Virus record (IMG/VR): IMGVR_UViG_3300036760_000785
Span: 1-50,267 of that record
Strand: one strand, 5' to 3'
From: a virus
DNA: 50,267 bases
This document shows, one piece after another, positions 1 through 50,267 of the stretch (positions are counted from its first letter, which is position 1; every line of letters starts with the position of its first letter). Made by a program: the position numbers and the translations under genes. The notes under the pieces are model-generated. The model was not told where the DNA came from and ran no database searches. It was given only the letters and a program-made list of their open reading frames with translations.

Positions 1-127
1 AACGAATAAGACTAACGGAAATTGCTATGAAGGTGCAGGAGATTGTCACGGCCGAGATTCGGAGGTTGGACGAATTCAAGATCAGCTTGATGAAGACGGA
101 CAACAATCGGCCGAAGGTGACCATCGA
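1..127. repeat. Terminal direct repeat, left copy (assembly overlap of a circular genome)
   Basis: Bases 1-127 are identical to 50141-50267. A gene reads cleanly through the join (start 50107, stop 182), so the two ends are one locus. An exact 127-nt overlap equals a common maximum k-mer of de Bruijn graph assemblers, which favours a circularised contig over a biological terminal repeat. The packaged ends cannot be inferred from it. Confidence 0.95.
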
Positions 128-182
128 CGTCACTGAACCCATAGACCAAGATATAATTCTAAATGGGAGAAAACATGCCTGA
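1..182 (+). CDS. Small charged protein, 3' part (gene spans the contig join)
   Basis: This is the 3' part of a 71-residue protein whose start is at 50107. The codon at 3-5 continues the frame and the stop TGA is at 180-182. The protein is helical and charged and ends in NGRKHA. I recognise no domain. The stop overlaps the start of the next gene (ATG at 175), which implies translational coupling in the early operon. Its position after the exonuclease and coiled-coil genes suggests an accessory early protein, but function is unknown. Confidence 0.8.
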   Translation, partial: RIRLTEIAMKVQEIVTAEIRRLDEFKISLMKTDNNRPKVTIDVTEPIDQDIILNGRKHA

Positions 183-360
183 AAACAAAGCTTACATTTG
201 GTGTGATAAGTGCCAGGCTTACATGGAACACGACATTTCTGATTATGGCCGATACTGGATTTGTCAGCAATGCGGAACTTGCTGGCTGATACGGGATGGG
301 AAGCCGCCACTGGAAGTTATCGCACTTCGGCATGGCGGACCGGAAAGGCATCTGGGCTAA
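175..360 (+). CDS. Small zinc-ribbon protein
   Basis: A 61-residue protein with two CxxC knuckles (WCDKCQ near residue 10 and CQQCGTC near 30), the layout of a zinc ribbon. Such ribbons usually bind nucleic acid or protein, and the partner here is unknown. I chose ATG 175 over ATG 163 because GGGAG at 165-169 is correctly spaced for 175 and the gene then overlaps the preceding stop by a few bases. It is one of at least four small zinc-ribbon proteins in this early region. No residues appear to be missing from the metal site. Confidence 0.75.
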   Translation: MPENKAYIWCDKCQAYMEHDISDYGRYWICQQCGTCWLIRDGKPPLEVIALRHGGPERHLG

Positions 361-369
361 TGGAGATAC

Positions 370-471
370 GGGGAAAGAGACCATGATTGCGCAGCCAATC
401 GGAGAGAGCGGCTTTTTCTCATCCTTTCATTTCCAAACCCTCCTTTTTTTACCGCCTCTCCCTCTTTCCCC
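370..471 (+). ncRNA. Long structured leader (hairpin element A)
   Basis: Bases 370-379 (GGGGAAAGAG) are perfectly complementary to 462-471. Directly inside, 401-411 pairs with 452-461 over ten base pairs with one bulge. The 3' arm is a continuous pyrimidine tract. The element ends just before the ribosome-binding site (AAAGGAGG) of the gene at 493. The same arrangement of CCCCATTTTT followed by AAAGGAGG occurs at 46523-46541, so this is probably a repeated cis-regulatory RNA or RNase-processing stem rather than a plain terminator. No long U-run follows it. Confidence 0.55.
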
Positions 472-492
472 CATTTTTGAAAGGAGGATTGA

Positions 493-687
493 ATGACCAA
501 ACTAAAGCGAAATATTAAGCGTGAAATCGAGCTTCCCAAGATGAGGCGGCCCCTTGTTATCTCAATGGATTTAGAGGGTCAAAAGCTCGTCTTGTATGAA
601 AAAGGCAGCAGGCGGAAGTATTCAATTAGGCTTCTGGCTTTATATAGTCTTTTGGTATTCAGGGACATGAAAGACGAGGATAAATGA
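493..687 (+). CDS. Small basic protein, paralogue of the 46827 gene
   Basis: A 64-residue basic protein with N-terminal TKLKRNIKREIE. It aligns with the 72-residue product at 46827: both have an N-terminal TxLKRxxxRxI, then RxPLVxxxD, then a (R/K)KYSIxL-type segment. The fold is unknown. It may be a small beta-rich nucleic-acid-binding protein, which is inference. The start is fixed by GAAAGGAGG at 480-488. The last codons overlap the next gene (ATGA at 684). Confidence 0.65.
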   Translation: MTKLKRNIKREIELPKMRRPLVISMDLEGQKLVLYEKGSRRKYSIRLLALYSLLVFRDMKDEDK

Positions 688-1715
688 AAGACCGCAAGAC
701 AAATCCCTGGTTTCCATTTTGGATTGACAAATGGCTTTTTGGTTCTACAAGAATTGAATTGCAACCAGATGAACGAGGAGTTTTTGTTGACCTTATGTCT
801 CTCTCAAAAAAAGATGATGGTTTTATTCGTGCGAATGAAGGTGTGCCTTATCTTGAAAGCCAACTTTGCGGCTTGCTGAATATTACACCAGAGCTCCTGA
901 AAAGAACATTAGAGAAATGCCTAAAATTCAAGAAAGTTAAGAAATTAGATGATGGCACACTTTACATGACCAGCCATGATAATTATAAGCTTAGTCAAAG
1001 ACATCAAGATAGACTCTCTGGTGATCCACTTATTACAAATGAGGTTATATTACAAGAAAAAATCTGCGATGATTTAACCAAATTAAATATTCCTTATGAA
1101 AAACAAAAAATAACAAATTCTGGTCGTATTGATATTTTTATTTCTTTGAATCCTCCTAAAATCATAGAAGTAAAAAGTGATTCTTCGGCAGATAAAATCA
1201 GGATCGCAATTGGACAATTATTGATATATAAAAAAGATTTTCCTTCGGCGGAACTTTATATTGCCACACCCGAGAAAATGCACACAAAAATTCTTAGAAA
1301 ATTGGAATATTATGGTATTAAAGAATGGTCATGTCCGGATTCCCGACATGATGGCAGGGAAGCGGACGCCTATATATATAGAGAGAGAATAAAAGAGAAT
1401 AAAATAAGAATAAAAGAGAATAAAATAAAAGAAAAAGAGAATACTGAAAAAAATAACTTTGATTCTCTCTTTGAAGAATTCTGGAAAGTTTATCCAAAAA
1501 AAGTAGCAAAAGATTATGCTAGGGAAAAATTCATGATCCTGGCCAGGCAAGATAAGATACCTGAGCTTATTAAGGCAGTGAATGGCTATATGGATTTTTT
1601 GATACACAGGAGAATTAAGGACAATTTTGAACAAGAGCCGATGAATCCAGCCACGTTTTTGATGAAAAACAGATGGAAGGATTACATTGGTTTCAAATAT
1701 ATGCCACCTTTGTAA
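684..1715 (+). CDS. Replisome-organizer-like protein with an embedded PD-(D/E)XK-like domain
   Basis: A 343-residue protein. Residues 1-110 resemble the winged-helix N-terminus of phage replisome organizers (NPWFPFWIDKW, then DERGVFVDLMSL). Residues about 125-215 contain GRIDIFI and IIEVKS, spaced like the D and ExK motifs of PD-(D/E)XK nucleases, followed by a Gln-containing helix. A lysine- and glutamate-rich linker (about 230-258) follows. Residues 262-343 match the C-terminal EEFWKVYPKK and PATFL region seen in DnaT/DnaD-type phage replication proteins. The likely role is origin recognition and helicase-loader recruitment. The embedded nuclease-like segment is unusual. The linker DNA holds a tandem repeat that could be the origin. 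Confidence 0.7.
   Translation: MKDRKTNPWFPFWIDKWLFGSTRIELQPDERGVFVDLMSLSKKDDGFIRANEGVPYLESQLCGLLNITPELLKRTLEKCLKFKKVKKLDDGTLYMTSHDNYKLSQRHQDRLSGDPLITNEVILQEKICDDLTKLNIPYEKQKITNSGRIDIFISLNPPKIIEVKSDSSADKIRIAIGQLLIYKKDFPSAELYIATPEKMHTKILRKLEYYGIKEWSCPDSRHDGREADAYIYRERIKENKIRIKENKIKEKENTEKNNFDSLFEEFWKVYPKKVAKDYAREKFMILARQDKIPELIKAVNGYMDFLIHRRIKDNFEQEPMNPATFLMKNRWKDYIGFKYMPPL
1386..1427 (+). repeat. Two exact 21-nt tandem repeats inside the replication gene (candidate origin)
   Basis: AGAATAAAAGAGAATAAAAT plus one A is repeated exactly at 1386-1406 and 1407-1427. A partial AT-rich copy follows and TATATATATA lies just upstream (about 1371-1380). The unit is seven codons, so the reading frame is preserved (RIKENKI twice). 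Many phages, lambda among them, carry their replication origin as repeats inside the initiator gene. The assignment as an origin is inference. Confidence 0.45.
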
Positions 1716-1724
1716 GGAGGAAAA

Positions 1725-2042
1725 ATGAGTGAACCAACCAAAAAGGAAATGCTAGAAGAGTTGGGATTTATGGAAGAATCCCGTTTAGGTGAAATTGGAG
1801 ATAAGTGGCATCGCTATAAAGACGAAAACTTAAAAGCAATATATTTTAATGCACAGGAAAGAGTGAAAAAAATATGCCAGGCCATTCGCCAGTTAATTGA
1901 GCAGGGTGAGCCGAAGGTAACAAAGGATGAAATATATGGAGCCATATTTCACCCCCCCAAAGTACTTGTTGATAGAATAATTAAATTGCTTGAGAAAAAA
2001 GGCATGGAAGTGAGCGATGAGGAGGAAATGAGTGATGAATAA
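1725..2042 (+). CDS. Member of a phage paralogue family (MS-PTKEEML / AIRQLIE type)
   Basis: A 105-residue acidic protein beginning MSEPTKKEML, with a central AIRQLIEQ helix and an ending close to EVSDE. It shares these three landmarks with the proteins at 3573 and 3829, and the N-terminal motif with 4109. The family therefore looks like a local duplication array. No known domain is recognised. The start is set by AAGGAGG at 1715-1721. Predicted to be mainly helical and soluble. Function is unknown. Confidence 0.7.
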   Translation: MSEPTKKEMLEELGFMEESRLGEIGDKWHRYKDENLKAIYFNAQERVKKICQAIRQLIEQGEPKVTKDEIYGAIFHPPKVLVDRIIKLLEKKGMEVSDEEEMSDE

Positions 2043-2676
2043 TAGCCACAAAATAATTCTTGACTTATGTGGTGGAACGGGCACTTGGTCAAGACCATAT
2101 AAAGAAGCGGGATACGATGTCAGGAACATAACCTTGCCTGATTATGATGTCAGAACCTACAAACCGCCCGAAAATGTTTATGGAATATTGGCAGCACCTC
2201 CTTGCACAGAGTTTTCAATGGCAAAATCAAATAGTAAGTATCCCAGGAAAGTAGCAGAAGGGATGGAAATAGTTTATCATTGCCTGCGGATTATTTGGGA
2301 GGCTCAATATAAATTACCGACACCATTAGCAAAAACAACAACATTGAAATTTTGGGCCCTAGAAAATCCCTTTGGCTTATTAAGAAGATTTTTAGGACAT
2401 CCAGTAATGATTTTTAATCCATATGATTTTGGAGATTGTTATCAAAAGAAAACTTGTCTTTGGGGATATTTTAATTTGCCAAAAAAGAAACCTTGTAAAA
2501 AATTTAATAAAGATTATATCCGCACAATTAGTCCAAGTGGGGTTCATCTAAAAAAGTTTGACAGCTTAGCTAAAAGGCAAATTTCTCCTGAATATTATGG
2601 CAAATTAACAAGACAGGAGAAGCGGGCAATAACTCCAGGGAGTTTTGCGCAAGCATTTTTTGATAGCAATCCTTAA
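2035..2676 (+). CDS. Small DNA cytosine-methyltransferase-like protein
   Basis: A 213-residue protein with the landmarks of C5-cytosine methyltransferases: the SAM-binding motif LDLCGGTGTWS at the N-terminus, AAPPCTEFS (the PPC motif carrying the catalytic Cys), and ALENPFGLL, resembling the ENV motif. It is much shorter than typical enzymes (300-400 residues), and I cannot place a target-recognition domain or the usual motif IX/X. The C-terminus may be a degenerate recognition region. It could protect phage DNA from host restriction or be a catalytically reduced relative. The start ATG 2035 follows GAGGAGG at 2019-2025. It overlaps the previous stop. Confidence 0.65.
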   Translation: MNNSHKIILDLCGGTGTWSRPYKEAGYDVRNITLPDYDVRTYKPPENVYGILAAPPCTEFSMAKSNSKYPRKVAEGMEIVYHCLRIIWEAQYKLPTPLAKTTTLKFWALENPFGLLRRFLGHPVMIFNPYDFGDCYQKKTCLWGYFNLPKKKPCKKFNKDYIRTISPSGVHLKKFDSLAKRQISPEYYGKLTRQEKRAITPGSFAQAFFDSNP

Positions 2677-2692
2677 GAAAGCAGGAGGAAAA

Positions 2693-2806
2693 ATGAACAT
2701 CCATCTAACTTTAATTGCATCAGGTCTCGTAGGCTTCATTGCCTTGTTCATCCTTATAATTGCAATTATGGACAATAGAGAGAATTTTCCTTGGAGGAAA
2801 AAATGA
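2693..2806 (+). CDS. Small single-pass membrane protein
   Basis: A 37-residue open frame preceded by GCAGGAGG. About 24 residues form one hydrophobic segment (LIASGLVGFIALFILIIAI), followed by a charged tail ending WRKK. The stop overlaps the next gene's ATG (2803). It is likely an inner-membrane peptide. The role is unknown. Confidence 0.6.
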   Translation: MNIHLTLIASGLVGFIALFILIIAIMDNRENFPWRKK

Positions 2807-3036
2807 ATGAGATAAAAGAATTTACGAAGAGGAAAATGAGCGAGGTAAAAGAATTTACAATCAATTCTCCAACTTGCCCGAAATGTGGACATGAAACAAG
2901 AAGACGATATCATTATCATCACCAGTATGGTGATGTTTTTACTGTTTCAGAATGGTTAGACGAGCGAGAATATTTTATCGTGACTTGTCAGGATTGTCAT
3001 TATCAATTTGCACAGAAAACAAAGGAGGGAAAATGA
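2803..3036 (+). CDS. Small zinc-ribbon protein
   Basis: A 77-residue protein with CPKCGH near residue 25 and CQDCH near residue 62, a split zinc ribbon separated by a His/Tyr-rich stretch (RRRYHYHHQYG). The N-terminus contains an imperfect repeat of EIKEFTKRK and EVKEFTINS. The start ATG 2803 is preferred because TTGGAGG (2791-2797) precedes it and the previous stop overlaps it. Probably a nucleic-acid- or protein-binding accessory factor. Confidence 0.7.
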   Translation: MNEIKEFTKRKMSEVKEFTINSPTCPKCGHETRRRYHYHHQYGDVFTVSEWLDEREYFIVTCQDCHYQFAQKTKEGK

Positions 3037-3212
3037 ATCTTGACAAATTAGAGAGTGCAAAAGCCCATGCGGCCAGAGCCATTGAGTTCATTGAATCGAT
3101 GAAGAACGGTAATAAGGCTGCCAAAGAATGGGCCCTCTATCATATCGAAAAAGCAAGAGAATTTTGGAATGAAGCATTCGCTGATGAAAAGGGAAATGAG
3201 TCTAAGCAATAA
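3033..3212 (+). CDS. Small helical protein
   Basis: A 59-residue, almost entirely helical protein (LESAKAHAARAIEFIE, then EWALYHIEKAREFW). The start ATG 3033 overlaps the preceding stop (ATGA) and is served by AAAGGAGGG. No family is recognised. The aromatic and alanine-rich helices suggest a small coiled-coil or helical hairpin. Confidence 0.6.
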   Translation: MNLDKLESAKAHAARAIEFIESMKNGNKAAKEWALYHIEKAREFWNEAFADEKGNESKQ

Positions 3213-3282
3213 ACCACGAACCATTGATGAAAACTCTTGGTATTATGAGGAGAAAGGGGATAGAAATCGTGCACGAGATTAA
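3196..3282 (+). CDS. Possible 28-residue peptide overlapping its neighbours
   Basis: The frame starts at ATG 3196 after AAGGGAAATG and ends at 3282, overlapping the end of the 3033 gene and the start of the 3245 gene. It could couple translation between the two. The coding evidence is only the start context and the tight overlaps. Confidence 0.3.
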   Translation: MSLSNKPRTIDENSWYYEEKGDRNRARD

Positions 3283-3400
3283 GAATAAAGACGGAAGCTA
3301 TTTGCGGACAGATTTCATTCTAATTCCCTGGCGGAAACTTAAAGAATCGGTAAGAAGGAAAAGAGTTTATGATTTATCAATTTTAAAGGAGAAGAAATGA
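3245..3400 (+). CDS. Small basic protein
   Basis: A 51-residue, strongly basic protein (RRKGIEIVHEIKNKDGSYL at the start, many Arg and Lys near the end). It starts inside the preceding 28-codon frame and ends in ATGA, overlapping the start at 3397. Its own stop region contains AAAGGAG, which is the ribosome-binding site of the next gene. No family is recognised. Possibly DNA-binding. Confidence 0.5.
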   Translation: MRRKGIEIVHEIKNKDGSYLRTDFILIPWRKLKESVRRKRVYDLSILKEKK

Positions 3401-3576
3401 AACTCAAGATTGAAGTACATAAAATAGTGGACAAATTTGGAGGGGAATTATACATCCCGTTTTCAATTGAATGGTCGCCTTATGAAGATCTGGGTGGATC
3501 ACATGGGATTGCTATAGGATTTTTGATTTGGAAAATCTGGCTCCTTTGGAAATCAAGAGAAAAGGAGGACCGATGA
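3397..3576 (+). CDS. Small protein of unknown function
   Basis: A 59-residue frame whose start overlaps the previous stop and whose stop overlaps the next start (ATGA at 3573). AAAGGAG lies at 3386-3392. It begins with a beta-like stretch (KLKIEVHKIVDKF), and the C-terminal half contains a hydrophobic segment (GIAIGFLIWKIWLLW) that could be a membrane anchor, ending in charged residues. Function is unknown. Confidence 0.55.
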   Translation: MKLKIEVHKIVDKFGGELYIPFSIEWSPYEDLGGSHGIAIGFLIWKIWLLWKSREKEDR

Positions 3577-3836
3577 GTAAGCCAACCAAGGAGGAAATGC
3601 TATGGTTTTTGAATTCTTTAACAGCAAGGTGGGATGGGATGATTCCATCTGAGATGGAACTATATAAGGCCATTCGCCAGTTAATTGAGCGGGACAAATC
3701 GGAAATAACAAAGGAATTTGTGAGGGGATGGGTTGAGAGAATTCACTACTATTATTATACAGGTGAGATGGAAAAGGCAACTAAAGATTTTATTCAAGCA
3801 TTAAAAGAAGCGGGCGTTGAGGTGAGTGATGAGTAA
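3573..3836 (+). CDS. Paralogue family member (MSKPTKEEML type)
   Basis: An 87-residue protein. MSKPTKEEMLWFLNSLTARW is nearly identical to the N-terminus of the next gene's product, followed by a shared PSEMxLYxAIRxLI helix and an ending GVEVSDE. The close similarity to the 3829 product points to a recent tandem duplication. The start is fixed by AAAGGAGGACC at 3561-3571. Function unknown. Confidence 0.75.
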   Translation: MSKPTKEEMLWFLNSLTARWDGMIPSEMELYKAIRQLIERDKSEITKEFVRGWVERIHYYYYTGEMEKATKDFIQALKEAGVEVSDE

Positions 3837-4116
3837 AACAAAAAGTGAGCCAACCAAGGAGGAAATGCTATGGTTTTTGAATTCTGTAACAGCACGGTGG
3901 GGCGGGATGATCCCGTCTGAGATGAGACTATATGAGGCTATTCGCCGCCTAATCAAGCAGAGGCCGAAAAAGAACAGGGCTTTTGTGGAAAGATGGGTAG
4001 ATGAATTAGCTATTCATTTTTTAGGTGGAAATGCAGACGAGTTGAGCAAAGAATTTTGCTTTGAACTTCTCAAGACCATGCTTCTTATGGCGGGCGTGGA
4101 GGTGAGCGATGAGTAA
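3829..4116 (+). CDS. Paralogue family member, second tandem copy
   Basis: A 95-residue protein with PTKEEMLWFLNSVTARWGG near the N-terminus, PSEMRLYEAIRRLIKQ in the middle and GVEVSDE at the end, matching the 3573 product. The central part has diverged. The start overlaps the stop of the previous gene, and its end overlaps the start of the 4109 gene in the same way (GATGAGTAA). The junction sequence itself was therefore duplicated with the gene. Confidence 0.75.
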   Translation: MSKTKSEPTKEEMLWFLNSVTARWGGMIPSEMRLYEAIRRLIKQRPKKNRAFVERWVDELAIHFLGGNADELSKEFCFELLKTMLLMAGVEVSDE

Positions 4117-4354
4117 AACAAAAGAGGAAATGCTAAATGAATATCGCAGCATATTACTGGATTATGCTGTCTGGAAGCAGAATTATGAAGCCTGGATAAA
4201 ATTAGAATTTGCGGATTTTGCCCTTCGAGTTAGATGTGTTTTGGCAGCAGAGAGACTCAAGGAGAGAATAGGTAAGGTGGTGAGTCATATTCGGGAATTA
4301 TATGGCTGGAGGAAAAGCGGCGAGGAGGAAAAAAATGATATGTCCATATTGTAA
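4109..4354 (+). CDS. Diverged paralogue family member
   Basis: An 81-residue protein starting MSKTKEEML like its neighbours but otherwise diverged, with long helices (LRVRCVLAAERLKERIGKVV). The start overlaps the preceding stop. The C-terminus contains the ribosome-binding site of the next small gene (CGAGGAGG at 4321-4328). Probably the third tandem copy in the array, with the central domain replaced or eroded. Confidence 0.65.
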   Translation: MSKTKEEMLNEYRSILLDYAVWKQNYEAWIKLEFADFALRVRCVLAAERLKERIGKVVSHIRELYGWRKSGEEEKNDMSIL

Positions 4355-4475
4355 AGAAGGGATACTTTATTTATTGCCCGAAAAGGAGGGTTATATGTGC
4401 GAGGAATGTGGACATCGGTTTAGTTGGTATGAGATGGAAATATTACAGCAACCCGTAAATGAGGAGGAAAAATGA
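4335..4475 (+). CDS. Very small zinc-ribbon protein
   Basis: A 46-residue protein with CPYC at residues 3-6 and CEECGH near residue 22, a minimal zinc ribbon. It starts inside the end of the preceding gene, after GAGGAGG, and its stop overlaps the ATG of the radical SAM gene (ATGATAA at 4472). Such tight coupling suggests co-expression with that enzyme, though a joint function is only inference. Confidence 0.65.
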   Translation: MICPYCKEGILYLLPEKEGYMCEECGHRFSWYEMEILQQPVNEEEK

Positions 4476-5266
4476 TAAGGGTTTTTCCTCGTCGAACAAA
4501 ATGGACACCTGATGATGAATTGGCTTTTGTTGGTGCTCCGCCATTATTTAGGCCAGAAAATCAACCGGTCAGAATTTCGATAACTTTTACTTGGGATATT
4601 AATGAGGGTAAAAGATTGGCCGATATGTGGAGTAAATATTATTCAGATGTTCAATTGGGAGGGCCAGCTTTTGATGATCCTGGCAATGAATTTGAACCTG
4701 GAAAATTTATCAAGGAAGGCGTCACAATTACAAGTAGAGGATGTCCAAAAAGATGCCCCTGGTGTTTTGTTCCCAAGAGAGAGGGATATATCCGAGAAAT
4801 AAAAATAAAACCAGGCTGGATTATTCAGGATAATAATCTTTTAGCATGTGGTCGCAAGCATATTGAAGCCGTTTTTGATATGTTAAGAGAACAGAAGAAA
4901 GCAGTAAAATTCAGTGGCGGGCTTGATGTTGAAATATTTAGCGAATGGCATAGACGATTAATTGATACAATAAAAATCTATGAACTTTGGTTTGCCTGCG
5001 ATACAAAGCAATGTCTTTCAAAATTGGCCCAAGTGGCAGAAATTTTGAATGGTATTTCTATCAATAAGCGAAGATGCTACGTTATGATTGGTTATGGCGG
5101 AGAAGGAGTCGACGAGGCAGAAAGAAAATTAAATAAAGTTTATGAGTTGGGCTTTTTACCCTTTGCTCAGCTTTATCAAAATTCAAGAAAAATCAAATAT
5201 AGTCCCGCATGGAATACACTGGCTCGGGAATGGTCAAGACCAGCAATATATCGGAGAGAAAAATGA
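4472..5266 (+). CDS. Radical SAM domain protein
   Basis: A 264-residue protein. SRGCPKRCPWCFVPKREG near residues 88-105 is the CxxxCxxC [4Fe-4S] site of radical SAM enzymes. The downstream VKFSGGLDVE and VMIGYGGEG segments fit later strands of the partial TIM barrel. The family catalyses radical chemistry using SAM. Small phage members of this type are known, but their substrates are not established. The start is given by GAGGAGG at 4461-4467. The end overlaps the next gene by ATGA. Confidence 0.8.
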   Translation: MIRVFPRRTKWTPDDELAFVGAPPLFRPENQPVRISITFTWDINEGKRLADMWSKYYSDVQLGGPAFDDPGNEFEPGKFIKEGVTITSRGCPKRCPWCFVPKREGYIREIKIKPGWIIQDNNLLACGRKHIEAVFDMLREQKKAVKFSGGLDVEIFSEWHRRLIDTIKIYELWFACDTKQCLSKLAQVAEILNGISINKRRCYVMIGYGGEGVDEAERKLNKVYELGFLPFAQLYQNSRKIKYSPAWNTLAREWSRPAIYRREK

Positions 5267-5469
5267 AAAAGCTCTTTAAATATTTTCTCTATACGATTAT
5301 CGCCATTCTCTGGTTCTATTTCCTTCTCTTTGTATTTGCTTTTCTCAAGGATACCAGAAAGGATGGCTGGGCCGGCGATTCGGATTTGATAGTCGTCCAA
5401 GACATTCCAAGTCCACCAAGGTTGGCGGACAGGCCTAGAACAGGTATCAAAATACAAGAGGAAAAATGA
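5263..5469 (+). CDS. Small N-terminally anchored membrane protein
   Basis: A 68-residue protein with one hydrophobic segment (YFLYTIIAILWFYFLLFVFA, residues 7-26) behind a lysine-rich start, followed by a polar proline-containing tail. It precedes a second small membrane protein and the holin candidate, so a lysis accessory role is plausible, but nothing in the sequence proves it. Confidence 0.6.
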   Translation: MKKLFKYFLYTIIAILWFYFLLFVFAFLKDTRKDGWAGDSDLIVVQDIPSPPRLADRPRTGIKIQEEK

Positions 5470-5663
5470 ATATTATTCTGACAATAATTCTCGCAGTGTT
5501 TTTCTTCATCCTGGGCTGCCTGCTTATGATGCTGGGCACCACACTGAAAGAGAACAAGGACCTGAAGAAGGAAGTGGAAATACTTAGGGGTCAAGTGGCA
5601 TATCACCAGGATTATGTTGATGAGTTGGTGAAGGAATTTAAGAAACCAAAGCATGAAATTTAG
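5466..5663 (+). CDS. Small membrane protein with coiled-coil tail
   Basis: A 65-residue protein. The N-terminal segment IILTIILAVFFFILGCLLMM is a membrane helix, and the rest (LKENKDLKKEVEILRGQV) is a charged coiled coil. This layout is shared by small spanin-like and holin-accessory proteins. It overlaps the stop of the previous gene by ATGA and uses AAGAGGAAAAATG as a start context. Confidence 0.6.
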   Translation: MNIILTIILAVFFFILGCLLMMLGTTLKENKDLKKEVEILRGQVAYHQDYVDELVKEFKKPKHEI

Positions 5664-5735
5664 TCTATTGCGAAATTTTTATTGCAATTTGCTTCTCGAT
5701 TCTTGACAGGGAAAGAGAGGAAAGGAGGTTAAAAA

Positions 5736-5996
5736 ATGTTCGATCCAGGAATTGTTGACAAAATACTTTTAGGGATTGGCGGTTTAACAGTCGTTGGAAT
5801 TACCGAAATGCTGAAAAGGTTTTTCAAAGTGGATGGTCTTTGGGCCTACATCATCTCCCTGGTTGTCTCTGCTGGGGCTACGGCATACGTGTTGTTAAGC
5901 AGTGGAACCTTCAATCTGTTGTCTTTTGCTGGCTACTCCTTTTTCGTCTGGATTTATAGCAACGGCCTTTACAAAAGCTACAACCGCAAAACTTAA
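5736..5996 (+). CDS. Holin candidate
   Basis: An 86-residue protein with three predicted hydrophobic segments (about 8-25, 34-54 and 60-78) and a short basic C-terminus (KSYNRKT), the size and topology of a class I or II holin. It would permeabilise the inner membrane for the endolysin encoded at 8236. A strong AAAGGAGG precedes the ATG. About 70 nt upstream of the gene hold only weak dyads. The assignment is from topology and neighbourhood, not from a recognised family motif. Confidence 0.6.
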   Translation: MFDPGIVDKILLGIGGLTVVGITEMLKRFFKVDGLWAYIISLVVSAGATAYVLLSSGTFNLLSFAGYSFFVWIYSNGLYKSYNRKT

Positions 5997-6007
5997 CTTA
6001 AAATTTG

Positions 6008-6087
6008 GGTATGGTGAGGTAGGGTCCGGTGCGGTATGGTTTGGTATGGTATGGTTCGGTCCGGTGAGGTGAGGTGAGGTGAGGTTT
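6008..6087 (+). repeat. GGTNN pentanucleotide array 1 (16 units)
   Basis: Sixteen successive 5-nt units start with GGT in strict phase, while the other two bases vary (AT, GA, AG, CC, GC and others, ending in four GA units). The array lies between the holin candidate and the next ribosome-binding site, in what would be an mRNA leader. It is the first of three such arrays. The fixed triplet with a two-base spacer is unlike an ordinary microsatellite, whose units would be identical. Confidence 0.9.
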
Positions 6088-6123
6088 TTTAAAATTTAGA
6101 TTAAAAGGAGAAATTAAAAAATG
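6086..6123 (+). promoter_or_regulatory. 38-nt leader repeated after arrays 1 and 3
   Basis: The 38 nt from TTTTTAAAATTTAG through AAAAGGAG to the ATG are identical at 6086-6123 and 7293-7330. They contain the ribosome-binding site AAAGGAG. A degraded version (6856-6886) follows array 2. The array plus this leader therefore forms a repeated 5' module placed in front of different genes. Confidence 0.85.
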
Positions 6124-6183
6124 CTAGAGGACATAAATTCAAACATTAAAGTTGAAAGGAGGTTTAATGCAAGAAAAATTTAA
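6121..6183 (+). CDS. 20-codon leader peptide
   Basis: The ATG at the end of the repeated leader opens a 20-residue frame (starts MLEDINSN) that ends at 6183, inside the start of the 6167 gene. The AGGAGG that serves the 6167 gene lies within this frame (6157-6162). It may couple translation, or be what remains of an original gene replaced by the 6167 gene. Confidence 0.4.
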   Translation: MLEDINSNIKVERRFNARKI

Positions 6184-6731
6184 GGTCAAGATTAGAGGAG
6201 TTGTTCCTTTGCTTATGCATCGATTTGTGTCATCTAACGAGAAACCGCAGACGGCTAAGAAGCAAGGTCGTAAAGGAAAAATTTACGATAATGTTGAAGA
6301 CGCCAAACAAGCGGCTTATCTATTGGAGGATGGGACACTTTACCAACCAGCAGAGCATCTTGAAGGAGCGATGACCAGGTCTGCAACAAGTTATATCATT
6401 CCTGGAGCAGGAAAGAAAACTTATAAGGATGCTGTCAAAGGCGGGGTTTTTATTGAACCCAGAGAGATTCCCCATTTGATTCAGGGATATGAAGTTGATT
6501 TGCGGTCAGTTGTGATAAAAGGCTCGCGCATTGAGAGAGCACGTCCACGATTTGATAATTGGGAATTAGAGTTTACAATTAATCTCGTCGATGAAAGAGT
6601 CACTCCTGAAATACTCAAACAGATTCTTGAAGATGCTGGAAAGTTTGTGGGCATTGGGGACTTCCGTCCAAAGTTCGGACGCTTTGAAGTGACGGAGTTC
6701 CGTAGACTTTAATGTCATATGTCCTCTAGCA
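6122..6731. repeat. 14-bp perfect inverted repeat flanking the 6167 gene
   Basis: TGCTAGAGGACATA at 6122-6135 is the exact reverse complement of TATGTCCTCTAGCA at 6718-6731. The arms sit 31 nt before the start codon and 5 nt after the stop codon of the gene at 6167-6712. They could be the ends of a mobile cassette or the base of a large RNA stem. Neither is shown by the sequence alone. Confidence 0.8.
6167..6712 (+). CDS. Conserved phage protein with a glycine-loop C-terminus (RAMP-like fold suspected)
   Basis: A 181-residue protein. It opens with a beta strand and VVPLLMHRFVSS, has YQPAEHLEGAMTRSA in the middle (a conserved-looking helix), GGVFIEPREIP, and ends VGIGDFRPKFGRFEV. The final GxGxxxxxFGRF resembles the glycine-rich loop of RAMP-superfamily proteins (Cas5/Cas6/Cas7 fold), but I see no CRISPR genes. 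It may be an RNA-binding protein, which is inference. The start 6167 is chosen for AGGAGG at 6157-6162. It is flanked by a 14-bp inverted repeat and preceded by GGTNN array 1. Confidence 0.55.
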   Translation: MQEKFKVKIRGVVPLLMHRFVSSNEKPQTAKKQGRKGKIYDNVEDAKQAAYLLEDGTLYQPAEHLEGAMTRSATSYIIPGAGKKTYKDAVKGGVFIEPREIPHLIQGYEVDLRSVVIKGSRIERARPRFDNWELEFTINLVDERVTPEILKQILEDAGKFVGIGDFRPKFGRFEVTEFRRL

Positions 6732-6741
6732 ATTTATTTGT

Positions 6742-6851
6742 GGTGGGGTTCGGTTCGGTTCGGTTTGGTAGGGTCTGGTTAGGTATGGTCTGGTCTGGTC
6801 GGGTGAGGTATGGTCCGGTAGGGTAAGGTTTGGTAAGGTGAGGTGTGGTGA
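6742..6851 (+). repeat. GGTNN pentanucleotide array 2 (22 units)
   Basis: Twenty-two in-phase GGTNN units with variable NN (GG, TC, TC, TC, TT, AG, CT and so on) fill most of the gap between the 6167 gene and the nuclease-like gene. It is followed by a degraded form of the AT-rich leader seen after arrays 1 and 3 and by AGGAG at 6882-6886. No internal stop or start suggests coding. Confidence 0.9.
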
Positions 6852-6930
6852 GGCTTTTAAAGGATTTTAAACGAAAAGAATAGGAGTTAACAAAAGCCTC
6901 TCAAATCTTGAGAAGGATTTTGCAGAGGTC

Positions 6931-7185
6931 TTGGGAAAACATAAAATTATTTTTCTTCAGAATTATCCTTTGAGGACTGGCTTTATTGCAGATTTTTTCA
7001 TTAAAGAAAAGAATCTGATTGTCGAAGTTGATGGCCACGCTTCTCATTTTACAGTTGCTGGAAAGAGGAAATCTAGGTTTAGGGATTATATGTTGAAAAG
7101 GTCGGGATACAAAACTTTGCATTTCACGAAAGATGATTTGCGAAATATAGACAAGTGTTTACAAAAGATAAATTCGGTCGGATAA
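6931..7185 (+). CDS. DUF559/Vsr-like endonuclease-fold protein, start codon uncertain
   Basis: From TTG 6931 the product has 84 residues with the PD-(D/E)XK core typical of DUF559 and Vsr-like proteins: GFIADFFIKEKNLIVEVDG (D, then ExD), a basic helix (KRKSRFRDYMLK), then GYKTLHFTKDDL. Similarity to that family appears to extend upstream (SNLEKDFAEVLG), and the frame is open back to 6871, but it holds no ATG, GTG or TTG before 6931. AGGAG at 6882 is followed by GTT/AAC. Either a non-canonical start is used or the start codon has been lost. The stop lies at the beginning of array 3. Confidence 0.6.
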   Translation: MGKHKIIFLQNYPLRTGFIADFFIKEKNLIVEVDGHASHFTVAGKRKSRFRDYMLKRSGYKTLHFTKDDLRNIDKCLQKINSVG

Positions 7186-7295
7186 GGTATGATTTGGTAT
7201 GGTATGGTAAGGTTTGGTGGGGTGAGGTGTGGTCAGGTTTGGTCTGGTGGGGTGAGGTTTGGTTTGGTGGGGTGAGGTGAGGTGAGGTGGGGTTT
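7176..7295 (+). repeat. GGTNN pentanucleotide array 3 (24 units)
   Basis: Twenty-four 5-nt units in perfect phase, two of which have decayed (GATAA and GATTT). The first units overlap the last codons and the stop of the nuclease-like gene (GGTCG, GATAA). The array runs directly into the 38-nt leader shared with array 1 and then the gene at 7328. The overlap with coding sequence suggests that the array was acquired or extended after the gene was in place. Confidence 0.9.
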
Positions 7296-7330
7296 TTAAA
7301 ATTTAGATTAAAAGGAGAAATTAAAAAATG
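7293..7330 (+). promoter_or_regulatory. 38-nt leader, second identical copy
   Basis: Identical to 6086-6123 over 38 nt, ending at the ATG of the 7328 gene. AAAAGGAG (7310-7317) is a strong ribosome-binding site. Perfect identity between two copies 1.2 kb apart implies recent duplication or selection on the sequence. Confidence 0.85.
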
Positions 7331-7600
7331 TATGAAAAAGGATGTGAAAAACCCGTGAAGGAGTTTGATCAATTGATGGAAAAACTTAATAGAGCGAGTG
7401 ATCGAACTGCGAATTGTTTAGATATGGCCTGGAAATTAAACAATCTTTTATTTGGAAAAGAGATACCGTCAAAAGAAGAATCAAAGGATGTTTCAGAAAA
7501 TTGCGGAATTTTTAAAATGCTTGATATCAAAATGGATATAATCTTGCCTAGGTTAGAAGAACTTCAAAAACTACTTAGTACCTTTCTTGAGAGAATTTAA
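7328..7600 (+). CDS. Small helical protein
   Basis: A 90-residue protein, mostly helical, with several cysteines (residues near 6, 32 and 59) not arranged as a zinc ribbon. The C-terminus MDIILPRLEELQKLLSTFLERI is amphipathic. The start is set by the repeated leader's AAAGGAG. No family is recognised. As the third gene led by a GGTNN array it is a candidate for the same regulation. Confidence 0.6.
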   Translation: MYEKGCEKPVKEFDQLMEKLNRASDRTANCLDMAWKLNNLLFGKEIPSKEESKDVSENCGIFKMLDIKMDIILPRLEELQKLLSTFLERI

Positions 7601-7636
7601 AACTAACTAAGATTTTTTAAAGGAGTAAAAAGTTTT

Positions 7637-7897
7637 ATGCTATTGATTCAGTTTAAGTATTTGCCGACATATGTGATTATCGAGGATGTTGAGGGATATA
7701 ATCCGGCTTCATTAGCGTTGTCCAACACAAGAATACTGCAAAGCAAAACCATTCAAGGCGATAATATTTATATCTTTGTGGATGCAATTGCTTTTATTCG
7801 CAAGATCAGCGATGAAGAGGTGAAAAGGCGGAGCATACCAGCGCCCTCAAAGATTGTCCAGCCAGAACTTGTCATCTCGGGAAGGAAAATTCAGTAA
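7637..7897 (+). CDS. Small protein of unknown function
   Basis: An 86-residue protein rich in beta-like segments (LLIQFKYLPTYVIIEDVEGY, then IYIFVDAIAFIRKI), ending in a basic tail. AAAGGAG is at 7618-7624, slightly far from the ATG. No motif recognised. Lies in the operon between the cassettes and the lysis genes. Confidence 0.55.
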   Translation: MLLIQFKYLPTYVIIEDVEGYNPASLALSNTRILQSKTIQGDNIYIFVDAIAFIRKISDEEVKRRSIPAPSKIVQPELVISGRKIQ

Positions 7898-7899
7898 CT

Positions 7900-8151
7900 A
7901 TGGCTATGATAAAAGTCTTCATCATCTCTTGTTCGGCAGACCAAGAAATCGATATTAGGAATCTTTGTGTCTGGGGAGAATGGAAGGCAATTAGGTGGAT
8001 GCCGGAAACCAAAAGGGAAGCTGAGAAACGAATAAGCCTGTGCAAAAAAGAGTTTTGTTGTGAACAATGTGATGCTGAAATCCATTGCATCGGGATCAAA
8101 AGAACAAAACAGACAACTTTACAAAGTAGGTATTTGAATAGTCGAAAATAA
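7900..8151 (+). CDS. Small cysteine-containing protein
   Basis: An 83-residue protein with CKKEFCCEQCDAEIHC near residues 48-63, which could bind a metal, though the spacing does not match a classical ribbon. Basic C-terminus. The ribosome-binding site is weak. The frame closes before a short gap that contains the promoter for the endolysin. A real gene is likely from its length and position, but its function is unknown. Confidence 0.5.
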   Translation: MAMIKVFIISCSADQEIDIRNLCVWGEWKAIRWMPETKREAEKRISLCKKEFCCEQCDAEIHCIGIKRTKQTTLQSRYLNSRK

Positions 8152-8197
8152 TCCTTCCTACCACATCTTAAAAAAAAAAAGATTTTCAACAGTTTTA

Positions 8198-8225
8198 TTG
8201 ACATTCTTAGGCATTAGTTTATCTT
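8198..8225 (+). promoter_or_regulatory. Sigma70-like promoter for the lysis and late genes
   Basis: TTGACA (8198-8203), a 16-nt spacer and TATCTT (8220-8225). The predicted start (about 8232) is only a few bases before the endolysin ATG at 8236, which lacks a Shine-Dalgarno sequence, so that mRNA may be leaderless. The spacer and flank resemble the promoter at 24861 (TTTAG and TTTA-TCTT elements). Confidence 0.6.
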
Positions 8226-8235
8226 AGTTTCAGAA

Positions 8236-8631
8236 ATGTCGGACACAGATACCTCTGCACAAGAACCAAAAAGTTTTTTTAAAGAGAGCGAATTTATTTG
8301 TCCTTGTTGTGGAAAGGGTTACGTCAATCCTAGCCTTCTGGCAATACTAGAAATAACGCGTGCTCTTTTCGGGAAACCAATTATCATCGAATCTGGTTAT
8401 CGTTGCCCGAAACATAACAAGGAAGTTGGAGGAGTTCCTGACTCAGCGCATCTGACAGGCGAAGCAGCTGACATCCGTTGTTTCTTTGCGGCGGACAGGT
8501 TTATCTTAACCAAAATATTTCTTTCGCTTGGAATAACTAGGATTGGCATGGCCAAAAACTTCACCCATATCGACATCTCAAAAACCTTGCCGCAGGAAGT
8601 TATCTGGCTTTATGGAGAAAAAGGATGCTAA
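8236..8631 (+). CDS. Endolysin, peptidase M15A-like
   Basis: A 131-residue protein with the M15 D-Ala-D-Ala peptidase-like layout: ESGYRCPKHN, then SAHLTGEAADI (zinc His near residue 71 and Asp near 78) and THIDI (His near 110). These enzymes cut the peptide part of peptidoglycan at the end of infection. An N-terminal CPCCGKG motif near residue 23 may bind an extra metal. There is no signal peptide, so it needs the holin. No ribosome-binding site precedes the ATG, which lies just after the predicted transcription start. Confidence 0.85.
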   Translation: MSDTDTSAQEPKSFFKESEFICPCCGKGYVNPSLLAILEITRALFGKPIIIESGYRCPKHNKEVGGVPDSAHLTGEAADIRCFFAADRFILTKIFLSLGITRIGMAKNFTHIDISKTLPQEVIWLYGEKGC

Positions 8632-9350
8632 TGAAAATCTTTGCACAGATAAAAAAATACTCTGTCCTAGGTACCATAATCTTTATCATCCTTGCTATCT
8701 TTTTCTTTATTGAAGGTCAAAGAAAAAGTGCTGCATACAAAGTTGAAAAGGAGCAATTCAAAAAGGAGTTGAAACAGAAGGAATACGACATTAAAAACCT
8801 GAATGAGGTGCAGTTGAACTGGATGAATGCGGCTACAATCGAAAAGGCGAATGCGGAAAAACAAGCAAAGACAAACAAGGAACTTCAGGAACAACTCATA
8901 AAAACAAATATTGAAAATGAGCAGCAAAAGAGACTGATTGAGAAAATGGTTGCCGATGAGGTGGTAGCCGAAACAAGGAAAAAGCTGGCGCTTTCAGAAA
9001 CTGATATTTGGAAGAATGGTTTTGGAGTCCAATTTACCTTGGTGGGGGCAAAGAAGAATCTGCTCAGGCTTGCCGATGCTGATTATTTCAGTCTTGTGAG
9101 GGAACCAAAACTTCTTGAAATTATCAACGGGAAAGACAAGGAAATATCTGACCTTAGAAATGCTATTTTCAACGATGAGAAAGCCTTGTCTGTATGTGAT
9201 AAGATAAAGTTGAAATATGATCAAATCAAGATTGATTATGCTGGCATTCTGAAGAAATCAGAGAAGCAGGCGAAATGGCTTAACATTTCTTACGGTACAA
9301 CAGCAATCGCAGCAATTGTGACGGTTTTATGTGTTTTATTAAGGAAGTAA
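8625..9350 (+). CDS. Membrane-anchored coiled-coil protein (spanin-like)
   Basis: A 241-residue protein with an N-terminal membrane helix (LGTIIFIILAIFFFIEG), a long charged coiled coil (about 30-205) and a second hydrophobic segment at the C-terminus (TTAIAAIVTVLCVLL). It follows the endolysin with an overlap. Together these suggest an envelope-spanning lysis protein. A typical i-spanin has only the N-terminal anchor, so the two-anchor topology is unusual. ATG 8625 or 8631 are both possible starts; GGAG at 8614 favours 8625. Confidence 0.55.
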   Translation: MLMKIFAQIKKYSVLGTIIFIILAIFFFIEGQRKSAAYKVEKEQFKKELKQKEYDIKNLNEVQLNWMNAATIEKANAEKQAKTNKELQEQLIKTNIENEQQKRLIEKMVADEVVAETRKKLALSETDIWKNGFGVQFTLVGAKKNLLRLADADYFSLVREPKLLEIINGKDKEISDLRNAIFNDEKALSVCDKIKLKYDQIKIDYAGILKKSEKQAKWLNISYGTTAIAAIVTVLCVLLRK

Positions 9351-9367
9351 AAAGCAAGGAAAGATTA

Positions 9368-10417
9368 ATGAAGTGGGATAAGGCAAAGATTGATACTTTG
9401 CGTCAACTTGCAGAATCGGGTATGTCTTATCAGAATGTTGCCAAAAAAATGGGACTACGGTTTAAGCAGATAGAATCTGCGGCTATGCGTTATAAAATTA
9501 GAAAACCAACTTGGAGCTGGAATGAAGAACGCAGAAAAGACATTTTGGAACTGCGAATTCGCGGCAAAACTTATCTCGAAATAGCCAAAGAATTATCCCA
9601 AAAACACAACCGAAAAATTAGTGCTGAAGCAATAAGAAAAATTGCCCAGTCATATGGAATTTCAGATCAATTGTTTAATACCCCAGGTGGCATTAAATTT
9701 TATGATTCGCCTGTGCTGCCAATGGACGATTATATGATTTCTTGTGATTATCACTCGCCTTATTATAGCGAGCTCTGGACAAATCGCTATCTGGCCATGG
9801 CACAAAAATACGGGATCAAAAAGCAAGTTATTGTAGGTGACCTTTTTGATCTGGATTTTGCCAAAAGTCAACCAATTACAGATGGCGAAAAACCATCATT
9901 TATTGAGGAGGAAGAAAAGCAGAGCGACCCACTGATCCAGGCACTTTCATGGTTTGACGAAACCTGGCTAGTATGTGGAAATCACGAAACAAAAATCAGC
10001 CGAATAACTGAAGCAAGAGTTCAATTCAGCCAACTCGTAAGTTTTTTCTGCAAAGACCTTATTAAAAAGAAATTTAATTTTACGGTTTTTGATAAAGTTC
10101 AAATCGGAGAAAAGTTTCTCTTAATTCATCCCAAAAGCTATAGCCAGATCTCTGGAGCTACCGCTGTTCGCCTAGCTGAAAAATACCATAAACACATCCT
10201 CGCCGCTCATGGCCACTTCTCTGCCTTTCGTTGGGATAGGTCAGGTAAATATATGGGAGTAGATATCGGCGGGATGTTTGATCAGAGAAAAATTGCCTAT
10301 GCAAATCTATTAACCACAACTCATCCCGCATGGGAAAATGGTTTTGTGGTAATTTTAAATGGATATATATACCAATTTCATCAGGAAACTGATTTTTCAT
10401 TCTGGCTTGAGAGGTAA
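9368..10417 (+). CDS. HTH-fused calcineurin-like metallophosphoesterase
   Basis: A 349-residue protein. Residues 1-110 hold two helix-turn-helix-like units (SGMSYQNVAKKMGLRFKQIE and RGKTYLEIAKELSQ). The rest is a metallophosphoesterase: DYHSPY near 126, GDLFDLD near 157, GNHE near 204, HPKSY near 257 and AAHGHFSA near 281 supply the two-metal site. These enzymes hydrolyse phosphomono- or diesters, often in nucleic acids or nucleotides. The DNA-binding front suggests a DNA substrate, which is inference. The gene sits between the lysis and packaging genes. Start chosen after AAGGAAAG at 9356-9363. Confidence 0.8.
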   Translation: MKWDKAKIDTLRQLAESGMSYQNVAKKMGLRFKQIESAAMRYKIRKPTWSWNEERRKDILELRIRGKTYLEIAKELSQKHNRKISAEAIRKIAQSYGISDQLFNTPGGIKFYDSPVLPMDDYMISCDYHSPYYSELWTNRYLAMAQKYGIKKQVIVGDLFDLDFAKSQPITDGEKPSFIEEEEKQSDPLIQALSWFDETWLVCGNHETKISRITEARVQFSQLVSFFCKDLIKKKFNFTVFDKVQIGEKFLLIHPKSYSQISGATAVRLAEKYHKHILAAHGHFSAFRWDRSGKYMGVDIGGMFDQRKIAYANLLTTTHPAWENGFVVILNGYIYQFHQETDFSFWLER

Positions 10418-10473
10418 ACTAAAAAGTAATTGCTAAAGTTAAGGGAAAAGGAAATTTTAAGGGAGAAAATAAG

Positions 10474-10722
10474 ATGGGCGATCCAATAACCTGGGCAGCC
10501 GTAGGTATGGCAGCAGTTAGTAATATGGGTACATGGCTTATGATTTGGAAAGGAGGAAAAAGAAATAAGAAAAATAATAATCCAGGCCCAGGCCAAGCCA
10601 AGGTTTGTATCGAGCGGGGTGAAAAGATAGCAAAGATGGAAACAGAACAGGCGAACATAAAAGATGATATCCACGAAATAAAAACGGCAATAGAAATCAT
10701 CAGGGCGGCGGTAGTGAAGTGA
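10474..10722 (+). CDS. Small membrane-anchored coiled-coil protein
   Basis: An 82-residue protein with one hydrophobic N-terminal segment (AAVGMAAVSNMGTWLMIW), a basic Lys/Asn-rich stretch, then a coiled coil (KMETEQANIKDDIHEIKTAI). This resembles XhlA-type lysis accessory proteins in layout but with the order reversed. Start set by AAGGGAG at 10458-10464. The stop overlaps the next gene (GTGAAGTGAAGG). Confidence 0.55.
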   Translation: MGDPITWAAVGMAAVSNMGTWLMIWKGGKRNKKNNNPGPGQAKVCIERGEKIAKMETEQANIKDDIHEIKTAIEIIRAAVVK

Positions 10723-10895
10723 AGGTCGAGTTTTCAGCACTTATGAAAAAGTTAGAGATTAAATCTTTAGTTTCACTTGATCGTGGAGGCAGATTGCTTC
10801 TTGAATTTAATGCTGACAATGAAACCATTGATGGCCTAAATGAACTTATGAAGGCCGATTCGGAGTGCAAAATTATTATCGAGGAGCTGAAATAG
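10719..10895 (+). CDS. Small acidic protein
   Basis: A 58-residue frame with a GTG start overlapping the previous stop (GTGA). It encodes KVEFSALMKKLEIKSLVSL at the start and ends KIIIEEL-K, a beta/alpha-looking small protein. Coding is supported by the overlap and by filling the gap between two genes. Function unknown. Confidence 0.5.
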   Translation: MKVEFSALMKKLEIKSLVSLDRGGRLLLEFNADNETIDGLNELMKADSECKIIIEELK

Positions 10896-10910
10896 GCTCA
10901 CATAAAATAA

Positions 10911-11222
10911 GTGAAAAATATGAGAATACCACCTAAACCGTTTAAGCCAGGAGAGGGAGGTCGACCTAAGGGTTCTAAAAATAAGTTTACCTCTCTAAAA
11001 GATAAATTTATTCTTGCATTTGAAAAAACGGGCGACGTAAAAGGATTAGTTGATTGGATTAAAAAAAATCCCAAAAATAGGGCGGCTTTTTATCAGATGA
11101 TTACTAAACTTTTCCCTGTTGATATAGCTCATAGTGGCGAAATAAAAACTACTGTAACCTTTATCATGCCTCGACCAGGCAAGAAAAAAGATGCAGACGC
11201 GACTACAGAACATAATTTATGA
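10911..11222 (+). CDS. Terminase small subunit candidate (AT-hook-like N-terminus)
   Basis: A 103-residue protein (100 if ATG 10920 is used). FKPGEGGRPKGSKNKFTSLK is the GRPKGSKNK type of AT-hook-like motif found at the N-terminus of DUF5681 and several phage small terminase proteins. A helical region follows. Position directly upstream of, and overlapping, the large terminase gene supports a role in recognising the packaging site. It is shorter than usual small terminases (about 150 residues) and lacks an obvious separate HTH, so the call is by context. Confidence 0.6.
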   Translation: MKNMRIPPKPFKPGEGGRPKGSKNKFTSLKDKFILAFEKTGDVKGLVDWIKKNPKNRAAFYQMITKLFPVDIAHSGEIKTTVTFIMPRPGKKKDADATTEHNL

Positions 11223-12645
11223 GGCGCAGCCAAAACAGGCATTATTTCATGCTGCACCCGAGACCTATAAACTCTACGGCGGTTCAATGGGAAGTGGCAA
11301 GTCGTTCGCTTTGTGTGCTGAGGGCATTGCCCTTTCATGCGACTATCCTGGCAATCGGGGTTATATTTGCCGCGATACCCTGAAGGCTTTTAAGAAAACA
11401 ACTTATTTGGTTTTGGATGATATGCTCCAACGATCAGGGCTCATTACAAAACACCACCAGACTGATAACTATTACATACTCCAGAACGGATCGGCAATCT
11501 ACTACGGAGGATTAGGTGATGATCAGAAGGCGATTGAGCGGCTGAAGTCAATGGAGCTTGGATGGTTTGCAATAGACGAGGCGTCGGAGACTACGGAAAG
11601 ATTTTTCCTCATGCTTGCTTCGCGCTTGAGAATAAAATTGCCAGATATAAGATACTTTGGCCTACTTGCCTCGAATCCTGATCCTGGCTGGCTGAAGCAT
11701 CGGTTCATAGACAGGAAAGAGCCTGATCATGTTTTCATCCCAGCTTTACCTCGGGACAATGGCAAACTTGCTCCTGGGTATATAGAGAGACTTGAGGCGA
11801 TATTCCCGGATGCCTGGCGGAAGCAATTCTTGGAGGGTGACTGGACAGCCTTCGAAGGTATAAATAATGTCTTCCCATTCCAGGCGATTTCAAAGGCGAT
11901 GCAGAATGAGATTGAACCAGGGAAGCCCAGAGAGTTAGGAATAGATGTGGCTCGATATGGGGATGATGAATTTGTCATCGTGCTTAGGGAAGGTGGCAAG
12001 GTATCAATACGTAGGAGGATAAAGAAATCGGACTTGATGGAAGCGACGGGGATAGTTGTCCAGGAAATAAAAGACCTCAATCCTGATGGAGTAAAGGTGG
12101 ATGCCGATGGTTTAGGGTCTGGTGTTGTTGACCGTTTAGGGGAAGTTATGCCTTGTGAATGGTTATTGAAAGTTGGTATAACAGAAATACATGCTGGGGT
12201 AAGGGCCAATGATTCCGAGAGGTTCAGGAATAGGAAGGCTGAGATTTACTGGGGGTTCCGAGAACGATTAATTGCGGGCGAGGTATCATTGCCCGATGAC
12301 CTTGACCTTCAGGCGCAGTTGACATCAATAACTTATAAAGTAAACTCGACAGGGCAGATAGAGATTATTTCCAAGGAAGAGATGAAAAGGAACGGATTAA
12401 AAAGTCCGGACATTGCAGAAGCTGTAATCTATGCTTTTACGGAGCCGGACCAACCTGTGCGTACTGGCCAGATCTGGTTCCCAGGCAAGGAAAGGATTGT
12501 CGAAAGAATAAAAAGAAAAGAGGAGAAGGAATCACAGTCAAGCGAGTCGATTCCTGTATTGGTTCCCAGGGAAACCGTCATAGAGGAGCCGAAGGATAAG
12601 AAAGATGCTGGACGAGGAAAAGGAAAAACAAGGGTCTTCATCTAA
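11191..12645 (+). CDS. terL: Terminase large subunit
   Basis: A 484-residue protein with Walker A GGSMGSGKS (30-38), Walker B WFAIDEAS (Asp near 129), and the RNase H-like nuclease beginning LGIDVARYGDDEF (Asp near 252) with VDADGLGSG and SPDIAEA further on. It is the DNA translocating motor and cuts concatemers during packaging. Length is normal for the family. It overlaps the small subunit candidate by 32 nt and the portal gene by 41 nt. The packaging mode (cos or headful) cannot be read from the sequence. Confidence 0.95.
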   Translation: MQTRLQNIIYEAQPKQALFHAAPETYKLYGGSMGSGKSFALCAEGIALSCDYPGNRGYICRDTLKAFKKTTYLVLDDMLQRSGLITKHHQTDNYYILQNGSAIYYGGLGDDQKAIERLKSMELGWFAIDEASETTERFFLMLASRLRIKLPDIRYFGLLASNPDPGWLKHRFIDRKEPDHVFIPALPRDNGKLAPGYIERLEAIFPDAWRKQFLEGDWTAFEGINNVFPFQAISKAMQNEIEPGKPRELGIDVARYGDDEFVIVLREGGKVSIRRRIKKSDLMEATGIVVQEIKDLNPDGVKVDADGLGSGVVDRLGEVMPCEWLLKVGITEIHAGVRANDSERFRNRKAEIYWGFRERLIAGEVSLPDDLDLQAQLTSITYKVNSTGQIEIISKEEMKRNGLKSPDIAEAVIYAFTEPDQPVRTGQIWFPGKERIVERIKRKEEKESQSSESIPVLVPRETVIEEPKDKKDAGRGKGKTRVFI

Positions 12646-14098
12646 AGGTGTAAAGCGGGTCTTCTATTTCATCAAGACAAGCAGGGGTCTTGTGCCGCTT
12701 AATGAGTTGAGGAAGGCCGAGAAGAGAAAGCAACAGACTGAGTCAAAGCAAATCAAGGCCGAGAAGGAGTTTATTACCCTTCATAATCTTATACCCTACC
12801 CATTTAATGTGCAGGGTTTTCTTCTGCTCCTTGAGAATTGCTCATTCTTCGATGCCTGTGTGCGCCAGATTGCAAAGGATGTGGCTGGCCAGGGTTACAC
12901 TATTAACTTGCGCAAAGGAATCGAGACCGAGAATGATGATGAAAGAAAAGCAATTGAGGATTTCCTATCTGATCCAAATGCTGACGAGGATAGCCTGGAA
13001 GACATCATTGAGCGTCTGATAATTGACTGGGGTTGCATCGGGTGGTTCGGCCTGGAGGTAAGCAGGGATGAGGTAAACAAGGTCAATGGTCTATATCATA
13101 TTCCTGCGCATACGTTCTGGATACACAAGGAAGAGAAGAAATATTGCCAACTATGGATGAATAAGACTATCTGGTTCAAAAAATTTGGCTATGAAGCAGA
13201 TATAGATGCAAAATCGGGCGATGAGTCAAAACCAGTAAGTCCAGAAAATCTTGCCCACGAGTTGATCTACTACCGCAATTACTATCCTCGATCCGCCTTC
13301 TATGGTGCTCCCAATGCCCTCTCCGCCGTCGGAGCCATTAAGGCTTTGATTAGCATCCGTGATTATAACCTGGCATTCTTTGAGAACTATGGGATCCCAG
13401 CTGCGCTAGTCACAGCAGAGGGAGACTGGGGAGAGGATGAGTCTGGTATAAGCAATGTGAAACTCCTCAATGATTTCATAAACTCAGAACTCAAAGGTGC
13501 AGATAATGCACACAAGACAGTCGTACTAAATCCGCCAGCAGGAGGGAAGGTCACCTGGACGCCACTCGTGGTTGAAGTCAAAGAGGGCCATTTCAAACTC
13601 TATTTCAAGAATCTGAGAGATGAGATACTTGTTGCCTACAAGATGCCTTCGTACAGAATCGGTATAACTGAGCAGGGTAGCCTCGGAGGATCGACGGCGG
13701 CGGAGTCCACGCGTATTTATATTGACTCGATTGTCAATCCACTCAAACGGGTGATTAACCATATCTTCTCGGAGAAGATAATCAAGGACGGCTTAGGAAT
13801 TGAGTCTTATGAGTTTAAACTTGGGGAGCTTGACATCCGCGACATGAATGCGATTGTTACTCGTTGCCAAACACTGTTTGGCATGGGTGGCCTGAGCAGG
13901 AACGAGTTAAGGCAAGAGATTGGCAAATCAAAGCTGCCCGATACCGAGGATGGGGACAAATACTATATCTCGACTTCCTATGTGCCGATAGGTGAGGAAA
14001 GTGCACTGGCTTCATTGAGTGCCAGGGATGCAGCGGCCGAGGATTTGAAGAAGAAGGTGGATGAGATTCTGAAGGGAATGAGGAGTAAAGGGAAATAG
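12605..14098 (+). CDS. Portal protein
   Basis: A 497-residue protein. The core reads FFDACVRQIAKDVAGQGYTI, then GCIGWFGLEV, YGAPNALSA, MPSYRIGITEQGSLGGSTA and VNPLKRVINHI, which is the order of HK97/SPP1-type phage portals. It forms the dodecameric ring through which DNA enters and leaves the capsid. The basic N-terminus (about 1-60) and a Lys-rich C-terminus are likely flexible. The next gene, encoding the MuF protein, starts immediately after the stop, as usual. Confidence 0.92.
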   Translation: MLDEEKEKQGSSSKGVKRVFYFIKTSRGLVPLNELRKAEKRKQQTESKQIKAEKEFITLHNLIPYPFNVQGFLLLLENCSFFDACVRQIAKDVAGQGYTINLRKGIETENDDERKAIEDFLSDPNADEDSLEDIIERLIIDWGCIGWFGLEVSRDEVNKVNGLYHIPAHTFWIHKEEKKYCQLWMNKTIWFKKFGYEADIDAKSGDESKPVSPENLAHELIYYRNYYPRSAFYGAPNALSAVGAIKALISIRDYNLAFFENYGIPAALVTAEGDWGEDESGISNVKLLNDFINSELKGADNAHKTVVLNPPAGGKVTWTPLVVEVKEGHFKLYFKNLRDEILVAYKMPSYRIGITEQGSLGGSTAAESTRIYIDSIVNPLKRVINHIFSEKIIKDGLGIESYEFKLGELDIRDMNAIVTRCQTLFGMGGLSRNELRQEIGKSKLPDTEDGDKYYISTSYVPIGEESALASLSARDAAAEDLKKKVDEILKGMRSKGK

Positions 14099-15535
14099 AT
14101 GAGCATAGAACTTCTTGAACTCCACAAGGCACTGACTACTTACCTGCATAAAGGCAAGCGTAGGGAACGGGCACTTCTACGGCATAAGCGGCTCTTGAAG
14201 GAGACAAGACCGGCAATGGCCGCCGCCGCGATGAAGTGGCTTGAGATGATGAGGCGAGAGATAATGGCGACACTGTTGCACTCAAGAGGTAACAATGCAA
14301 CTGAACTATTAAACAAAGTAGATTGGGAAATGCTCAAGGAGAAGAGTGCGAACATCTTCAAGCCAGTCTATCTGAAGATTTTGAATGAAGGCGTGCGTAG
14401 CATCTTTGCCTTGAGAAAACAAGAAGATGAGATGGATGAGATATCGGAGGAGGCAATTACCTGGGCCCGAAGTCAATCTGCGAGACTCGTCACCGAGATA
14501 GATGCAAATACCAGAAAAGGACTAAGGCAGTTGATCGAAGAAGGTTTGGCAAGTGAGGAAGGTTTATCAGTACAGGAACTCGCAAGGCAGATAAGATCGA
14601 TGATCGGATTGACGGATAGGATGACAATGGCGGTATCAAACTACCAAGCAGAACTTCTTGCACGAGGGATGGCTGCCGAGGATGTCGAAAGGGCCGTCGA
14701 GAAATATGAAAGGCAGCTCCTAGCCTACCGTGCCGAGATGATTGCTAGGACAGAGACAGCGGAGGCATTGTCTGAAGGTACAAGGCGGGCTTATAAAGTG
14801 AATGGTATTAAGGAACTTGAGTGGGTTGCCGATCCTCAATGCTGTGCGGAATGTTCAGAGAATAATGGCAAAACATATTCTGTAGATGAAGCAGAGGGGA
14901 TGCAACCTGCCCATCCGAATTGTTTACCGGAGGATTCTTTTATATTGGCCTGTGGAGGAATCTCTTCCGTTAGTAAAAGGTGGTACGAAGGAGAAATGAT
15001 TATCCTTGAGACAGCCTCTCACCGCAAACTCTCCTGCACCCCAAATCATCCGATACTCACAGATCGGGGATTCTTGCCTGCGAACTTGTTGAATATAGGT
15101 AGCAATGTAATCAGCCACGGATTCAGTCAAAGAGAAATTTTTGGAGATTGGAATAATTATTATAGACCAACCTTGATTGAGAATATAACGAATTCTTTCC
15201 TCAAATCTTCTGGCGTGGTCACCAATAAAATGCCAACCTCCTCCATAGATTTCCACAGCGACGGGATAGGCAGCAAGGTCGCAATTATAGGCACCAATCG
15301 CTTTTTAAAGATTCTTAATCGTAGTCATAGGAAGATCGATTCGAAGAAATTCCCCGAGGATATTTCTTTTTCTTGGTTTCACGACAAGGTCATTCATTTT
15401 GATACCTCATTTTTCCGAGGGTATGTCCATAATTTAGAGACAGAGAAATCATATTATATTGCTAATGGGATTGTCAACCATAATTGCGAATGCTGTTTTG
15501 TAATGGCGGTCGGCGAGGAGATGCCGGAGGAATGA
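14099..15535 (+). CDS. MuF/SPP1 gp7-like minor head protein interrupted by an intein
   Basis: A 478-residue precursor. Residues 1-274 are helical and contain the MuF signature ERQLLAYRAEMIARTETAEA, then WVADPQCCAECSENNGK and AHPN. Residues 275-462 are an intein. Residues 463-478 complete the family's HPNCxC motif (CECCFVM). Splicing would yield a 290-residue protein, normal for the family. MuF proteins bind the portal inside the head and can be ejected. C-terminal additions on MuF proteins are often polymorphic toxins, but here almost nothing follows the intein. The gene abuts the portal gene. Confidence 0.88.
   Translation: MSIELLELHKALTTYLHKGKRRERALLRHKRLLKETRPAMAAAAMKWLEMMRREIMATLLHSRGNNATELLNKVDWEMLKEKSANIFKPVYLKILNEGVRSIFALRKQEDEMDEISEEAITWARSQSARLVTEIDANTRKGLRQLIEEGLASEEGLSVQELARQIRSMIGLTDRMTMAVSNYQAELLARGMAAEDVERAVEKYERQLLAYRAEMIARTETAEALSEGTRRAYKVNGIKELEWVADPQCCAECSENNGKTYSVDEAEGMQPAHPNCLPEDSFILACGGISSVSKRWYEGEMIILETASHRKLSCTPNHPILTDRGFLPANLLNIGSNVISHGFSQREIFGDWNNYYRPTLIENITNSFLKSSGVVTNKMPTSSIDFHSDGIGSKVAIIGTNRFLKILNRSHRKIDSKKFPEDISFSWFHDKVIHFDTSFFRGYVHNLETEKSYYIANGIVNHNCECCFVMAVGEEMPEE
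14921..15484 (+). other. Mini-intein (188 residues, no homing endonuclease)
   Basis: It begins with Cys (CLPEDSFILA, block A), has TPNHPILTDRGFLPANLL (block B with the TxxH motif), and ends VHNLETEKSYYIANG then IVNHN (blocks F and G: His then terminal Asn), followed by Cys as the first extein residue. All residues needed for splicing are present. The central 85 or so residues show no LAGLIDADG or HNH motif. The insertion splits HPN from CEC, the predicted metal-binding loop of the MuF domain. Confidence 0.9.
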
Positions 15536-15553
15536 AATTTATAGGAGGTTAAT

Positions 15554-16192
15554 GTGAGTAAAAAATTCGCAATCTTTTTCTTGGCGTTTTTGGCTTTAAC
15601 TATCTTCCTTGTCTCAGACTGGCGATACAATCCATTCACGGGGAAACTCGATTACTTCATGGGTCCGAACGATACGCCAGCCTTTACGGCTATGAAACTA
15701 TACGATACAAACCAGAGCAACACTTTGCTTTTCAAGTGGAATGAGAATGATACGGCTGATAGAACCTTGAATTTGCTGGTATCCGCTGGCACAAGAAGTC
15801 TGACTATCAGCGGAGACTCGGCGATAAACCAGAGTCTATTGACTACATCGAATGCTCAGTTGAAATCAATAGCCTTCGGCACACTCTATGATAACGGAAG
15901 CTCGGGCAATGCCTATACCCTAGCATGGGATAATGGCCAGAAACAGAAGATAACTTTGACTGGTGCACCCTGCGTATTCACATTCACCGCACCGACTAAG
16001 GGGACGGCAAGCTTCATCCTGGAAGTAATTCAAGGAGCGGGCGGAAGCAAGACAGCGACATGGCCGGGTACGGTGAAATGGCCTGGGGGAGTGGCTCCAG
16101 TTCTTAGCACAACGGCAGGCGCAGTGGACATAGTTTCATTTTTCTACGATGGCACGAATTACTACGGGGCGGCAAATCTAAATTTCCAATAA
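15554..16192 (+). CDS. Secreted or virion surface protein with signal peptide
   Basis: A 212-residue protein (GTG start after AGGAGG). An N-terminal hydrophobic stretch (FAIFFLAFLALTIFLVS) is a signal peptide or anchor. Then comes RYNPFTGKLDYF, a motif common at the head of phage fibre and structural proteins, followed by beta-rich Ser/Thr/Gly sequence (SILEV, TWPGTVKWPGGVAP) like fibre or receptor-binding domains. It lies among head genes, which is unusual for a fibre. It may be a capsid fibre or a secreted protein, and the signal peptide favours export. Confidence 0.6.
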   Translation: MSKKFAIFFLAFLALTIFLVSDWRYNPFTGKLDYFMGPNDTPAFTAMKLYDTNQSNTLLFKWNENDTADRTLNLLVSAGTRSLTISGDSAINQSLLTTSNAQLKSIAFGTLYDNGSSGNAYTLAWDNGQKQKITLTGAPCVFTFTAPTKGTASFILEVIQGAGGSKTATWPGTVKWPGGVAPVLSTTAGAVDIVSFFYDGTNYYGAANLNFQ

Positions 16193-16202
16193 CAGGCAAA
16201 AT

Positions 16203-18266
16203 ATGAAACGAATCATTATTATTGTAACTCTTTCAGTTCTATTACTTATCTCTCTCTCTGCCAATCCCGGGACGACTTATTATGTGGATGCAACAGGTGG
16301 CAATGATAGCAATAGCGGTCTAACCGAAGCCCTAGCCTGGAAGACTATCGCCAAGGTCAACGCTTCGTCTTTTTCTGCTGGCGACTCCATTTTCTTCAAG
16401 CGGGGCGAGACGTGGCGGGAAACATTAACCGTGCCATCGTCTGGCTCGTCTGGCAGTCCGATTACTTTTGGCACATACGGGACGGGGGAGAAGCCGAGAA
16501 TTTTAGGTTCTAATTTAATGACAGGGTGGGCTGCTTATGAAGGGTCTGGTGCAAGTACATGGACTGCGACAGAGCAAACGGGTGTATCGGCTATTGATGA
16601 TACAGACAGTGGTTTCCTAAATATCAGAAATCTCGTTAAAGCAACCTCAATATCCATAAGTGGGACTCAAGTTAGATTAATATTAACTCCTCATAGTGCT
16701 ACTACATTTGCTATAGAGGGGCTAACGATTGGACCAAGAAGTGGAACCACTGACGATTTTTCTGCTGCACCTACTCCATTACTCTATGAGGGTCTTGCTG
16801 TATCAGCAACTAATCCTATAATTTTAACAGGTGGGGGATCAGATGTTTTAACAGATTGGACTACTTTTACCCTTGATGAGACAGCAGATTATTTGATTCA
16901 TATTTGGCAAGATGATGATATTAGTGTGCCTGTCAAGGCTTGGAAACCTGATCCTGGCCCTACTAATATGTATTATAGTTATTCTTCAACAGACTTTTCT
17001 CAGACGCAAACCTGGAGCGGAACTGCATACAGAAGTATATTTTGTGTTAAACAAATTGATGTTAATGCCCCCCCGCCAAATGTGTGGCAAAAAACGGGAG
17101 TAACAACCGCACCTAATGTTGTAATATTTAATGGAACGTGGGGGGAATATGAATCTGGAGGAATTGCGGCGTTAGATGCCAATTATGAATGGTATTGGGC
17201 ATCTAATGTTTTATATGTCTATACTGATGGAGGTGATCCTGATACTCAATGGCCTAACGGAATAGATGTTGGGCAAAGAAACGATGGTGTTGTAATAAAT
17301 ACAAAAAGTTATATTACCATAGAAAATCTTGATATCAGGTATACAAACAGACATGGCATTAATATGACAAACTGTGACTATTTAACTATTCAGGATAGTT
17401 CCATATCTAAAATTGCCAGAATGGGCTTAAGTGGATATGCGATAACTAATTGTACGTTTGATAATATTATTTGGAGTTATGGATCGAAAGGCGTTGGCAT
17501 TTCGGATGGTTCTGATAATAATATAATCCAAAATTGTGATTTTTCGGAAAGCAGAACCACGAAATCAGAAGCGGGGGGCGGAGGGCTAATGTTATATGAT
17601 TCAGATTCTAATATTATTCGTTATAATTATCTCCATGATGCCAAATTAGTTGAAAATGATAGGCAAGGAGATGGAATTTATCTTAATTCTGGCGGCGATT
17701 GTAACAACAATGAGATTTATTACAATGTAATTGTGAGATTCAACGACGGAATAGATATTTATGGTGATGGAAATTCAATTTATAATAATGTTATTGGTAG
17801 CAACCAATATACCGCTATAGCAATTGGCACTGGGGCAAGTAACAATATTATCAAAAATAATATTGTTTATGACGGTATAGTTAACAATTATTTATGGGAT
17901 GGGAATAATCCTGGAAGCCCGGCCGCAAGTAATACCATTGATTACAATTGTTATTATGACCCTGATAATCCCGATCCAGATGGCGATCCTTTTATTGATT
18001 GGAATGCTACGGGAGAAGCCTGGGGAACTATGAATTGGAATCAATGGATAGCTCATGGAAAATATGATCAACACTCTATTTACGCAGACCCCAAATTTAC
18101 CGACCCCGCCACCGGTGACTTCACCCCCCGGCCCACCTCCCCCTGCATCAATGCCGGAACGAATGTCGGCCTGACAAGGGATTATGAGGGGAAGCCTATA
18201 TTCCATGCTCCAGATATCGGGGCTTATGAGGATCAGACGAATGCTTTATTTATATCTATCTATTAG
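16203..18266 (+). CDS. Secreted right-handed beta-helix protein (pectate-lyase-like fold)
   Basis: A 687-residue protein with a clear signal peptide (KRIIIIVTLSVLLLISLSANP). TTYYVDATGGNDSNSGLTE is the typical opening of polysaccharide-lyase-like beta-helix proteins. Residues about 380-600 are rich in N-I-I, N-x-I and Y-N repeats (parallel beta-helix rungs), and INAGTN with DYEGKP near the end is a common closing motif. Such proteins bind or cleave polysaccharides. Catalytic residues cannot be assigned. The codon use becomes AT-rich in the centre. It sits between head genes, so it is probably accessory cargo acquired by transfer. Confidence 0.75.
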   Translation: MKRIIIIVTLSVLLLISLSANPGTTYYVDATGGNDSNSGLTEALAWKTIAKVNASSFSAGDSIFFKRGETWRETLTVPSSGSSGSPITFGTYGTGEKPRILGSNLMTGWAAYEGSGASTWTATEQTGVSAIDDTDSGFLNIRNLVKATSISISGTQVRLILTPHSATTFAIEGLTIGPRSGTTDDFSAAPTPLLYEGLAVSATNPIILTGGGSDVLTDWTTFTLDETADYLIHIWQDDDISVPVKAWKPDPGPTNMYYSYSSTDFSQTQTWSGTAYRSIFCVKQIDVNAPPPNVWQKTGVTTAPNVVIFNGTWGEYESGGIAALDANYEWYWASNVLYVYTDGGDPDTQWPNGIDVGQRNDGVVINTKSYITIENLDIRYTNRHGINMTNCDYLTIQDSSISKIARMGLSGYAITNCTFDNIIWSYGSKGVGISDGSDNNIIQNCDFSESRTTKSEAGGGGLMLYDSDSNIIRYNYLHDAKLVENDRQGDGIYLNSGGDCNNNEIYYNVIVRFNDGIDIYGDGNSIYNNVIGSNQYTAIAIGTGASNNIIKNNIVYDGIVNNYLWDGNNPGSPAASNTIDYNCYYDPDNPDPDGDPFIDWNATGEAWGTMNWNQWIAHGKYDQHSIYADPKFTDPATGDFTPRPTSPCINAGTNVGLTRDYEGKPIFHAPDIGAYEDQTNALFISIY

Positions 18267-18275
18267 GAGGAAAAT

Positions 18276-18521
18276 ATGAGTGCATATATTGCTTGGCATG
18301 ATCGAGGTTCAGATGAATATGCCAGCCGGATGGAGTGGTCTGCGGGCAAGATGATCTATTTGGGTGAGTGCCTACCAGGAAAGCAACTATCGCCAGATGA
18401 ACCCTGGTGGCGGATCAGGAAGTACATCTACAGTGGGGATGACCTCGTTCAAATCCTTTGGGCTGACGGCACTTCGGCATTCAACAAAATCTGGGATGAT
18501 CGGGCGACTTATACCTATTAA
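18276..18521 (+). CDS. Small protein of unknown function
   Basis: An 81-residue protein with many aromatic residues (WHDRGSDEYASRMEWSAGK, PWWRIRKYIYSGDD, LVQILWADG), probably a small beta-sandwich or beta-barrel. A strong TAGGAGG precedes the ATG. It lies after the beta-helix gene in the same run. Short aromatic-rich proteins at this place in other phages are often virion decoration proteins, but I see no diagnostic motif. Confidence 0.55.
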   Translation: MSAYIAWHDRGSDEYASRMEWSAGKMIYLGECLPGKQLSPDEPWWRIRKYIYSGDDLVQILWADGTSAFNKIWDDRATYTY

Positions 18522-18524
18522 TGA

Positions 18525-18722
18525 ATGAGGATAGTAAGGCATAGAGTGGTCGGCCTAGAGATTGTCAAACGATGTCCAGACTGTGGAGCTGGGATGTACG
18601 CCAAAAGTGCTTGTTGCGGATTCAAGAAGCAGGGATTCACGAGGATGCTCAAGTGCCTGAATGCGGCCTGCAAGCGCATGGAAGGATACAGAGAGAACCA
18701 AGATGAAGATAGAAGAGATTGA
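18525..18722 (+). CDS. Small zinc-ribbon protein
   Basis: A 65-residue protein with CPDCGAGM near residue 17 and a second Cys cluster (KCLNAACKRM near 47), plus a central CC. This fits a zinc-binding ribbon. The C-terminus overlaps the start of the large polyprotein gene by about 20 nt, which suggests coupled translation. Zinc ribbons at this position may tether or assemble the neighbouring protein, which is inference. Confidence 0.65.
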   Translation: MRIVRHRVVGLEIVKRCPDCGAGMYAKSACCGFKKQGFTRMLKCLNAACKRMEGYRENQDEDRRD

Positions 18723-21700
18723 CAGGGAAAAAATAAAGAAGGAATCCAATGCAGAATTAAGGAATCTGCGGTTCAGACTCATCCAGCTTTATGAAAAGCA
18801 TTTCTCGGGCAATGATGTCCAGGTGGTTGGCACACTAACTAGAGATTTTCTTCTCTCGAAATATATGATACTCAAGAGCGAGATGGATAGAAGGGGAATT
18901 CCTGTTGAGACGGTAACGAACCTTGATCGAGCATGTGAGACAAGGAAGATGAGGAAAGCTATCTGGGGCCTGGATGTGCCAAGTCTGGGCGATATGGTAA
19001 TAGTCGAAAATTATATCTCAATAGGCGGCTCGTTTATCAAGTCCCCGAAGGATGCGAAAGACATCGATATGATAATAAGGGATGAGGCCTCGCACAGAGA
19101 TGAAGGCCTGGAATTGAAACTTGGCAGGTTGATTCATGGAGAGACTGGCAAGGATGCTCATTTTGTTTATGCTCCGAAGGGGCCGCACTCAAGTTTCCTA
19201 CCGATATACGATCTTGTGCTCAGGCCAAAGAGCGAGACGAAAATAACCGAAGTAAAAGAATCACCCATAAAGAAATCTGAAAAAAGTCCAGAAGAATTAT
19301 ACTTCGAGAGATTGGATAAATGGGATGAATCGCTTCAAAAAGATAATGAGGAGGTGATTAGAAATCTGGAGGACGGCTCGGTCTTAGATTTGGGTTGTGG
19401 CACTGGGATATTGATAGCCAAACTAAGAAAAGATCAGGATCGGGTAGTGCAGGGGATAGATAAAAATGACATTGCTATCAGGTACTGCCAGGAGAAAAAA
19501 CTTCCCATTCTGAAGATTGATTTGGAAAAGGAGAGTCTGCCTTTTGATTCAGACCTGTTTGATAATGTGATTAGCGTACATGTCCTTGAACACCTGGAGA
19601 ATCCGAAAAATCTGATCGATGAAGCAACCCGAGTTGCCAAAAAGAAAGTTATTTTCCTAGTACCATTAGGAGCACGTCTCGACCCGACCCATAAACATAT
19701 ATTTGAAAAACTGGAAGACCTAAAAAAACTTTTCAGCGATAAATGGTCGTTCGAAGAAATTCCCGAGAACCGAACTGTTCTGGCCACCTTAGAAACAGGG
19801 ATGGAAATAAAAAAGGCAAAGGAGCTCAGGCCGGATATGATAGGATCCTTTCCCCTTCCTAAACCAACAATGAGGAATCTTACAGAAGCATTTACAGTCG
19901 ATCAAGTATGGCCGTGGTGTGAAAGCAAGGACTTAGAAGTCGAGCCGAAGCTTAATGGTTTTCGCATCTGTCTAGTTGGAAAAGGAGGAAAAGTCAGAAT
20001 TATAACTGATGGGCTGAAGGACAGGACAAAGCACTATCCCGACATAATCACCGCCCTTGAGAAGGTACCAGATGATTTTATTCTGGACTGTAGTATGGGA
20101 ATTGAGAGAGATGGTAAACCCTTGCCTAGAATAAAACTTATGACTTTAATGTCAGACAAACCCGAACTTCAGGAAAATGACAGGATTATCTGCACAGTTT
20201 TCGATTTGCCATATTTCAAAGACGATATTCATTTGAGGCCCTTTGAAGAGAGAAGAAAATTATTAGAGGAATTTTATAACAAATATCTGAAGGGCTCTCC
20301 AAATTTTGATATCACGCAGACTGCTCGGATAAAAACAAAAAGCGAACTTGAGGAATACTTCAAGAAGTTTGGAAAACTGCCTCAGAGTGAAGGCGTTGTA
20401 ATTAAGGATATGAAGGGCATCTGGCCGCTTGATGGCAACTGGGATGACATGGCAAAATTGAAACATGAAGTGGAAATAAAAGTGATAGTATTAGAGCGGC
20501 ATGATGTCAAAGGCGGAGGCTATAACTATACTTGCGGTTTATTATCTGGATCCTCTGGGTATGAGAACCTCGCTGAGTTTCGAGCGCAGAAGTATATTAA
20601 TTTAGGCAAGTGTTTCAATACAAAACTCAAAGCCGAGCCTGGTGATATTCTCACAATGGGAGTTGAGGAAATTATTCCAGATGAAGAGAAAAACGTGCTT
20701 CAATGGCTGGGTGCCCGAGTCATAGATATTGACGATTCCAGAAAAACGCCGTATTTCGCAAACCAGGTTATAGACATAGCTGAAGAAGGCAATATCCTGC
20801 AGAAGGCCGAAGAGGGAAACATAGACTATAAAATTGGGGATAAAGGCAAAGGAGTACTGCAAATTCATATCATGGGTATCGAGGAAGAAAAGATTGATGC
20901 CTTGAAGAAGATATCGAAAGAAGCAGTTGCCTCAAGAAATAATCCCATGAAGTTGAAAATGTTATTTAAGGGTGCTATTGGCCAGCAAGGTGCACATATA
21001 GACATGCGACTTGTGAGATCGGGCGATAAATATTTTGAAGGTGGCGAGATTATGATTGGAAATTTCGACGGCTTGGAGAAGTTGAAAAAACTGGATGAGG
21101 GCGGTAAGTTAAGGTTCGGGTGGAAAGTTGCAAGGAAAGAGGAACCACAGGCTGAGACGATAAGAGGGCCGGTAGATTGGATGGATGCGGGGAAAAATGG
21201 GATAGAGATATTCCCTCCAGGCGAGGCGGGTGCTACCACAAATAAATACGGGGCAATGCTAATTCTCGATGAATTTACTTTTGAAGCTATAGAACCCCAG
21301 GATGACCACGCAAAAAAATTCAATCTCGAAGGCAACAAACTAATTCCTGAAGGTACATACCTTATGGCCTATGTACCGATAACAGAGGCAGGGGAAAAAG
21401 GGCCCAGAGTATGGATGATATCAAAACTCAAGGAGGAGGAGAAGGCGAGGTTCTTCAAGTTTATCAAGATCAATAAGAAACAGCAGATAGTTGGCGGGGT
21501 GATATATGAGCCGATGGTTGAAGATTCGCAAGGTGACTATGCAGATGCTGAAGAAATCCAGAAGGCGATGTATAAGTTTATGGAGAAATATTTCATGAAT
21601 CAAAGCCGAATAAAAATCATGCACAAGGGCAAACTCCATTCGTTCCCTATTCTTGAATGTTTCCAACCAGAGGAAGATACCAAGAAGGGAAAGGATATTA

Positions 21701-21828
21701 TCAAGGCAGGAAGTTGGTGGGTCATGATAAAAATAGCAGATAAGAATATTTGGCAGGAAGTGGAGAAGGGTGTTTTAAAAGGATTTAGTATGGCTGGCGT
21801 TGCATCAGAGGAAAAAGTCTCGGTATGA
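18703..21828 (+). CDS. Five-domain fusion: nucleotidyltransferase, methyltransferase, ligase, LigD-PE-like, XkdF prohead protease
   Basis: A 1,041-residue protein. Residues 95-185: pol-beta-type nucleotidyltransferase (GGSFIKSPKDAKDIDMII; D120 and D122). 205-350: class I SAM methyltransferase (LDLGCGTG near 228; HVLEHLENP). 405-700: ATP-dependent-ligase-like (EPKLNGFR with K416, SEGVVIK with K568, AKLK near 585) plus an OB-like region. 715-905: similar to LigD phosphoesterase (HIDMRL at 765-770, NKYGA, then FNLEGNKL), lacking two of the usual His. 920-1041: XkdF-type phage protease (VGGVIYEPMVEDSQGDYA, RIKIMHKG, GFSMAG). Capsid proteases process scaffold. The other domains could be packaged cargo. 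ATG 18661 is an alternative start. Confidence 0.85.
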   Translation: MKIEEIDREKIKKESNAELRNLRFRLIQLYEKHFSGNDVQVVGTLTRDFLLSKYMILKSEMDRRGIPVETVTNLDRACETRKMRKAIWGLDVPSLGDMVIVENYISIGGSFIKSPKDAKDIDMIIRDEASHRDEGLELKLGRLIHGETGKDAHFVYAPKGPHSSFLPIYDLVLRPKSETKITEVKESPIKKSEKSPEELYFERLDKWDESLQKDNEEVIRNLEDGSVLDLGCGTGILIAKLRKDQDRVVQGIDKNDIAIRYCQEKKLPILKIDLEKESLPFDSDLFDNVISVHVLEHLENPKNLIDEATRVAKKKVIFLVPLGARLDPTHKHIFEKLEDLKKLFSDKWSFEEIPENRTVLATLETGMEIKKAKELRPDMIGSFPLPKPTMRNLTEAFTVDQVWPWCESKDLEVEPKLNGFRICLVGKGGKVRIITDGLKDRTKHYPDIITALEKVPDDFILDCSMGIERDGKPLPRIKLMTLMSDKPELQENDRIICTVFDLPYFKDDIHLRPFEERRKLLEEFYNKYLKGSPNFDITQTARIKTKSELEEYFKKFGKLPQSEGVVIKDMKGIWPLDGNWDDMAKLKHEVEIKVIVLERHDVKGGGYNYTCGLLSGSSGYENLAEFRAQKYINLGKCFNTKLKAEPGDILTMGVEEIIPDEEKNVLQWLGARVIDIDDSRKTPYFANQVIDIAEEGNILQKAEEGNIDYKIGDKGKGVLQIHIMGIEEEKIDALKKISKEAVASRNNPMKLKMLFKGAIGQQGAHIDMRLVRSGDKYFEGGEIMIGNFDGLEKLKKLDEGGKLRFGWKVARKEEPQAETIRGPVDWMDAGKNGIEIFPPGEAGATTNKYGAMLILDEFTFEAIEPQDDHAKKFNLEGNKLIPEGTYLMAYVPITEAGEKGPRVWMISKLKEEEKARFFKFIKINKKQQIVGGVIYEPMVEDSQGDYADAEEIQKAMYKFMEKYFMNQSRIKIMHKGKLHSFPILECFQPEEDTKKGKDIIKAGSWWVMIKIADKNIWQEVEKGVLKGFSMAGVASEEKVSV

Positions 21829-22853
21829 AAATGAAGGCAGCAATCCTGGAGAAGTTAAATTCTCCTCTTATCGTTGATGATCTTGAGATTCCGGATTTAG
21901 ATTATGGTCAGGTTTTGGTCAAGGTCTGCCGGTCTGGAATCTGCGGTGCGCAAGTGGATGAGATATCTGGCAGAAAAGGAGAAGATAAATATCTTCCTCA
22001 TCTCCTGGGACATGAAGGCGGGGGAGTTATTGAGGATATCGGCCCAGGGGTGACCCTCGTCAAGAGAGGCGATCACGTGGTCATGCACTGGCGGAGGGGA
22101 GACGGCATCGAATCGAATCCGCCGAAATACAGAAGAAACGATGGATCAATTGTAGGTGCAGGCTGGGTGACGACCTTCAACGAGTATGCAATAGTATCAG
22201 AGAATCGGCTCACACCTATCGATGATGACATCCCTTTTGAGATTGCCGCACTTATGGGTTGTGCTGTGACAACCGCACTTGGGCTAATAAACAATGAGGC
22301 GAAACTGAAGATCGGGCAATCGATTGCCATTATCGGATGTGGCGGAGTCGGGCTAAATATTATTCGTGGGGCGGCAATGGTATCGGCTAATCCTATAATA
22401 TCCATTGATCAGTACCGTCCAAAATTGAGAATGGCAGAGGGGTTAGGAGCAACTCATCTACTCACAAGCGAGTCTCTCCTATGGGATGATACCCAAAGGA
22501 TACGAAATTTCATTGGAAGTAGAGATCTCGATGTAGTTGTGGATTGTGCTGGTTCTTATCGCCTGATTGCAAATATATTTAAATTAATGTCACCAAAAGG
22601 AAAATTGATATTACTGCGGCCCATATCTCAGTTATTGCCGGGATTCGTAGATGGCATAGAGGTGATGAATAGTTCAGGTGGCTATACTAATCCGAATGAA
22701 GATATCCCCCGGTATCTTGACCTTTATCGCAAAGGCAAACTCAGTCTCGATGGTCTGATAACGCATCGCTTTCCTCTTTCTGAGATTAACATTGCACTTG
22801 ATGTAGTCAGAAGTGGGCAGGCAGGGCGAATCATCTTGGAAATTGCAGGTTGA
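21825..22853 (+). CDS. Zinc-dependent alcohol/polyol dehydrogenase (MDR family)
   Basis: A 342-residue protein of the medium-chain dehydrogenase superfamily: RSGICGAQVDE (catalytic zinc Cys), LGHEGGGVIEDIG (His and Glu), and the NAD-binding IIGCGGVGLNIIRGA near 170. The four-cysteine structural zinc lobe of classical alcohol dehydrogenases is absent. It would oxidise or reduce a hydroxyl group of a polyol or sugar. It starts in ATGA overlap with the protease fusion and overlaps the next gene (TGATG), forming a compact three-gene cassette. The substrate is unknown. Confidence 0.88.
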   Translation: MKMKAAILEKLNSPLIVDDLEIPDLDYGQVLVKVCRSGICGAQVDEISGRKGEDKYLPHLLGHEGGGVIEDIGPGVTLVKRGDHVVMHWRRGDGIESNPPKYRRNDGSIVGAGWVTTFNEYAIVSENRLTPIDDDIPFEIAALMGCAVTTALGLINNEAKLKIGQSIAIIGCGGVGLNIIRGAAMVSANPIISIDQYRPKLRMAEGLGATHLLTSESLLWDDTQRIRNFIGSRDLDVVVDCAGSYRLIANIFKLMSPKGKLILLRPISQLLPGFVDGIEVMNSSGGYTNPNEDIPRYLDLYRKGKLSLDGLITHRFPLSEINIALDVVRSGQAGRIILEIAG

Positions 22854-24052
22854 TGAACTCAAGAATCTCAAAGAAAGACCTTATTGATTTTGAAAGACAT
22901 ATTGCCGAACTTTATGATGATGGCCAAATTCCATACCTTGTCCATTTATGCGGGGGGAACGAAGATCAATTAATTGAAATATTTAAAGACATCAAACCCG
23001 ACGATTATGTCTTTTCAACGCATAGAAATACCTATCATTATCTTTTGCATGGCGGGTCACCTGGGACTTTGGAGCAAAAAATCCTTAATGGAAAGAGTAT
23101 GTTTATTTTTGATAGAAAATTAAACTTCTTCAGCCTGTCTATAGTTGCGGCGACCCCAGGTATTGCGGCGGGGACATCCTGGGCCTTGAAAAGAAAAGGA
23201 AGCAAACAAAAAGTCTGGTGTTTTGTGGGTGACGGTACAGAGGATGAAGGGCACTTTTATGAGGCGGTGCGCTATGTCGATGGCTGGAACTTGCCTTGTA
23301 TATTCATAATCGAAGATAATGACAGGAGTGTAAAAGCCACAAAAAAAGACAGATGGAATGAGGGGTCTAATTTTATCTGGAATAAAAAGTGCGTGCGAAA
23401 ATATTGTTATTCTCCCACTTATCCTCACAGTGGAAGTGGAAGCAATAAGTGGGTAAAATTCAAAAGGGAAGCAAAGATTGTTAGGCGTCCCAAAAGAAAG
23501 ACTTCTGATATAGATATTGCCACATCGGTTGAGACATCCATGACATATTTTGACGCCGTTAAAAGTTCGATGGAAATGCTGGCTAAGAATCCATCCACTA
23601 TTTTCGTAGGATACAATGTCAAATACGGGTCTGCATATGGTTCATTAAAGAATATCCCAGAAGACCAAAGGGTTGAGACTCCTGTGGCGGAGAATTTGAT
23701 GGCGGGGTTGGCCCTGGGAATGTCACTAGAAGGATATAGGCCAGTTCTTTTTTTTGAAAGGCATGATTTTATTCTGAATGCCGCTGACCTTATAGTCAAT
23801 ACTTTGGACGTAATAGAGACTATTTCTGATGGTGAATATTCCATGCCAATTGTCATAAAAGCCGTCGTTGGATCAATAAAACCTTTCTATGCTGGGATTA
23901 CGCATTCCCAGGATTTTTCTGATTTGATTAGGGGCTTTGTATCCTTCCCTGTTTACACCCCAATAAATGCAAAGCAAGTGCTGGCTGTCTATGATAAGGC
24001 GAGAACTACCATAGGGCCTATGATGATTAGCGAAAGAAAGGAATTGTATTGA
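22853..24052 (+). CDS. TPP-dependent dehydrogenase/transketolase-like protein (fused alpha and beta parts)
   Basis: A 399-residue protein. The N-terminal half matches the alpha subunit of 2-oxo-acid/acetoin dehydrogenase E1: GDGTEDEGHFYEAV with a DN about 30 residues on is the TPP motif. The second half matches the beta subunit (TYFDAVKSSMEMLAKN, ETPVAENLMAGLALGMS, FFERHDF). The C-terminal transketolase domain of beta subunits is missing, so the protein is a shortened fusion. It probably makes or breaks a C-C bond next to a carbonyl. Overlaps on both sides tie it to the dehydrogenase and the SDR. Confidence 0.8.
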   Translation: MNSRISKKDLIDFERHIAELYDDGQIPYLVHLCGGNEDQLIEIFKDIKPDDYVFSTHRNTYHYLLHGGSPGTLEQKILNGKSMFIFDRKLNFFSLSIVAATPGIAAGTSWALKRKGSKQKVWCFVGDGTEDEGHFYEAVRYVDGWNLPCIFIIEDNDRSVKATKKDRWNEGSNFIWNKKCVRKYCYSPTYPHSGSGSNKWVKFKREAKIVRRPKRKTSDIDIATSVETSMTYFDAVKSSMEMLAKNPSTIFVGYNVKYGSAYGSLKNIPEDQRVETPVAENLMAGLALGMSLEGYRPVLFFERHDFILNAADLIVNTLDVIETISDGEYSMPIVIKAVVGSIKPFYAGITHSQDFSDLIRGFVSFPVYTPINAKQVLAVYDKARTTIGPMMISERKELY

Positions 24053-24765
24053 AATCTGTATTGATAAGTGGCTCTTCAAGCGGACTAGGGAGAAGTCTCG
24101 CTCTTGTCTTTGCTAGGAATGAATTTAATGTCATTCTGCATGGAAGGGATGAGGAAAGGCTGGAATTAGTTAGAAGGATGATTCTAATCAGAAGACAAAT
24201 GTCCAGGAGCGAAATTGAATGTGACGTTATAAGAGGTGATATAACGTCGAAAGATATACTGGACGAGTTATTCAGGGCGGCAGAGAAAAGGAACCTTAAT
24301 ATCCTGATAAATAATGCGGGCATTCACGCTCACAAAAGGTTTCAGGACATGAATGAAGATGAGGTTCAGAATATTATCCAGACCAACCTGATTGCACCAC
24401 TCCAACTGATCCTGAAAATTTATCCTCTATTCGTGAAGAAAAAATCGGGCGTGATAGTAAATATTAACTCTATCGCCGGCAAGTACCCTAATGAGATGGA
24501 GGCGGTCTATTGCGCAAGCAAGTATGGTCTAAGAGGATTTTCTGAGGCATTCCAATATGAGGCAGACAAGGATAATATTCGAATAATCAATATCTATCCA
24601 GGAGCAATGAAAACCCCTATGTCAAAATCAAGAATAAACCATAAAAAACTGATAACACCATCCGAAATGGCAGACTTGGTATATAAGATAGTTCTAGGGG
24701 AAGCTATAGAGGAAAATCGGAGCATGAGAGTGGCTGAAATCGAGCTGAGAAGAAAGAACTTTTGA
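24049..24765 (+). CDS. Short-chain dehydrogenase/reductase
   Basis: A 238-residue SDR with the NAD(P)-binding motif SGSSSGLG (7-14), NNAG near 88, a catalytic Ser in NINSIAGK and YCASK near 154, and PGAMKTPM. All catalytic residues are present. The TTG start overlaps the previous stop by four bases and lies immediately before the first beta strand, so the length is right. With the zinc dehydrogenase and the TPP enzyme it suggests a short pathway acting on a sugar or polyol. Such trios occur in surface-polysaccharide gene clusters of bacteria. Confidence 0.88.
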   Translation: MKSVLISGSSSGLGRSLALVFARNEFNVILHGRDEERLELVRRMILIRRQMSRSEIECDVIRGDITSKDILDELFRAAEKRNLNILINNAGIHAHKRFQDMNEDEVQNIIQTNLIAPLQLILKIYPLFVKKKSGVIVNINSIAGKYPNEMEAVYCASKYGLRGFSEAFQYEADKDNIRIINIYPGAMKTPMSKSRINHKKLITPSEMADLVYKIVLGEAIEENRSMRVAEIELRRKNF

Positions 24766-24860
24766 ATAAATCCATAAGGCATTGCCATAAAATTAGTAAG
24801 AAATTCAAATTAAAAATCAGAGTAATAATTCCTTTTTCTTAATTCTGTTTAAAAACTTTC

Positions 24861-24888
24861 TTGACTTTTTAGAGATTTAGTTTAATCT
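24861..24888 (+). promoter_or_regulatory. Sigma70-like promoter upstream of scaffold and capsid
   Basis: TTGACT (24861-24866), a 16-nt spacer and TAATCT (24883-24888). The spacer (TTTTAGAGATTTAGTT) resembles that of the promoter at 8198, and the downstream bases (TTCAG) also match. It would start transcription near 24895 and give the capsid genes their own transcript downstream of the inserted cassette. Confidence 0.5.
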
Positions 24889-24889
24889 T

Positions 24890-25075
24890 TAATTCAGACC
24901 TGAAAGTTGGAAGCCAGTCCCAGTCAGCGGAAGTTGGCTCCAAGCCCGAAAGGTGCTACAAGATTTAGGTGCCCGCCTAGAAAGGGAGACCAAAAACAAA
25001 ATTTAATCTTGGGCATTTTTATTTGCCTAGGAGGTGGTGCCATATGTCCCAGAAGCGTAAACTTCGGGACATTTA
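24890..25075 (+). ncRNA. Structured leader RNA before the scaffold and capsid genes (putative)
   Basis: Between the SDR gene and the scaffold lie about 390 nt without a convincing gene. From 24890 the sequence folds readily: TGG(A)AGCCA pairs with TGGCTCCA, AGCCC-GAAA-GGTGCT forms a tetraloop hairpin with a bulge, TTTAGG pairs with CCTAGAAA, and TGTCCCAGAAG at 25046-25056 pairs with CTTCGGGACA at 25063-25072. I cannot match it to a known riboswitch or ribozyme. It starts at the predicted transcription start, so it looks like a 5' leader. A short frame with AGGAGG (25029-25034, ATG 25045) encodes ten residues only. Confidence 0.45.
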
Positions 25076-25159
25076 GAGAAAGTCGAAGTACAGGAAATCT
25101 CATTAGTTGATTTGCCTGCAAATCGAAAAGCCTTTTACATCGTAAAGAGGAGTCAAAAC
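25061..25159 (+). pseudogene. Orphan C-terminal tail of the XkdF protease
   Basis: This open stretch, in frame with the scaffold and without a start codon, encodes LEKVEVQEISLVDLPANRKA then FYIVKR. The motif ISLVDxPANxxxF is the usual end of XkdF-type proteases, and the protease fusion at 18703 stops just before it (ending EEKVSV). The two ends share EEKV/LEKV. I infer that insertion of the 21825-24765 cassette cut off this tail. It is in frame with the scaffold, so the ancestor was probably a protease-scaffold fusion with internal initiation. Confidence 0.7.
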
Positions 25160-25771
25160 ATGGAAAATTTTTTAAAGGAAATTAAAGTTCTCTATGAGGA
25201 TGGGGAGTTTGAAGTAGAGAAGGCTGGGAAAATTCCGGAGGATGCCATGAAAGCGATCACCGGGGCCCTAAACATCCTCAACAAATATAAATCCGATTTT
25301 CCAGCCGATGTGCTAGACGCCATCAAGACGCTGGGTAAGTATGCCAGTTATGGATATGGGTATCCAGCCAAGAAGGAGAAGGCGGATGATGGAGAGATAG
25401 ACGTGGAGAAGATCGGGGCAAAATTAAGTAAGGCCACACTTGAAGAACTCAAGAAAATTCAGACGATTCTTGAGGGGCTGATTGGAACGGCGGAGGTGAT
25501 AAAAATGGAAAAACTGCCCGAGGATATTAGGAAGAAAGTCGAGGAATATGACAGGATCAAAAAGGAAGAGCAGGAGAAGTTGAAACAGGCCGATGCGGCG
25601 AAAATAAAAACATTGGAAGATAAAATCAAAGCCCTTGAGGAAGAGAATGCCAAACTCAAGGATGAACTCAAGACCAAGAAAGGCATACAGAAGGGTATCA
25701 AAGGGCAGGATGCAGATAAAGGAGACGAAAAGACAATACTGTGGCCTAGTCTAACTTCAACAGAAGAGTAA
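25160..25771 (+). CDS. Capsid scaffolding protein
   Basis: A 203-residue acidic protein. Residues 1-90 are helical, and residues 125-185 form a strong coiled coil (EEQEKLKQADAAKIKTLEDK and following). Position directly before the major capsid gene and after the protease fits a scaffold that is cleaved and lost during maturation. The start ATG 25160 is chosen because AGAGGAG lies seven bases upstream. The upstream in-frame sequence is the orphan protease tail. The C-terminus is polar (DEKTILWPSLTSTEE). Confidence 0.75.
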   Translation: MENFLKEIKVLYEDGEFEVEKAGKIPEDAMKAITGALNILNKYKSDFPADVLDAIKTLGKYASYGYGYPAKKEKADDGEIDVEKIGAKLSKATLEELKKIQTILEGLIGTAEVIKMEKLPEDIRKKVEEYDRIKKEEQEKLKQADAAKIKTLEDKIKALEEENAKLKDELKTKKGIQKGIKGQDADKGDEKTILWPSLTSTEE

Positions 25772-25785
25772 AAAGGAGTTCTAAC

Positions 25786-26898
25786 ATGAACAGTTCAAGA
25801 AAGTTGCTAGAGCAACTGAAGATCGAAAAGAGCCACAATCTCATTTCCCTTCCCCAGGTAGAACTGACATTCGAGGAGGCGGATCGTTTCATTGATTACA
25901 TGGTGGATGAATCGGCCATGAAAAAATTCGCCCGCATCGAAAGAATGAGGGGACCGGAAAAACCTATTAGGGCATTGGGTTTTGGAAGCGGACATTTCTT
26001 ATACCCAGCAGGAAACTTCAACGAGTCAAAATATACGAAACAATTCGTTGATGAAAAGATCATGCTGATGACCAAAGAGTGTCGGGGAGCCATCCCGATC
26101 TTCGATAAAGATCTTGAGGATATCCCGCCAACCATGTCCAGTGATGAATACAACAATCAACTCATCAAGATTATTGCCCTGAAAATCCAGAACGAGTTGG
26201 AAGAGGCGGGATGGATTTCTGAGACAGCGGGCCTAAATGGCTTCGCCGATGACGACATTCGGGGACTTTGGGATGGATGGCGATATAGAATTACCCACTC
26301 AGAAGTTGGCCAGCCGTACTATAACAAGGTAACAGGTTCGGCCCATATCCTCAATGCCTGCGAAGGCGGAGAGGCAGGCTCGCCATTTGAATATGATGGC
26401 AAAATTGCGGAAGCGGATGCCGACTATAAACACTGGGAGTTCAAATACGGGAAGATGCTGAAGGCGATGCCATCGAAATACAAGATGGCAAATGGCCTGG
26501 AGAAAATGGCCTTTCTGAATTCTGACTTGGTTACCCAAGACTATTTTGACGCGTTGTCGGCTAGGCCGACCCCTATTGGTGATGGAATCCTTACGGGTAA
26601 TTTGCCAATGGGGTATGGCAAAGTGAAGATCATTGATGTACCCTTGATGCCTGTCAATCTTGGGGATCCTACGGCAGTACCTTCGACTGATGGTATTATC
26701 GGAGAGGGAGAATATACAGACGTCCTTCTGACTCCAAAAGACAATCTCATCGTCGGAATTCAGCGCGATATCAAGATGGAATCCGAAAGAAAAGCGGCGG
26801 ATCAAGCTACCTATATCTTCTACTCGCTCAGGATCGATTTCGCGATTGAGAACGTGGATGCTGTTGTTCTCTTGCGGTGCCTTGAGCACGCTTGCTAG
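25786..26898 (+). CDS. Major capsid protein (HK97 fold)
   Basis: A 370-residue protein with the pattern of phage capsid proteins: an N-terminal arm, IPIFDKDLEDIPPT and then a long helix ending ELEEAGWIS (spine helix), and C-terminal segments on peptide-like strands (GKVKIIDVPLMPV, then ILTGNLPMGYG). It follows the scaffold with AAAAGGAG at its start. In the virion it would form the icosahedral shell. The first 20 or so residues may be a delta-like region removed by the XkdF protease. No covalent cross-link site can be assigned. Confidence 0.88.
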   Translation: MNSSRKLLEQLKIEKSHNLISLPQVELTFEEADRFIDYMVDESAMKKFARIERMRGPEKPIRALGFGSGHFLYPAGNFNESKYTKQFVDEKIMLMTKECRGAIPIFDKDLEDIPPTMSSDEYNNQLIKIIALKIQNELEEAGWISETAGLNGFADDDIRGLWDGWRYRITHSEVGQPYYNKVTGSAHILNACEGGEAGSPFEYDGKIAEADADYKHWEFKYGKMLKAMPSKYKMANGLEKMAFLNSDLVTQDYFDALSARPTPIGDGILTGNLPMGYGKVKIIDVPLMPVNLGDPTAVPSTDGIIGEGEYTDVLLTPKDNLIVGIQRDIKMESERKAADQATYIFYSLRIDFAIENVDAVVLLRCLEHAC

Positions 26899-26909
26899 GA
26901 GGAATGAAA

Positions 26910-27704
26910 ATGGATAATGAAAAATTTCCGCATGTGGATGTCGAACAGGAGCTTTTCTTCAGAGATATCTTTTTCCTGAATTACCACATCAACCATGACA
27001 AATGGGACTGGTGGAAATTTCAGGATATCATCGATGCGCACCGGCTTGAGGAGGATTGGAATTGGTGGGATGATTACGAATGGACCCAGACTGAAGTTGG
27101 GGCGGCTGGCACCATAGCCATAGGCGATATTCCGAATGGCGTTCTGGTTGTGACAACTGATGCCGCCGATAATGATTATGAGGATATTGCCACTCAAGGC
27201 GAAATTTTCAAGATAGTGGACAATTACCCGCTCTATTTTGAGATCCGAGCGAAGGTTGATGATGCTGAACAGAGCGATCTCTGGGCTGGACTTCTGAATA
27301 GCAACAGTTATTTTGCTGGATTCGGAACCGATGGAATCTACTTCCTCAAGCCAGATGGTGCAAAAAGTCTATATTTTGTAGTTCAAGCCTTAAACGTTGA
27401 AAATTCAGTTGATACTGGAATTGATAGTGAAGATCTCACTTGGGTACGGCTGGGATTCCACTGGGATGGCGAAGGTAATATTCGCTGGTTTGTTATTGAT
27501 GATACCAATCCCCCGCAAAAAATTCTTGCATCGGGTATTGTGACGACGCTGCCAACTCAGACTGAGGAACTCTATCTCGGGTTTGGAATCAGGAACGGTG
27601 AAGCAGCTTCCAAAGTCCTCTATGTCGATTATGTGAAATGTGTGCAGAAGAGACTTGTTGGTGATGATAGTGACGAGGAAGGCGGACTCGAGTCAGGCGC
27701 ATAA
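26910..27704 (+). CDS. Capsid decoration or head fibre protein
   Basis: A 264-residue acidic protein. The first 50 residues are rich in Trp and Asp (KWDWWKFQDII, then EDWNWWDDYEW). The rest is beta-rich with LYFEIRAKVDDAEQSDLWAGL and FGIRNGEAASKVLYVDYV, as in concanavalin-like or LamG-like carbohydrate-binding domains. The gene sits directly after the capsid gene with AGGAGG (26897-26902) seven bases before ATG 26910. Probably exposed on the capsid and possibly glycan-binding. The acidic tail ends DEEGGLESGA. Confidence 0.65.
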   Translation: MDNEKFPHVDVEQELFFRDIFFLNYHINHDKWDWWKFQDIIDAHRLEEDWNWWDDYEWTQTEVGAAGTIAIGDIPNGVLVVTTDAADNDYEDIATQGEIFKIVDNYPLYFEIRAKVDDAEQSDLWAGLLNSNSYFAGFGTDGIYFLKPDGAKSLYFVVQALNVENSVDTGIDSEDLTWVRLGFHWDGEGNIRWFVIDDTNPPQKILASGIVTTLPTQTEELYLGFGIRNGEAASKVLYVDYVKCVQKRLVGDDSDEEGGLESGA

Positions 27705-27741
27705 TAAAAGAGAAATCAGTAGAAGTTTTAAGTTCGGGTTT

Positions 27742-27802
27742 GATGGGAGAGGAATAAGCATTCTCTTCCAAAGTGGAACAATAAAAACTTTACTCTCCCA
27801 TC
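27742..27802 (+). terminator. Dyad after the capsid block (possible weak terminator)
   Basis: GATGGGAGAG (27742-27751) pairs perfectly with CTCTCCCATC (27793-27802). A nested hairpin TTCCA-AAG-TGGAA lies at 27766-27778. No U-run follows directly, so it may stabilise or attenuate the abundant capsid mRNA rather than stop transcription. Confidence 0.45.
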
Positions 27803-27822
27803 TTGCCTAAAAGGAGTTGCTA

Positions 27823-28446
27823 ATGTCCGCTGAAGGGCATTATATTGATTCCGATTCAATTGAAAACTGGCCATCTGGAACCTCCGAGGAGGAAAAGCAG
27901 CAAATTATAGACTTCGCTGAGCAAGTTCTGGAAGCTGCACTGGGAACTCATTATTACGAAAAAGACTTCTATGCCGAACTGAACGGGAATGGCAAGAACA
28001 GACTATTCATTCCAGTTAAGGCAAATATCCTCACTATCGAAAAAGTGATGATCTGTGACGAAGAACTTGATGACTGTGTTTATACCTGGGATGCCAACTC
28101 GATCTATGTGTGCTGCGAATCAAACTGTTGCGCATTCGAGCCAGGCTTTGGTTATCTTGAACGATTCCTGACTGAGGGAGTATTTCCGAAAGGGTTTAAT
28201 AATATCCGCATCTGGGGTACCTACGGGAGTTCCGTCGTCCCGGCCTGGATTAAAGAAGCAGCGAAGATGATTGCCGAACACAAGATTGATCCGACACTCT
28301 ATACGTCGACCTTCAAGAGCGAGACAATGGGCCGATATTCCTATGATATCGGCGATGTGATCAAGAATTATAAGACGGGAATCAAGGAAGTGGATGATCT
28401 GATAGCACTTTTCGGAAGGAAACGGGCAATTATAATGGCGCCGTGA
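27823..28446 (+). CDS. Head-tail adaptor (connector) protein
   Basis: A 207-residue protein. The N-terminus has the usual helical DIEN-like region (SEEEKQQIIDFAEQVLEAAL) followed by a beta domain and helices (AWIKEAAKMIAEHKI, then IKEVDDLIALFGR), the fold of gp6/gp15-type adaptors that bind below the portal. A run of cysteines (VCCESNCC) is unusual for the family. The start is set by AAAAGGAG at 27809-27816. Its position after capsid and before neck proteins supports the role. Confidence 0.7.
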   Translation: MSAEGHYIDSDSIENWPSGTSEEEKQQIIDFAEQVLEAALGTHYYEKDFYAELNGNGKNRLFIPVKANILTIEKVMICDEELDDCVYTWDANSIYVCCESNCCAFEPGFGYLERFLTEGVFPKGFNNIRIWGTYGSSVVPAWIKEAAKMIAEHKIDPTLYTSTFKSETMGRYSYDIGDVIKNYKTGIKEVDDLIALFGRKRAIIMAP

Positions 28447-28453
28447 GGTGGGA

Positions 28454-29146
28454 ATGGACTGGTCAAAATATAGGTTACTCAAGGATGTGCTTCCGCAGGA
28501 GAGCTGGTCTGGAAAACCTTGTGTGATTGTGGGCGGTGGACCTAGTTTGAAGGATTTCGACTTTGGCCTATTGAACAATGGGATATTATCCATCGGAATA
28601 AACCGTGCTTTCGAACGATTCGAACCGACAATGATTTTTTCAATGGATAAGATGAAATGGTTCACCTGGCTCCTGGAGGGAAGGTATGGCGAGGAAGCAA
28701 AGGAAAAGTTCTTGGCATCCAAGGCACTCAAGGTCCTGCTCCTGACCTACCAGCCAGAGGTTCCAGAATATATCTATGTAGTGCCCGTTTTGCAAAATTA
28801 TAAAGTAGGGATGACTGGGTTCTCATTCAATCTGGAGGATGGAGTTGCACATGGAAACAATTCTGGATTTGGAGCCCTGAATCTTGCATGCCTACTTGAT
28901 GCCAGTCCAATATATTTGCTTGGGTATGATATGCGGAATGATAATGGCCGCACCCACTGGCATGATGGCCATCCAAAAAAGGAGAAAGATGAATCCATTC
29001 CAAAACTTGCCCATAATTTTGAGCGGTGGGCGGATGAGATCAATAAGCGATGGAAAGTGATAAATCTGAACCCATATTCAGGCCTTAGATGCTTCGAGTT
29101 TGGCAATAGAGACGAGATATTTGGAGAGCGGAGGAACAATGGTTGA
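28454..29146 (+). CDS. DUF115/sialyltransferase-like protein
   Basis: A 230-residue protein with CVIVGGGPSLKDFDF near the N-terminus, the motif of DUF115 and GT42-like glycan enzymes, then GINRAFERFEPTMIFSMD, and PIYLLGYDMRNDNGRTHWHD (a conserved His/Asp region). Family members act in glycan assembly or bind nucleotide sugars. It forms a cassette with the next gene, overlapping it by 8 nt, and both interrupt the neck genes. Its target could be the virion or the host envelope, and neither is shown. Confidence 0.7.
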   Translation: MDWSKYRLLKDVLPQESWSGKPCVIVGGGPSLKDFDFGLLNNGILSIGINRAFERFEPTMIFSMDKMKWFTWLLEGRYGEEAKEKFLASKALKVLLLTYQPEVPEYIYVVPVLQNYKVGMTGFSFNLEDGVAHGNNSGFGALNLACLLDASPIYLLGYDMRNDNGRTHWHDGHPKKEKDESIPKLAHNFERWADEINKRWKVINLNPYSGLRCFEFGNRDEIFGERRNNG

Positions 29147-31808
29147 TAAACCCTTCAGGCCTCGCTTGAGAAAAAGAGACGCGATAGCATGGCGAAAGGT
29201 CCTCAAGAATACTCCCAAGCAAGCCTATGAGAGGATTCAACATCCAGACCCTCTAATTGAAGTTTTGCCAGAAATTAAAACCATATCCAGGATCGCCTCT
29301 GCAATTGAAATACCCAAGGATTCGAAATCCAAGGACATCTACTTTCTAGGTTGTTATGGATTCGGAGACTGTTTCAACCAAAGACCCATAATTAAGCATC
29401 TTGCTGAATATTTCAGGACTATTTATTTGCGCACTACATTGCCCGAAGCATACTGGGATATTCCAAATATCAAGTTCGTCCGTCCTGAAAAATTGAATCT
29501 GCGAACCCAATGGAACCATTTAAATAAATCTACTTATGAGTTTGTCAATCCGCCAACAGATGCCAAAGTTCTTCATTGGCACTTGTTTCCTCCATCTGGA
29601 ATTATGAGAAAGGATAGAGTTTCGAAACAACTTGGGTTTGGCCCTGCTGATACATATCTTGAACCCGAATTAAGCGTCCAAGAACATAGCAAATTGAGGG
29701 CGGGTATAAAGAACTACGATTATCTTTTCCCAGTCAGAAAAGAATGGATTGCATCTGCCCGGGATGTTGTATCGGGACTGAATCTAAAGGGCAAGAAACT
29801 CTGCATTATAAGACCATCGACAGAGCGCAAGGAATGGCCATGTCTAAACAGAAATCCCAAATCCGAATATATCCAACTTTTGATTAATAGATACAAAGAT
29901 GAGTATTTTTTTCTGAGTATAGCAGATATAAAGGAAGGCGAGGAGTGGTTTGATGGTGAATTGAAGAATTTGGATGCAACCTTTCATCATGGAGAACTTC
30001 CGATTTCCACGATCTTTGGCCTAATTAAGATCTCGGATATGGTCATAACAGGCCCTGCCTTTTTTATGCTCGCTGCAATTGCTATAAGGACGAAATGTTT
30101 CACTATATTTGGAGGAAGGCAAAAACCAGAATGGACTATAAGTGAATGTATGGGACTTGACAATTTTGAATACGTCGCTCCGGAACCAACCTGTAATTGC
30201 CTAGATGTTACTCATAACTGCAAGAAAGACATTCCTGAAAATAGAATTATAGAGCAATTTGAAAAATTAAAGGCGAGACCAAAGAGAATGCATGAGGTAT
30301 CCATAGGTGTGCCTCCAGGTATAGGGGATACTCATTGGATCATTCTAAAAATGGAATCATTTAAAGAACGCCAGGCAATTGATTGCCTTAAATTTGTCAT
30401 TTGGGAACCATATCATTACACCTCCGAATTTTTACGGTTAATACCATTTATTGACAAGATTGAAAAAAAACCAAAGCCCAATCAATTTTCCTTCTCCTTG
30501 GCTGGGGGAACCGGGCAACCAGTCTTCAAAAATCAACAGGGACTGGATTACCTCATGGAATTCGGATCGCGCCTTGAAGCAGGTGTGAAATTGGATGACG
30601 TCCTACCCGAATATGAGACAAATTGGAATTATGAAATTAAATTATCTTCTGCCTCATGCGATTTTGCCCTGGGGATAAAACAGAAAGCTGGCGGAAAGTT
30701 ATACCTTGCCTATGCTTCCTCCTGTGGTGCAAATAAAAATTGGGCGAGGGATGATTGGACTCCAACGGACTGGATTGACCTTCTGAAAAGGATCCATGAA
30801 GAAACTGGATGCAAAATAGTTCTCATCGGGGCCACCTTTGATAGAGATTATGCTTCACTCTTGATGAAGGAGCCAGGCGCCAAGGAAATGATAATTGACC
30901 TTGTCGGAAAGACCTCCGTTGAAGAGACATTATCGTTGATACGAAGCGCCAATCTTATGATGTCTTTTTCCTGTGGCCTGGCACTTTTGGCTGCACATTT
31001 TGGAGTGCCACTTGTGAAATTTTGGCCGATAAAAGGTGTCTCAAAAAGTGGAGTATATAGAAAAGAATTCATTTATTCATGGCTTCCTCCGGGTTTCAAT
31101 GAATCTGGGAAGTATATGCCCTTTATCTATGGCGAGCCGAAGACAAAGCCAGCTACTATTTTCAAAGCCCTAAGAAGATTTTTGCTCGATACTCCTGGAC
31201 TGAGTTGGGATGCAGAAAAGGAAATCGGATATTATCCAGTCAAAAATCCTATATATGATGATGACTATTTTAAGAGGGTGCAAAAAAATGATCATAGTCC
31301 AATTGTCGATGCCTTGAATGACTTCCGGAAATTTATTGTCAACTCTTATGTAAGCAGTAATGGCAATGGAGGACTTGTCCTGGATTTCGGGGCAGGAAGT
31401 GGCATCTTTATGCGGCGGCGCGGAAATTGCCAAGGATTTGATTTTTGTGAGAAATCCAAGCAAAGGCTCAAGAGTGATGGCCTATTTTTCAACCCTTATA
31501 TTGAAAATCTTGAGAAGTTTAAGGCTATTACCTTTTTTGATTCCTTTGAGCATATCCAGGAACCAGATTTAATCCTAAGTCGGATTGGGAACCAGTATGT
31601 CTTTGTAACTCTGCCAATTTTCAAGGACAAGGAACATATCTTGAGATCAAAACATTTCAAGCCGAAAGAACATTTCTGGTATTTCACTTTTCAAGGTTTT
31701 GTCCGATATATGAATGAACGTGGTTTTGCACTTCTTTCGTCTTCAGACCAGGAGACCAAGATAGGACGGGAGGATATTATGACATTTGTTTTTAGGAGAC
31801 CCGAATGA
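29139..31808 (+). CDS. Double GT9-like glycosyltransferase fused to a methyltransferase
   Basis: An 889-residue protein. Residues 65-375 and 385-680 are two GT-B halves of heptosyltransferase (GT9) type: YFLGCYGFGDCFNQRP then MVITGPAFFMLAAIAIRT in the first, and GVPPGIGDTHW then LMMSFSCGLALLAAHFG in the second. Residues 735-889 are a SAM methyltransferase (LVLDFGAGSGIF near 746, FDSFEHIQEPDLIL). A single chain could transfer sugars and methylate or cap the product. GGAGG at 29130-29134 sets the start at ATG 29139. The stop overlaps the next neck gene (ATGA). Length is far above single-domain GT9 proteins (about 350). Confidence 0.8.
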   Translation: MVDKPFRPRLRKRDAIAWRKVLKNTPKQAYERIQHPDPLIEVLPEIKTISRIASAIEIPKDSKSKDIYFLGCYGFGDCFNQRPIIKHLAEYFRTIYLRTTLPEAYWDIPNIKFVRPEKLNLRTQWNHLNKSTYEFVNPPTDAKVLHWHLFPPSGIMRKDRVSKQLGFGPADTYLEPELSVQEHSKLRAGIKNYDYLFPVRKEWIASARDVVSGLNLKGKKLCIIRPSTERKEWPCLNRNPKSEYIQLLINRYKDEYFFLSIADIKEGEEWFDGELKNLDATFHHGELPISTIFGLIKISDMVITGPAFFMLAAIAIRTKCFTIFGGRQKPEWTISECMGLDNFEYVAPEPTCNCLDVTHNCKKDIPENRIIEQFEKLKARPKRMHEVSIGVPPGIGDTHWIILKMESFKERQAIDCLKFVIWEPYHYTSEFLRLIPFIDKIEKKPKPNQFSFSLAGGTGQPVFKNQQGLDYLMEFGSRLEAGVKLDDVLPEYETNWNYEIKLSSASCDFALGIKQKAGGKLYLAYASSCGANKNWARDDWTPTDWIDLLKRIHEETGCKIVLIGATFDRDYASLLMKEPGAKEMIIDLVGKTSVEETLSLIRSANLMMSFSCGLALLAAHFGVPLVKFWPIKGVSKSGVYRKEFIYSWLPPGFNESGKYMPFIYGEPKTKPATIFKALRRFLLDTPGLSWDAEKEIGYYPVKNPIYDDDYFKRVQKNDHSPIVDALNDFRKFIVNSYVSSNGNGGLVLDFGAGSGIFMRRRGNCQGFDFCEKSKQRLKSDGLFFNPYIENLEKFKAITFFDSFEHIQEPDLILSRIGNQYVFVTLPIFKDKEHILRSKHFKPKEHFWYFTFQGFVRYMNERGFALLSSSDQETKIGREDIMTFVFRRPE

Positions 31809-32107
31809 GTTTCGACTCACTTCTCTGTGACACTGTAGTTCTCGTGCATCTTGTGCCTCAGTCATGGGGCGAGACGACTGAAGTTTTGGAGTCTGGAGTG
31901 ATCTGCCGCATCGAGTATGGCAATAGACTTGTGAGAGACTTGACGGGTGAACTTGTGCTTAGCACAGTCCAAGGGTTTTTCAAAAAGAATGCAAATATAG
32001 ATTTCACAACCAAAGTGAGAGTCAACGGTGCTGACCATTCCATTATAAACATTCAGAAACCTTCGGGATATTCGAACATCCATCACATAGAGGTTTTTTT
32101 GAATTAG
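31805..32107 (+). CDS. Head-tail stopper-like neck protein
   Basis: A 100-residue beta-rich protein (TVVLVHLVPQ, then VLESGVICRIEYGNRLVRD) with the size and position of SPP1 gp16-like stoppers, which close the portal before tail joining. It starts in overlap with the glycosyltransferase gene and is followed by two more neck or tail-completion genes in normal order. I cannot point to a diagnostic motif, so the call is from size and synteny. Confidence 0.65.
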   Translation: MSFDSLLCDTVVLVHLVPQSWGETTEVLESGVICRIEYGNRLVRDLTGELVLSTVQGFFKKNANIDFTTKVRVNGADHSIINIQKPSGYSNIHHIEVFLN

Positions 32108-32111
32108 GAAA

Positions 32112-32495
32112 ATGGCTGTAGAATTTTCGATTGATTTCAAGAATTTTGAGATGGGATTTCTCAAGGCGACCATGACCCTATATCCGGAGGCCGCAAAGAA
32201 GGCTTTCTTCCAGGCGGGTGCGTTGCTTATCAGGGATGCGATCACGGAAATGCCGACAGTGCCAAAAAAGACAGGGCATCTTCGAAGAGAACAATTGGTA
32301 ATCCCTGCACCAGACCAGATCGGCGTATGGGCGGGATTCAATACACCTTATGCAGCAAGAGTTCACGAAGCACCAAATACATGGCAATGGTCAGAGCCAG
32401 GAAGTGGGCCAAAATTCCTTGAGTCAAAACTTATAAAAAATCGTGACAAATATCTTAAATTTGCCGCAGACAAAATGACAGAGTTAATTAAATGA
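32112..32495 (+). CDS. HK97 gp10-like neck/tail protein
   Basis: A 127-residue protein with the gp10 signature: MPTVPKKTGHLRREQLV (the KTGxLR element) then FNTPYAARVHEAP (YAxxVHE). This family sits at the head-tail junction. Helices flank the motif. It ends in ATGA-style overlap with the next gene (32492). Confidence 0.85.
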   Translation: MAVEFSIDFKNFEMGFLKATMTLYPEAAKKAFFQAGALLIRDAITEMPTVPKKTGHLRREQLVIPAPDQIGVWAGFNTPYAARVHEAPNTWQWSEPGSGPKFLESKLIKNRDKYLKFAADKMTELIK

Positions 32496-32920
32496 TAAAA
32501 GAAATTGCTACCTGGCTTGTATCGAAATGCCCGACTTTGAGTATCGATGTGAATTTCTTTGCCGGCCATCTGCCACTCAAGAGATCTGACGGGACGGATG
32601 TGCCAGATCAGTGCTGGGTTATCCTGGAGAACGTCCCAGGCGCAGTCGTACCACAGTTGCCGGATCGAGTGGACAAGTTTATCCAAATCTGGAACCGGAA
32701 CAAGACCTTTTTTACGGCAAGGGCGGATGCCTACATGATTTATGATATTATTCATGGAACGACAGGGTGGACTTTGCCGATAGTCAGTGGAGGCCCCGAA
32801 TGGTACATAGCGGTTATCGATGCAATGGCGACTCCAGCACCGGTGGAAAATCCAGATGATAAAGGCAGATTTTGTTTTTCAACGAATTTTCTTTTCCGGA
32901 TTTTGCTAAAGATTCCGTAG
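32492..32920 (+). CDS. Tail terminator/minor capsid-like protein
   Basis: A 142-residue protein. The region PDQCWVILENVPGAVVPQLP, then VDKFIQIWNRNKTF with ARADAYMIYDIIHG, is that of small phage tail-terminator or minor capsid proteins, which cap the tail tube below the neck. It immediately precedes the tail tube gene. The C-terminus is hydrophobic and ends RILLKIP, longer than expected, which may be a slight extension. Confidence 0.75.
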   Translation: MIKEIATWLVSKCPTLSIDVNFFAGHLPLKRSDGTDVPDQCWVILENVPGAVVPQLPDRVDKFIQIWNRNKTFFTARADAYMIYDIIHGTTGWTLPIVSGGPEWYIAVIDAMATPAPVENPDDKGRFCFSTNFLFRILLKIP

Positions 32921-32976
32921 AAGCGATAAGTATGGCAATGGCCATTACTTAAATAAATTTATGAAAGGAGGCTAAA

Positions 32977-33507
32977 ATGCCCCAACTTCCGATATTAGAC
33001 ATTTCTCCGTGCAGTGTAACCTGGGATTACGAAGGTACGGAGCTCAGACTGGATCCCTATCTGGGTACGGTATCTCTCAAACATGATGATTCCGTTGCAA
33101 AAGTCTATGAAGAGGCGTTCGGCGATGCCTATGTTGACGCCGTGTTATCTGGTGGAGTGGTAACGCTTGATATACCTATGACTCGCTCGACTCTTGAACA
33201 ATTAGAGAAAGTACTTCCTGGTGCTACCCTTAACGTTGGTGGTGATGTACTCACCATCAAAAACAAATGCGGTTCCGATATGTATGTTGATGCCAAAGCT
33301 ATTGCGATTAAGCCCATCAAAGACAATGTAGTTTCTACAACAAAGAGTCAGTGGACAATCATTTACAAGTGCTATCCCTACAAGGCTTTCGATCTCTCGT
33401 GGGACCGTGACAAACAGAGGGTTTTCCTGGTGAAATTCATGGTATTTCCAGTCATGGAGTCCCCGCATGTTGGTGAACTCTATCAAATCGGCGAGACCAC
33501 AGAATGA
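32977..33507 (+). CDS. Major tail tube protein
   Basis: A 176-residue beta-rich protein. It has strands with LGTVSLKHDD and DVLTIKNKCG, as in tube proteins of long-tailed phages, and a GAGGC-type leader. It begins after GAAAGGAGG at 32962-32970. Position between terminator and chaperone genes supports it as the major tail protein, although it is not closely alike in sequence to a named family from what I can see. Confidence 0.7.
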   Translation: MPQLPILDISPCSVTWDYEGTELRLDPYLGTVSLKHDDSVAKVYEEAFGDAYVDAVLSGGVVTLDIPMTRSTLEQLEKVLPGATLNVGGDVLTIKNKCGSDMYVDAKAIAIKPIKDNVVSTTKSQWTIIYKCYPYKAFDLSWDRDKQRVFLVKFMVFPVMESPHVGELYQIGETTE

Positions 33508-33887
33508 CGAACAGAATTTCAGTCAGTACAGCGAAGAGCATACATCCCGTTATTGAGGTCGAGATTGATGGTATTGTTTACAATGTTGTGCCATTTAATA
33601 AGCCGTTATTTGACAGGATGAAAGAACTAGAAGCCGTAAAAACGACTTCTGGCTATGAGGGGATTAGTGTAGTCTATGACCAACTTCAATTACTTACTGG
33701 TGCTCCCAAAGAGGTAGTTGAGAGAATTGATGCGAGGGATCTTCAGGACGTCCTGGTTTTCATTACAAATCAGATTTATCAGTTCATGCCCCAAACTACT
33801 AAGACAGCGGAGGAAGTGGAACAGGAAAAAAAGCTCACGCCGGAGGAGCAGCAAAAAAACGGACCCGAGCCTGGGGAGAGTCAATAG
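33504..33887 (+). CDS. Tail assembly chaperone, short form
   Basis: A 127-residue protein with an acidic, Gln-rich C-terminus. It plays the role of the gpG-type chaperone that coats the tape measure during tail assembly. The start overlaps the tube gene's stop (ATGA). A slippery heptamer near its end allows a longer product. Confidence 0.85.
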   Translation: MTNRISVSTAKSIHPVIEVEIDGIVYNVVPFNKPLFDRMKELEAVKTTSGYEGISVVYDQLQLLTGAPKEVVERIDARDLQDVLVFITNQIYQFMPQTTKTAEEVEQEKKLTPEEQQKNGPEPGESQ

Positions 33888-34123
33888 GTCTAATAGCATC
33901 GGCTTTCCCTGGGCTTTTCACCTATGGTACGATCCTGAATCTCGATCTGCGGGATTTCAACTTCTGGATCAATGAGGCAAAGAAGAAATTGTTGATCGAC
34001 AGAATTGAGCGGTGGTCTGCGGCAAGAATGGGGATGGCTGATAATGATATTTATTCGACTGAGATGATGAAAATGAATTGGCAATTGAAACTTATGGAAC
34101 TAGCCGATGAGAGGGGGAAATAA
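33504..34123 (+). CDS. Tail assembly chaperone, long form by -1 frameshift
   Basis: The -1 frame after the slippery site is open from 33860 to a stop at 34121-34123, adding about 87 residues (WGESIGLIASAFPGLFTYG, LRDFNFWINEA, then AARMGMADNDIY) that have no start of their own. The product of about 206 residues corresponds to gpGT-type fusions. The stop overlaps the tape measure start (TAATG). The ratio of the two forms is normally set by the shift frequency. Confidence 0.88.
33854..33860 (+). promoter_or_regulatory. Programmed -1 ribosomal frameshift site A AAA AAC
   Basis: The heptamer AAAAAAC occupies 33854-33860 in the correct phase (zero frame AAA AAC). Slippage leads into the long frame ending at 34123. 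GC-rich sequence follows (GGACCCGAGCCTGGGG), which may help by structure. Confidence 0.9.
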
Positions 34124-37100
34124 TGGCTGAAGGCGGAGCTTTTGTAGCAGGCGCAATACTCTCTAAGCTTCTGCTTGATACGAGAGGATGGAAAGAGGGG
34201 ATTGCCAGCGTAAAAAAAGACCAAGGCGAAGTCTCAACTGCATTCACCAGGGCAGCGGAAAAGGTTGGCACTTTCGGGAAAATATTAGGTGGTGCAGGAG
34301 CGGCAATCGTCGGCACGTTTGGTGCCATGATAAAGAAGAGCACTGATTATGGCGATACACTTATTAAAACATCTGAAAGAACAGGAATCGCCGTAGAAAA
34401 ATTAAGTAGTCTGAAATTATCAGCAGACAAAAGCGATACAAGCCTTGGAATGTTGGCCAAATCAATAAAATTTCTTGGTATACATATGATAGAGTCCACA
34501 CAAAAAGGGTCCGATCAGGCTGAGATGTTTAAGAAACTTGGTATAAGCGCCACTGACTCCTCTGGCAAATTAAAGAGTGCAGATGATGTGCTTATTGAGT
34601 TAGCTGATGTATTTAAGGGGATGCCTGATGGTGTAGAAAAGACAAATCTTGCAGTCAAAATGTTTGGCAAAGCTGGCATGGAAATGATTCCGATGCTGAA
34701 CCTTGGGTCAGAAGGACTAAAAGCAGACAGAGAAGAAACAGAAAGACTAGGACTTGTATGGTCAACAAGTGCCGCACAAAGTGCAAGAGACTTCAAAGAT
34801 AGGTTGACAGAACTAAAAGGAAGTCTTCAGGGTGCTACCTTCTCGATTGGCAAGGAATTGATTCCGGTTGCGACAGGCCTTGTGACAAAAATAAAGGAAG
34901 TTGTGATTCAGATAGTTGGCTGGATAAAAACACATCCAGAATTAGTGCGGACATTAGGGGAAGTTGCAATAAAAGCTGGCGGAGTAATGACGGCGGTTGG
35001 TGCATTATTATTGATTCTTCCTAAAGTTATTGCTGGATTCCAGGCAATTAAGACTGTATCTACATTGCTCATGGGTGCCATGACACCATTAGGGGTAGCA
35101 ATTATGGCGGTTGCTGCTGCTGCAATTTATGCCACAACACTCATTATGCAACTCAAGGCGGCCAAGGAGCAACTGAAGGAAGCAACAAAAAGAGCGGATG
35201 CACAAGAGGCAATCCTCAAAGAAAAGCTCGTAGAAGTAGCAAAGGCCGCTGGATTAAATGCAAGCGTAATTGATGACCTCATAAAAAAATATAATGGGAG
35301 CGTTGCAGCAGTAGCAATGGCTATCAAGCAAGGCAAGGAAGGAAAAGAACTTCAGGAAGCATCTGCCAAAGTTGGAAGAGAACATGGGGCTGCAATCGAT
35401 GAACAAAGGGAAGCGTATGAAAAAGCACATCCGAAATTGAAAGATTTTACTATGGCGATGATAAATAGTAAGGAGGTGGAAGAGAAGGCGATACAAGTTA
35501 AAAAAGAATTGGCGGAAGCCGTTAAAAAAATTTTTGATGAGATCGATCCGCTAAAAGCGATTATTAAGGATAATATCGATAAGCAAAAAACTTTAACGGA
35601 GGCTTTTCAAGCTGGAGTCATAAGTATAGGACAATATAAGACTGGTATGAAGTATCTTGAGGAAGAGATCCGATCATTTGGATCAAGTGTGGTAAACACA
35701 GCACTTCCAGCAGCCAGAAATCTCAATGATGTTATAGGTAAGGCTCCAGGAGTCATGCAAGAAGTCAACTGGACTGGATTTGCCGACGCTGGCAAAAAAT
35801 CAGCAGAGACAGTTTCATCCGCTTGGCAAGAAGTATCGACCATTATTAGCGATATGGCCAAAAAATGGGCGGATGCACTGATTGGTTTATTGGGTATTAG
35901 CTCAAGTCTCGCCTATAAGACGAAAGAGTTTAATGATACGGTCTTTAAAGATATGGAGACAGTAGCTAATGCAACTTATGATGCAATTAAGGCTCGTATT
36001 GATGAGCAACTTGCCGCAGTCAAAAAGGCTAATGAGGATGAAAGGAAAGGTATCGAGGCAAAATATAAGGCTGCAATGACGGCCGTTAGCGAATATTATG
36101 ATAAGTTAATAAAAGAAGTTAATGAACATTACGATGCTGCAACAACAAAGGCTCGTCAATATTATGATGGACTTATGGATGTGGCAAGGAAATTTTATGA
36201 CGCAGAAAGAGACAAGGCCAAAGAATATTATGATGCTCTTGCCGACGCGGAAGATAAAGCCTACGATGCGCGGGAAAAGAAAATAAGAAGGGCGGAAGAG
36301 GATGAAGATATCCGATATGCTCGAAAATATGACAGGGAAAGGGAGGCTATTCAAAACAGCACAATGTCGGATGAGGAAAAGCGGAAGGCATTACTGGCAC
36401 TTGAGATTGCATATGAGGATGCAAAGTTAGCCCGCGAGAGAAAGCGCGAGGATGAGAAAGAAAAGCGAGAAGAAGCACATGAAAAAAAGCTAGCACAAAT
36501 TCGGGAACGGGAGCGCCAGCGTGATGAGCAATTGCAAATTCAATTACAGAATAGACTTCTGCAGCTTGAAAAACAGCGAGATGCCAGACTTGAACAACTT
36601 GCGAATCAACGGGAAGCCAGGACCAGGCAACTTGAAAAACAGAGAGAAGCTAGAGAAAAGCAATTGCTGGATCAAAAGGAAGCACGAGAAACCGCAGCTG
36701 AGGCAAGGCGGGAAGCGGCAGAAAAACAGTTATTGGCAGACCTTTTGGCTGCCCAAAATGCGCACCAGACGGAACTTGACAATATTCGCAAGGCTGAAGA
36801 TGCGGCACGCAAAGCACATGCGGATGCTGAGGAGGCGCGGCAAAAGTCACTCTGGAATAAAATTAAAACAACAGTCGGCAATGCTATTGAAGATATACTG
36901 AAAATATTTGCGACAAAACTCTTTGAGAAAAACATTTTCAAGCCACTTTCTGACTGGGCATCAAAAACGATGGGTAAAGAAAAAGGCGGCGTAGAGGATA
37001 TTGTTAGTAGCTCTTGTGGAAAAATTAAAACGACCATAGGTGGTTTGGGCACAAGTATTGGTACTGTTTTTACGACTTTAGCCACAACTATCGGGACTGC

Positions 37101-37821
37101 ATTGACGACGCTGGCAACCGCAATTGCAACTGCCGCCACGACTCTTGCCGCAGCCGCTGGACCTCTCGCCATCGTCTTGGGAATTGCATTGGCAGCCTAT
37201 GCTGGATTCACGCTGATTAAAAGTCTATTTGAAAAGGCACCATCAGGTGGTGATGTTACTTACTGGCTTAAAATGATTAAGGACAATTCTCAATGTATCA
37301 AGGACGTCCTTTTCATAAATTATTGGGAATGGATAACAAAAATCCTTGCTGCCGTTGAGAAGATAAGAGATACTGTCGGTGGAACTGTAGGTAAAACATC
37401 TTCGGATATGTGGAATAAACTGGATGAAATCAAAAGCGTATTAGTCGAAAAGCTCCATGCCATTGGCGAGATCCTCCGAGATATTAGGAGCGATATTCAT
37501 AGCCTAAACCAAAAAGTTACTTTCGGGACTAGGTGGCAGACTGGATTTGAGGGAATAGTGACAAGTCCCATAACACCGCTTATAGGCGAGGTGCCAGAGT
37601 ATGTCAAGGTCACGCCGCTGGCTGGCAAAGGCGGGACTACAGGAATGGGAATAGGTACAAACAATATCTCCGTCTCTATCAATATCCAGTCTTGGGATGG
37701 TGAGGATGTCGAACGATTTTTCCGAGGCAAAGGAAAGGATATGATTCTTGATTTGTTCCGACGCAATTCTGGCGGATTCACCCGTACCACAGAATTATAT
37801 TCTTCGAGATATAGGCAATAA
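34123..37821 (+). CDS. Tail tape measure protein
   Basis: A 1,232-residue protein. The first 250 residues resemble tape-measure N-termini (GILGGAGAAI-like, then DYGDTLIKTSERTGIAVEKL). Two hydrophobic patches lie near 280-350. Residues about 600-930 form a long charged coiled coil with repeated QLEKQREARE-like units. A hydrophobic Ala/Thr stretch (LATAIATAATTLAAAAGPL) lies near 1000. Length sets tail length, about 1.5 Angstrom per residue, giving roughly 180 nm. This is the largest gene. Tape measures may also enter the envelope and assist DNA entry. Confidence 0.9.
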   Translation: MAEGGAFVAGAILSKLLLDTRGWKEGIASVKKDQGEVSTAFTRAAEKVGTFGKILGGAGAAIVGTFGAMIKKSTDYGDTLIKTSERTGIAVEKLSSLKLSADKSDTSLGMLAKSIKFLGIHMIESTQKGSDQAEMFKKLGISATDSSGKLKSADDVLIELADVFKGMPDGVEKTNLAVKMFGKAGMEMIPMLNLGSEGLKADREETERLGLVWSTSAAQSARDFKDRLTELKGSLQGATFSIGKELIPVATGLVTKIKEVVIQIVGWIKTHPELVRTLGEVAIKAGGVMTAVGALLLILPKVIAGFQAIKTVSTLLMGAMTPLGVAIMAVAAAAIYATTLIMQLKAAKEQLKEATKRADAQEAILKEKLVEVAKAAGLNASVIDDLIKKYNGSVAAVAMAIKQGKEGKELQEASAKVGREHGAAIDEQREAYEKAHPKLKDFTMAMINSKEVEEKAIQVKKELAEAVKKIFDEIDPLKAIIKDNIDKQKTLTEAFQAGVISIGQYKTGMKYLEEEIRSFGSSVVNTALPAARNLNDVIGKAPGVMQEVNWTGFADAGKKSAETVSSAWQEVSTIISDMAKKWADALIGLLGISSSLAYKTKEFNDTVFKDMETVANATYDAIKARIDEQLAAVKKANEDERKGIEAKYKAAMTAVSEYYDKLIKEVNEHYDAATTKARQYYDGLMDVARKFYDAERDKAKEYYDALADAEDKAYDAREKKIRRAEEDEDIRYARKYDREREAIQNSTMSDEEKRKALLALEIAYEDAKLARERKREDEKEKREEAHEKKLAQIRERERQRDEQLQIQLQNRLLQLEKQRDARLEQLANQREARTRQLEKQREAREKQLLDQKEARETAAEARREAAEKQLLADLLAAQNAHQTELDNIRKAEDAARKAHADAEEARQKSLWNKIKTTVGNAIEDILKIFATKLFEKNIFKPLSDWASKTMGKEKGGVEDIVSSSCGKIKTTIGGLGTSIGTVFTTLATTIGTALTTLATAIATAATTLAAAAGPLAIVLGIALAAYAGFTLIKSLFEKAPSGGDVTYWLKMIKDNSQCIKDVLFINYWEWITKILAAVEKIRDTVGGTVGKTSSDMWNKLDEIKSVLVEKLHAIGEILRDIRSDIHSLNQKVTFGTRWQTGFEGIVTSPITPLIGEVPEYVKVTPLAGKGGTTGMGIGTNNISVSINIQSWDGEDVERFFRGKGKDMILDLFRRNSGGFTRTTELYSSRYRQ

Positions 37822-37823
37822 TT

Positions 37824-38621
37824 ATGACCACTAAATTGACATACGTCACATTAATCGATGACCTGATTGGCTCGCTCGGAGCCGCAGATATCGAGTTTAT
37901 TAATGAGATTGCTGATTATCCTGGTACCAAAATCACCACAATTGAGATGGCGGATACGGCCAGGGCAACCCCGCCTACAAAACTGCGACTTAATTTCGGA
38001 GTTGACAAGTATGCTAGATTTTGGGCGATCCTAAATCATAATATTATAGATGGAGACTTATTAATTACTTCCTATAATGATGAATTTGTGACGCCAAGCG
38101 GGGAATCAATGGTCATCCCATTCCGCACAGGCGATATGAAAGGTTACGGTGCAGCACTTTCGGCAAAGCAATATTGGGAGGTTGACCCCTCGGGATGCTC
38201 GTTTGCTGATGCATTTTTTGAAATTGGCAAAGTCATTGCTGCTCCAACTGTCTATACGTTTGCCAATAATTATTCAGATTTCCAACGAGGATTGATTTAT
38301 AGAAACATCTATAATGAGACTGTCGGTGGCGTCACGTATGCACACAGAATTGCTACAAGGCGCTTCAAACTTGATATCAGCTGGAATGCATCACTCGTTT
38401 CTTCTGCCTTGTCAGAGATATTAACTTTGCTTGAACTTACAAGCGGCGGTGCATTTCCGTTTCTCTTGATCCCAGATAATTCGGAGGCTGAATTCTACTA
38501 TGTCCGTGCGGATGATACAGCTACGTGGCGGGAAAGCGCAAACCGGGCATATCTTACGGGATTGACACTTAGTGCCATAGAACTTTCACGCGGGAAAATT
38601 CAGGTTGAGACATCACCATGA
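37824..38621 (+). CDS. Distal tail protein-like
   Basis: A 265-residue beta-rich protein following the tape measure gene, the usual location of the distal tail (Dit-like) protein. Segments RFKLDISWNASLVSSALSEI and AFPFLLIPDNSEAEFYYV look like tail baseplate strands. It overlaps the next gene by ATGA. Identified mainly by position. Confidence 0.6.
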   Translation: MTTKLTYVTLIDDLIGSLGAADIEFINEIADYPGTKITTIEMADTARATPPTKLRLNFGVDKYARFWAILNHNIIDGDLLITSYNDEFVTPSGESMVIPFRTGDMKGYGAALSAKQYWEVDPSGCSFADAFFEIGKVIAAPTVYTFANNYSDFQRGLIYRNIYNETVGGVTYAHRIATRRFKLDISWNASLVSSALSEILTLLELTSGGAFPFLLIPDNSEAEFYYVRADDTATWRESANRAYLTGLTLSAIELSRGKIQVETSP

Positions 38622-40252
38622 GCTGGCAGACTGAGGCAGATAAATTCGTCAATGATCCCGTCGTGCTTTGTGATCTTGCCCTTTCGAGTGGCATATTGCG
38701 ATGGTCAACAGATTTCGTTCGTCCAGAGAGTAGTACCGCATATGTAGGACAGATTCTTTCCCTCCCAATAATCGGTACATCCATTGGCGATCTTGCTCGG
38801 ACATTCGATTTTGCAACTGTCAAAATAATTCTGGCCGACCCAGAGAGGTTGCTTCGTGAGGCGGCGGAGACAGAAGGCATCAAAAATAAAACACTAACAA
38901 TTAAAATCTCATTTTCAAACATTGACTTGGATAATGCCTTGGTGGTATTTACGGGCCGTATCTATCAGTATAAACCACTTGATGGTTTACGTTACGAGAT
39001 TGAGGCGGAACAAACAATTAAGAATATGTTCGAACTCTATCCTGACAAAAATATCAATTCCACAGATTATCCATCAGCCTTCAGCGGCGTATTGGGTCTG
39101 GTTATTCCAGTGGTCTGGGGCACCGTCTCATCGGTAGATGGGCCATGCAGAACATTCATGGTTGATGAAACGCAAGATGCTGAGAAACATCTTGTTGGCC
39201 TTCAGCACGGCGGGCCGCTTACGGTGACGAATGTCAGGCTGAATGGCGTTTTGAAAACCGAAATAACTCATTATACAATCACCACTCAAACAATTGATGG
39301 AAAAGTTCATACGTTGATTTCTTGGGTAGCTGGCGTGAGGCCAATTTCCTCCGATCTGGTTACCTGTAATGCAGCCTTCACGAGCCAGGGCCCGGTTAAG
39401 GCCATAAAGTTTTTTATGATTAATTTTTGCGGTTATGAAGAGGCGGATTTTGACGCGACTAGCTATACAGCAGCTGTGGCAGAAGAAGATGCTAGAGGAT
39501 ATACACTGGATGGGATCATGAATGGGGAAAAAATGCTAGCGTCTTGGATTGACCAAATTCGAAATGAGTTCGAACTAGATGTCTGGCTCGATATGTCAGT
39601 GGGAAAAATCAAATTCCAATATCTTGGACAAGCCCTGGATACTGGAACGACAAAATGGTTTCATGATTATCTGGACATCATTAATTATGAGCCTGACCAG
39701 AAAATAGACCTTCTCATGAATTGGTGCCGTCCGGGCTATAATTATGATTATGTGCAGCAAAATTTCAAGAACTATGGATTTGCAGAGGATGCTGACAGCC
39801 AAACAAAATATGGCGCGGTCTATAAAAGCTATCCAACAACTTATTTCATCCGTAATTCTGATATCGCCGATGATATAGCCGTGTGGAAAGTGGTGCGACA
39901 GCGAAACCCTATTAAATTTGAAAAGTTTCAATTGCCACTGAAGACTTTCTCACTCTCGCTGGCTGAAGTTGTCCGATTCACACATTTTGATGGTCCTGGA
40001 ATCGGCGGATATGATGGTGAATTTTTCCAACTGCGAAAATCGGAGCTTGACTTAAACCAACTTACCCTGTCTGGCATTTTCGAGAACATTGCGAATTTCT
40101 ACGGAAATGAAATGATTTTGGGTAACGAGGATACCCTAGCGCCCGATTGGTTATCCGCTCCGCCAGAAGACCAATATTATGCATATATGGCGGATGAGAC
40201 AACGGGCAAATTCTCAAATGGCGATGAAGGAAAACATATGAATAGCGAGTAA
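38618..40252 (+). CDS. Tail tip/hub protein
   Basis: A 544-residue protein. The first half (ILRWSTDFVRPESSTAYVGQ, then IKISFSNIDLDNALVVFTGR) is beta-rich, like hub proteins that bind the distal tail protein. The rest has mixed fold with LLMNWCRPGYNYDYVQQNFK. It precedes the fibre gene, so it is likely to anchor it. No peptidase motif is seen. The short tail region after residue 500 may be a fibre-joining segment. Confidence 0.6.
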   Translation: MSWQTEADKFVNDPVVLCDLALSSGILRWSTDFVRPESSTAYVGQILSLPIIGTSIGDLARTFDFATVKIILADPERLLREAAETEGIKNKTLTIKISFSNIDLDNALVVFTGRIYQYKPLDGLRYEIEAEQTIKNMFELYPDKNINSTDYPSAFSGVLGLVIPVVWGTVSSVDGPCRTFMVDETQDAEKHLVGLQHGGPLTVTNVRLNGVLKTEITHYTITTQTIDGKVHTLISWVAGVRPISSDLVTCNAAFTSQGPVKAIKFFMINFCGYEEADFDATSYTAAVAEEDARGYTLDGIMNGEKMLASWIDQIRNEFELDVWLDMSVGKIKFQYLGQALDTGTTKWFHDYLDIINYEPDQKIDLLMNWCRPGYNYDYVQQNFKNYGFAEDADSQTKYGAVYKSYPTTYFIRNSDIADDIAVWKVVRQRNPIKFEKFQLPLKTFSLSLAEVVRFTHFDGPGIGGYDGEFFQLRKSELDLNQLTLSGIFENIANFYGNEMILGNEDTLAPDWLSAPPEDQYYAYMADETTGKFSNGDEGKHMNSE

Positions 40253-40270
40253 TTTGGGAGGTGAACTAAA

Positions 40271-42286
40271 ATGGGATTAATTGATGGAAGCGATGCAGTA
40301 ATCAACCAGGTATTCGGCTATCAATCCTATAACCGACTCAAAAATAATTTCTCATCAATTACAGAGCCCTCCGATTTGCAGGAGGGGATGCTGTGGTACG
40401 ATGAGGCAAATGAAGCACTAAAGCTGAAAAAGGCAGCAGGGCCACTGGTGGATGTGTATCCAGTAGCAAGTGTTATTCCAGAAGGGACGATTATCGCGCA
40501 GGTTGGCGGATATTATGCCGATGGAAACAATGGCGGCTATACCCCCGCTCTAGGTGCTAATACGGTGGCAGCTGTCAATGCGAGGCTTAATGCGGCCGGG
40601 TGGTATGTTTGCGATGGTTCACCATTAAATCTTGCGGAAAGTACAATATTCAATGGTCCGGGCCGCTACCTCCCAAATCTTACTGATTCAAGGTTTCTGC
40701 AAGGCTACACTGCGGCGGGCGGAATCGGTGGAGAGAATACAAATAGCCATACACACGCGGTGGGGACACTGGCGAATGCGGCGGAAGCAAGTCATACCCA
40801 CGGAGCCACGGGGTTATCAAATGCGGCGGAAGCAAGTCATACCCATGCAGCTGGGGCAATCACGGTAAATGCAGAGGCATCGCATACCCATGCAGTCGGG
40901 ACGTTAGCAAACGCGGCGGAGGCGACGCATACTCATGGAGCCACGGGGCTATCAAATGCGGCAGAAGCAACGCATACCCATGCTATTAGCGGAAATACAG
41001 CCGCAGAGGCAAGTCACACCCATGCAGCTGGAACATTGACTGCAGCAGCACATACGCATGGGGCTACTGGGCTATCAAACGCGGCGGAGGCGACGCATAC
41101 CCATGCGGCTGGGGCAATTACGGTCAATGCGGAAGCATCTCATACCCATGATGCATCGGATGCAGGTGGGGCGTTGGTAAATGCGGCGGAGGCGACGCAT
41201 ACCCATGCGGCTGGGGCAATCACAGTCAATGCGGAAGCAGCGCATACCCATAATGCGTCGGATGTAAATGGGGCATTGGTAAATGCGGCGGAAGCAAGTC
41301 ATACCCACGCAGCTGGGGCAATCACGGTTAATGCAGAGGCATCGCATACCCATGCGGTCGGGACATTAGCGAATGCAGCAGAAGCAGCACATACCCACGG
41401 AGTCGGCACAATGTATGCAGTGAATGAGGCATCCCATACGCACTCTATTAACCCTCCAAGTACAGATTCTGGTCATTCCTCTTTAACAACGTCGATGAGA
41501 GAAGGTACAGGAAGTTTGCTTTATGTAGCTGACGAGGACCACCTTCATAGTGTCAATATTGATCCTTTTACCTCTGGTGCGGGTTCATCGCATTTCCACA
41601 ATTTAGATGGAACATCTGGTGCAGGCTCATCGCATAACCATGCAATTTCTGGCTCTACGGCCGCAGGCTCTTCGCATACCCACACCGCATCGGGTGCCGC
41701 CACGGGCGCGGGTTCGTCCCACAACCATGCGATTAGCGGAAAGACGGCCGCAGGCTCTTCGCATACTCATACTGCATCAGGTGCCGCCACGGGCGCGGGT
41801 TCGTCCCACAACCATGCGATTAGCGGAAAGACGGCCGCAGGCTCTTCGCATACTCATACTGCATCAGGTGCCGCCACGGGTGCGGGTTCGTCCCATAACC
41901 ATGCGATTAGTGGAGCGACTGCCAGTGCGACTCCAGCCGTATCAGGTTCTACGGCGGCAGGTTCAAGCCATTTACACGGCATTTCAATTACGAGTGCGGC
42001 CGGTTCATCGCACACCCACGCAATTTCAGGCTCCACAGCAGCAGGCTCATCGCATAACCATGCAATTTCTGGCTCTACGGCCGCAGGCTCTTCGCATACC
42101 CACACCGCATCGGGTGCTGCCACAGGTGCTGGCTCATCGCACACCCACGCAATTTCAGGCTCCACGGCGGCGGGCACGTCGCATACCCATACGATTTCAG
42201 GAGCATCCGCAGTACCGTCAGATACAGAGAACAGGCCCAAGTTTTTAAATTGCTTTTATTTGATTTATGTTCTTGCGGGTCTATAA
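40271..42286 (+). CDS. Histidine-rich tail fibre with about 31 HxH motifs
   Basis: A 671-residue protein. Residues 1-150 are an attachment and tail-collar-like domain (GTIIAQVGGYYADGN, then GWYVCDGSPLN, LPNLTDSRFLQG). Residues 160-640 consist of repeats of about 12-15 residues, each with HTH or HNH (AEASHTHAAG and GSSHTHTASG types), about 31 in total. The C-terminus ends PKFLNCFYLIYV, a typical fibre tip. Phage fibres with HxH motifs coordinate iron along a trimeric needle. The repeat number and two repeat types suggest growth by unequal exchange. The start follows GGGAGG at 40255-40260. Confidence 0.88.
   Translation: MGLIDGSDAVINQVFGYQSYNRLKNNFSSITEPSDLQEGMLWYDEANEALKLKKAAGPLVDVYPVASVIPEGTIIAQVGGYYADGNNGGYTPALGANTVAAVNARLNAAGWYVCDGSPLNLAESTIFNGPGRYLPNLTDSRFLQGYTAAGGIGGENTNSHTHAVGTLANAAEASHTHGATGLSNAAEASHTHAAGAITVNAEASHTHAVGTLANAAEATHTHGATGLSNAAEATHTHAISGNTAAEASHTHAAGTLTAAAHTHGATGLSNAAEATHTHAAGAITVNAEASHTHDASDAGGALVNAAEATHTHAAGAITVNAEAAHTHNASDVNGALVNAAEASHTHAAGAITVNAEASHTHAVGTLANAAEAAHTHGVGTMYAVNEASHTHSINPPSTDSGHSSLTTSMREGTGSLLYVADEDHLHSVNIDPFTSGAGSSHFHNLDGTSGAGSSHNHAISGSTAAGSSHTHTASGAATGAGSSHNHAISGKTAAGSSHTHTASGAATGAGSSHNHAISGKTAAGSSHTHTASGAATGAGSSHNHAISGATASATPAVSGSTAAGSSHLHGISITSAAGSSHTHAISGSTAAGSSHNHAISGSTAAGSSHTHTASGAATGAGSSHTHAISGSTAAGTSHTHTISGASAVPSDTENRPKFLNCFYLIYVLAGL
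40748..42195 (+). repeat. Coding tandem repeats of the fibre gene
   Basis: Degenerate tandem repeats of about 36-90 nt encode the HxH units. The first half uses NAAEASHTH-type units (40748-41440) and the second half GSSHTHTASG/GSSHNHAISG-type units (41570-42195). Several second-half copies are identical over more than 60 nt (for example those starting near 41680, 41760 and 41850), which shows recent duplication or conversion. Confidence 0.85.
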
Positions 42287-42314
42287 TATAACTATCAACA
42301 TAGAGGAGGATATC

Positions 42315-42578
42315 ATGAGTTATGAGGTAAAATACAAAACTCCTAGAGCATGGTTCTGGAAAACCATAAAAAACGTCAGAGGAGACTTGTTTTTTTGTGA
42401 TGACCGGCCAGGTGGGTCGAATCAACCGCTTCCCGTGAGGGTGATGGTGCTTGAGGATAATACAAGAATCGAGTTGCCGATGAACAACTTGATTTTAAAA
42501 TTTTCCCCAGCCCGATTTCTCGATGTCATTCAGAGAGTTGAAGCCGAGACGGGCCAGACTTTAAAAATAAAAAAATGA
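42315..42578 (+). CDS. Small protein after the fibre gene
   Basis: An 87-residue protein with SYEVKYKTPRAWFWKTIKNV and RVMVLEDNTRIELP, probably a small beta-domain. The start is fixed by GAGGAGGA at 42303-42310. The upstream frame also has a non-ATG start at 42267, which would overlap the fibre gene, but the ribosome-binding site favours 42315. It could be a fibre-assembly chaperone by position. This is unproven. Confidence 0.55.
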   Translation: MSYEVKYKTPRAWFWKTIKNVRGDLFFCDDRPGGSNQPLPVRVMVLEDNTRIELPMNNLILKFSPARFLDVIQRVEAETGQTLKIKK

Positions 42579-43528
42579 ACGAGAACGATCTTAACTATTT
42601 AGCTGGGATTGTCTCTGCTATTCAAAAGCGTCTTGCATTATTGGCTGGACTCACTTCCTTTGGCATGGCAAATTATTTAGTTGGTATGAATGCTGCTGCA
42701 AATGCCCTGGAGTACAAGCAACTTCTGGGTACGACGAACCAGATAACCGTAACTCATGCGGCAGGCTCAATAACGTTGGCTGCACCGCAGGATTTGCATA
42801 CAGGGGCAGGCCCGACCTTCGACCATGTTCATCTGACGAGTGGAATAATATCTACAGGTTCAATTAAAGTTACTACGGATGGAGTAAAATTTGAACTATA
42901 TGAAAGTGATGTACCCGAAACAGATGCCTACCTGAAACTGCTAAACTCAACTACATTACCAGGAGTTTTTGGACCTATATTTTATGGAAAATCAAACTAT
43001 AGTTCTATCGTTGGACTATATCTTGTCGGTGACACTACTGATGATGCGGGTACAGCGCCTATAGTCTTGATGTCTGCAAGACAAAATAATACTACGGTGG
43101 CTACTAGACCTCTTTTTGCTATTGGGAATTATGCTACTTTGAGAATGGAAGTTCTCCCTTTAGGAGAAATACAAACACTGCCTTCTGATAGAGCAGCTTC
43201 GCCAGTTTATTGTACAGGTCCTCTCAACTTTTTTGGGTACAACGCTTCCAAAGCAGATGATGCGATTATATATCTCCCCCCTGTCACTACTAACGGTTTT
43301 GGGGTAGTGATAGCCAGTCCTTCTGGAGCAACGATAGCAGAGAGAACTCAATTTTTTGTAGACAATGATGGCGATGTTACACTCATAAACAATTCAACGA
43401 ATGTGGTTGCGAACGCTGATACAGACACCAAACTTTGCATCGGGACAGCAGCAGCACAAGAACCGCTTCAAATCAAGAATAGACTTGGAGGAACTAGGAT
43501 TCTGAACATTATGTTTTGGTACGACTGA
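42575..43528 (+). CDS. Second tail fibre or spike-like protein
   Basis: A 317-residue protein. The N-terminal 60 residues are helical. From residue 60 on, QITVTHAAGSITLAAPQDL then LTSGIISTGSIKVTTDG is typical of fibre shafts and of phage proteins with the so-called peptidase/chaperone-less spike ends. The C-terminus ends GGTRILNIMFWYD. It overlaps the preceding gene (ATGA) and comes before the glycosidase-like protein. Confidence 0.6.
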   Translation: MNENDLNYLAGIVSAIQKRLALLAGLTSFGMANYLVGMNAAANALEYKQLLGTTNQITVTHAAGSITLAAPQDLHTGAGPTFDHVHLTSGIISTGSIKVTTDGVKFELYESDVPETDAYLKLLNSTTLPGVFGPIFYGKSNYSSIVGLYLVGDTTDDAGTAPIVLMSARQNNTTVATRPLFAIGNYATLRMEVLPLGEIQTLPSDRAASPVYCTGPLNFFGYNASKADDAIIYLPPVTTNGFGVVIASPSGATIAERTQFFVDNDGDVTLINNSTNVVANADTDTKLCIGTAAAQEPLQIKNRLGGTRILNIMFWYD

Positions 43529-43534
43529 GGAAAA

Positions 43535-44485
43535 ATGAAAACATATATCGGAACTAGCATTTACGAGATTATCACGCAGGACTTGGAGGCTATCAAAACT
43601 TTCTTGAAGAAGTTGCATGACGCTGGTGGGAATGCTACGGAGATGTTTTTCATTTTTACGTGGTGGGGTGGTGAGCAATTTCAGCCTTACCCCATCGTTG
43701 GACAGAAGGAAGAGGATGGCATAATAAGTCCTCTTTGTGATTTATCCCAATGGAACTTGCTCGCCTGGGCGAAGTGGAAGCAAGTTTTCAAAACCTGTGC
43801 AGAAAATAAAATCACGCCATTCATCCGAATACATGACTTTTGTTCTCTGAAAGACCGCATTGGTAAGAGAAAATATTGCTTCATAAACAATGTCCAGCGA
43901 GAGAAAGGACAACTTCATGGTGGGATTTGGGAAGTGCCGGTTAGGAAGTATTATTCAAGATTAAATCAGGTTCTAATTAACAAGTTGAAGGATGCTGGTG
44001 TAAAAGAATATTTCTTTATTCCCATGAACGAGGCTGACGTTCTTGATGGAGGTTGGAGCGAGGAAGAAAAGGACAGAGTAAATATAGATTTTCATAAATG
44101 GTATCTGAAAGACTTGACTTCTAGGGGTGTCCCGAAATCTCACATAATTATGAATCCAAGCAGAAATATCAAAGAAACAGAAGCCCTCGGCTGTCGGCTT
44201 GAATATCATGGCGTCAACAGTCCCGAGACGCTGAAGCTTGGCTTGGCTAAATTCTCAAAAGGCTTCCCTAACGGCGACGGCCACGATAGCTTTGCAAAAG
44301 GACGAGCAGACTACCAGGGTTGGAAAGAGCCGAGCATTAGCCAGGCTAAAGCGATGGGAAAGTTGCTCAAGGGGACGTTCGGGTATTGTTATTTCAATAG
44401 GGCAACAGAAACTAATAAAAAATGTGATATAACCCGAGCCAAATTCGATGTTGTCAAGGAATTAGCCAATCAGATTTTTGGCTGA
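43535..44485 (+). CDS. Glycoside-hydrolase-like TIM-barrel protein
   Basis: A 316-residue protein with a beta/alpha pattern (TEMFFIFTWWGGEQF, ITPFIRIHDF, EYFFIPMNEAD near 166, LEYHGVNSP near 230). The NE in PMNEAD matches the acid/base position of clan GH-A glycosidases, with the Glu in LEYHG as a possible nucleophile. It could degrade host surface polysaccharide, joining the beta-helix protein in the same purpose. There is no signal peptide. It may sit on the tail. The end overlaps the opposite-strand gene by 16 nt. Confidence 0.6.
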   Translation: MKTYIGTSIYEIITQDLEAIKTFLKKLHDAGGNATEMFFIFTWWGGEQFQPYPIVGQKEEDGIISPLCDLSQWNLLAWAKWKQVFKTCAENKITPFIRIHDFCSLKDRIGKRKYCFINNVQREKGQLHGGIWEVPVRKYYSRLNQVLINKLKDAGVKEYFFIPMNEADVLDGGWSEEEKDRVNIDFHKWYLKDLTSRGVPKSHIIMNPSRNIKETEALGCRLEYHGVNSPETLKLGLAKFSKGFPNGDGHDSFAKGRADYQGWKEPSISQAKAMGKLLKGTFGYCYFNRATETNKKCDITRAKFDVVKELANQIFG

Positions 44486-44640
44486 AATTTCCTGGCAAGA
44501 TATTCCTTGATAGCCTGCCGAATCACTGAGGCCATCGTTCTCATTTCGGCAGCTGCCATCTCAGAAAGTTGTTGGTGATGTTCTTTTGATATGCGGACAA
44601 TAACCGCCTGAGTTTCTTTGGTTTTAGATTTTTCTTTCAT
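44470..44640 (-). CDS. Ribbon-helix-helix DNA-binding protein
   Basis: A 56-residue protein on the minus strand: a beta strand (QAVIVRISKEH), a helix and turn, then ASVIRQAIKEYL. This is the CopG/Arc ribbon-helix-helix fold, which binds operator DNA as a dimer. AAAGGAG precedes its ATG (read on the minus strand at 44651-44645). It is the second gene of the leftward operon and may control the divergent region near 45.5 kb. Confidence 0.75.
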   Translation of the reverse strand: MKEKSKTKETQAVIVRISKEHHQQLSEMAAAEMRTMASVIRQAIKEYLARKFQPKI

Positions 44641-44701
44641 TTTTCTCCTTTGCCCGGCCTTGCCACCGAGCCGGCGTTTACGGCGGCTCTCGCCGCCTGG
44701 C

Positions 44702-45439
44702 TCACCTCAACATTGGATATAAATATTCCATTAACTTTTTTGTCTGCCATTTTCTCTCTGCGTCCCAAGCTGTATCCCAAACTGCGGCCCTGGTTACATT
44801 CTCGGCTATGTCCTCGGCTGCATTCTCGGCTGCGGCCCTGGCTGCGGCCCTAGCTGCGCCCCAGACTGCGTCCCTGGCTACATTCTTAACTGCGGCCCTG
44901 GCTGCGGCCCCGGCTGCGTCCTTGGCTGCGGAACTGGCTGCGGCCCCGGCTGCACCCTCGGCTGCGTCCCAGGCTGCGTCCTCGGCTGCACCCTCGGCTG
45001 CGGCCTCGGCTGCGGCCTTGGCTGCAAATAGCTCCTTTTCTGTGATGCTCCCCTGAAGGTATTTTTCCGCAGCCTCAATCGCCTTGCGGGGCCGGTGATC
45101 TTTCGGATAATATTTTTCATACACCGGAAGAACCCTTCTTGCAACTTCGCAGGCAAAGAGTCTTGCAGTCTTTTCATTCCAAGTTTTTACCTTCCGCCCA
45201 AGTCTTGCCTCCTGCACTACGATTTTATTGCCATCTTCTATCCTTTCACCCCTAGCCTCTACTTCCCAGATTTCCTCATTCAACCATTCAATTACGTTGT
45301 CTTTTGTACAGAGATGAATGCCATTCTGGCAAACCTTCATCTCTCCCTCTGCCTTAATCCACTTCCGTAGGGGCCAATGAAATTCAGAATATGGCGCCCA
45401 TCTGCCTTTTTTTAGAGCCTTAAAAAGTATTTCTTTCAT
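44702..45439 (-). CDS. DUF7666-like protein with Ala-rich repeats
   Basis: A 245-residue protein. Residues 1-120 resemble phage proteins with KGRWAPYSEFHWPLRKW, CQNGIHLC and VLPVYEKYYPKDHRPRKAIE. Residues 135-225 are AAxxAA-type repeats (AAEGAAEDAAWDAAEGAAGA and similar), a long amphipathic helical run. The minus-strand orientation alone in the whole genome stands out. Its role is unknown. Homologous families occur in many phages without assigned function. The start is set by GAGGAGG on the minus strand. Confidence 0.7.
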   Translation of the reverse strand: MKEILFKALKKGRWAPYSEFHWPLRKWIKAEGEMKVCQNGIHLCTKDNVIEWLNEEIWEVEARGERIEDGNKIVVQEARLGRKVKTWNEKTARLFACEVARRVLPVYEKYYPKDHRPRKAIEAAEKYLQGSITEKELFAAKAAAEAAAEGAAEDAAWDAAEGAAGAAASSAAKDAAGAAARAAVKNVARDAVWGAARAAARAAAENAAEDIAENVTRAAVWDTAWDAERKWQTKKLMEYLYPMLR

Positions 45440-45473
45440 TTTTTCCTCCTCTTTTATTTTTCATTTCAATAAT

Positions 45474-45502
45474 AATATAATACATTTTATAGTGTTTGTC
45501 AA
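45474..45502 (-). promoter_or_regulatory. Promoter for the leftward operon
   Basis: On the minus strand TTGACA (45502-45497), a 17-nt spacer and TATATT (45479-45474). It would start transcription near 45467 and lead into the 45439 gene with a short leader. The -35 is consensus. Confidence 0.65.
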
Positions 45503-45530
45503 GTAAAATCTTCATATTTTCTTCAACTAT

Positions 45531-45607
45531 TTTGGCACTTTTTGGCAACGAAAATGACAATTTTTGCCCATCTAAACCTTGCCCAACTATGCATGTTTTG
45601 TGCCAAA
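45531..45607. promoter_or_regulatory. Candidate operators in the divergent control region
   Basis: TTTGGCA occurs at 45531-45537 and again exactly 10 nt later at 45541-45547. Its inverse TGCCAAA is at 45601-45607. TTTGGCAC and GTGCCAAA form an 8-bp inverted pair across the region between the two divergent promoters. This looks like sites for the regulator at 45698 or the RHH protein. Which protein binds is not shown. Confidence 0.5.
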
Positions 45608-45656
45608 TAAACAAAAACAACAGAATATTTATTTTCCATTTTTTTTAAAAAATAAC

Positions 45657-45684
45657 TTGACAATTAATAAATATATGATAAAAT
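45657..45684 (+). promoter_or_regulatory. Early rightward promoter
   Basis: TTGACA (45657-45662), a 16-nt spacer and TAAAAT (45679-45684). Transcription would start a few bases before the ATG of the regulator gene at 45698, leaving almost no leader. The AT-rich upstream tract (45641-45654) may serve as an UP element. Confidence 0.65.
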
Positions 45685-45697
45685 AAGGCTAAAGAAA

Positions 45698-45901
45698 ATG
45701 AATAACCTAATTGAACTTTTAAGAAAAACACTTTCGGAAAAAGGGTTGTCACCTGAACGAGCTTGTCATTATATCGGATGTTCGGGAAATGAAATTAGAC
45801 GTTGGTTTAAGGGTATTTCGAAGCCGACCCCGTTATACCAAAAGGCAATCAAAGAGGGCATTGAAAAAATAAAGCGTGAAGAAGAGGGCGGGGAGAATTG
45901 A
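45698..45901 (+). CDS. Small XRE-type helix-turn-helix regulator
   Basis: A 67-residue protein: IELLRKTLSEKGLSPERACHYIGCSGNEIRRWFKG is a lambda-repressor-like HTH (helix 2 ERACHYIG, recognition helix SGNEIRRWF), followed by a short Lys/Glu tail. It is the first gene of the early rightward operon, which makes it a Cro-like or phage-switch regulator candidate. It has no dimerisation or LexA-like cleavage domain, so it is unlikely to be a self-cleaving CI repressor. The ribosome-binding site is weak because the start site lies close to the transcription start. Confidence 0.75.
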   Translation: MNNLIELLRKTLSEKGLSPERACHYIGCSGNEIRRWFKGISKPTPLYQKAIKEGIEKIKREEEGGEN

Positions 45902-45904
45902 AAG

Positions 45905-45990
45905 AGAAAAAGGAGAGTGAGGGAAGTGCTATGTCCACTGTGGGAAATCCTACTATTGATGTGCCTTTCCCTTTCCTCTTTTTTTTTAGC
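45905..45990 (+). terminator. Hairpin element B with T-run (attenuator candidate)
   Basis: Purine-rich GGAGAGTGAGGGAAG pairs imperfectly with CTTTCCCTTTCCTC, followed by nine T (45979-45988). It shares GGGAAGTGCTA and TGGGAAATCCTAC with element C, so the two are copies of one element. Lying after the regulator gene, it could attenuate the early transcript. Confidence 0.5.
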
Positions 45991-46009
45991 CATTATCGTC
46001 TACTAGGCT

Positions 46010-46046
46010 GCGTTAAATGCGTTAACAACGCTAACCAGGGCTAACG
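46010..46046. promoter_or_regulatory. Cluster of GCGTTAAC-like half-sites
   Basis: GCGTTAA (46010-46016), GCGTTAAC (46019-46026), CGCTAAC (46029-46035) and GGCTAACG (46039-46046) make four related half-sites in both orientations, and GCGTT-AAC-AACGC is a small perfect hairpin. The cluster could bind a regulator. It lies just ahead of the 46071 gene. Confidence 0.4.
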
Positions 46047-46070
46047 GCTTGTTTAAAGAGGAAATCAGGC

Positions 46071-46274
46071 GTGACAGGAAAAAACAAAGAGGGCTTAAAA
46101 TCGAAGCCATGCAAAGAATGTTCTATTCTTTTTCAACCCAAAAGGTCATGGCAAGAATATCATTCCGATTCCTGTCGGTATAAAGCTTGGATGCGTAGAA
46201 GAAAATTAGATGGCCCAAAAATTCGAGACCTTGAAACTCGCCTCAAAAAAATTGAGGAGAAACTTGGATTATAA
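46071..46274 (+). CDS. Small zinc-finger protein
   Basis: A 67-residue protein with CKECSILFQPKRSWQEYHSDSC, the CxxC...H..C arrangement of small treble-clef or FCS-like fingers, then a basic helix (RRRKLDGPKIRDLETRLKKI). Likely binds nucleic acid. GTG start after AGAGGAAATC. The coiled C-terminal helix may allow dimerisation. Confidence 0.65.
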   Translation: MTGKNKEGLKSKPCKECSILFQPKRSWQEYHSDSCRYKAWMRRRKLDGPKIRDLETRLKKIEEKLGL

Positions 46275-46301
46275 ATCATGAAGAAAAATAAAGGAGAAAA
46301 A

Positions 46302-46463
46302 ATGAGACCGGATACAGAATGGATGCTTTGGAATGACCTGCTAAATGGCGACGTTAAAAAAGTGGAGGTGTTTTTTTCTCGGGATGAAATAGAAAGTGCA
46401 TTTTTTTCACTAATAAAAAAAACAAAACAAAATTATTATGATTGGAAAATGGGGAAAAAATGA
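46302..46463 (+). CDS. Small protein of unknown function
   Basis: A 53-residue acidic-basic protein. I chose ATG 46302 because AAAGGAG (46291-46297) precedes it. A longer form could start at 46278 (KKNKGEK). It has a helical end (FFSLIKKTKQNYYDWK). No domain recognised. Confidence 0.5.
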   Translation: MRPDTEWMLWNDLLNGDVKKVEVFFSRDEIESAFFSLIKKTKQNYYDWKMGKK

Positions 46464-46527
46464 ACATAGGGGAAGTGCTAATAGAGGCTTGGGAAATCCT
46501 ACAAAAGGCATGCCTTCCTCTGCCCCA
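46450..46527 (+). ncRNA. Structured leader (hairpin element C)
   Basis: TGGGG (46450-46454) pairs with CCCCA (46523-46527). AGGGGAAG (46468-46475) pairs with CTTCCTCT (46514-46521) with one G-T pair. The loop contains TGGGAAATCCTAC, also present in element B. It is followed by TTTTT and AAAAAGGAGG, the ribosome-binding site of the 46547 gene, as element A is followed by that of the 493 gene. Confidence 0.55.
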
Positions 46528-46546
46528 TTTTTAAAAAGGAGGGAAA

Positions 46547-46801
46547 ATGAACATCGCAATACAAAATAAAGCAAGGATGGAATTTGATGAAGACACATTT
46601 TTTGATGTTCTCCCATATCAATCTCATTGTGCTGAATTAATTTTTTATCCAGGACTTTCCTATTTGGCAATTATAAAAACCAACAAGCATGAACTCAAGA
46701 TATTTCTTTGTCCAGATAAAACTTGGTTTGATGAATATTCGGAAAACATAAAAGAAAAGCTGACAATATTATTTGAAATGGGAATAAAGGAGGGAACATG
46801 A
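46547..46801 (+). CDS. Small protein of unknown function
   Basis: An 84-residue protein with aromatic beta-like stretches (AELIFYPGLSYLAIIKTN, LKIFLCPDKTWFDEY) and a C-terminal helix. The start follows AAAAAGGAGGG. The stop overlaps a 10-codon mini-frame (46798). No family recognised. Confidence 0.6.
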   Translation: MNIAIQNKARMEFDEDTFFDVLPYQSHCAELIFYPGLSYLAIIKTNKHELKIFLCPDKTWFDEYSENIKEKLTILFEMGIKEGT

Positions 46802-46830
46802 AAAAAAATAAAGGAGGACCAAAAGAATGA
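46798..46830 (+). CDS. Ten-residue linking mini-frame
   Basis: The ATG overlaps the previous stop and the TGA overlaps the ATG of the 46827 gene. It contains AAAGGAGG, the ribosome-binding site of that gene. Possible translational-coupling peptide (MKKNKGGPKE). The 46278-46302 leader resembles it. Confidence 0.3.
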   Translation: MKKNKGGPKE

Positions 46831-47045
46831 CCGAACTTAAACGCAAAGTGACTAGAAAAATCCCGAAGCCGCGCGGTCTTCGGCATCCCTTAGTCGTCCA
46901 GCTGGATCCGGCGGGGGCGGGGATCTTAAAACTTCGGGAAAAAGGGGCGAGGAAATGGTATTCAATCGGCCTTGAGGAACTCTATAAGCGACTCGTGGCC
47001 ATCAATCTGAGAGAACAAGGAGGAGCAATCGGAAGGAAGGGCTAA
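46827..47045 (+). CDS. Small basic protein, paralogue of the 493 gene
   Basis: A 72-residue basic protein: ELKRKVTRKIPKPRGLRHPL, VVQLDPAG, KWYSIGLEELYKRL. It aligns along its length with the 493 product (LKRNIKREIELPKMRRPLV, KYSIRLLALYSLL). Both follow a repeated hairpin/leader region. The fold may be a small beta-barrel. The function is unknown. Confidence 0.65.
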   Translation: MTELKRKVTRKIPKPRGLRHPLVVQLDPAGAGILKLREKGARKWYSIGLEELYKRLVAINLREQGGAIGRKG

Positions 47046-47207
47046 AAACAAAAACTCAACGGGCAGGAGAGGCAGCCAGGTTGGTTGTTTATCCTAAAAT
47101 TAGAGAATAAAAAAGCCCAGCCCCGCTGGCAGGCCAGGCAGAAGACAATTAAAAGATAATTCAAAAAGCAGGTCTTGTCAAGCGGTTGGGCGAAGGAGAA
47201 AAAAATA
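47046..47207 (+). other. Intergenic gap with no recognisable gene
   Basis: The 162-nt gap holds a small perfect hairpin CCAGC-CCC-GCTGG near 47120 and a GC-rich tract, but no promoter, terminator or gene that I can support. AAGGAG at 47193-47198 is the ribosome-binding site of the next gene. Confidence 0.5.
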
Positions 47208-48242
47208 ATGGAAAAACAGAAAGACAAACCCCAGGGGAAAAAAACAACTGAAATTATCTCCCATCAGGAAGGTCAAGAAAAGTTGGTCGCCCTCAAAGTG
47301 GATTTCGGTTCAATCTATGTCCGGATCAAGGGCGAGCAGATACTTAGACCAATCAAAGCCGAGATGATGTTGTATGAGAAGTTGGGCCACATCTACAAAG
47401 TCGCCGACAAATATGCGATCACGGCCTCGGGCTATACCCACCTCAACAAGGTCGCGTCCATAAGCATAGTCACGCCTCAAAGGGTGGTCATCGATGGAGT
47501 GGCGAAGCCGAACCCGCACATAGAGCGGAACTCCGACACCAAGGCTATCGAGACCGTTAACATCCGTAAAATCGGCATCGGATATTCCCCGGCCGGTAAT
47601 GTGACGGTCATCGATAAGACCCTCTTCTACAACGTCTATACATATTTCATCCAATCGATCCAGGCCAAAATGAAGAGAAAAAAATGGGATGATAAATCAA
47701 AACGTCTGTCCGACGAACCGATGTATCCCAACTGTGCAGTCACGGGGATAGCCGGAGAAAGACCGAAAATTGAGGGATCTTGGGCCTTTTTCCCGACGGC
47801 ACCCCCGCTCGGGCTCTGGGTGAATTACAAGGATCCGGCGATTCTGGATTGTCTCGAGGAGCACACACAACGCCAGCGATTCGGCGACCGGATTGCCCAG
47901 AAGATAGTCGAGAGGAATATCCTCAAGGACCATCCGGCGATCGGCCTCTCGAACGTCTTCCCGAAGGACGGAACCTCCGGGACCTATGCCTTCGTGACAG
48001 TATATGGCTATCGTCATGAGTTCGAGGCGCCAAATATCGCCGAGATCCTCGAGCAGGCGGATAAGCGTTCAGACACATTCGAGACGACCGCGGAGGTGAT
48101 TGACCAGGTGGAGGAGCATGAGGAGAAGGCCGCCATAAATGAGGTAGTGACCGAAGAGGGCGAAGAGAAGCCAAAGCCATTTGGAAATCCAGCCGTCGAC
48201 AAAGAGCCGCCACCCGAATTTTTCGAGGGAAAGAAGAAATGA
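47208..48242 (+). CDS. Candidate recombination/annealing protein
   Basis: A 344-residue protein immediately upstream of the exonuclease gene. It has HIYKVADKYAITASGYTHLN, IVTPQRVVID, and a helical region, then a strongly acidic Glu-rich tail (EEHEEKAAINEVVTEEGEEKPK) with PPPEFFEG near the end, similar in style to SSB-interaction tails. Phages pair a single-strand annealing protein with such an exonuclease. Sequence resemblance to RecT or Erf is not clear, so the call is by context. GAAGGAG fixes the start at ATG 47208. Confidence 0.5.
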   Translation: MEKQKDKPQGKKTTEIISHQEGQEKLVALKVDFGSIYVRIKGEQILRPIKAEMMLYEKLGHIYKVADKYAITASGYTHLNKVASISIVTPQRVVIDGVAKPNPHIERNSDTKAIETVNIRKIGIGYSPAGNVTVIDKTLFYNVYTYFIQSIQAKMKRKKWDDKSKRLSDEPMYPNCAVTGIAGERPKIEGSWAFFPTAPPLGLWVNYKDPAILDCLEEHTQRQRFGDRIAQKIVERNILKDHPAIGLSNVFPKDGTSGTYAFVTVYGYRHEFEAPNIAEILEQADKRSDTFETTAEVIDQVEEHEEKAAINEVVTEEGEEKPKPFGNPAVDKEPPPEFFEGKKK

Positions 48243-49285
48243 TCGAGGCCATAGAATCAGAAAAAATCATCAATGGCAACGGAGTCTTAATCGAACAACT
48301 TAATGAGATAGCCAACGAAATTATTAACCGATTCGATTCAAAGAGACAAAACAAAAGAGAACCTTATGATCACCGTGACATGAATTGGGCTTCCGAAATC
48401 GGCCATCCTTGCAAGCGATTTTTGGTCTATGCCCGCCTGAATTGGAAAGACCGCCAGCTTATGGATATCGATGGGGAGTATAGGATCGAGGAAGGCCAAC
48501 GGTATGAATGGGAGCTCAAAAAGGAACTTGGCGACATAGGATTCGAACTGAATGAGACCCAGCGCACACTCTTGATCCCCGAGTTCAAGATAAAAGGCAA
48601 GATTGACGGACTCCTGCCCATAAAAGCAAAACTCGCTGATTACCCAGACCTCAGGCAGGCCCCAAGCGAGGTGAAAAGTATCAGCCCCAATTACTGGGAT
48701 TCAACCAGGACAATCGAAGACATTAAACGGCACAGGGCCTGGTGGATACGTGGCTATCCAAGCCAGCTTAATGTCTATATCTATGCCTCTGGAAGTCCCT
48801 TCGGATTTTTCATTCTAAAGACTTTTGGAAAAAGACCGCGCGTATTGCCTATGCTATTTGATGGGGAGCTTATTCGGGCCGACTTCGCCAAGATCGAAGA
48901 CGTTAACCGGCACGTGGAGGCTAAAACATATCCTGAGCCTATACCATACGACCCGCAAATTTGTGAAATGTGCGGCTTCTCTCATTTATGTCTACCCTTG
49001 AAGACTACGGATTTTTCTGAGATTCCGAATTCGGAGATTCCTATACTGAATCACTTTTTAGAACTCAAAGATTGGAACAAGCAATATGAAGAACTGAAGT
49101 CTATCTTGATAGGAACCAAAGAAAAGCCGGGCCGGTATTATGGCAAAAATGCGATCGTAGGTGACATCGAAATCTTAACAACGATTCAGAATCGCACTTT
49201 CTATGAAGTTCCGAAGGATGTGAAAGAACCTTATGGCGAAAAGCGGGAAATAATCATCACAAAAATTCAGAGAATAGGAGACTGA
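48239..49285 (+). CDS. Cas4/RecB-like PD-(D/E)XK exonuclease
   Basis: A 348-residue protein with GKIDGLLP (Asp), PSEVKSI (E-V-K), and QLNVYIYA (Gln helix), the PD-(D/E)XK nuclease core. A Cys near the N-terminus (HPCKRF) and CEMCGFSHLC at the C-terminal side could ligate a [4Fe-4S] cluster, as in Cas4 and AddB. It probably resects DNA ends for recombination. Overlap with the previous gene (ATGA at 48239) and close spacing to the next indicate one operon. Confidence 0.8.
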   Translation: MIEAIESEKIINGNGVLIEQLNEIANEIINRFDSKRQNKREPYDHRDMNWASEIGHPCKRFLVYARLNWKDRQLMDIDGEYRIEEGQRYEWELKKELGDIGFELNETQRTLLIPEFKIKGKIDGLLPIKAKLADYPDLRQAPSEVKSISPNYWDSTRTIEDIKRHRAWWIRGYPSQLNVYIYASGSPFGFFILKTFGKRPRVLPMLFDGELIRADFAKIEDVNRHVEAKTYPEPIPYDPQICEMCGFSHLCLPLKTTDFSEIPNSEIPILNHFLELKDWNKQYEELKSILIGTKEKPGRYYGKNAIVGDIEILTTIQNRTFYEVPKDVKEPYGEKREIIITKIQRIGD

Positions 49286-49286
49286 A

Positions 49287-50045
49287 ATGAATGAAAATTT
49301 AGAGACGCGTATAGTAAAATTGCCCGATGAGGCCAATATGATTCAGATTTTAGATCAAGGCGGCCTCATCAAAGCCAACGATTTTCTGCTCGGAATAAAA
49401 GGCTTGAAAAAACAAATAGACGAAATATGGGATCCGGTTATCGAAGCGGCTTATAAATCCCACCGGGAGGCATTAAGTCAGAAACAAAAATTTACAAACC
49501 CTTTGCTCTTTGCCGAACAGATCGTGAAGAAACGGATCTCATCCTATTTAGCAGAACAGGAGAGGCTTCGCCGCGAGGCAGAGGAGGCAAATCGCAAACT
49601 GGAAGAGGAAAGATGTCGACTAGAAGAGGAGGCACTCAAAAAAGCCCAGGAGGCAGAGGAGAAAGCTCGCCAGGCGGAGTTCGAGGCTGCCGCATTGCTT
49701 GACTCATCTGAAAAAAAGGTAAAAGCCGAGGAGGAGGCTAAAAAGGCGAAAGAGGAGGCGGACAAGATAATCGAAGCAGCAGCCGAAAAGGAGAAACAAT
49801 TTGTACCACGGCTGGTCGTCGAAGTCCCGAAAACCAGCGGCCTGACAGCACGGGAGGATTGGAAATTTGAAATCGTGGATTTTGGATCTTTCCTTTCAGC
49901 CATCATTTCAGGAACAGTTCCTTTGCAGGCAATAAAAACGGACGATGTTTTTATAGGCAAAATGGTTCGGACGATGAAAAACGAGCTCAAGTGGCCAGGA
50001 GTTCGAGTTTATTCTGAAAAAAACATTTCCGTCAGGTTGAGTTGA
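49287..50045 (+). CDS. Coiled-coil DUF1351-like protein
   Basis: A 252-residue protein. Residues 70-170 form a long Glu/Arg/Ala-rich coiled coil (RLRREAEEANRKLEEERCRL, then EEAKKAKEEADKI). The ends are small globular parts, with DFGSFLSAIISGTVPLQAI near the C-terminus. This layout is that of phage proteins of the DUF1351 type, commonly next to recombination genes. Its function is not known. Confidence 0.65.
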   Translation: MNENLETRIVKLPDEANMIQILDQGGLIKANDFLLGIKGLKKQIDEIWDPVIEAAYKSHREALSQKQKFTNPLLFAEQIVKKRISSYLAEQERLRREAEEANRKLEEERCRLEEEALKKAQEAEEKARQAEFEAAALLDSSEKKVKAEEEAKKAKEEADKIIEAAAEKEKQFVPRLVVEVPKTSGLTAREDWKFEIVDFGSFLSAIISGTVPLQAIKTDDVFIGKMVRTMKNELKWPGVRVYSEKNISVRLS

Positions 50046-50046
50046 T

Positions 50047-50106
50047 ATGAGGAGGAAGAGGGCAAGACAAAGATATTTAAAGAAAAAACACATTAAGGAG
50101 GAATAA
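50047..50106 (+). CDS. Possible 19-residue basic peptide
   Basis: ATG 50047 to TAA 50104-50106, with GTTGATATG start context just after the stop of the previous gene. It encodes a very basic peptide (RRKRARQRYLKKKH). The frame also contains the ribosome-binding site of the next gene (AAGGAGG). It may simply be a coupling frame. Confidence 0.3.
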   Translation: MRRKRARQRYLKKKHIKEE

Positions 50107-50267
50107 ATGGAAAGTAAAATTCTCGAAGTTATTGACAACCAACGAATAAGACTAACGGAAATTGCTATGAAGGTGCAGGAGATTGTCACGGCCGAGATTC
50201 GGAGGTTGGACGAATTCAAGATCAGCTTGATGAAGACGGACAACAATCGGCCGAAGGTGACCATCGA
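50107..50267 (+). CDS. Small charged protein, 5' part (continues at 1-182)
   Basis: ATG 50107 follows AAGGAGGAATAA. The frame (starts MESKILEVIDNQRIRLTEIA) runs off the right end and continues, after removing the 127-nt overlap, to the stop at 180-182. The full protein is 71 residues. Function unknown. Confidence 0.8.
   Translation, partial: MESKILEVIDNQRIRLTEIAMKVQEIVTAEIRRLDEFKISLMKTDNNRPKVTI
50141..50267. repeat. Terminal direct repeat, right copy
   Basis: Identical to bases 1-127; see the left copy. Removing one copy gives a circular genome of 50,140 bp with an intact reading frame across the join. Confidence 0.95.

Follow-up and report, generated by a model that had tools for sequence, protein, structure and literature searches.

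Why does a viral capsid maturation protease share its polypeptide chain with nucleotidyltransferase, methyltransferase, ligase and phosphoesterase-like modules? This question is raised by one gene in the 50,267-base IMG/VR virus record analyzed here (the window). Positions 18661..21828 on the plus strand form a single uninterrupted reading frame of 1055 amino acid residues, counted from the first ATG. A start at 18703 (1041 residues) is likelier than one at 18661, because it aligns with the Met of two relatives, L001 and L002 (MRIEEI...), and leaves a smaller overlap with the upstream ORF. Residue numbers given here count from the first ATG and are 14 higher than those used in the original prediction. 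From the N to the C terminus, the predicted order is a Pol-beta-type minimal nucleotidyltransferase (NT; 18703..19266, residues 15-202), a class I SAM methyltransferase (19339..19701, residues 227-347), an ATP-dependent DNA ligase core (19918..20463, residues 420-601) with an OB-like region (20464..20775, residues 602-705), a LigD 3'-phosphoesterase-like (PE-like) domain (20830..21435, residues 724-925) and an XkdF-family capsid maturation protease (21457..21810, residues 933-1050), all on the plus strand. That one frame joins these parts to a capsid protease was already proposed in the original prediction, and both Pfam and our family profiles agree with it. The NT and PE parts were not detected in a Pfam search of the fusion ORF. 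Family profiles built without the window protein match all four modules for which they were made (ligase, 1e-68; protease, 5e-40; NT, 1e-37; PE, 1.5e-10), and the same profiles gave no match with E<=1 in 200 shuffled copies of the window protein or in the other ORFs of the window. Mis-assembly or frameshift fusion of separate genes, an objection foreseen from the start, is excluded by the many independent fusions found among relatives.

The C-terminal domain matches the XkdF family in Pfam (Peptidase_S78_2, residues 933-1050, E = 1.4e-25) with 90.2 bits against a curated cut-off of 24, and PHROG profiles recognize the C terminus as a head maturation protease (2.4e-28). H988, E999 and S1043 are invariant (22/22 members); by analogy with the family, H988 and S1043 are assumed to be the active-site His and Ser. 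Profile score, conserved His and Ser, and location between portal/MuF and scaffold/capsid genes all place the domain in the XkdF family. Upstream on the same strand are genes for the terminase large subunit (TerL, 11191..12645), the portal protein (12605..14098) and a MuF-like minor head protein (14099..15535). Downstream, also on the plus strand, are genes for a scaffold-like protein (25112..25771), homologous to an ORF beside the capsid gene in L001, L002 and L003, and for a major capsid-like virion structural protein (25786..26898; PHROG 1623, 3.7e-40) with a homologue in L001. Because it is flanked by these genes, the fusion ORF occupies the usual place of the head protease.

The MuF-like gene carries an intein-like insertion (Pfam Intein_splicing, 3.6e-6, residues 274-462) that interrupts the conserved HPNCECC motif. 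Between this gene and the fusion gene, positions 16203-18266 encode a 687-residue right-handed beta-helix protein whose N terminus has a signal-like stretch. Genes for a zinc alcohol dehydrogenase, a TPP-type E1/transketolase-like protein and a short-chain dehydrogenase lie between the protease and the scaffold-like gene (21825-24765). At 28448-31808, an MptE-like gene is followed by an ORF of 902 residues in which a GT9-type glycosyltransferase is fused to a methyltransferase; ORFs similar to the MptE-like gene also follow the capsid gene of L001 and L003.

All motif residues of the NT are present in the window protein, namely G123 (hG[GS]), D134-x-D136 (DxD) and D184 (the third Asp), with the corresponding positions conserved in 40, 38, 39 and 33 of 40 sequences, respectively. 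An AF2 model of this domain has a pLDDT of about 91 (91.4). Foldseek gave no significant match to the model, with MNT-type NTases among the highest-probability matches (probability 0.54-0.63, E about 0.15-0.26), and the NT profile yielded no true match among PDB sequences. Judging by its motifs, we classify this domain as a Pol-beta-type NT that is unrelated to the LigD polymerase.

Residues 227-333 match MetW (1.2e-14) and Methyltransf_11 (6.6e-14) in Pfam, with the motif LDLGCGTG at residue 242. A methyltransferase of this type was found in the window protein only (1/37 scanned members); others have DNA methylases elsewhere in the chain. Extra modules among the 37 members include D12 adenine methylase (10), metallo-beta-lactamase (5), LigD_N (3), Pyr_excise (3; weak and short matches, T4-endonuclease-V-like), and C5 methylase, PNK3P and ChaB (one each). 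LigD_N was not found in six genomes with pattern matches. Because these companions, such as DNA methylases, act on DNA or DNA ends, the whole set is likely to act on DNA. Two loci, L007:2817-6425 and L009:5397-9599, have a metallo-beta-lactamase at the start, an ASCH-like match after it and then NT-ligase-PE, and in L117:8438-12277 an intein/LAGLIDADG-like insertion (residues 379-609) separates the NT from the ligase.

The ligase core is recognized by Pfam (DNA_ligase_A_M, residues 420-601, E = 7e-21) and retains K430 of motif I, E577 and K582 of motif IV and K599 of motif V. Among 47 ligase sequences, the motif I Lys and the motif III Glu are each conserved in 45, and the motif IV Glu and the motif V Lys each in 46. 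An Asn in motif I, which had been regarded as suspicious, is ordinary in the family (9/47 sequences). By comparison with the same alignment, the telling change is Ser478, which replaces the motif III Glu. The window ligase may be weakened or inactive because of this replacement, and we describe its domain as ligase-like and not safely a ligase; relatives have the motif III Glu, and their ligase motifs are mostly intact, with L046, L077 and ANMV-1 virus among those whose motifs are preserved. The family ligase profile matched best with archaeal and Lig1-type DNA ligases (3gde, 3.7e-33), with LigD scoring lower (1vs0, 3.5e-16). The OB-like region (residues 602-705) is conserved in the family and falls within the ligase alignment (A7); a motif VI-like stretch at residue 686, RVIDIDDSRKTP, is weak, and so is its alignment to 3gde/3rr5. 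Standalone ligases (L011, L012 and L018-L026) were set aside, because family profiles detect neither PE nor NT in them.

For the PE-like domain, the reference residues are the metal ligands H42, H48 and D50 together with H84, in the numbering of Pseudomonas aeruginosa LigD. Equivalents of the three ligands are kept in the window protein as H736, H779 and D781. The first PE His is present as Q734-x-H736, and an insertion, which is also found in a shorter form in L006, separates it from H779-x-D781-x-R783. Two His were originally thought to be missing from this site; only one is, the third catalytic His equivalent to H84 (EDHP motif), which is replaced throughout the family. Because of this family-wide absence, we call the domain PE-like and not PE. 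The RGKS motif is altered in the window, and for this reason the window PE-like part may be weakened or inactive. Conservation of the Q-x-H-x-R-G-K-S-x-H-x-D-x-R motif is partly circular, as it was used to select most loci; the other PE residues identified in the window, P837, W840, G857 and T859, were not used in locus selection. Relatedness to LigD PE is visible at the family level only. The family PE profile matched exclusively LigD-type phosphoesterases in the PDB (best E = 3.8e-4), and its hhalign comparison with LigD PE from genomes gave a probability of 97.6, versus 0.1 for three controls. The window PE sequence alone gave 0.1 in hhalign, and a single-sequence PDB search with this region returned nothing. 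Thus, of the structural relationship to ligase and LigD-PE folds envisaged in the original prediction, the PE part has good profile evidence, but Foldseek with the AF2 model of this domain (fair, pLDDT 78.6) gave no significant match in the PDB or in a viral library.

The same architecture recurs elsewhere, as the original prediction had invited one to look for. Scanning IMG/VR with the PE motif yielded 94 stretches, which together with earlier finds and our own profile searches gave 103 loci, a number that includes near-duplicates and loci mostly located through the PE motif (the sequences in alignment A3 diverge too much for use in a pattern scan). The combination and order of NT, ligase and PE differ between these loci, and in many of them the modules are fused to XkdF. 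All three modules are found together in 66 of the 103 loci, and 19 of those 66 loci also contain XkdF. Non-redundant ORF orders include NT-ligase-PE (23), NT-PE-ligase-protease (6) and NT-ligase-PE-protease (5), among others; in some loci the set is divided over adjacent ORFs. The position between portal and capsid genes is constant: the portal gene is upstream on the same strand in 24 of the 26 loci where it was recognized, and the major capsid gene lies downstream, likewise on the same strand, in 29/29. NT, ligase and PE distances are pairwise correlated across 39 non-redundant members (Mantel r 0.41-0.61, 0/2000 permutations), a pattern that can arise from common virus ancestry alone. Because dN/dS in close pairs is mostly 0.01-0.25, the modules appear to be mostly under purifying selection in relatives.

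The nearest protease relatives, L001 and L002, have no ligase, methyltransferase or PE. Because they match the window protein at its NT and protease ends only, the middle of the chain appears to be swapped as one block between relatives.

Host genomes with the family include Dehalococcoidia, Aenigmatarchaeota and Thermotoga MAGs. The family is rare there, with PE profile matches in 2/301 genomes of one phylum and 2/156 of another. Nine of twelve genome pattern matches, in which not one of the four modules was detected, were put down to chance. The only carrier of the trio that was found among 50,697 annotated phage records is ANMV-1 virus (tblastn with three queries; best 25 of 395 records for the L008 query).

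The occurrence of this set between the same two shell genes in about 100 uncultured bacterial and archaeal viruses suggests a DNA-repair kit packed with the genome. We propose, with about an even chance of being right, that the protein represents the precursor of a capsid maturation protease and bears DNA-acting enzymes, and that these are packaged, injected and used to repair and protect the entering genome. The protease part would take the chain into the procapsid, where the chain would be processed, and the NT, ligase, PE-like and methyltransferase parts would remain with the DNA and be injected along with it. Upon entry, healing of 3' ends would fall to the PE-like part and sealing of nicks or breaks to the ligase; the NT would transfer nucleotides to ends or proteins, and methyltransferases would guard against host nucleases.

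The strongest rival to this proposal places the same enzymes late in the producing cell, where they would mend nicks, gaps and blocked ends of concatemeric DNA near the portal and thereby keep the motor from stalling, with no delivery to the next host. It agrees with the position beside the portal gene and with the many members that have the trio without a recognized protease in the same ORF, and T4 packaging is known to benefit from ligase and nuclease. In many members, however, the modules are fused to a protease active within the procapsid, and modules such as DNA methylases would be more useful at entry. We consider repair before packaging to be rather unlikely.

Another explanation, which was the one originally put forward, is that a LigD-like non-homologous end-joining set circularizes the linear genome after entry. 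Ligase, LigD-PE-like and nucleotidyltransferase modules are indeed combined in a single chain, and this part of the original prediction, a recurrent fusion of these modules to a capsid protease, has held. The end-joining system itself has not. No Ku was detected in 41 records including that of the window, many of which are fragments from viruses that may depend on host-encoded Ku, in a search whose control, Bacillus subtilis, was positive. Similarly, Pfam scans of the window and family members reported no LigD primase-type polymerase. In addition, the NT is of the Pol-beta type, the PE lacks the H84 equivalent, and the ligase is nearer to the archaeal/Lig1 type. We prefer repair and protection over LigD-style end joining, which we regard as improbable, because Ku is absent from the 41 records, LigD polymerase was not seen and DNA methylases are recurrent.

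It could also be that the N-terminal modules of the window lineage are worn-down passengers that serve as bulk or scaffold of the protease precursor. The motif III Glu to Ser replacement and the altered RGKS motif in the window point in this direction, as does the lack of ligase, methyltransferase and PE in L001 and L002. Nevertheless, the frame is open across 1041 codons, the protein retains the NT residues, the metal-ligand residues of the PE and most ligase motifs, and relatives are strongly constrained, leaving only a small probability for this explanation. Repair of RNA instead of DNA, for example of tRNAs cut by host defence, is the least probable, with weak RNA_ligase and ASCH matches in some members and the ability of 3'-phosphoesterases to act on ribonucleotide ends on one side, and, on the other, strong ligase matches that are all to DNA ligases and recurrent companions that are DNA methylases.

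More tentatively than for the protein itself, we suggest that tailed viruses of archaea and bacteria possess a dedicated virion-delivered DNA repair and protection system, in which an ancient NT-ligase-PE trio, coupled to the protease of the capsid, is loaded and freed by maturation of the shell. If so, these viruses would bring their own ligase, end-healing and modification enzymes in the capsid instead of relying on those of the new host, and the capsid protease, by freeing them, would link capsid maturation to genome repair. This would also explain many "hypothetical" proteins of 1000-1800 residues in head cassettes from metagenomes, and would provide a source of small ligase and end-healing modules.

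In the open-licence literature searched, we found no published description of an NT-ligase-PE-protease fusion, of LigD phosphoesterase in phage capsids or of enzyme-fused head maturation proteases; descriptions elsewhere are possible. Individual parts do resemble known systems. Bacterial LigD with a 3'-phosphoesterase domain has a ligase and a PE related by profile to that of the window family (probability 97.6), whereas the window family has neither LigD polymerase nor Ku, lacks the third catalytic His and has a ligase nearer to the archaeal/Lig1 type. XkdF-family head maturation proteases, such as Lactococcus phage 28201 gp33 (PHROG 3017), have the same protease domain and portal-MuF-protease gene order, but the Lactococcus protein is 349 residues long, and its protease domain lies so close to the N terminus that NT, ligase or PE could not fit ahead of it. 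The methylase-XkdF families PHROG 1530 and 13242 are matched by the proteases of the window and L008 (L008 matches PHROG 13242 in two stretches, one of which is its D12 methylase), but match no ligase, PE or NT.

The ANMV-1 virus protein annotated as "ATP-dependent DNA ligase" (AJP62006.1, KP703175.1) has the NT-ligase-PE order of the window in one 866-residue protein encoded directly after the portal gene; unlike in the window, no XkdF or methyltransferase was found in its chain, and its annotation is limited to ligase. The words ligase and portal are absent from the main text of the ANMV-1 virus paper (PMC4372165). In the same genome, L005:1913-3193 is annotated as "MutT-like phage hydrolase", but its product is probably the portal, given a match to Phage_portal_3 (3e-22). 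The ORF L005:5868-9368, after the ligase, encodes a cysteine-rich repeat protein of 1166 residues that, judged by eye, ends in a MuF-like motif.

The nearest known concept, which also offers a precedent for the proposed delivery in virions, is that of polyvalent proteins. Phages and conjugative elements encode such multi-enzyme chains along with their virion genes, and injection followed by processing by a peptidase was proposed for them (Iyer et al. 2017, PMC5512222). The main text of that paper contains neither "DNA ligase" nor "XkdF" nor "S78". Like polyvalent proteins, which include Pol-beta NTases and DNA methylases, the window family has several enzyme domains per chain in a virion gene context; the hub peptidase of polyvalent proteins is a zincin metallopeptidase, whereas that of the window family is the capsid serine protease.

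Follow-up and report, generated by a model that had tools for sequence, protein, structure and literature searches.

Why would a prohead protease be made at the end of a chain that also carries a nucleotidyltransferase (NTase), a methyltransferase, a DNA ligase and a phosphoesterase (PE)? The question is raised by a single open frame of 1,041 amino acids (18703..21828; all positions written with two dots are on the + strand) in the window, that is, the whole 50,267-base IMG/VR record analyzed here. Positions 1-127 and 50141-50267 of the window are an identical direct repeat of 127 bp, as would be expected if the genome is complete and its assembly closes into a circle. The frame is preceded by the genes for the terminase large subunit (11191..12645), the portal protein (12605..14098) and the MuF minor head protein (14099..15535), and it is followed by a homologue of the major capsid protein (25786..26898; phrog_1623, E=4e-40), which comes after XkdF in many of the loci described below. 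The polyprotein gene is located inside the virion structural cluster and includes the coding sequence of a virion domain. With an alternative in-frame ATG, at 18661, the protein would be 14 amino acids longer, but the alignment of relatives begins at MKIEEI.

Domain scans confirmed that several unrelated enzymatic domains are present in this one chain. It starts with a helical domain (18703..18966; HMM matches in 14 or more loci, pLDDT of about 90) that is common to the minimal XkdF proteins of related viruses, followed by an NTase that appears to be of the Pol-beta type (19009..19221), a SAM-dependent methyltransferase (19339..19701), an ATP-dependent DNA ligase adenylation domain (19918..20463), a ligase OB-fold region (20464..20808), a domain resembling the PE of LigD (20830..21423) and an XkdF (S78_2) prohead protease (21457..21810; PF14550 at residues 919-1036, E=1e-25) with its conserved Asp, H974 and the Ser of GFS. 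All the motifs listed in an earlier note, made from the sequence alone, were found: D120 and D122 of the NTase, LDLGCGTG (residues 228-235), K416 in KLNG, K568 and AKLK ending at residue 587 of the ligase, as well as HIDMRL (765-770), NKYG and FNLEGNKL (873-880) of the PE. In the AlphaFold model, confidence was high from the N terminus through the NTase, in the ligase and over most of XkdF, whereas it was fair in the core of the PE and low in the methyltransferase region. In fold searches with both full-length models, the match lists were filled by ligases.

For the ligase, Pfam placed PF01068 at residues 406-587 (E=7e-21), and a ligase profile searched against PDB gave matches down to E=3e-31, every one of them named DNA ligase. 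The ligase fold that the earlier note had presupposed was recovered by AlphaFold and VIA-align, residues 356-702 (which include the OB-fold region) superposing on DNA ligases with a Z score of 25.6, an rmsd of 3.4 and 318 aligned residues. Motifs I, IV and V are present and K416 is kept, while the Glu of motif III, which occurs in 96% of the family, is replaced by Ser464, a change that the note had missed and that is shared with the nearest relative of the window protein, L034. The note had instead been wary of an Asn in motif I, but this residue is not unusual, being found in 13 of 75 family members. On the ligase tree, the window protein sits on a long branch.

The PE and NTase gave no Pfam match when the window protein was taken alone and were recognized through the family. 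A PE HMM from which the window protein had been left out matched its residues 822-880 (iE=2e-7), and the family PE profile retrieved the LigD-PE structures 3p43 (9.7e-5) and 3p4h (1.8e-4) as well as, weakly, 3n9b and 2lj6; LigD_N of Pfam matched 11 of 20 family members, with a best value of 5e-7. The family motif has the intact His/His/Asp/Arg set of the LigD 3'-phosphoesterase; the window copy has Ala758 in place of the first His and keeps H765, D767 and R769. Along similar lines, an HMM made from the NTase-ligase-PE proteins of other viruses matched the window protein with E=5.5e-10. Its NTase has GGS, D120, D122 and a third acidic residue, D170, with weak Pfam support across the family (NTP_transf_2 or DNA_pol_B_palm in several members). 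The DxD was kept in 75 of 83 members, its conservation being put at about 93%, and the third acidic residue was present in only about half of them. The methyltransferase (MetW/Methyltransf_11, PF07021/PF08241; residues 213-333, E of about 1e-14) was also found in the sister loci L033 and L034.

The earlier note had proposed that other viruses be searched for the same architecture. We searched viral contigs with the window protein and with ligase-PE, NTase-ligase-PE and PE-only alignments, removing duplicates, and found a recurrent and conserved arrangement. The family ligase or PE was carried by 78 distinct viral loci (two ligase matches, L011 and L012, were ordinary phage ligases and were left out), with NTase, ligase and PE together in 64 of them and the ligase and PE sharing one ORF in 54. 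The ligase and/or PE were fused to XkdF in 22 loci and XkdF was a separate nearby gene, usually the next one, in 12 more; many loci had no detected XkdF, some because the contig ends. XkdF occupied the C terminus in every fusion, and a portal gene was nearby in 52 loci. The order was stereotyped: terminase, portal, MuF, NTase-ligase-PE(-XkdF) and capsid. Within one locus (L079), NTase, ligase, PE and XkdF were four consecutive genes. Among the 64 groups of loci with at least one member retrieved by the PE-only scan, 57 had the ligase and 56 the NTase, so that the co-occurrence is not merely a product of how the loci were retrieved. The best reading of these sequence comparisons is that three parts persistently go together, an NTase apparently of the Pol-beta type, an ATP DNA ligase and a PE like that of LigD, with XkdF probably belonging to the set either as the C-terminal domain or as the following gene. 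Mis-assembly of separate genes was ruled out, because many contigs independently show these modules, either in one ORF or next to each other. The interpretation given in the earlier note was thus supported in part: a LigD-like set is indeed joined to the capsid protease, but ligase and PE look impaired in the window copy.

The PE precedes the ligase in seven lineages, which group together on the tree so that one change accounts for them, and the XkdF-fusion state requires four changes by parsimony on the ligase tree. The minimal XkdF proteins (306-326 aa, L036-L045), in which XkdF is accompanied only by the N-terminal domain and a DxD-less domain resembling the NTase, are possibly an ancestral or reduced form. 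Nearly all records lack any ATP ligase besides that of the family; one locus has two ligase domains in a single ORF (L088:4578-10319), flanking the N-terminal and NTase domains and followed by the PE. In one pair of loci (L006:7080-9689 and L007:2817-6425), the NTase-ligase-PE core is 92% identical and the N-terminal halves are unrelated, a coiled coil in one versus MBL (metallo-beta-lactamase) and ASCH in the other, a sign of recent domain swapping.

When GTDB genomes were scanned, a single locus was recovered, on the same contig as L023 and binned with Ca. Aenigmatarchaeota, and a search by phylum gave one further MAG contig. The assignment of the L023/L125 contig to a Ca. Aenigmatarchaeota MAG suggests that some viruses of the family infect archaea. 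TBP, sought as a marker of archaeal hosts, was detected in two records (ANMV-1 and L096) out of 50.

In order to put this family into perspective, we compared it with known systems. LigD and the split NHEJ ligase and PE proteins of bacteria and archaea likewise combine an ATP ligase, a PE and a polymerase-type domain. The window protein has, like LigD, an ATP-dependent ligase core with OB fold, and the PE motif of its family, H-x-R-G-x-S-x-H-x-D-x-R, parallels H-x-A-R-x-L-H-x-D-x-R of LigD. However, the polyprotein cannot be counted as a LigD, because its nucleotidyl-transfer domain appears to belong with Pol-beta and not with the AEP polymerases (neither Pfam nor NCBIfam scans gave an AEP-type domain), because the first PE His is missing and because Ku was found in none of 50 family records, many of them possibly incomplete, in a search that detected the Bacillus subtilis positive control. 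A Ku might also be supplied by the host. The link to a capsid protease is a further difference. The mycobacteriophages Omega and Corndog are comparable in that a phage contribution to end joining has been proposed for genome circularization (PMC3706429), although they encode Ku, while the viruses studied here encode the ligase, PE and NTase side. Packaging of the Omega/Corndog Ku was suggested, but mass spectrometry did not see it (PMC3706429).

Among annotated viruses, the sole relative with the ligase part in the phage collection was ANMV-1 (KP703175), a virus of an uncultured archaeon, in which NTase, ligase and PE form one gene (AJP62006.1, annotated just as "ATP-dependent DNA ligase") directly after the portal. 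Unlike the window protein, it has no XkdF or methyltransferase fusion and retains the motif III Glu. Associations of XkdF with a DNA methyltransferase annotation were seen in phages that have been cultured (Rhizobium phage RHph_TM16, Lactococcus phages and phrog_1530), where NTase, ligase and PE were not seen.

The closest precedent is provided by the polyvalent proteins that phages and conjugative elements encode (Iyer et al. 2017, PMC5512222). These are large multidomain proteins that bring disparate enzymes together among virion genes, some with a C-terminal capsid-type (assemblin-like) peptidase, and that include Pol-beta NTases, methylases and 2H domains; their injection was inferred there. 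A term search of the main text of that paper returned neither LigD nor XkdF, and the ligases mentioned in it are RNA ligases only. Compared with the proteins it describes, NTase, ligase and PE form a near-constant core in our family instead of one combination among many. Packaging has also been inferred from fusions of enzymes to MuF, portal or a capsid-processing peptidase (PMC9503650). Our searches of the open literature found no earlier account of an NTase-ligase-PE set with XkdF or among head genes, polyvalent proteins being the nearest. Going by domain content, the near-constant NTase-ligase-PE core with XkdF is thus best read as a new form of polyvalent virion protein, one that would be undescribed in the literature searched.

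What could such a protein do? The most economical reading of the arrangement is that the NTase-ligase-PE set would be packaged in the virion. In other phages, XkdF-type proteases work inside the prohead, and therefore a polyprotein fused to one would enter with the protease, the XkdF part acting as its carrier. Proteolysis at maturation could then free the pieces, which would leave the capsid with the DNA at ejection. At damaged or terminal ends of the viral DNA, the PE might trim, the NTase extend or modify and the ligase seal, while the methyltransferases of many members could mark the incoming DNA. Stated broadly, as a virion-borne multidomain lineage of the polyvalent kind that would be packaged by means of its protease and, once ejected, would mark the viral DNA or heal it, this is the account that we somewhat favor. 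A narrower version deserves only tentative consideration: a Ku-independent end-joining kit of NTase, ligase and LigD-type PE, placed in the capsid because it is fused to the maturation protease or packaged along with it, that heals and circularizes the genome, or mends breaks made by host nucleases, at entry, and that is widespread in uncultured head-tailed viruses including archaeal ones.

If the kit is indeed in virions, these viruses would bring DNA-joining enzymes with their genome instead of borrowing those of the host. That would provide a mechanism for genome circularization or for break repair at entry and a means of surviving restriction or CRISPR cuts, and prohead proteases would be able to act as cargo carriers. 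The about 80 distinct loci would, in addition, offer biochemistry a large family of ligase/PE/NTase fusions.

The main rival of a virion-borne kit for DNA ends is RNA repair, which we consider unlikely. Here the delivered kit of NTase, ligase and PE, joined in some relatives by RNase Z-like MBL, ASCH and 2H domains, would mend tRNAs cut by the anticodon nucleases of the host, much as RlaP NTases work with RNA ligases. RlaP NTases do act beside phage RNA ligases (PMC7824862), and among the 31 relatives scanned, MBL was found in 9 and a 2H (2'-5' RNA ligase-type) domain in one; there were also weak matches to ASCH in L007 and L009 and to PF09414 (RNA_ligase) in L009. Nevertheless, both the core of the ligase and its OB fold resemble DNA ligases and not RNA ligases (3e-31; Z of 25), D12-class adenine DNA methyltransferases were found in 14 of the 31 relatives, and the PE resembles that of LigD.

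We also evaluated whether the family shows the marks of working enzymes. Across it, the ligase retains the motif I Lys in 99%, the motif III Glu in 96% and the motif IV EG and motif V Lys in 100% of the members; the H/H/D/R residues of the PE are conserved at 95-100%, and the D/H/S residues of XkdF are invariant in a 45-member alignment. In close pairs, dN/dS was mostly between 0.01 and 0.2. For instance, L006/L007 had values of 0.01 to 0.05 for NTase, ligase and PE and L106/L110 had 0.02 for the ligase, with higher ligase values (0.2 to 0.35) in L070/L080/L082 and L113/L115. The active sites thus vary hardly at all, and dN/dS, in most cases well under 1, points to purifying selection; these data argue for catalysis in the family as a whole. 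They also weigh against the view that the added domains merely decorate a protease or scaffold without catalyzing anything and persist because of their size, folding or DNA binding. We consider this quite unlikely: domains retained for bulk need no intact active sites, and those of the family are 93 to 100% conserved under such low dN/dS. What speaks for it is the loss of the motif III Glu (likewise in L034) and of the first PE His in the window protein and the missing DxD in the NTase-like domain of the minimal XkdF relatives.

The window copy itself is a different case. With Ser464 replacing the motif III Glu and Ala758 replacing the first His of the PE, neither its ligase nor its PE is likely to be fully competent, and full ligation by this copy is unlikely. 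The DxD of the NTase, the motif of the methyltransferase and the catalytic residues of the protease are intact, and these three functions are probably retained. The ligase/PE part, if used at all, might serve for binding DNA ends or nicks and not for full sealing.

A last alternative is that the kit is produced at a late stage of infection for replication or packaging-associated repair, the XkdF fusion being mere translational coupling. This would agree with the near absence of other ATP ligases from these records, but it is made improbable by the position in the head operon, where divergent lineages have the kit between portal/MuF and capsid, and by the fusion to a protease, a component that acts inside the prohead.

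Several other features of the head-gene region were observed. The MuF gene contains a mini-intein of 188 residues (14921-15484) at the site HPN/C...VNHN/CECC; the Pfam Intein_splicing match was below the cut-off, and L001 and L002 have an uninterrupted HPNCEC at this site. Between MuF and the protease polyprotein (16203-18266), there is a right-handed beta-helix protein with an N terminus resembling a signal peptide. Between the protease and capsid genes (21825-24765) lie three genes of metabolic type, for a zinc alcohol dehydrogenase, an E1/transketolase-like protein and a short-chain dehydrogenase, the second of which matches phrog_34187 with E=2e-152.
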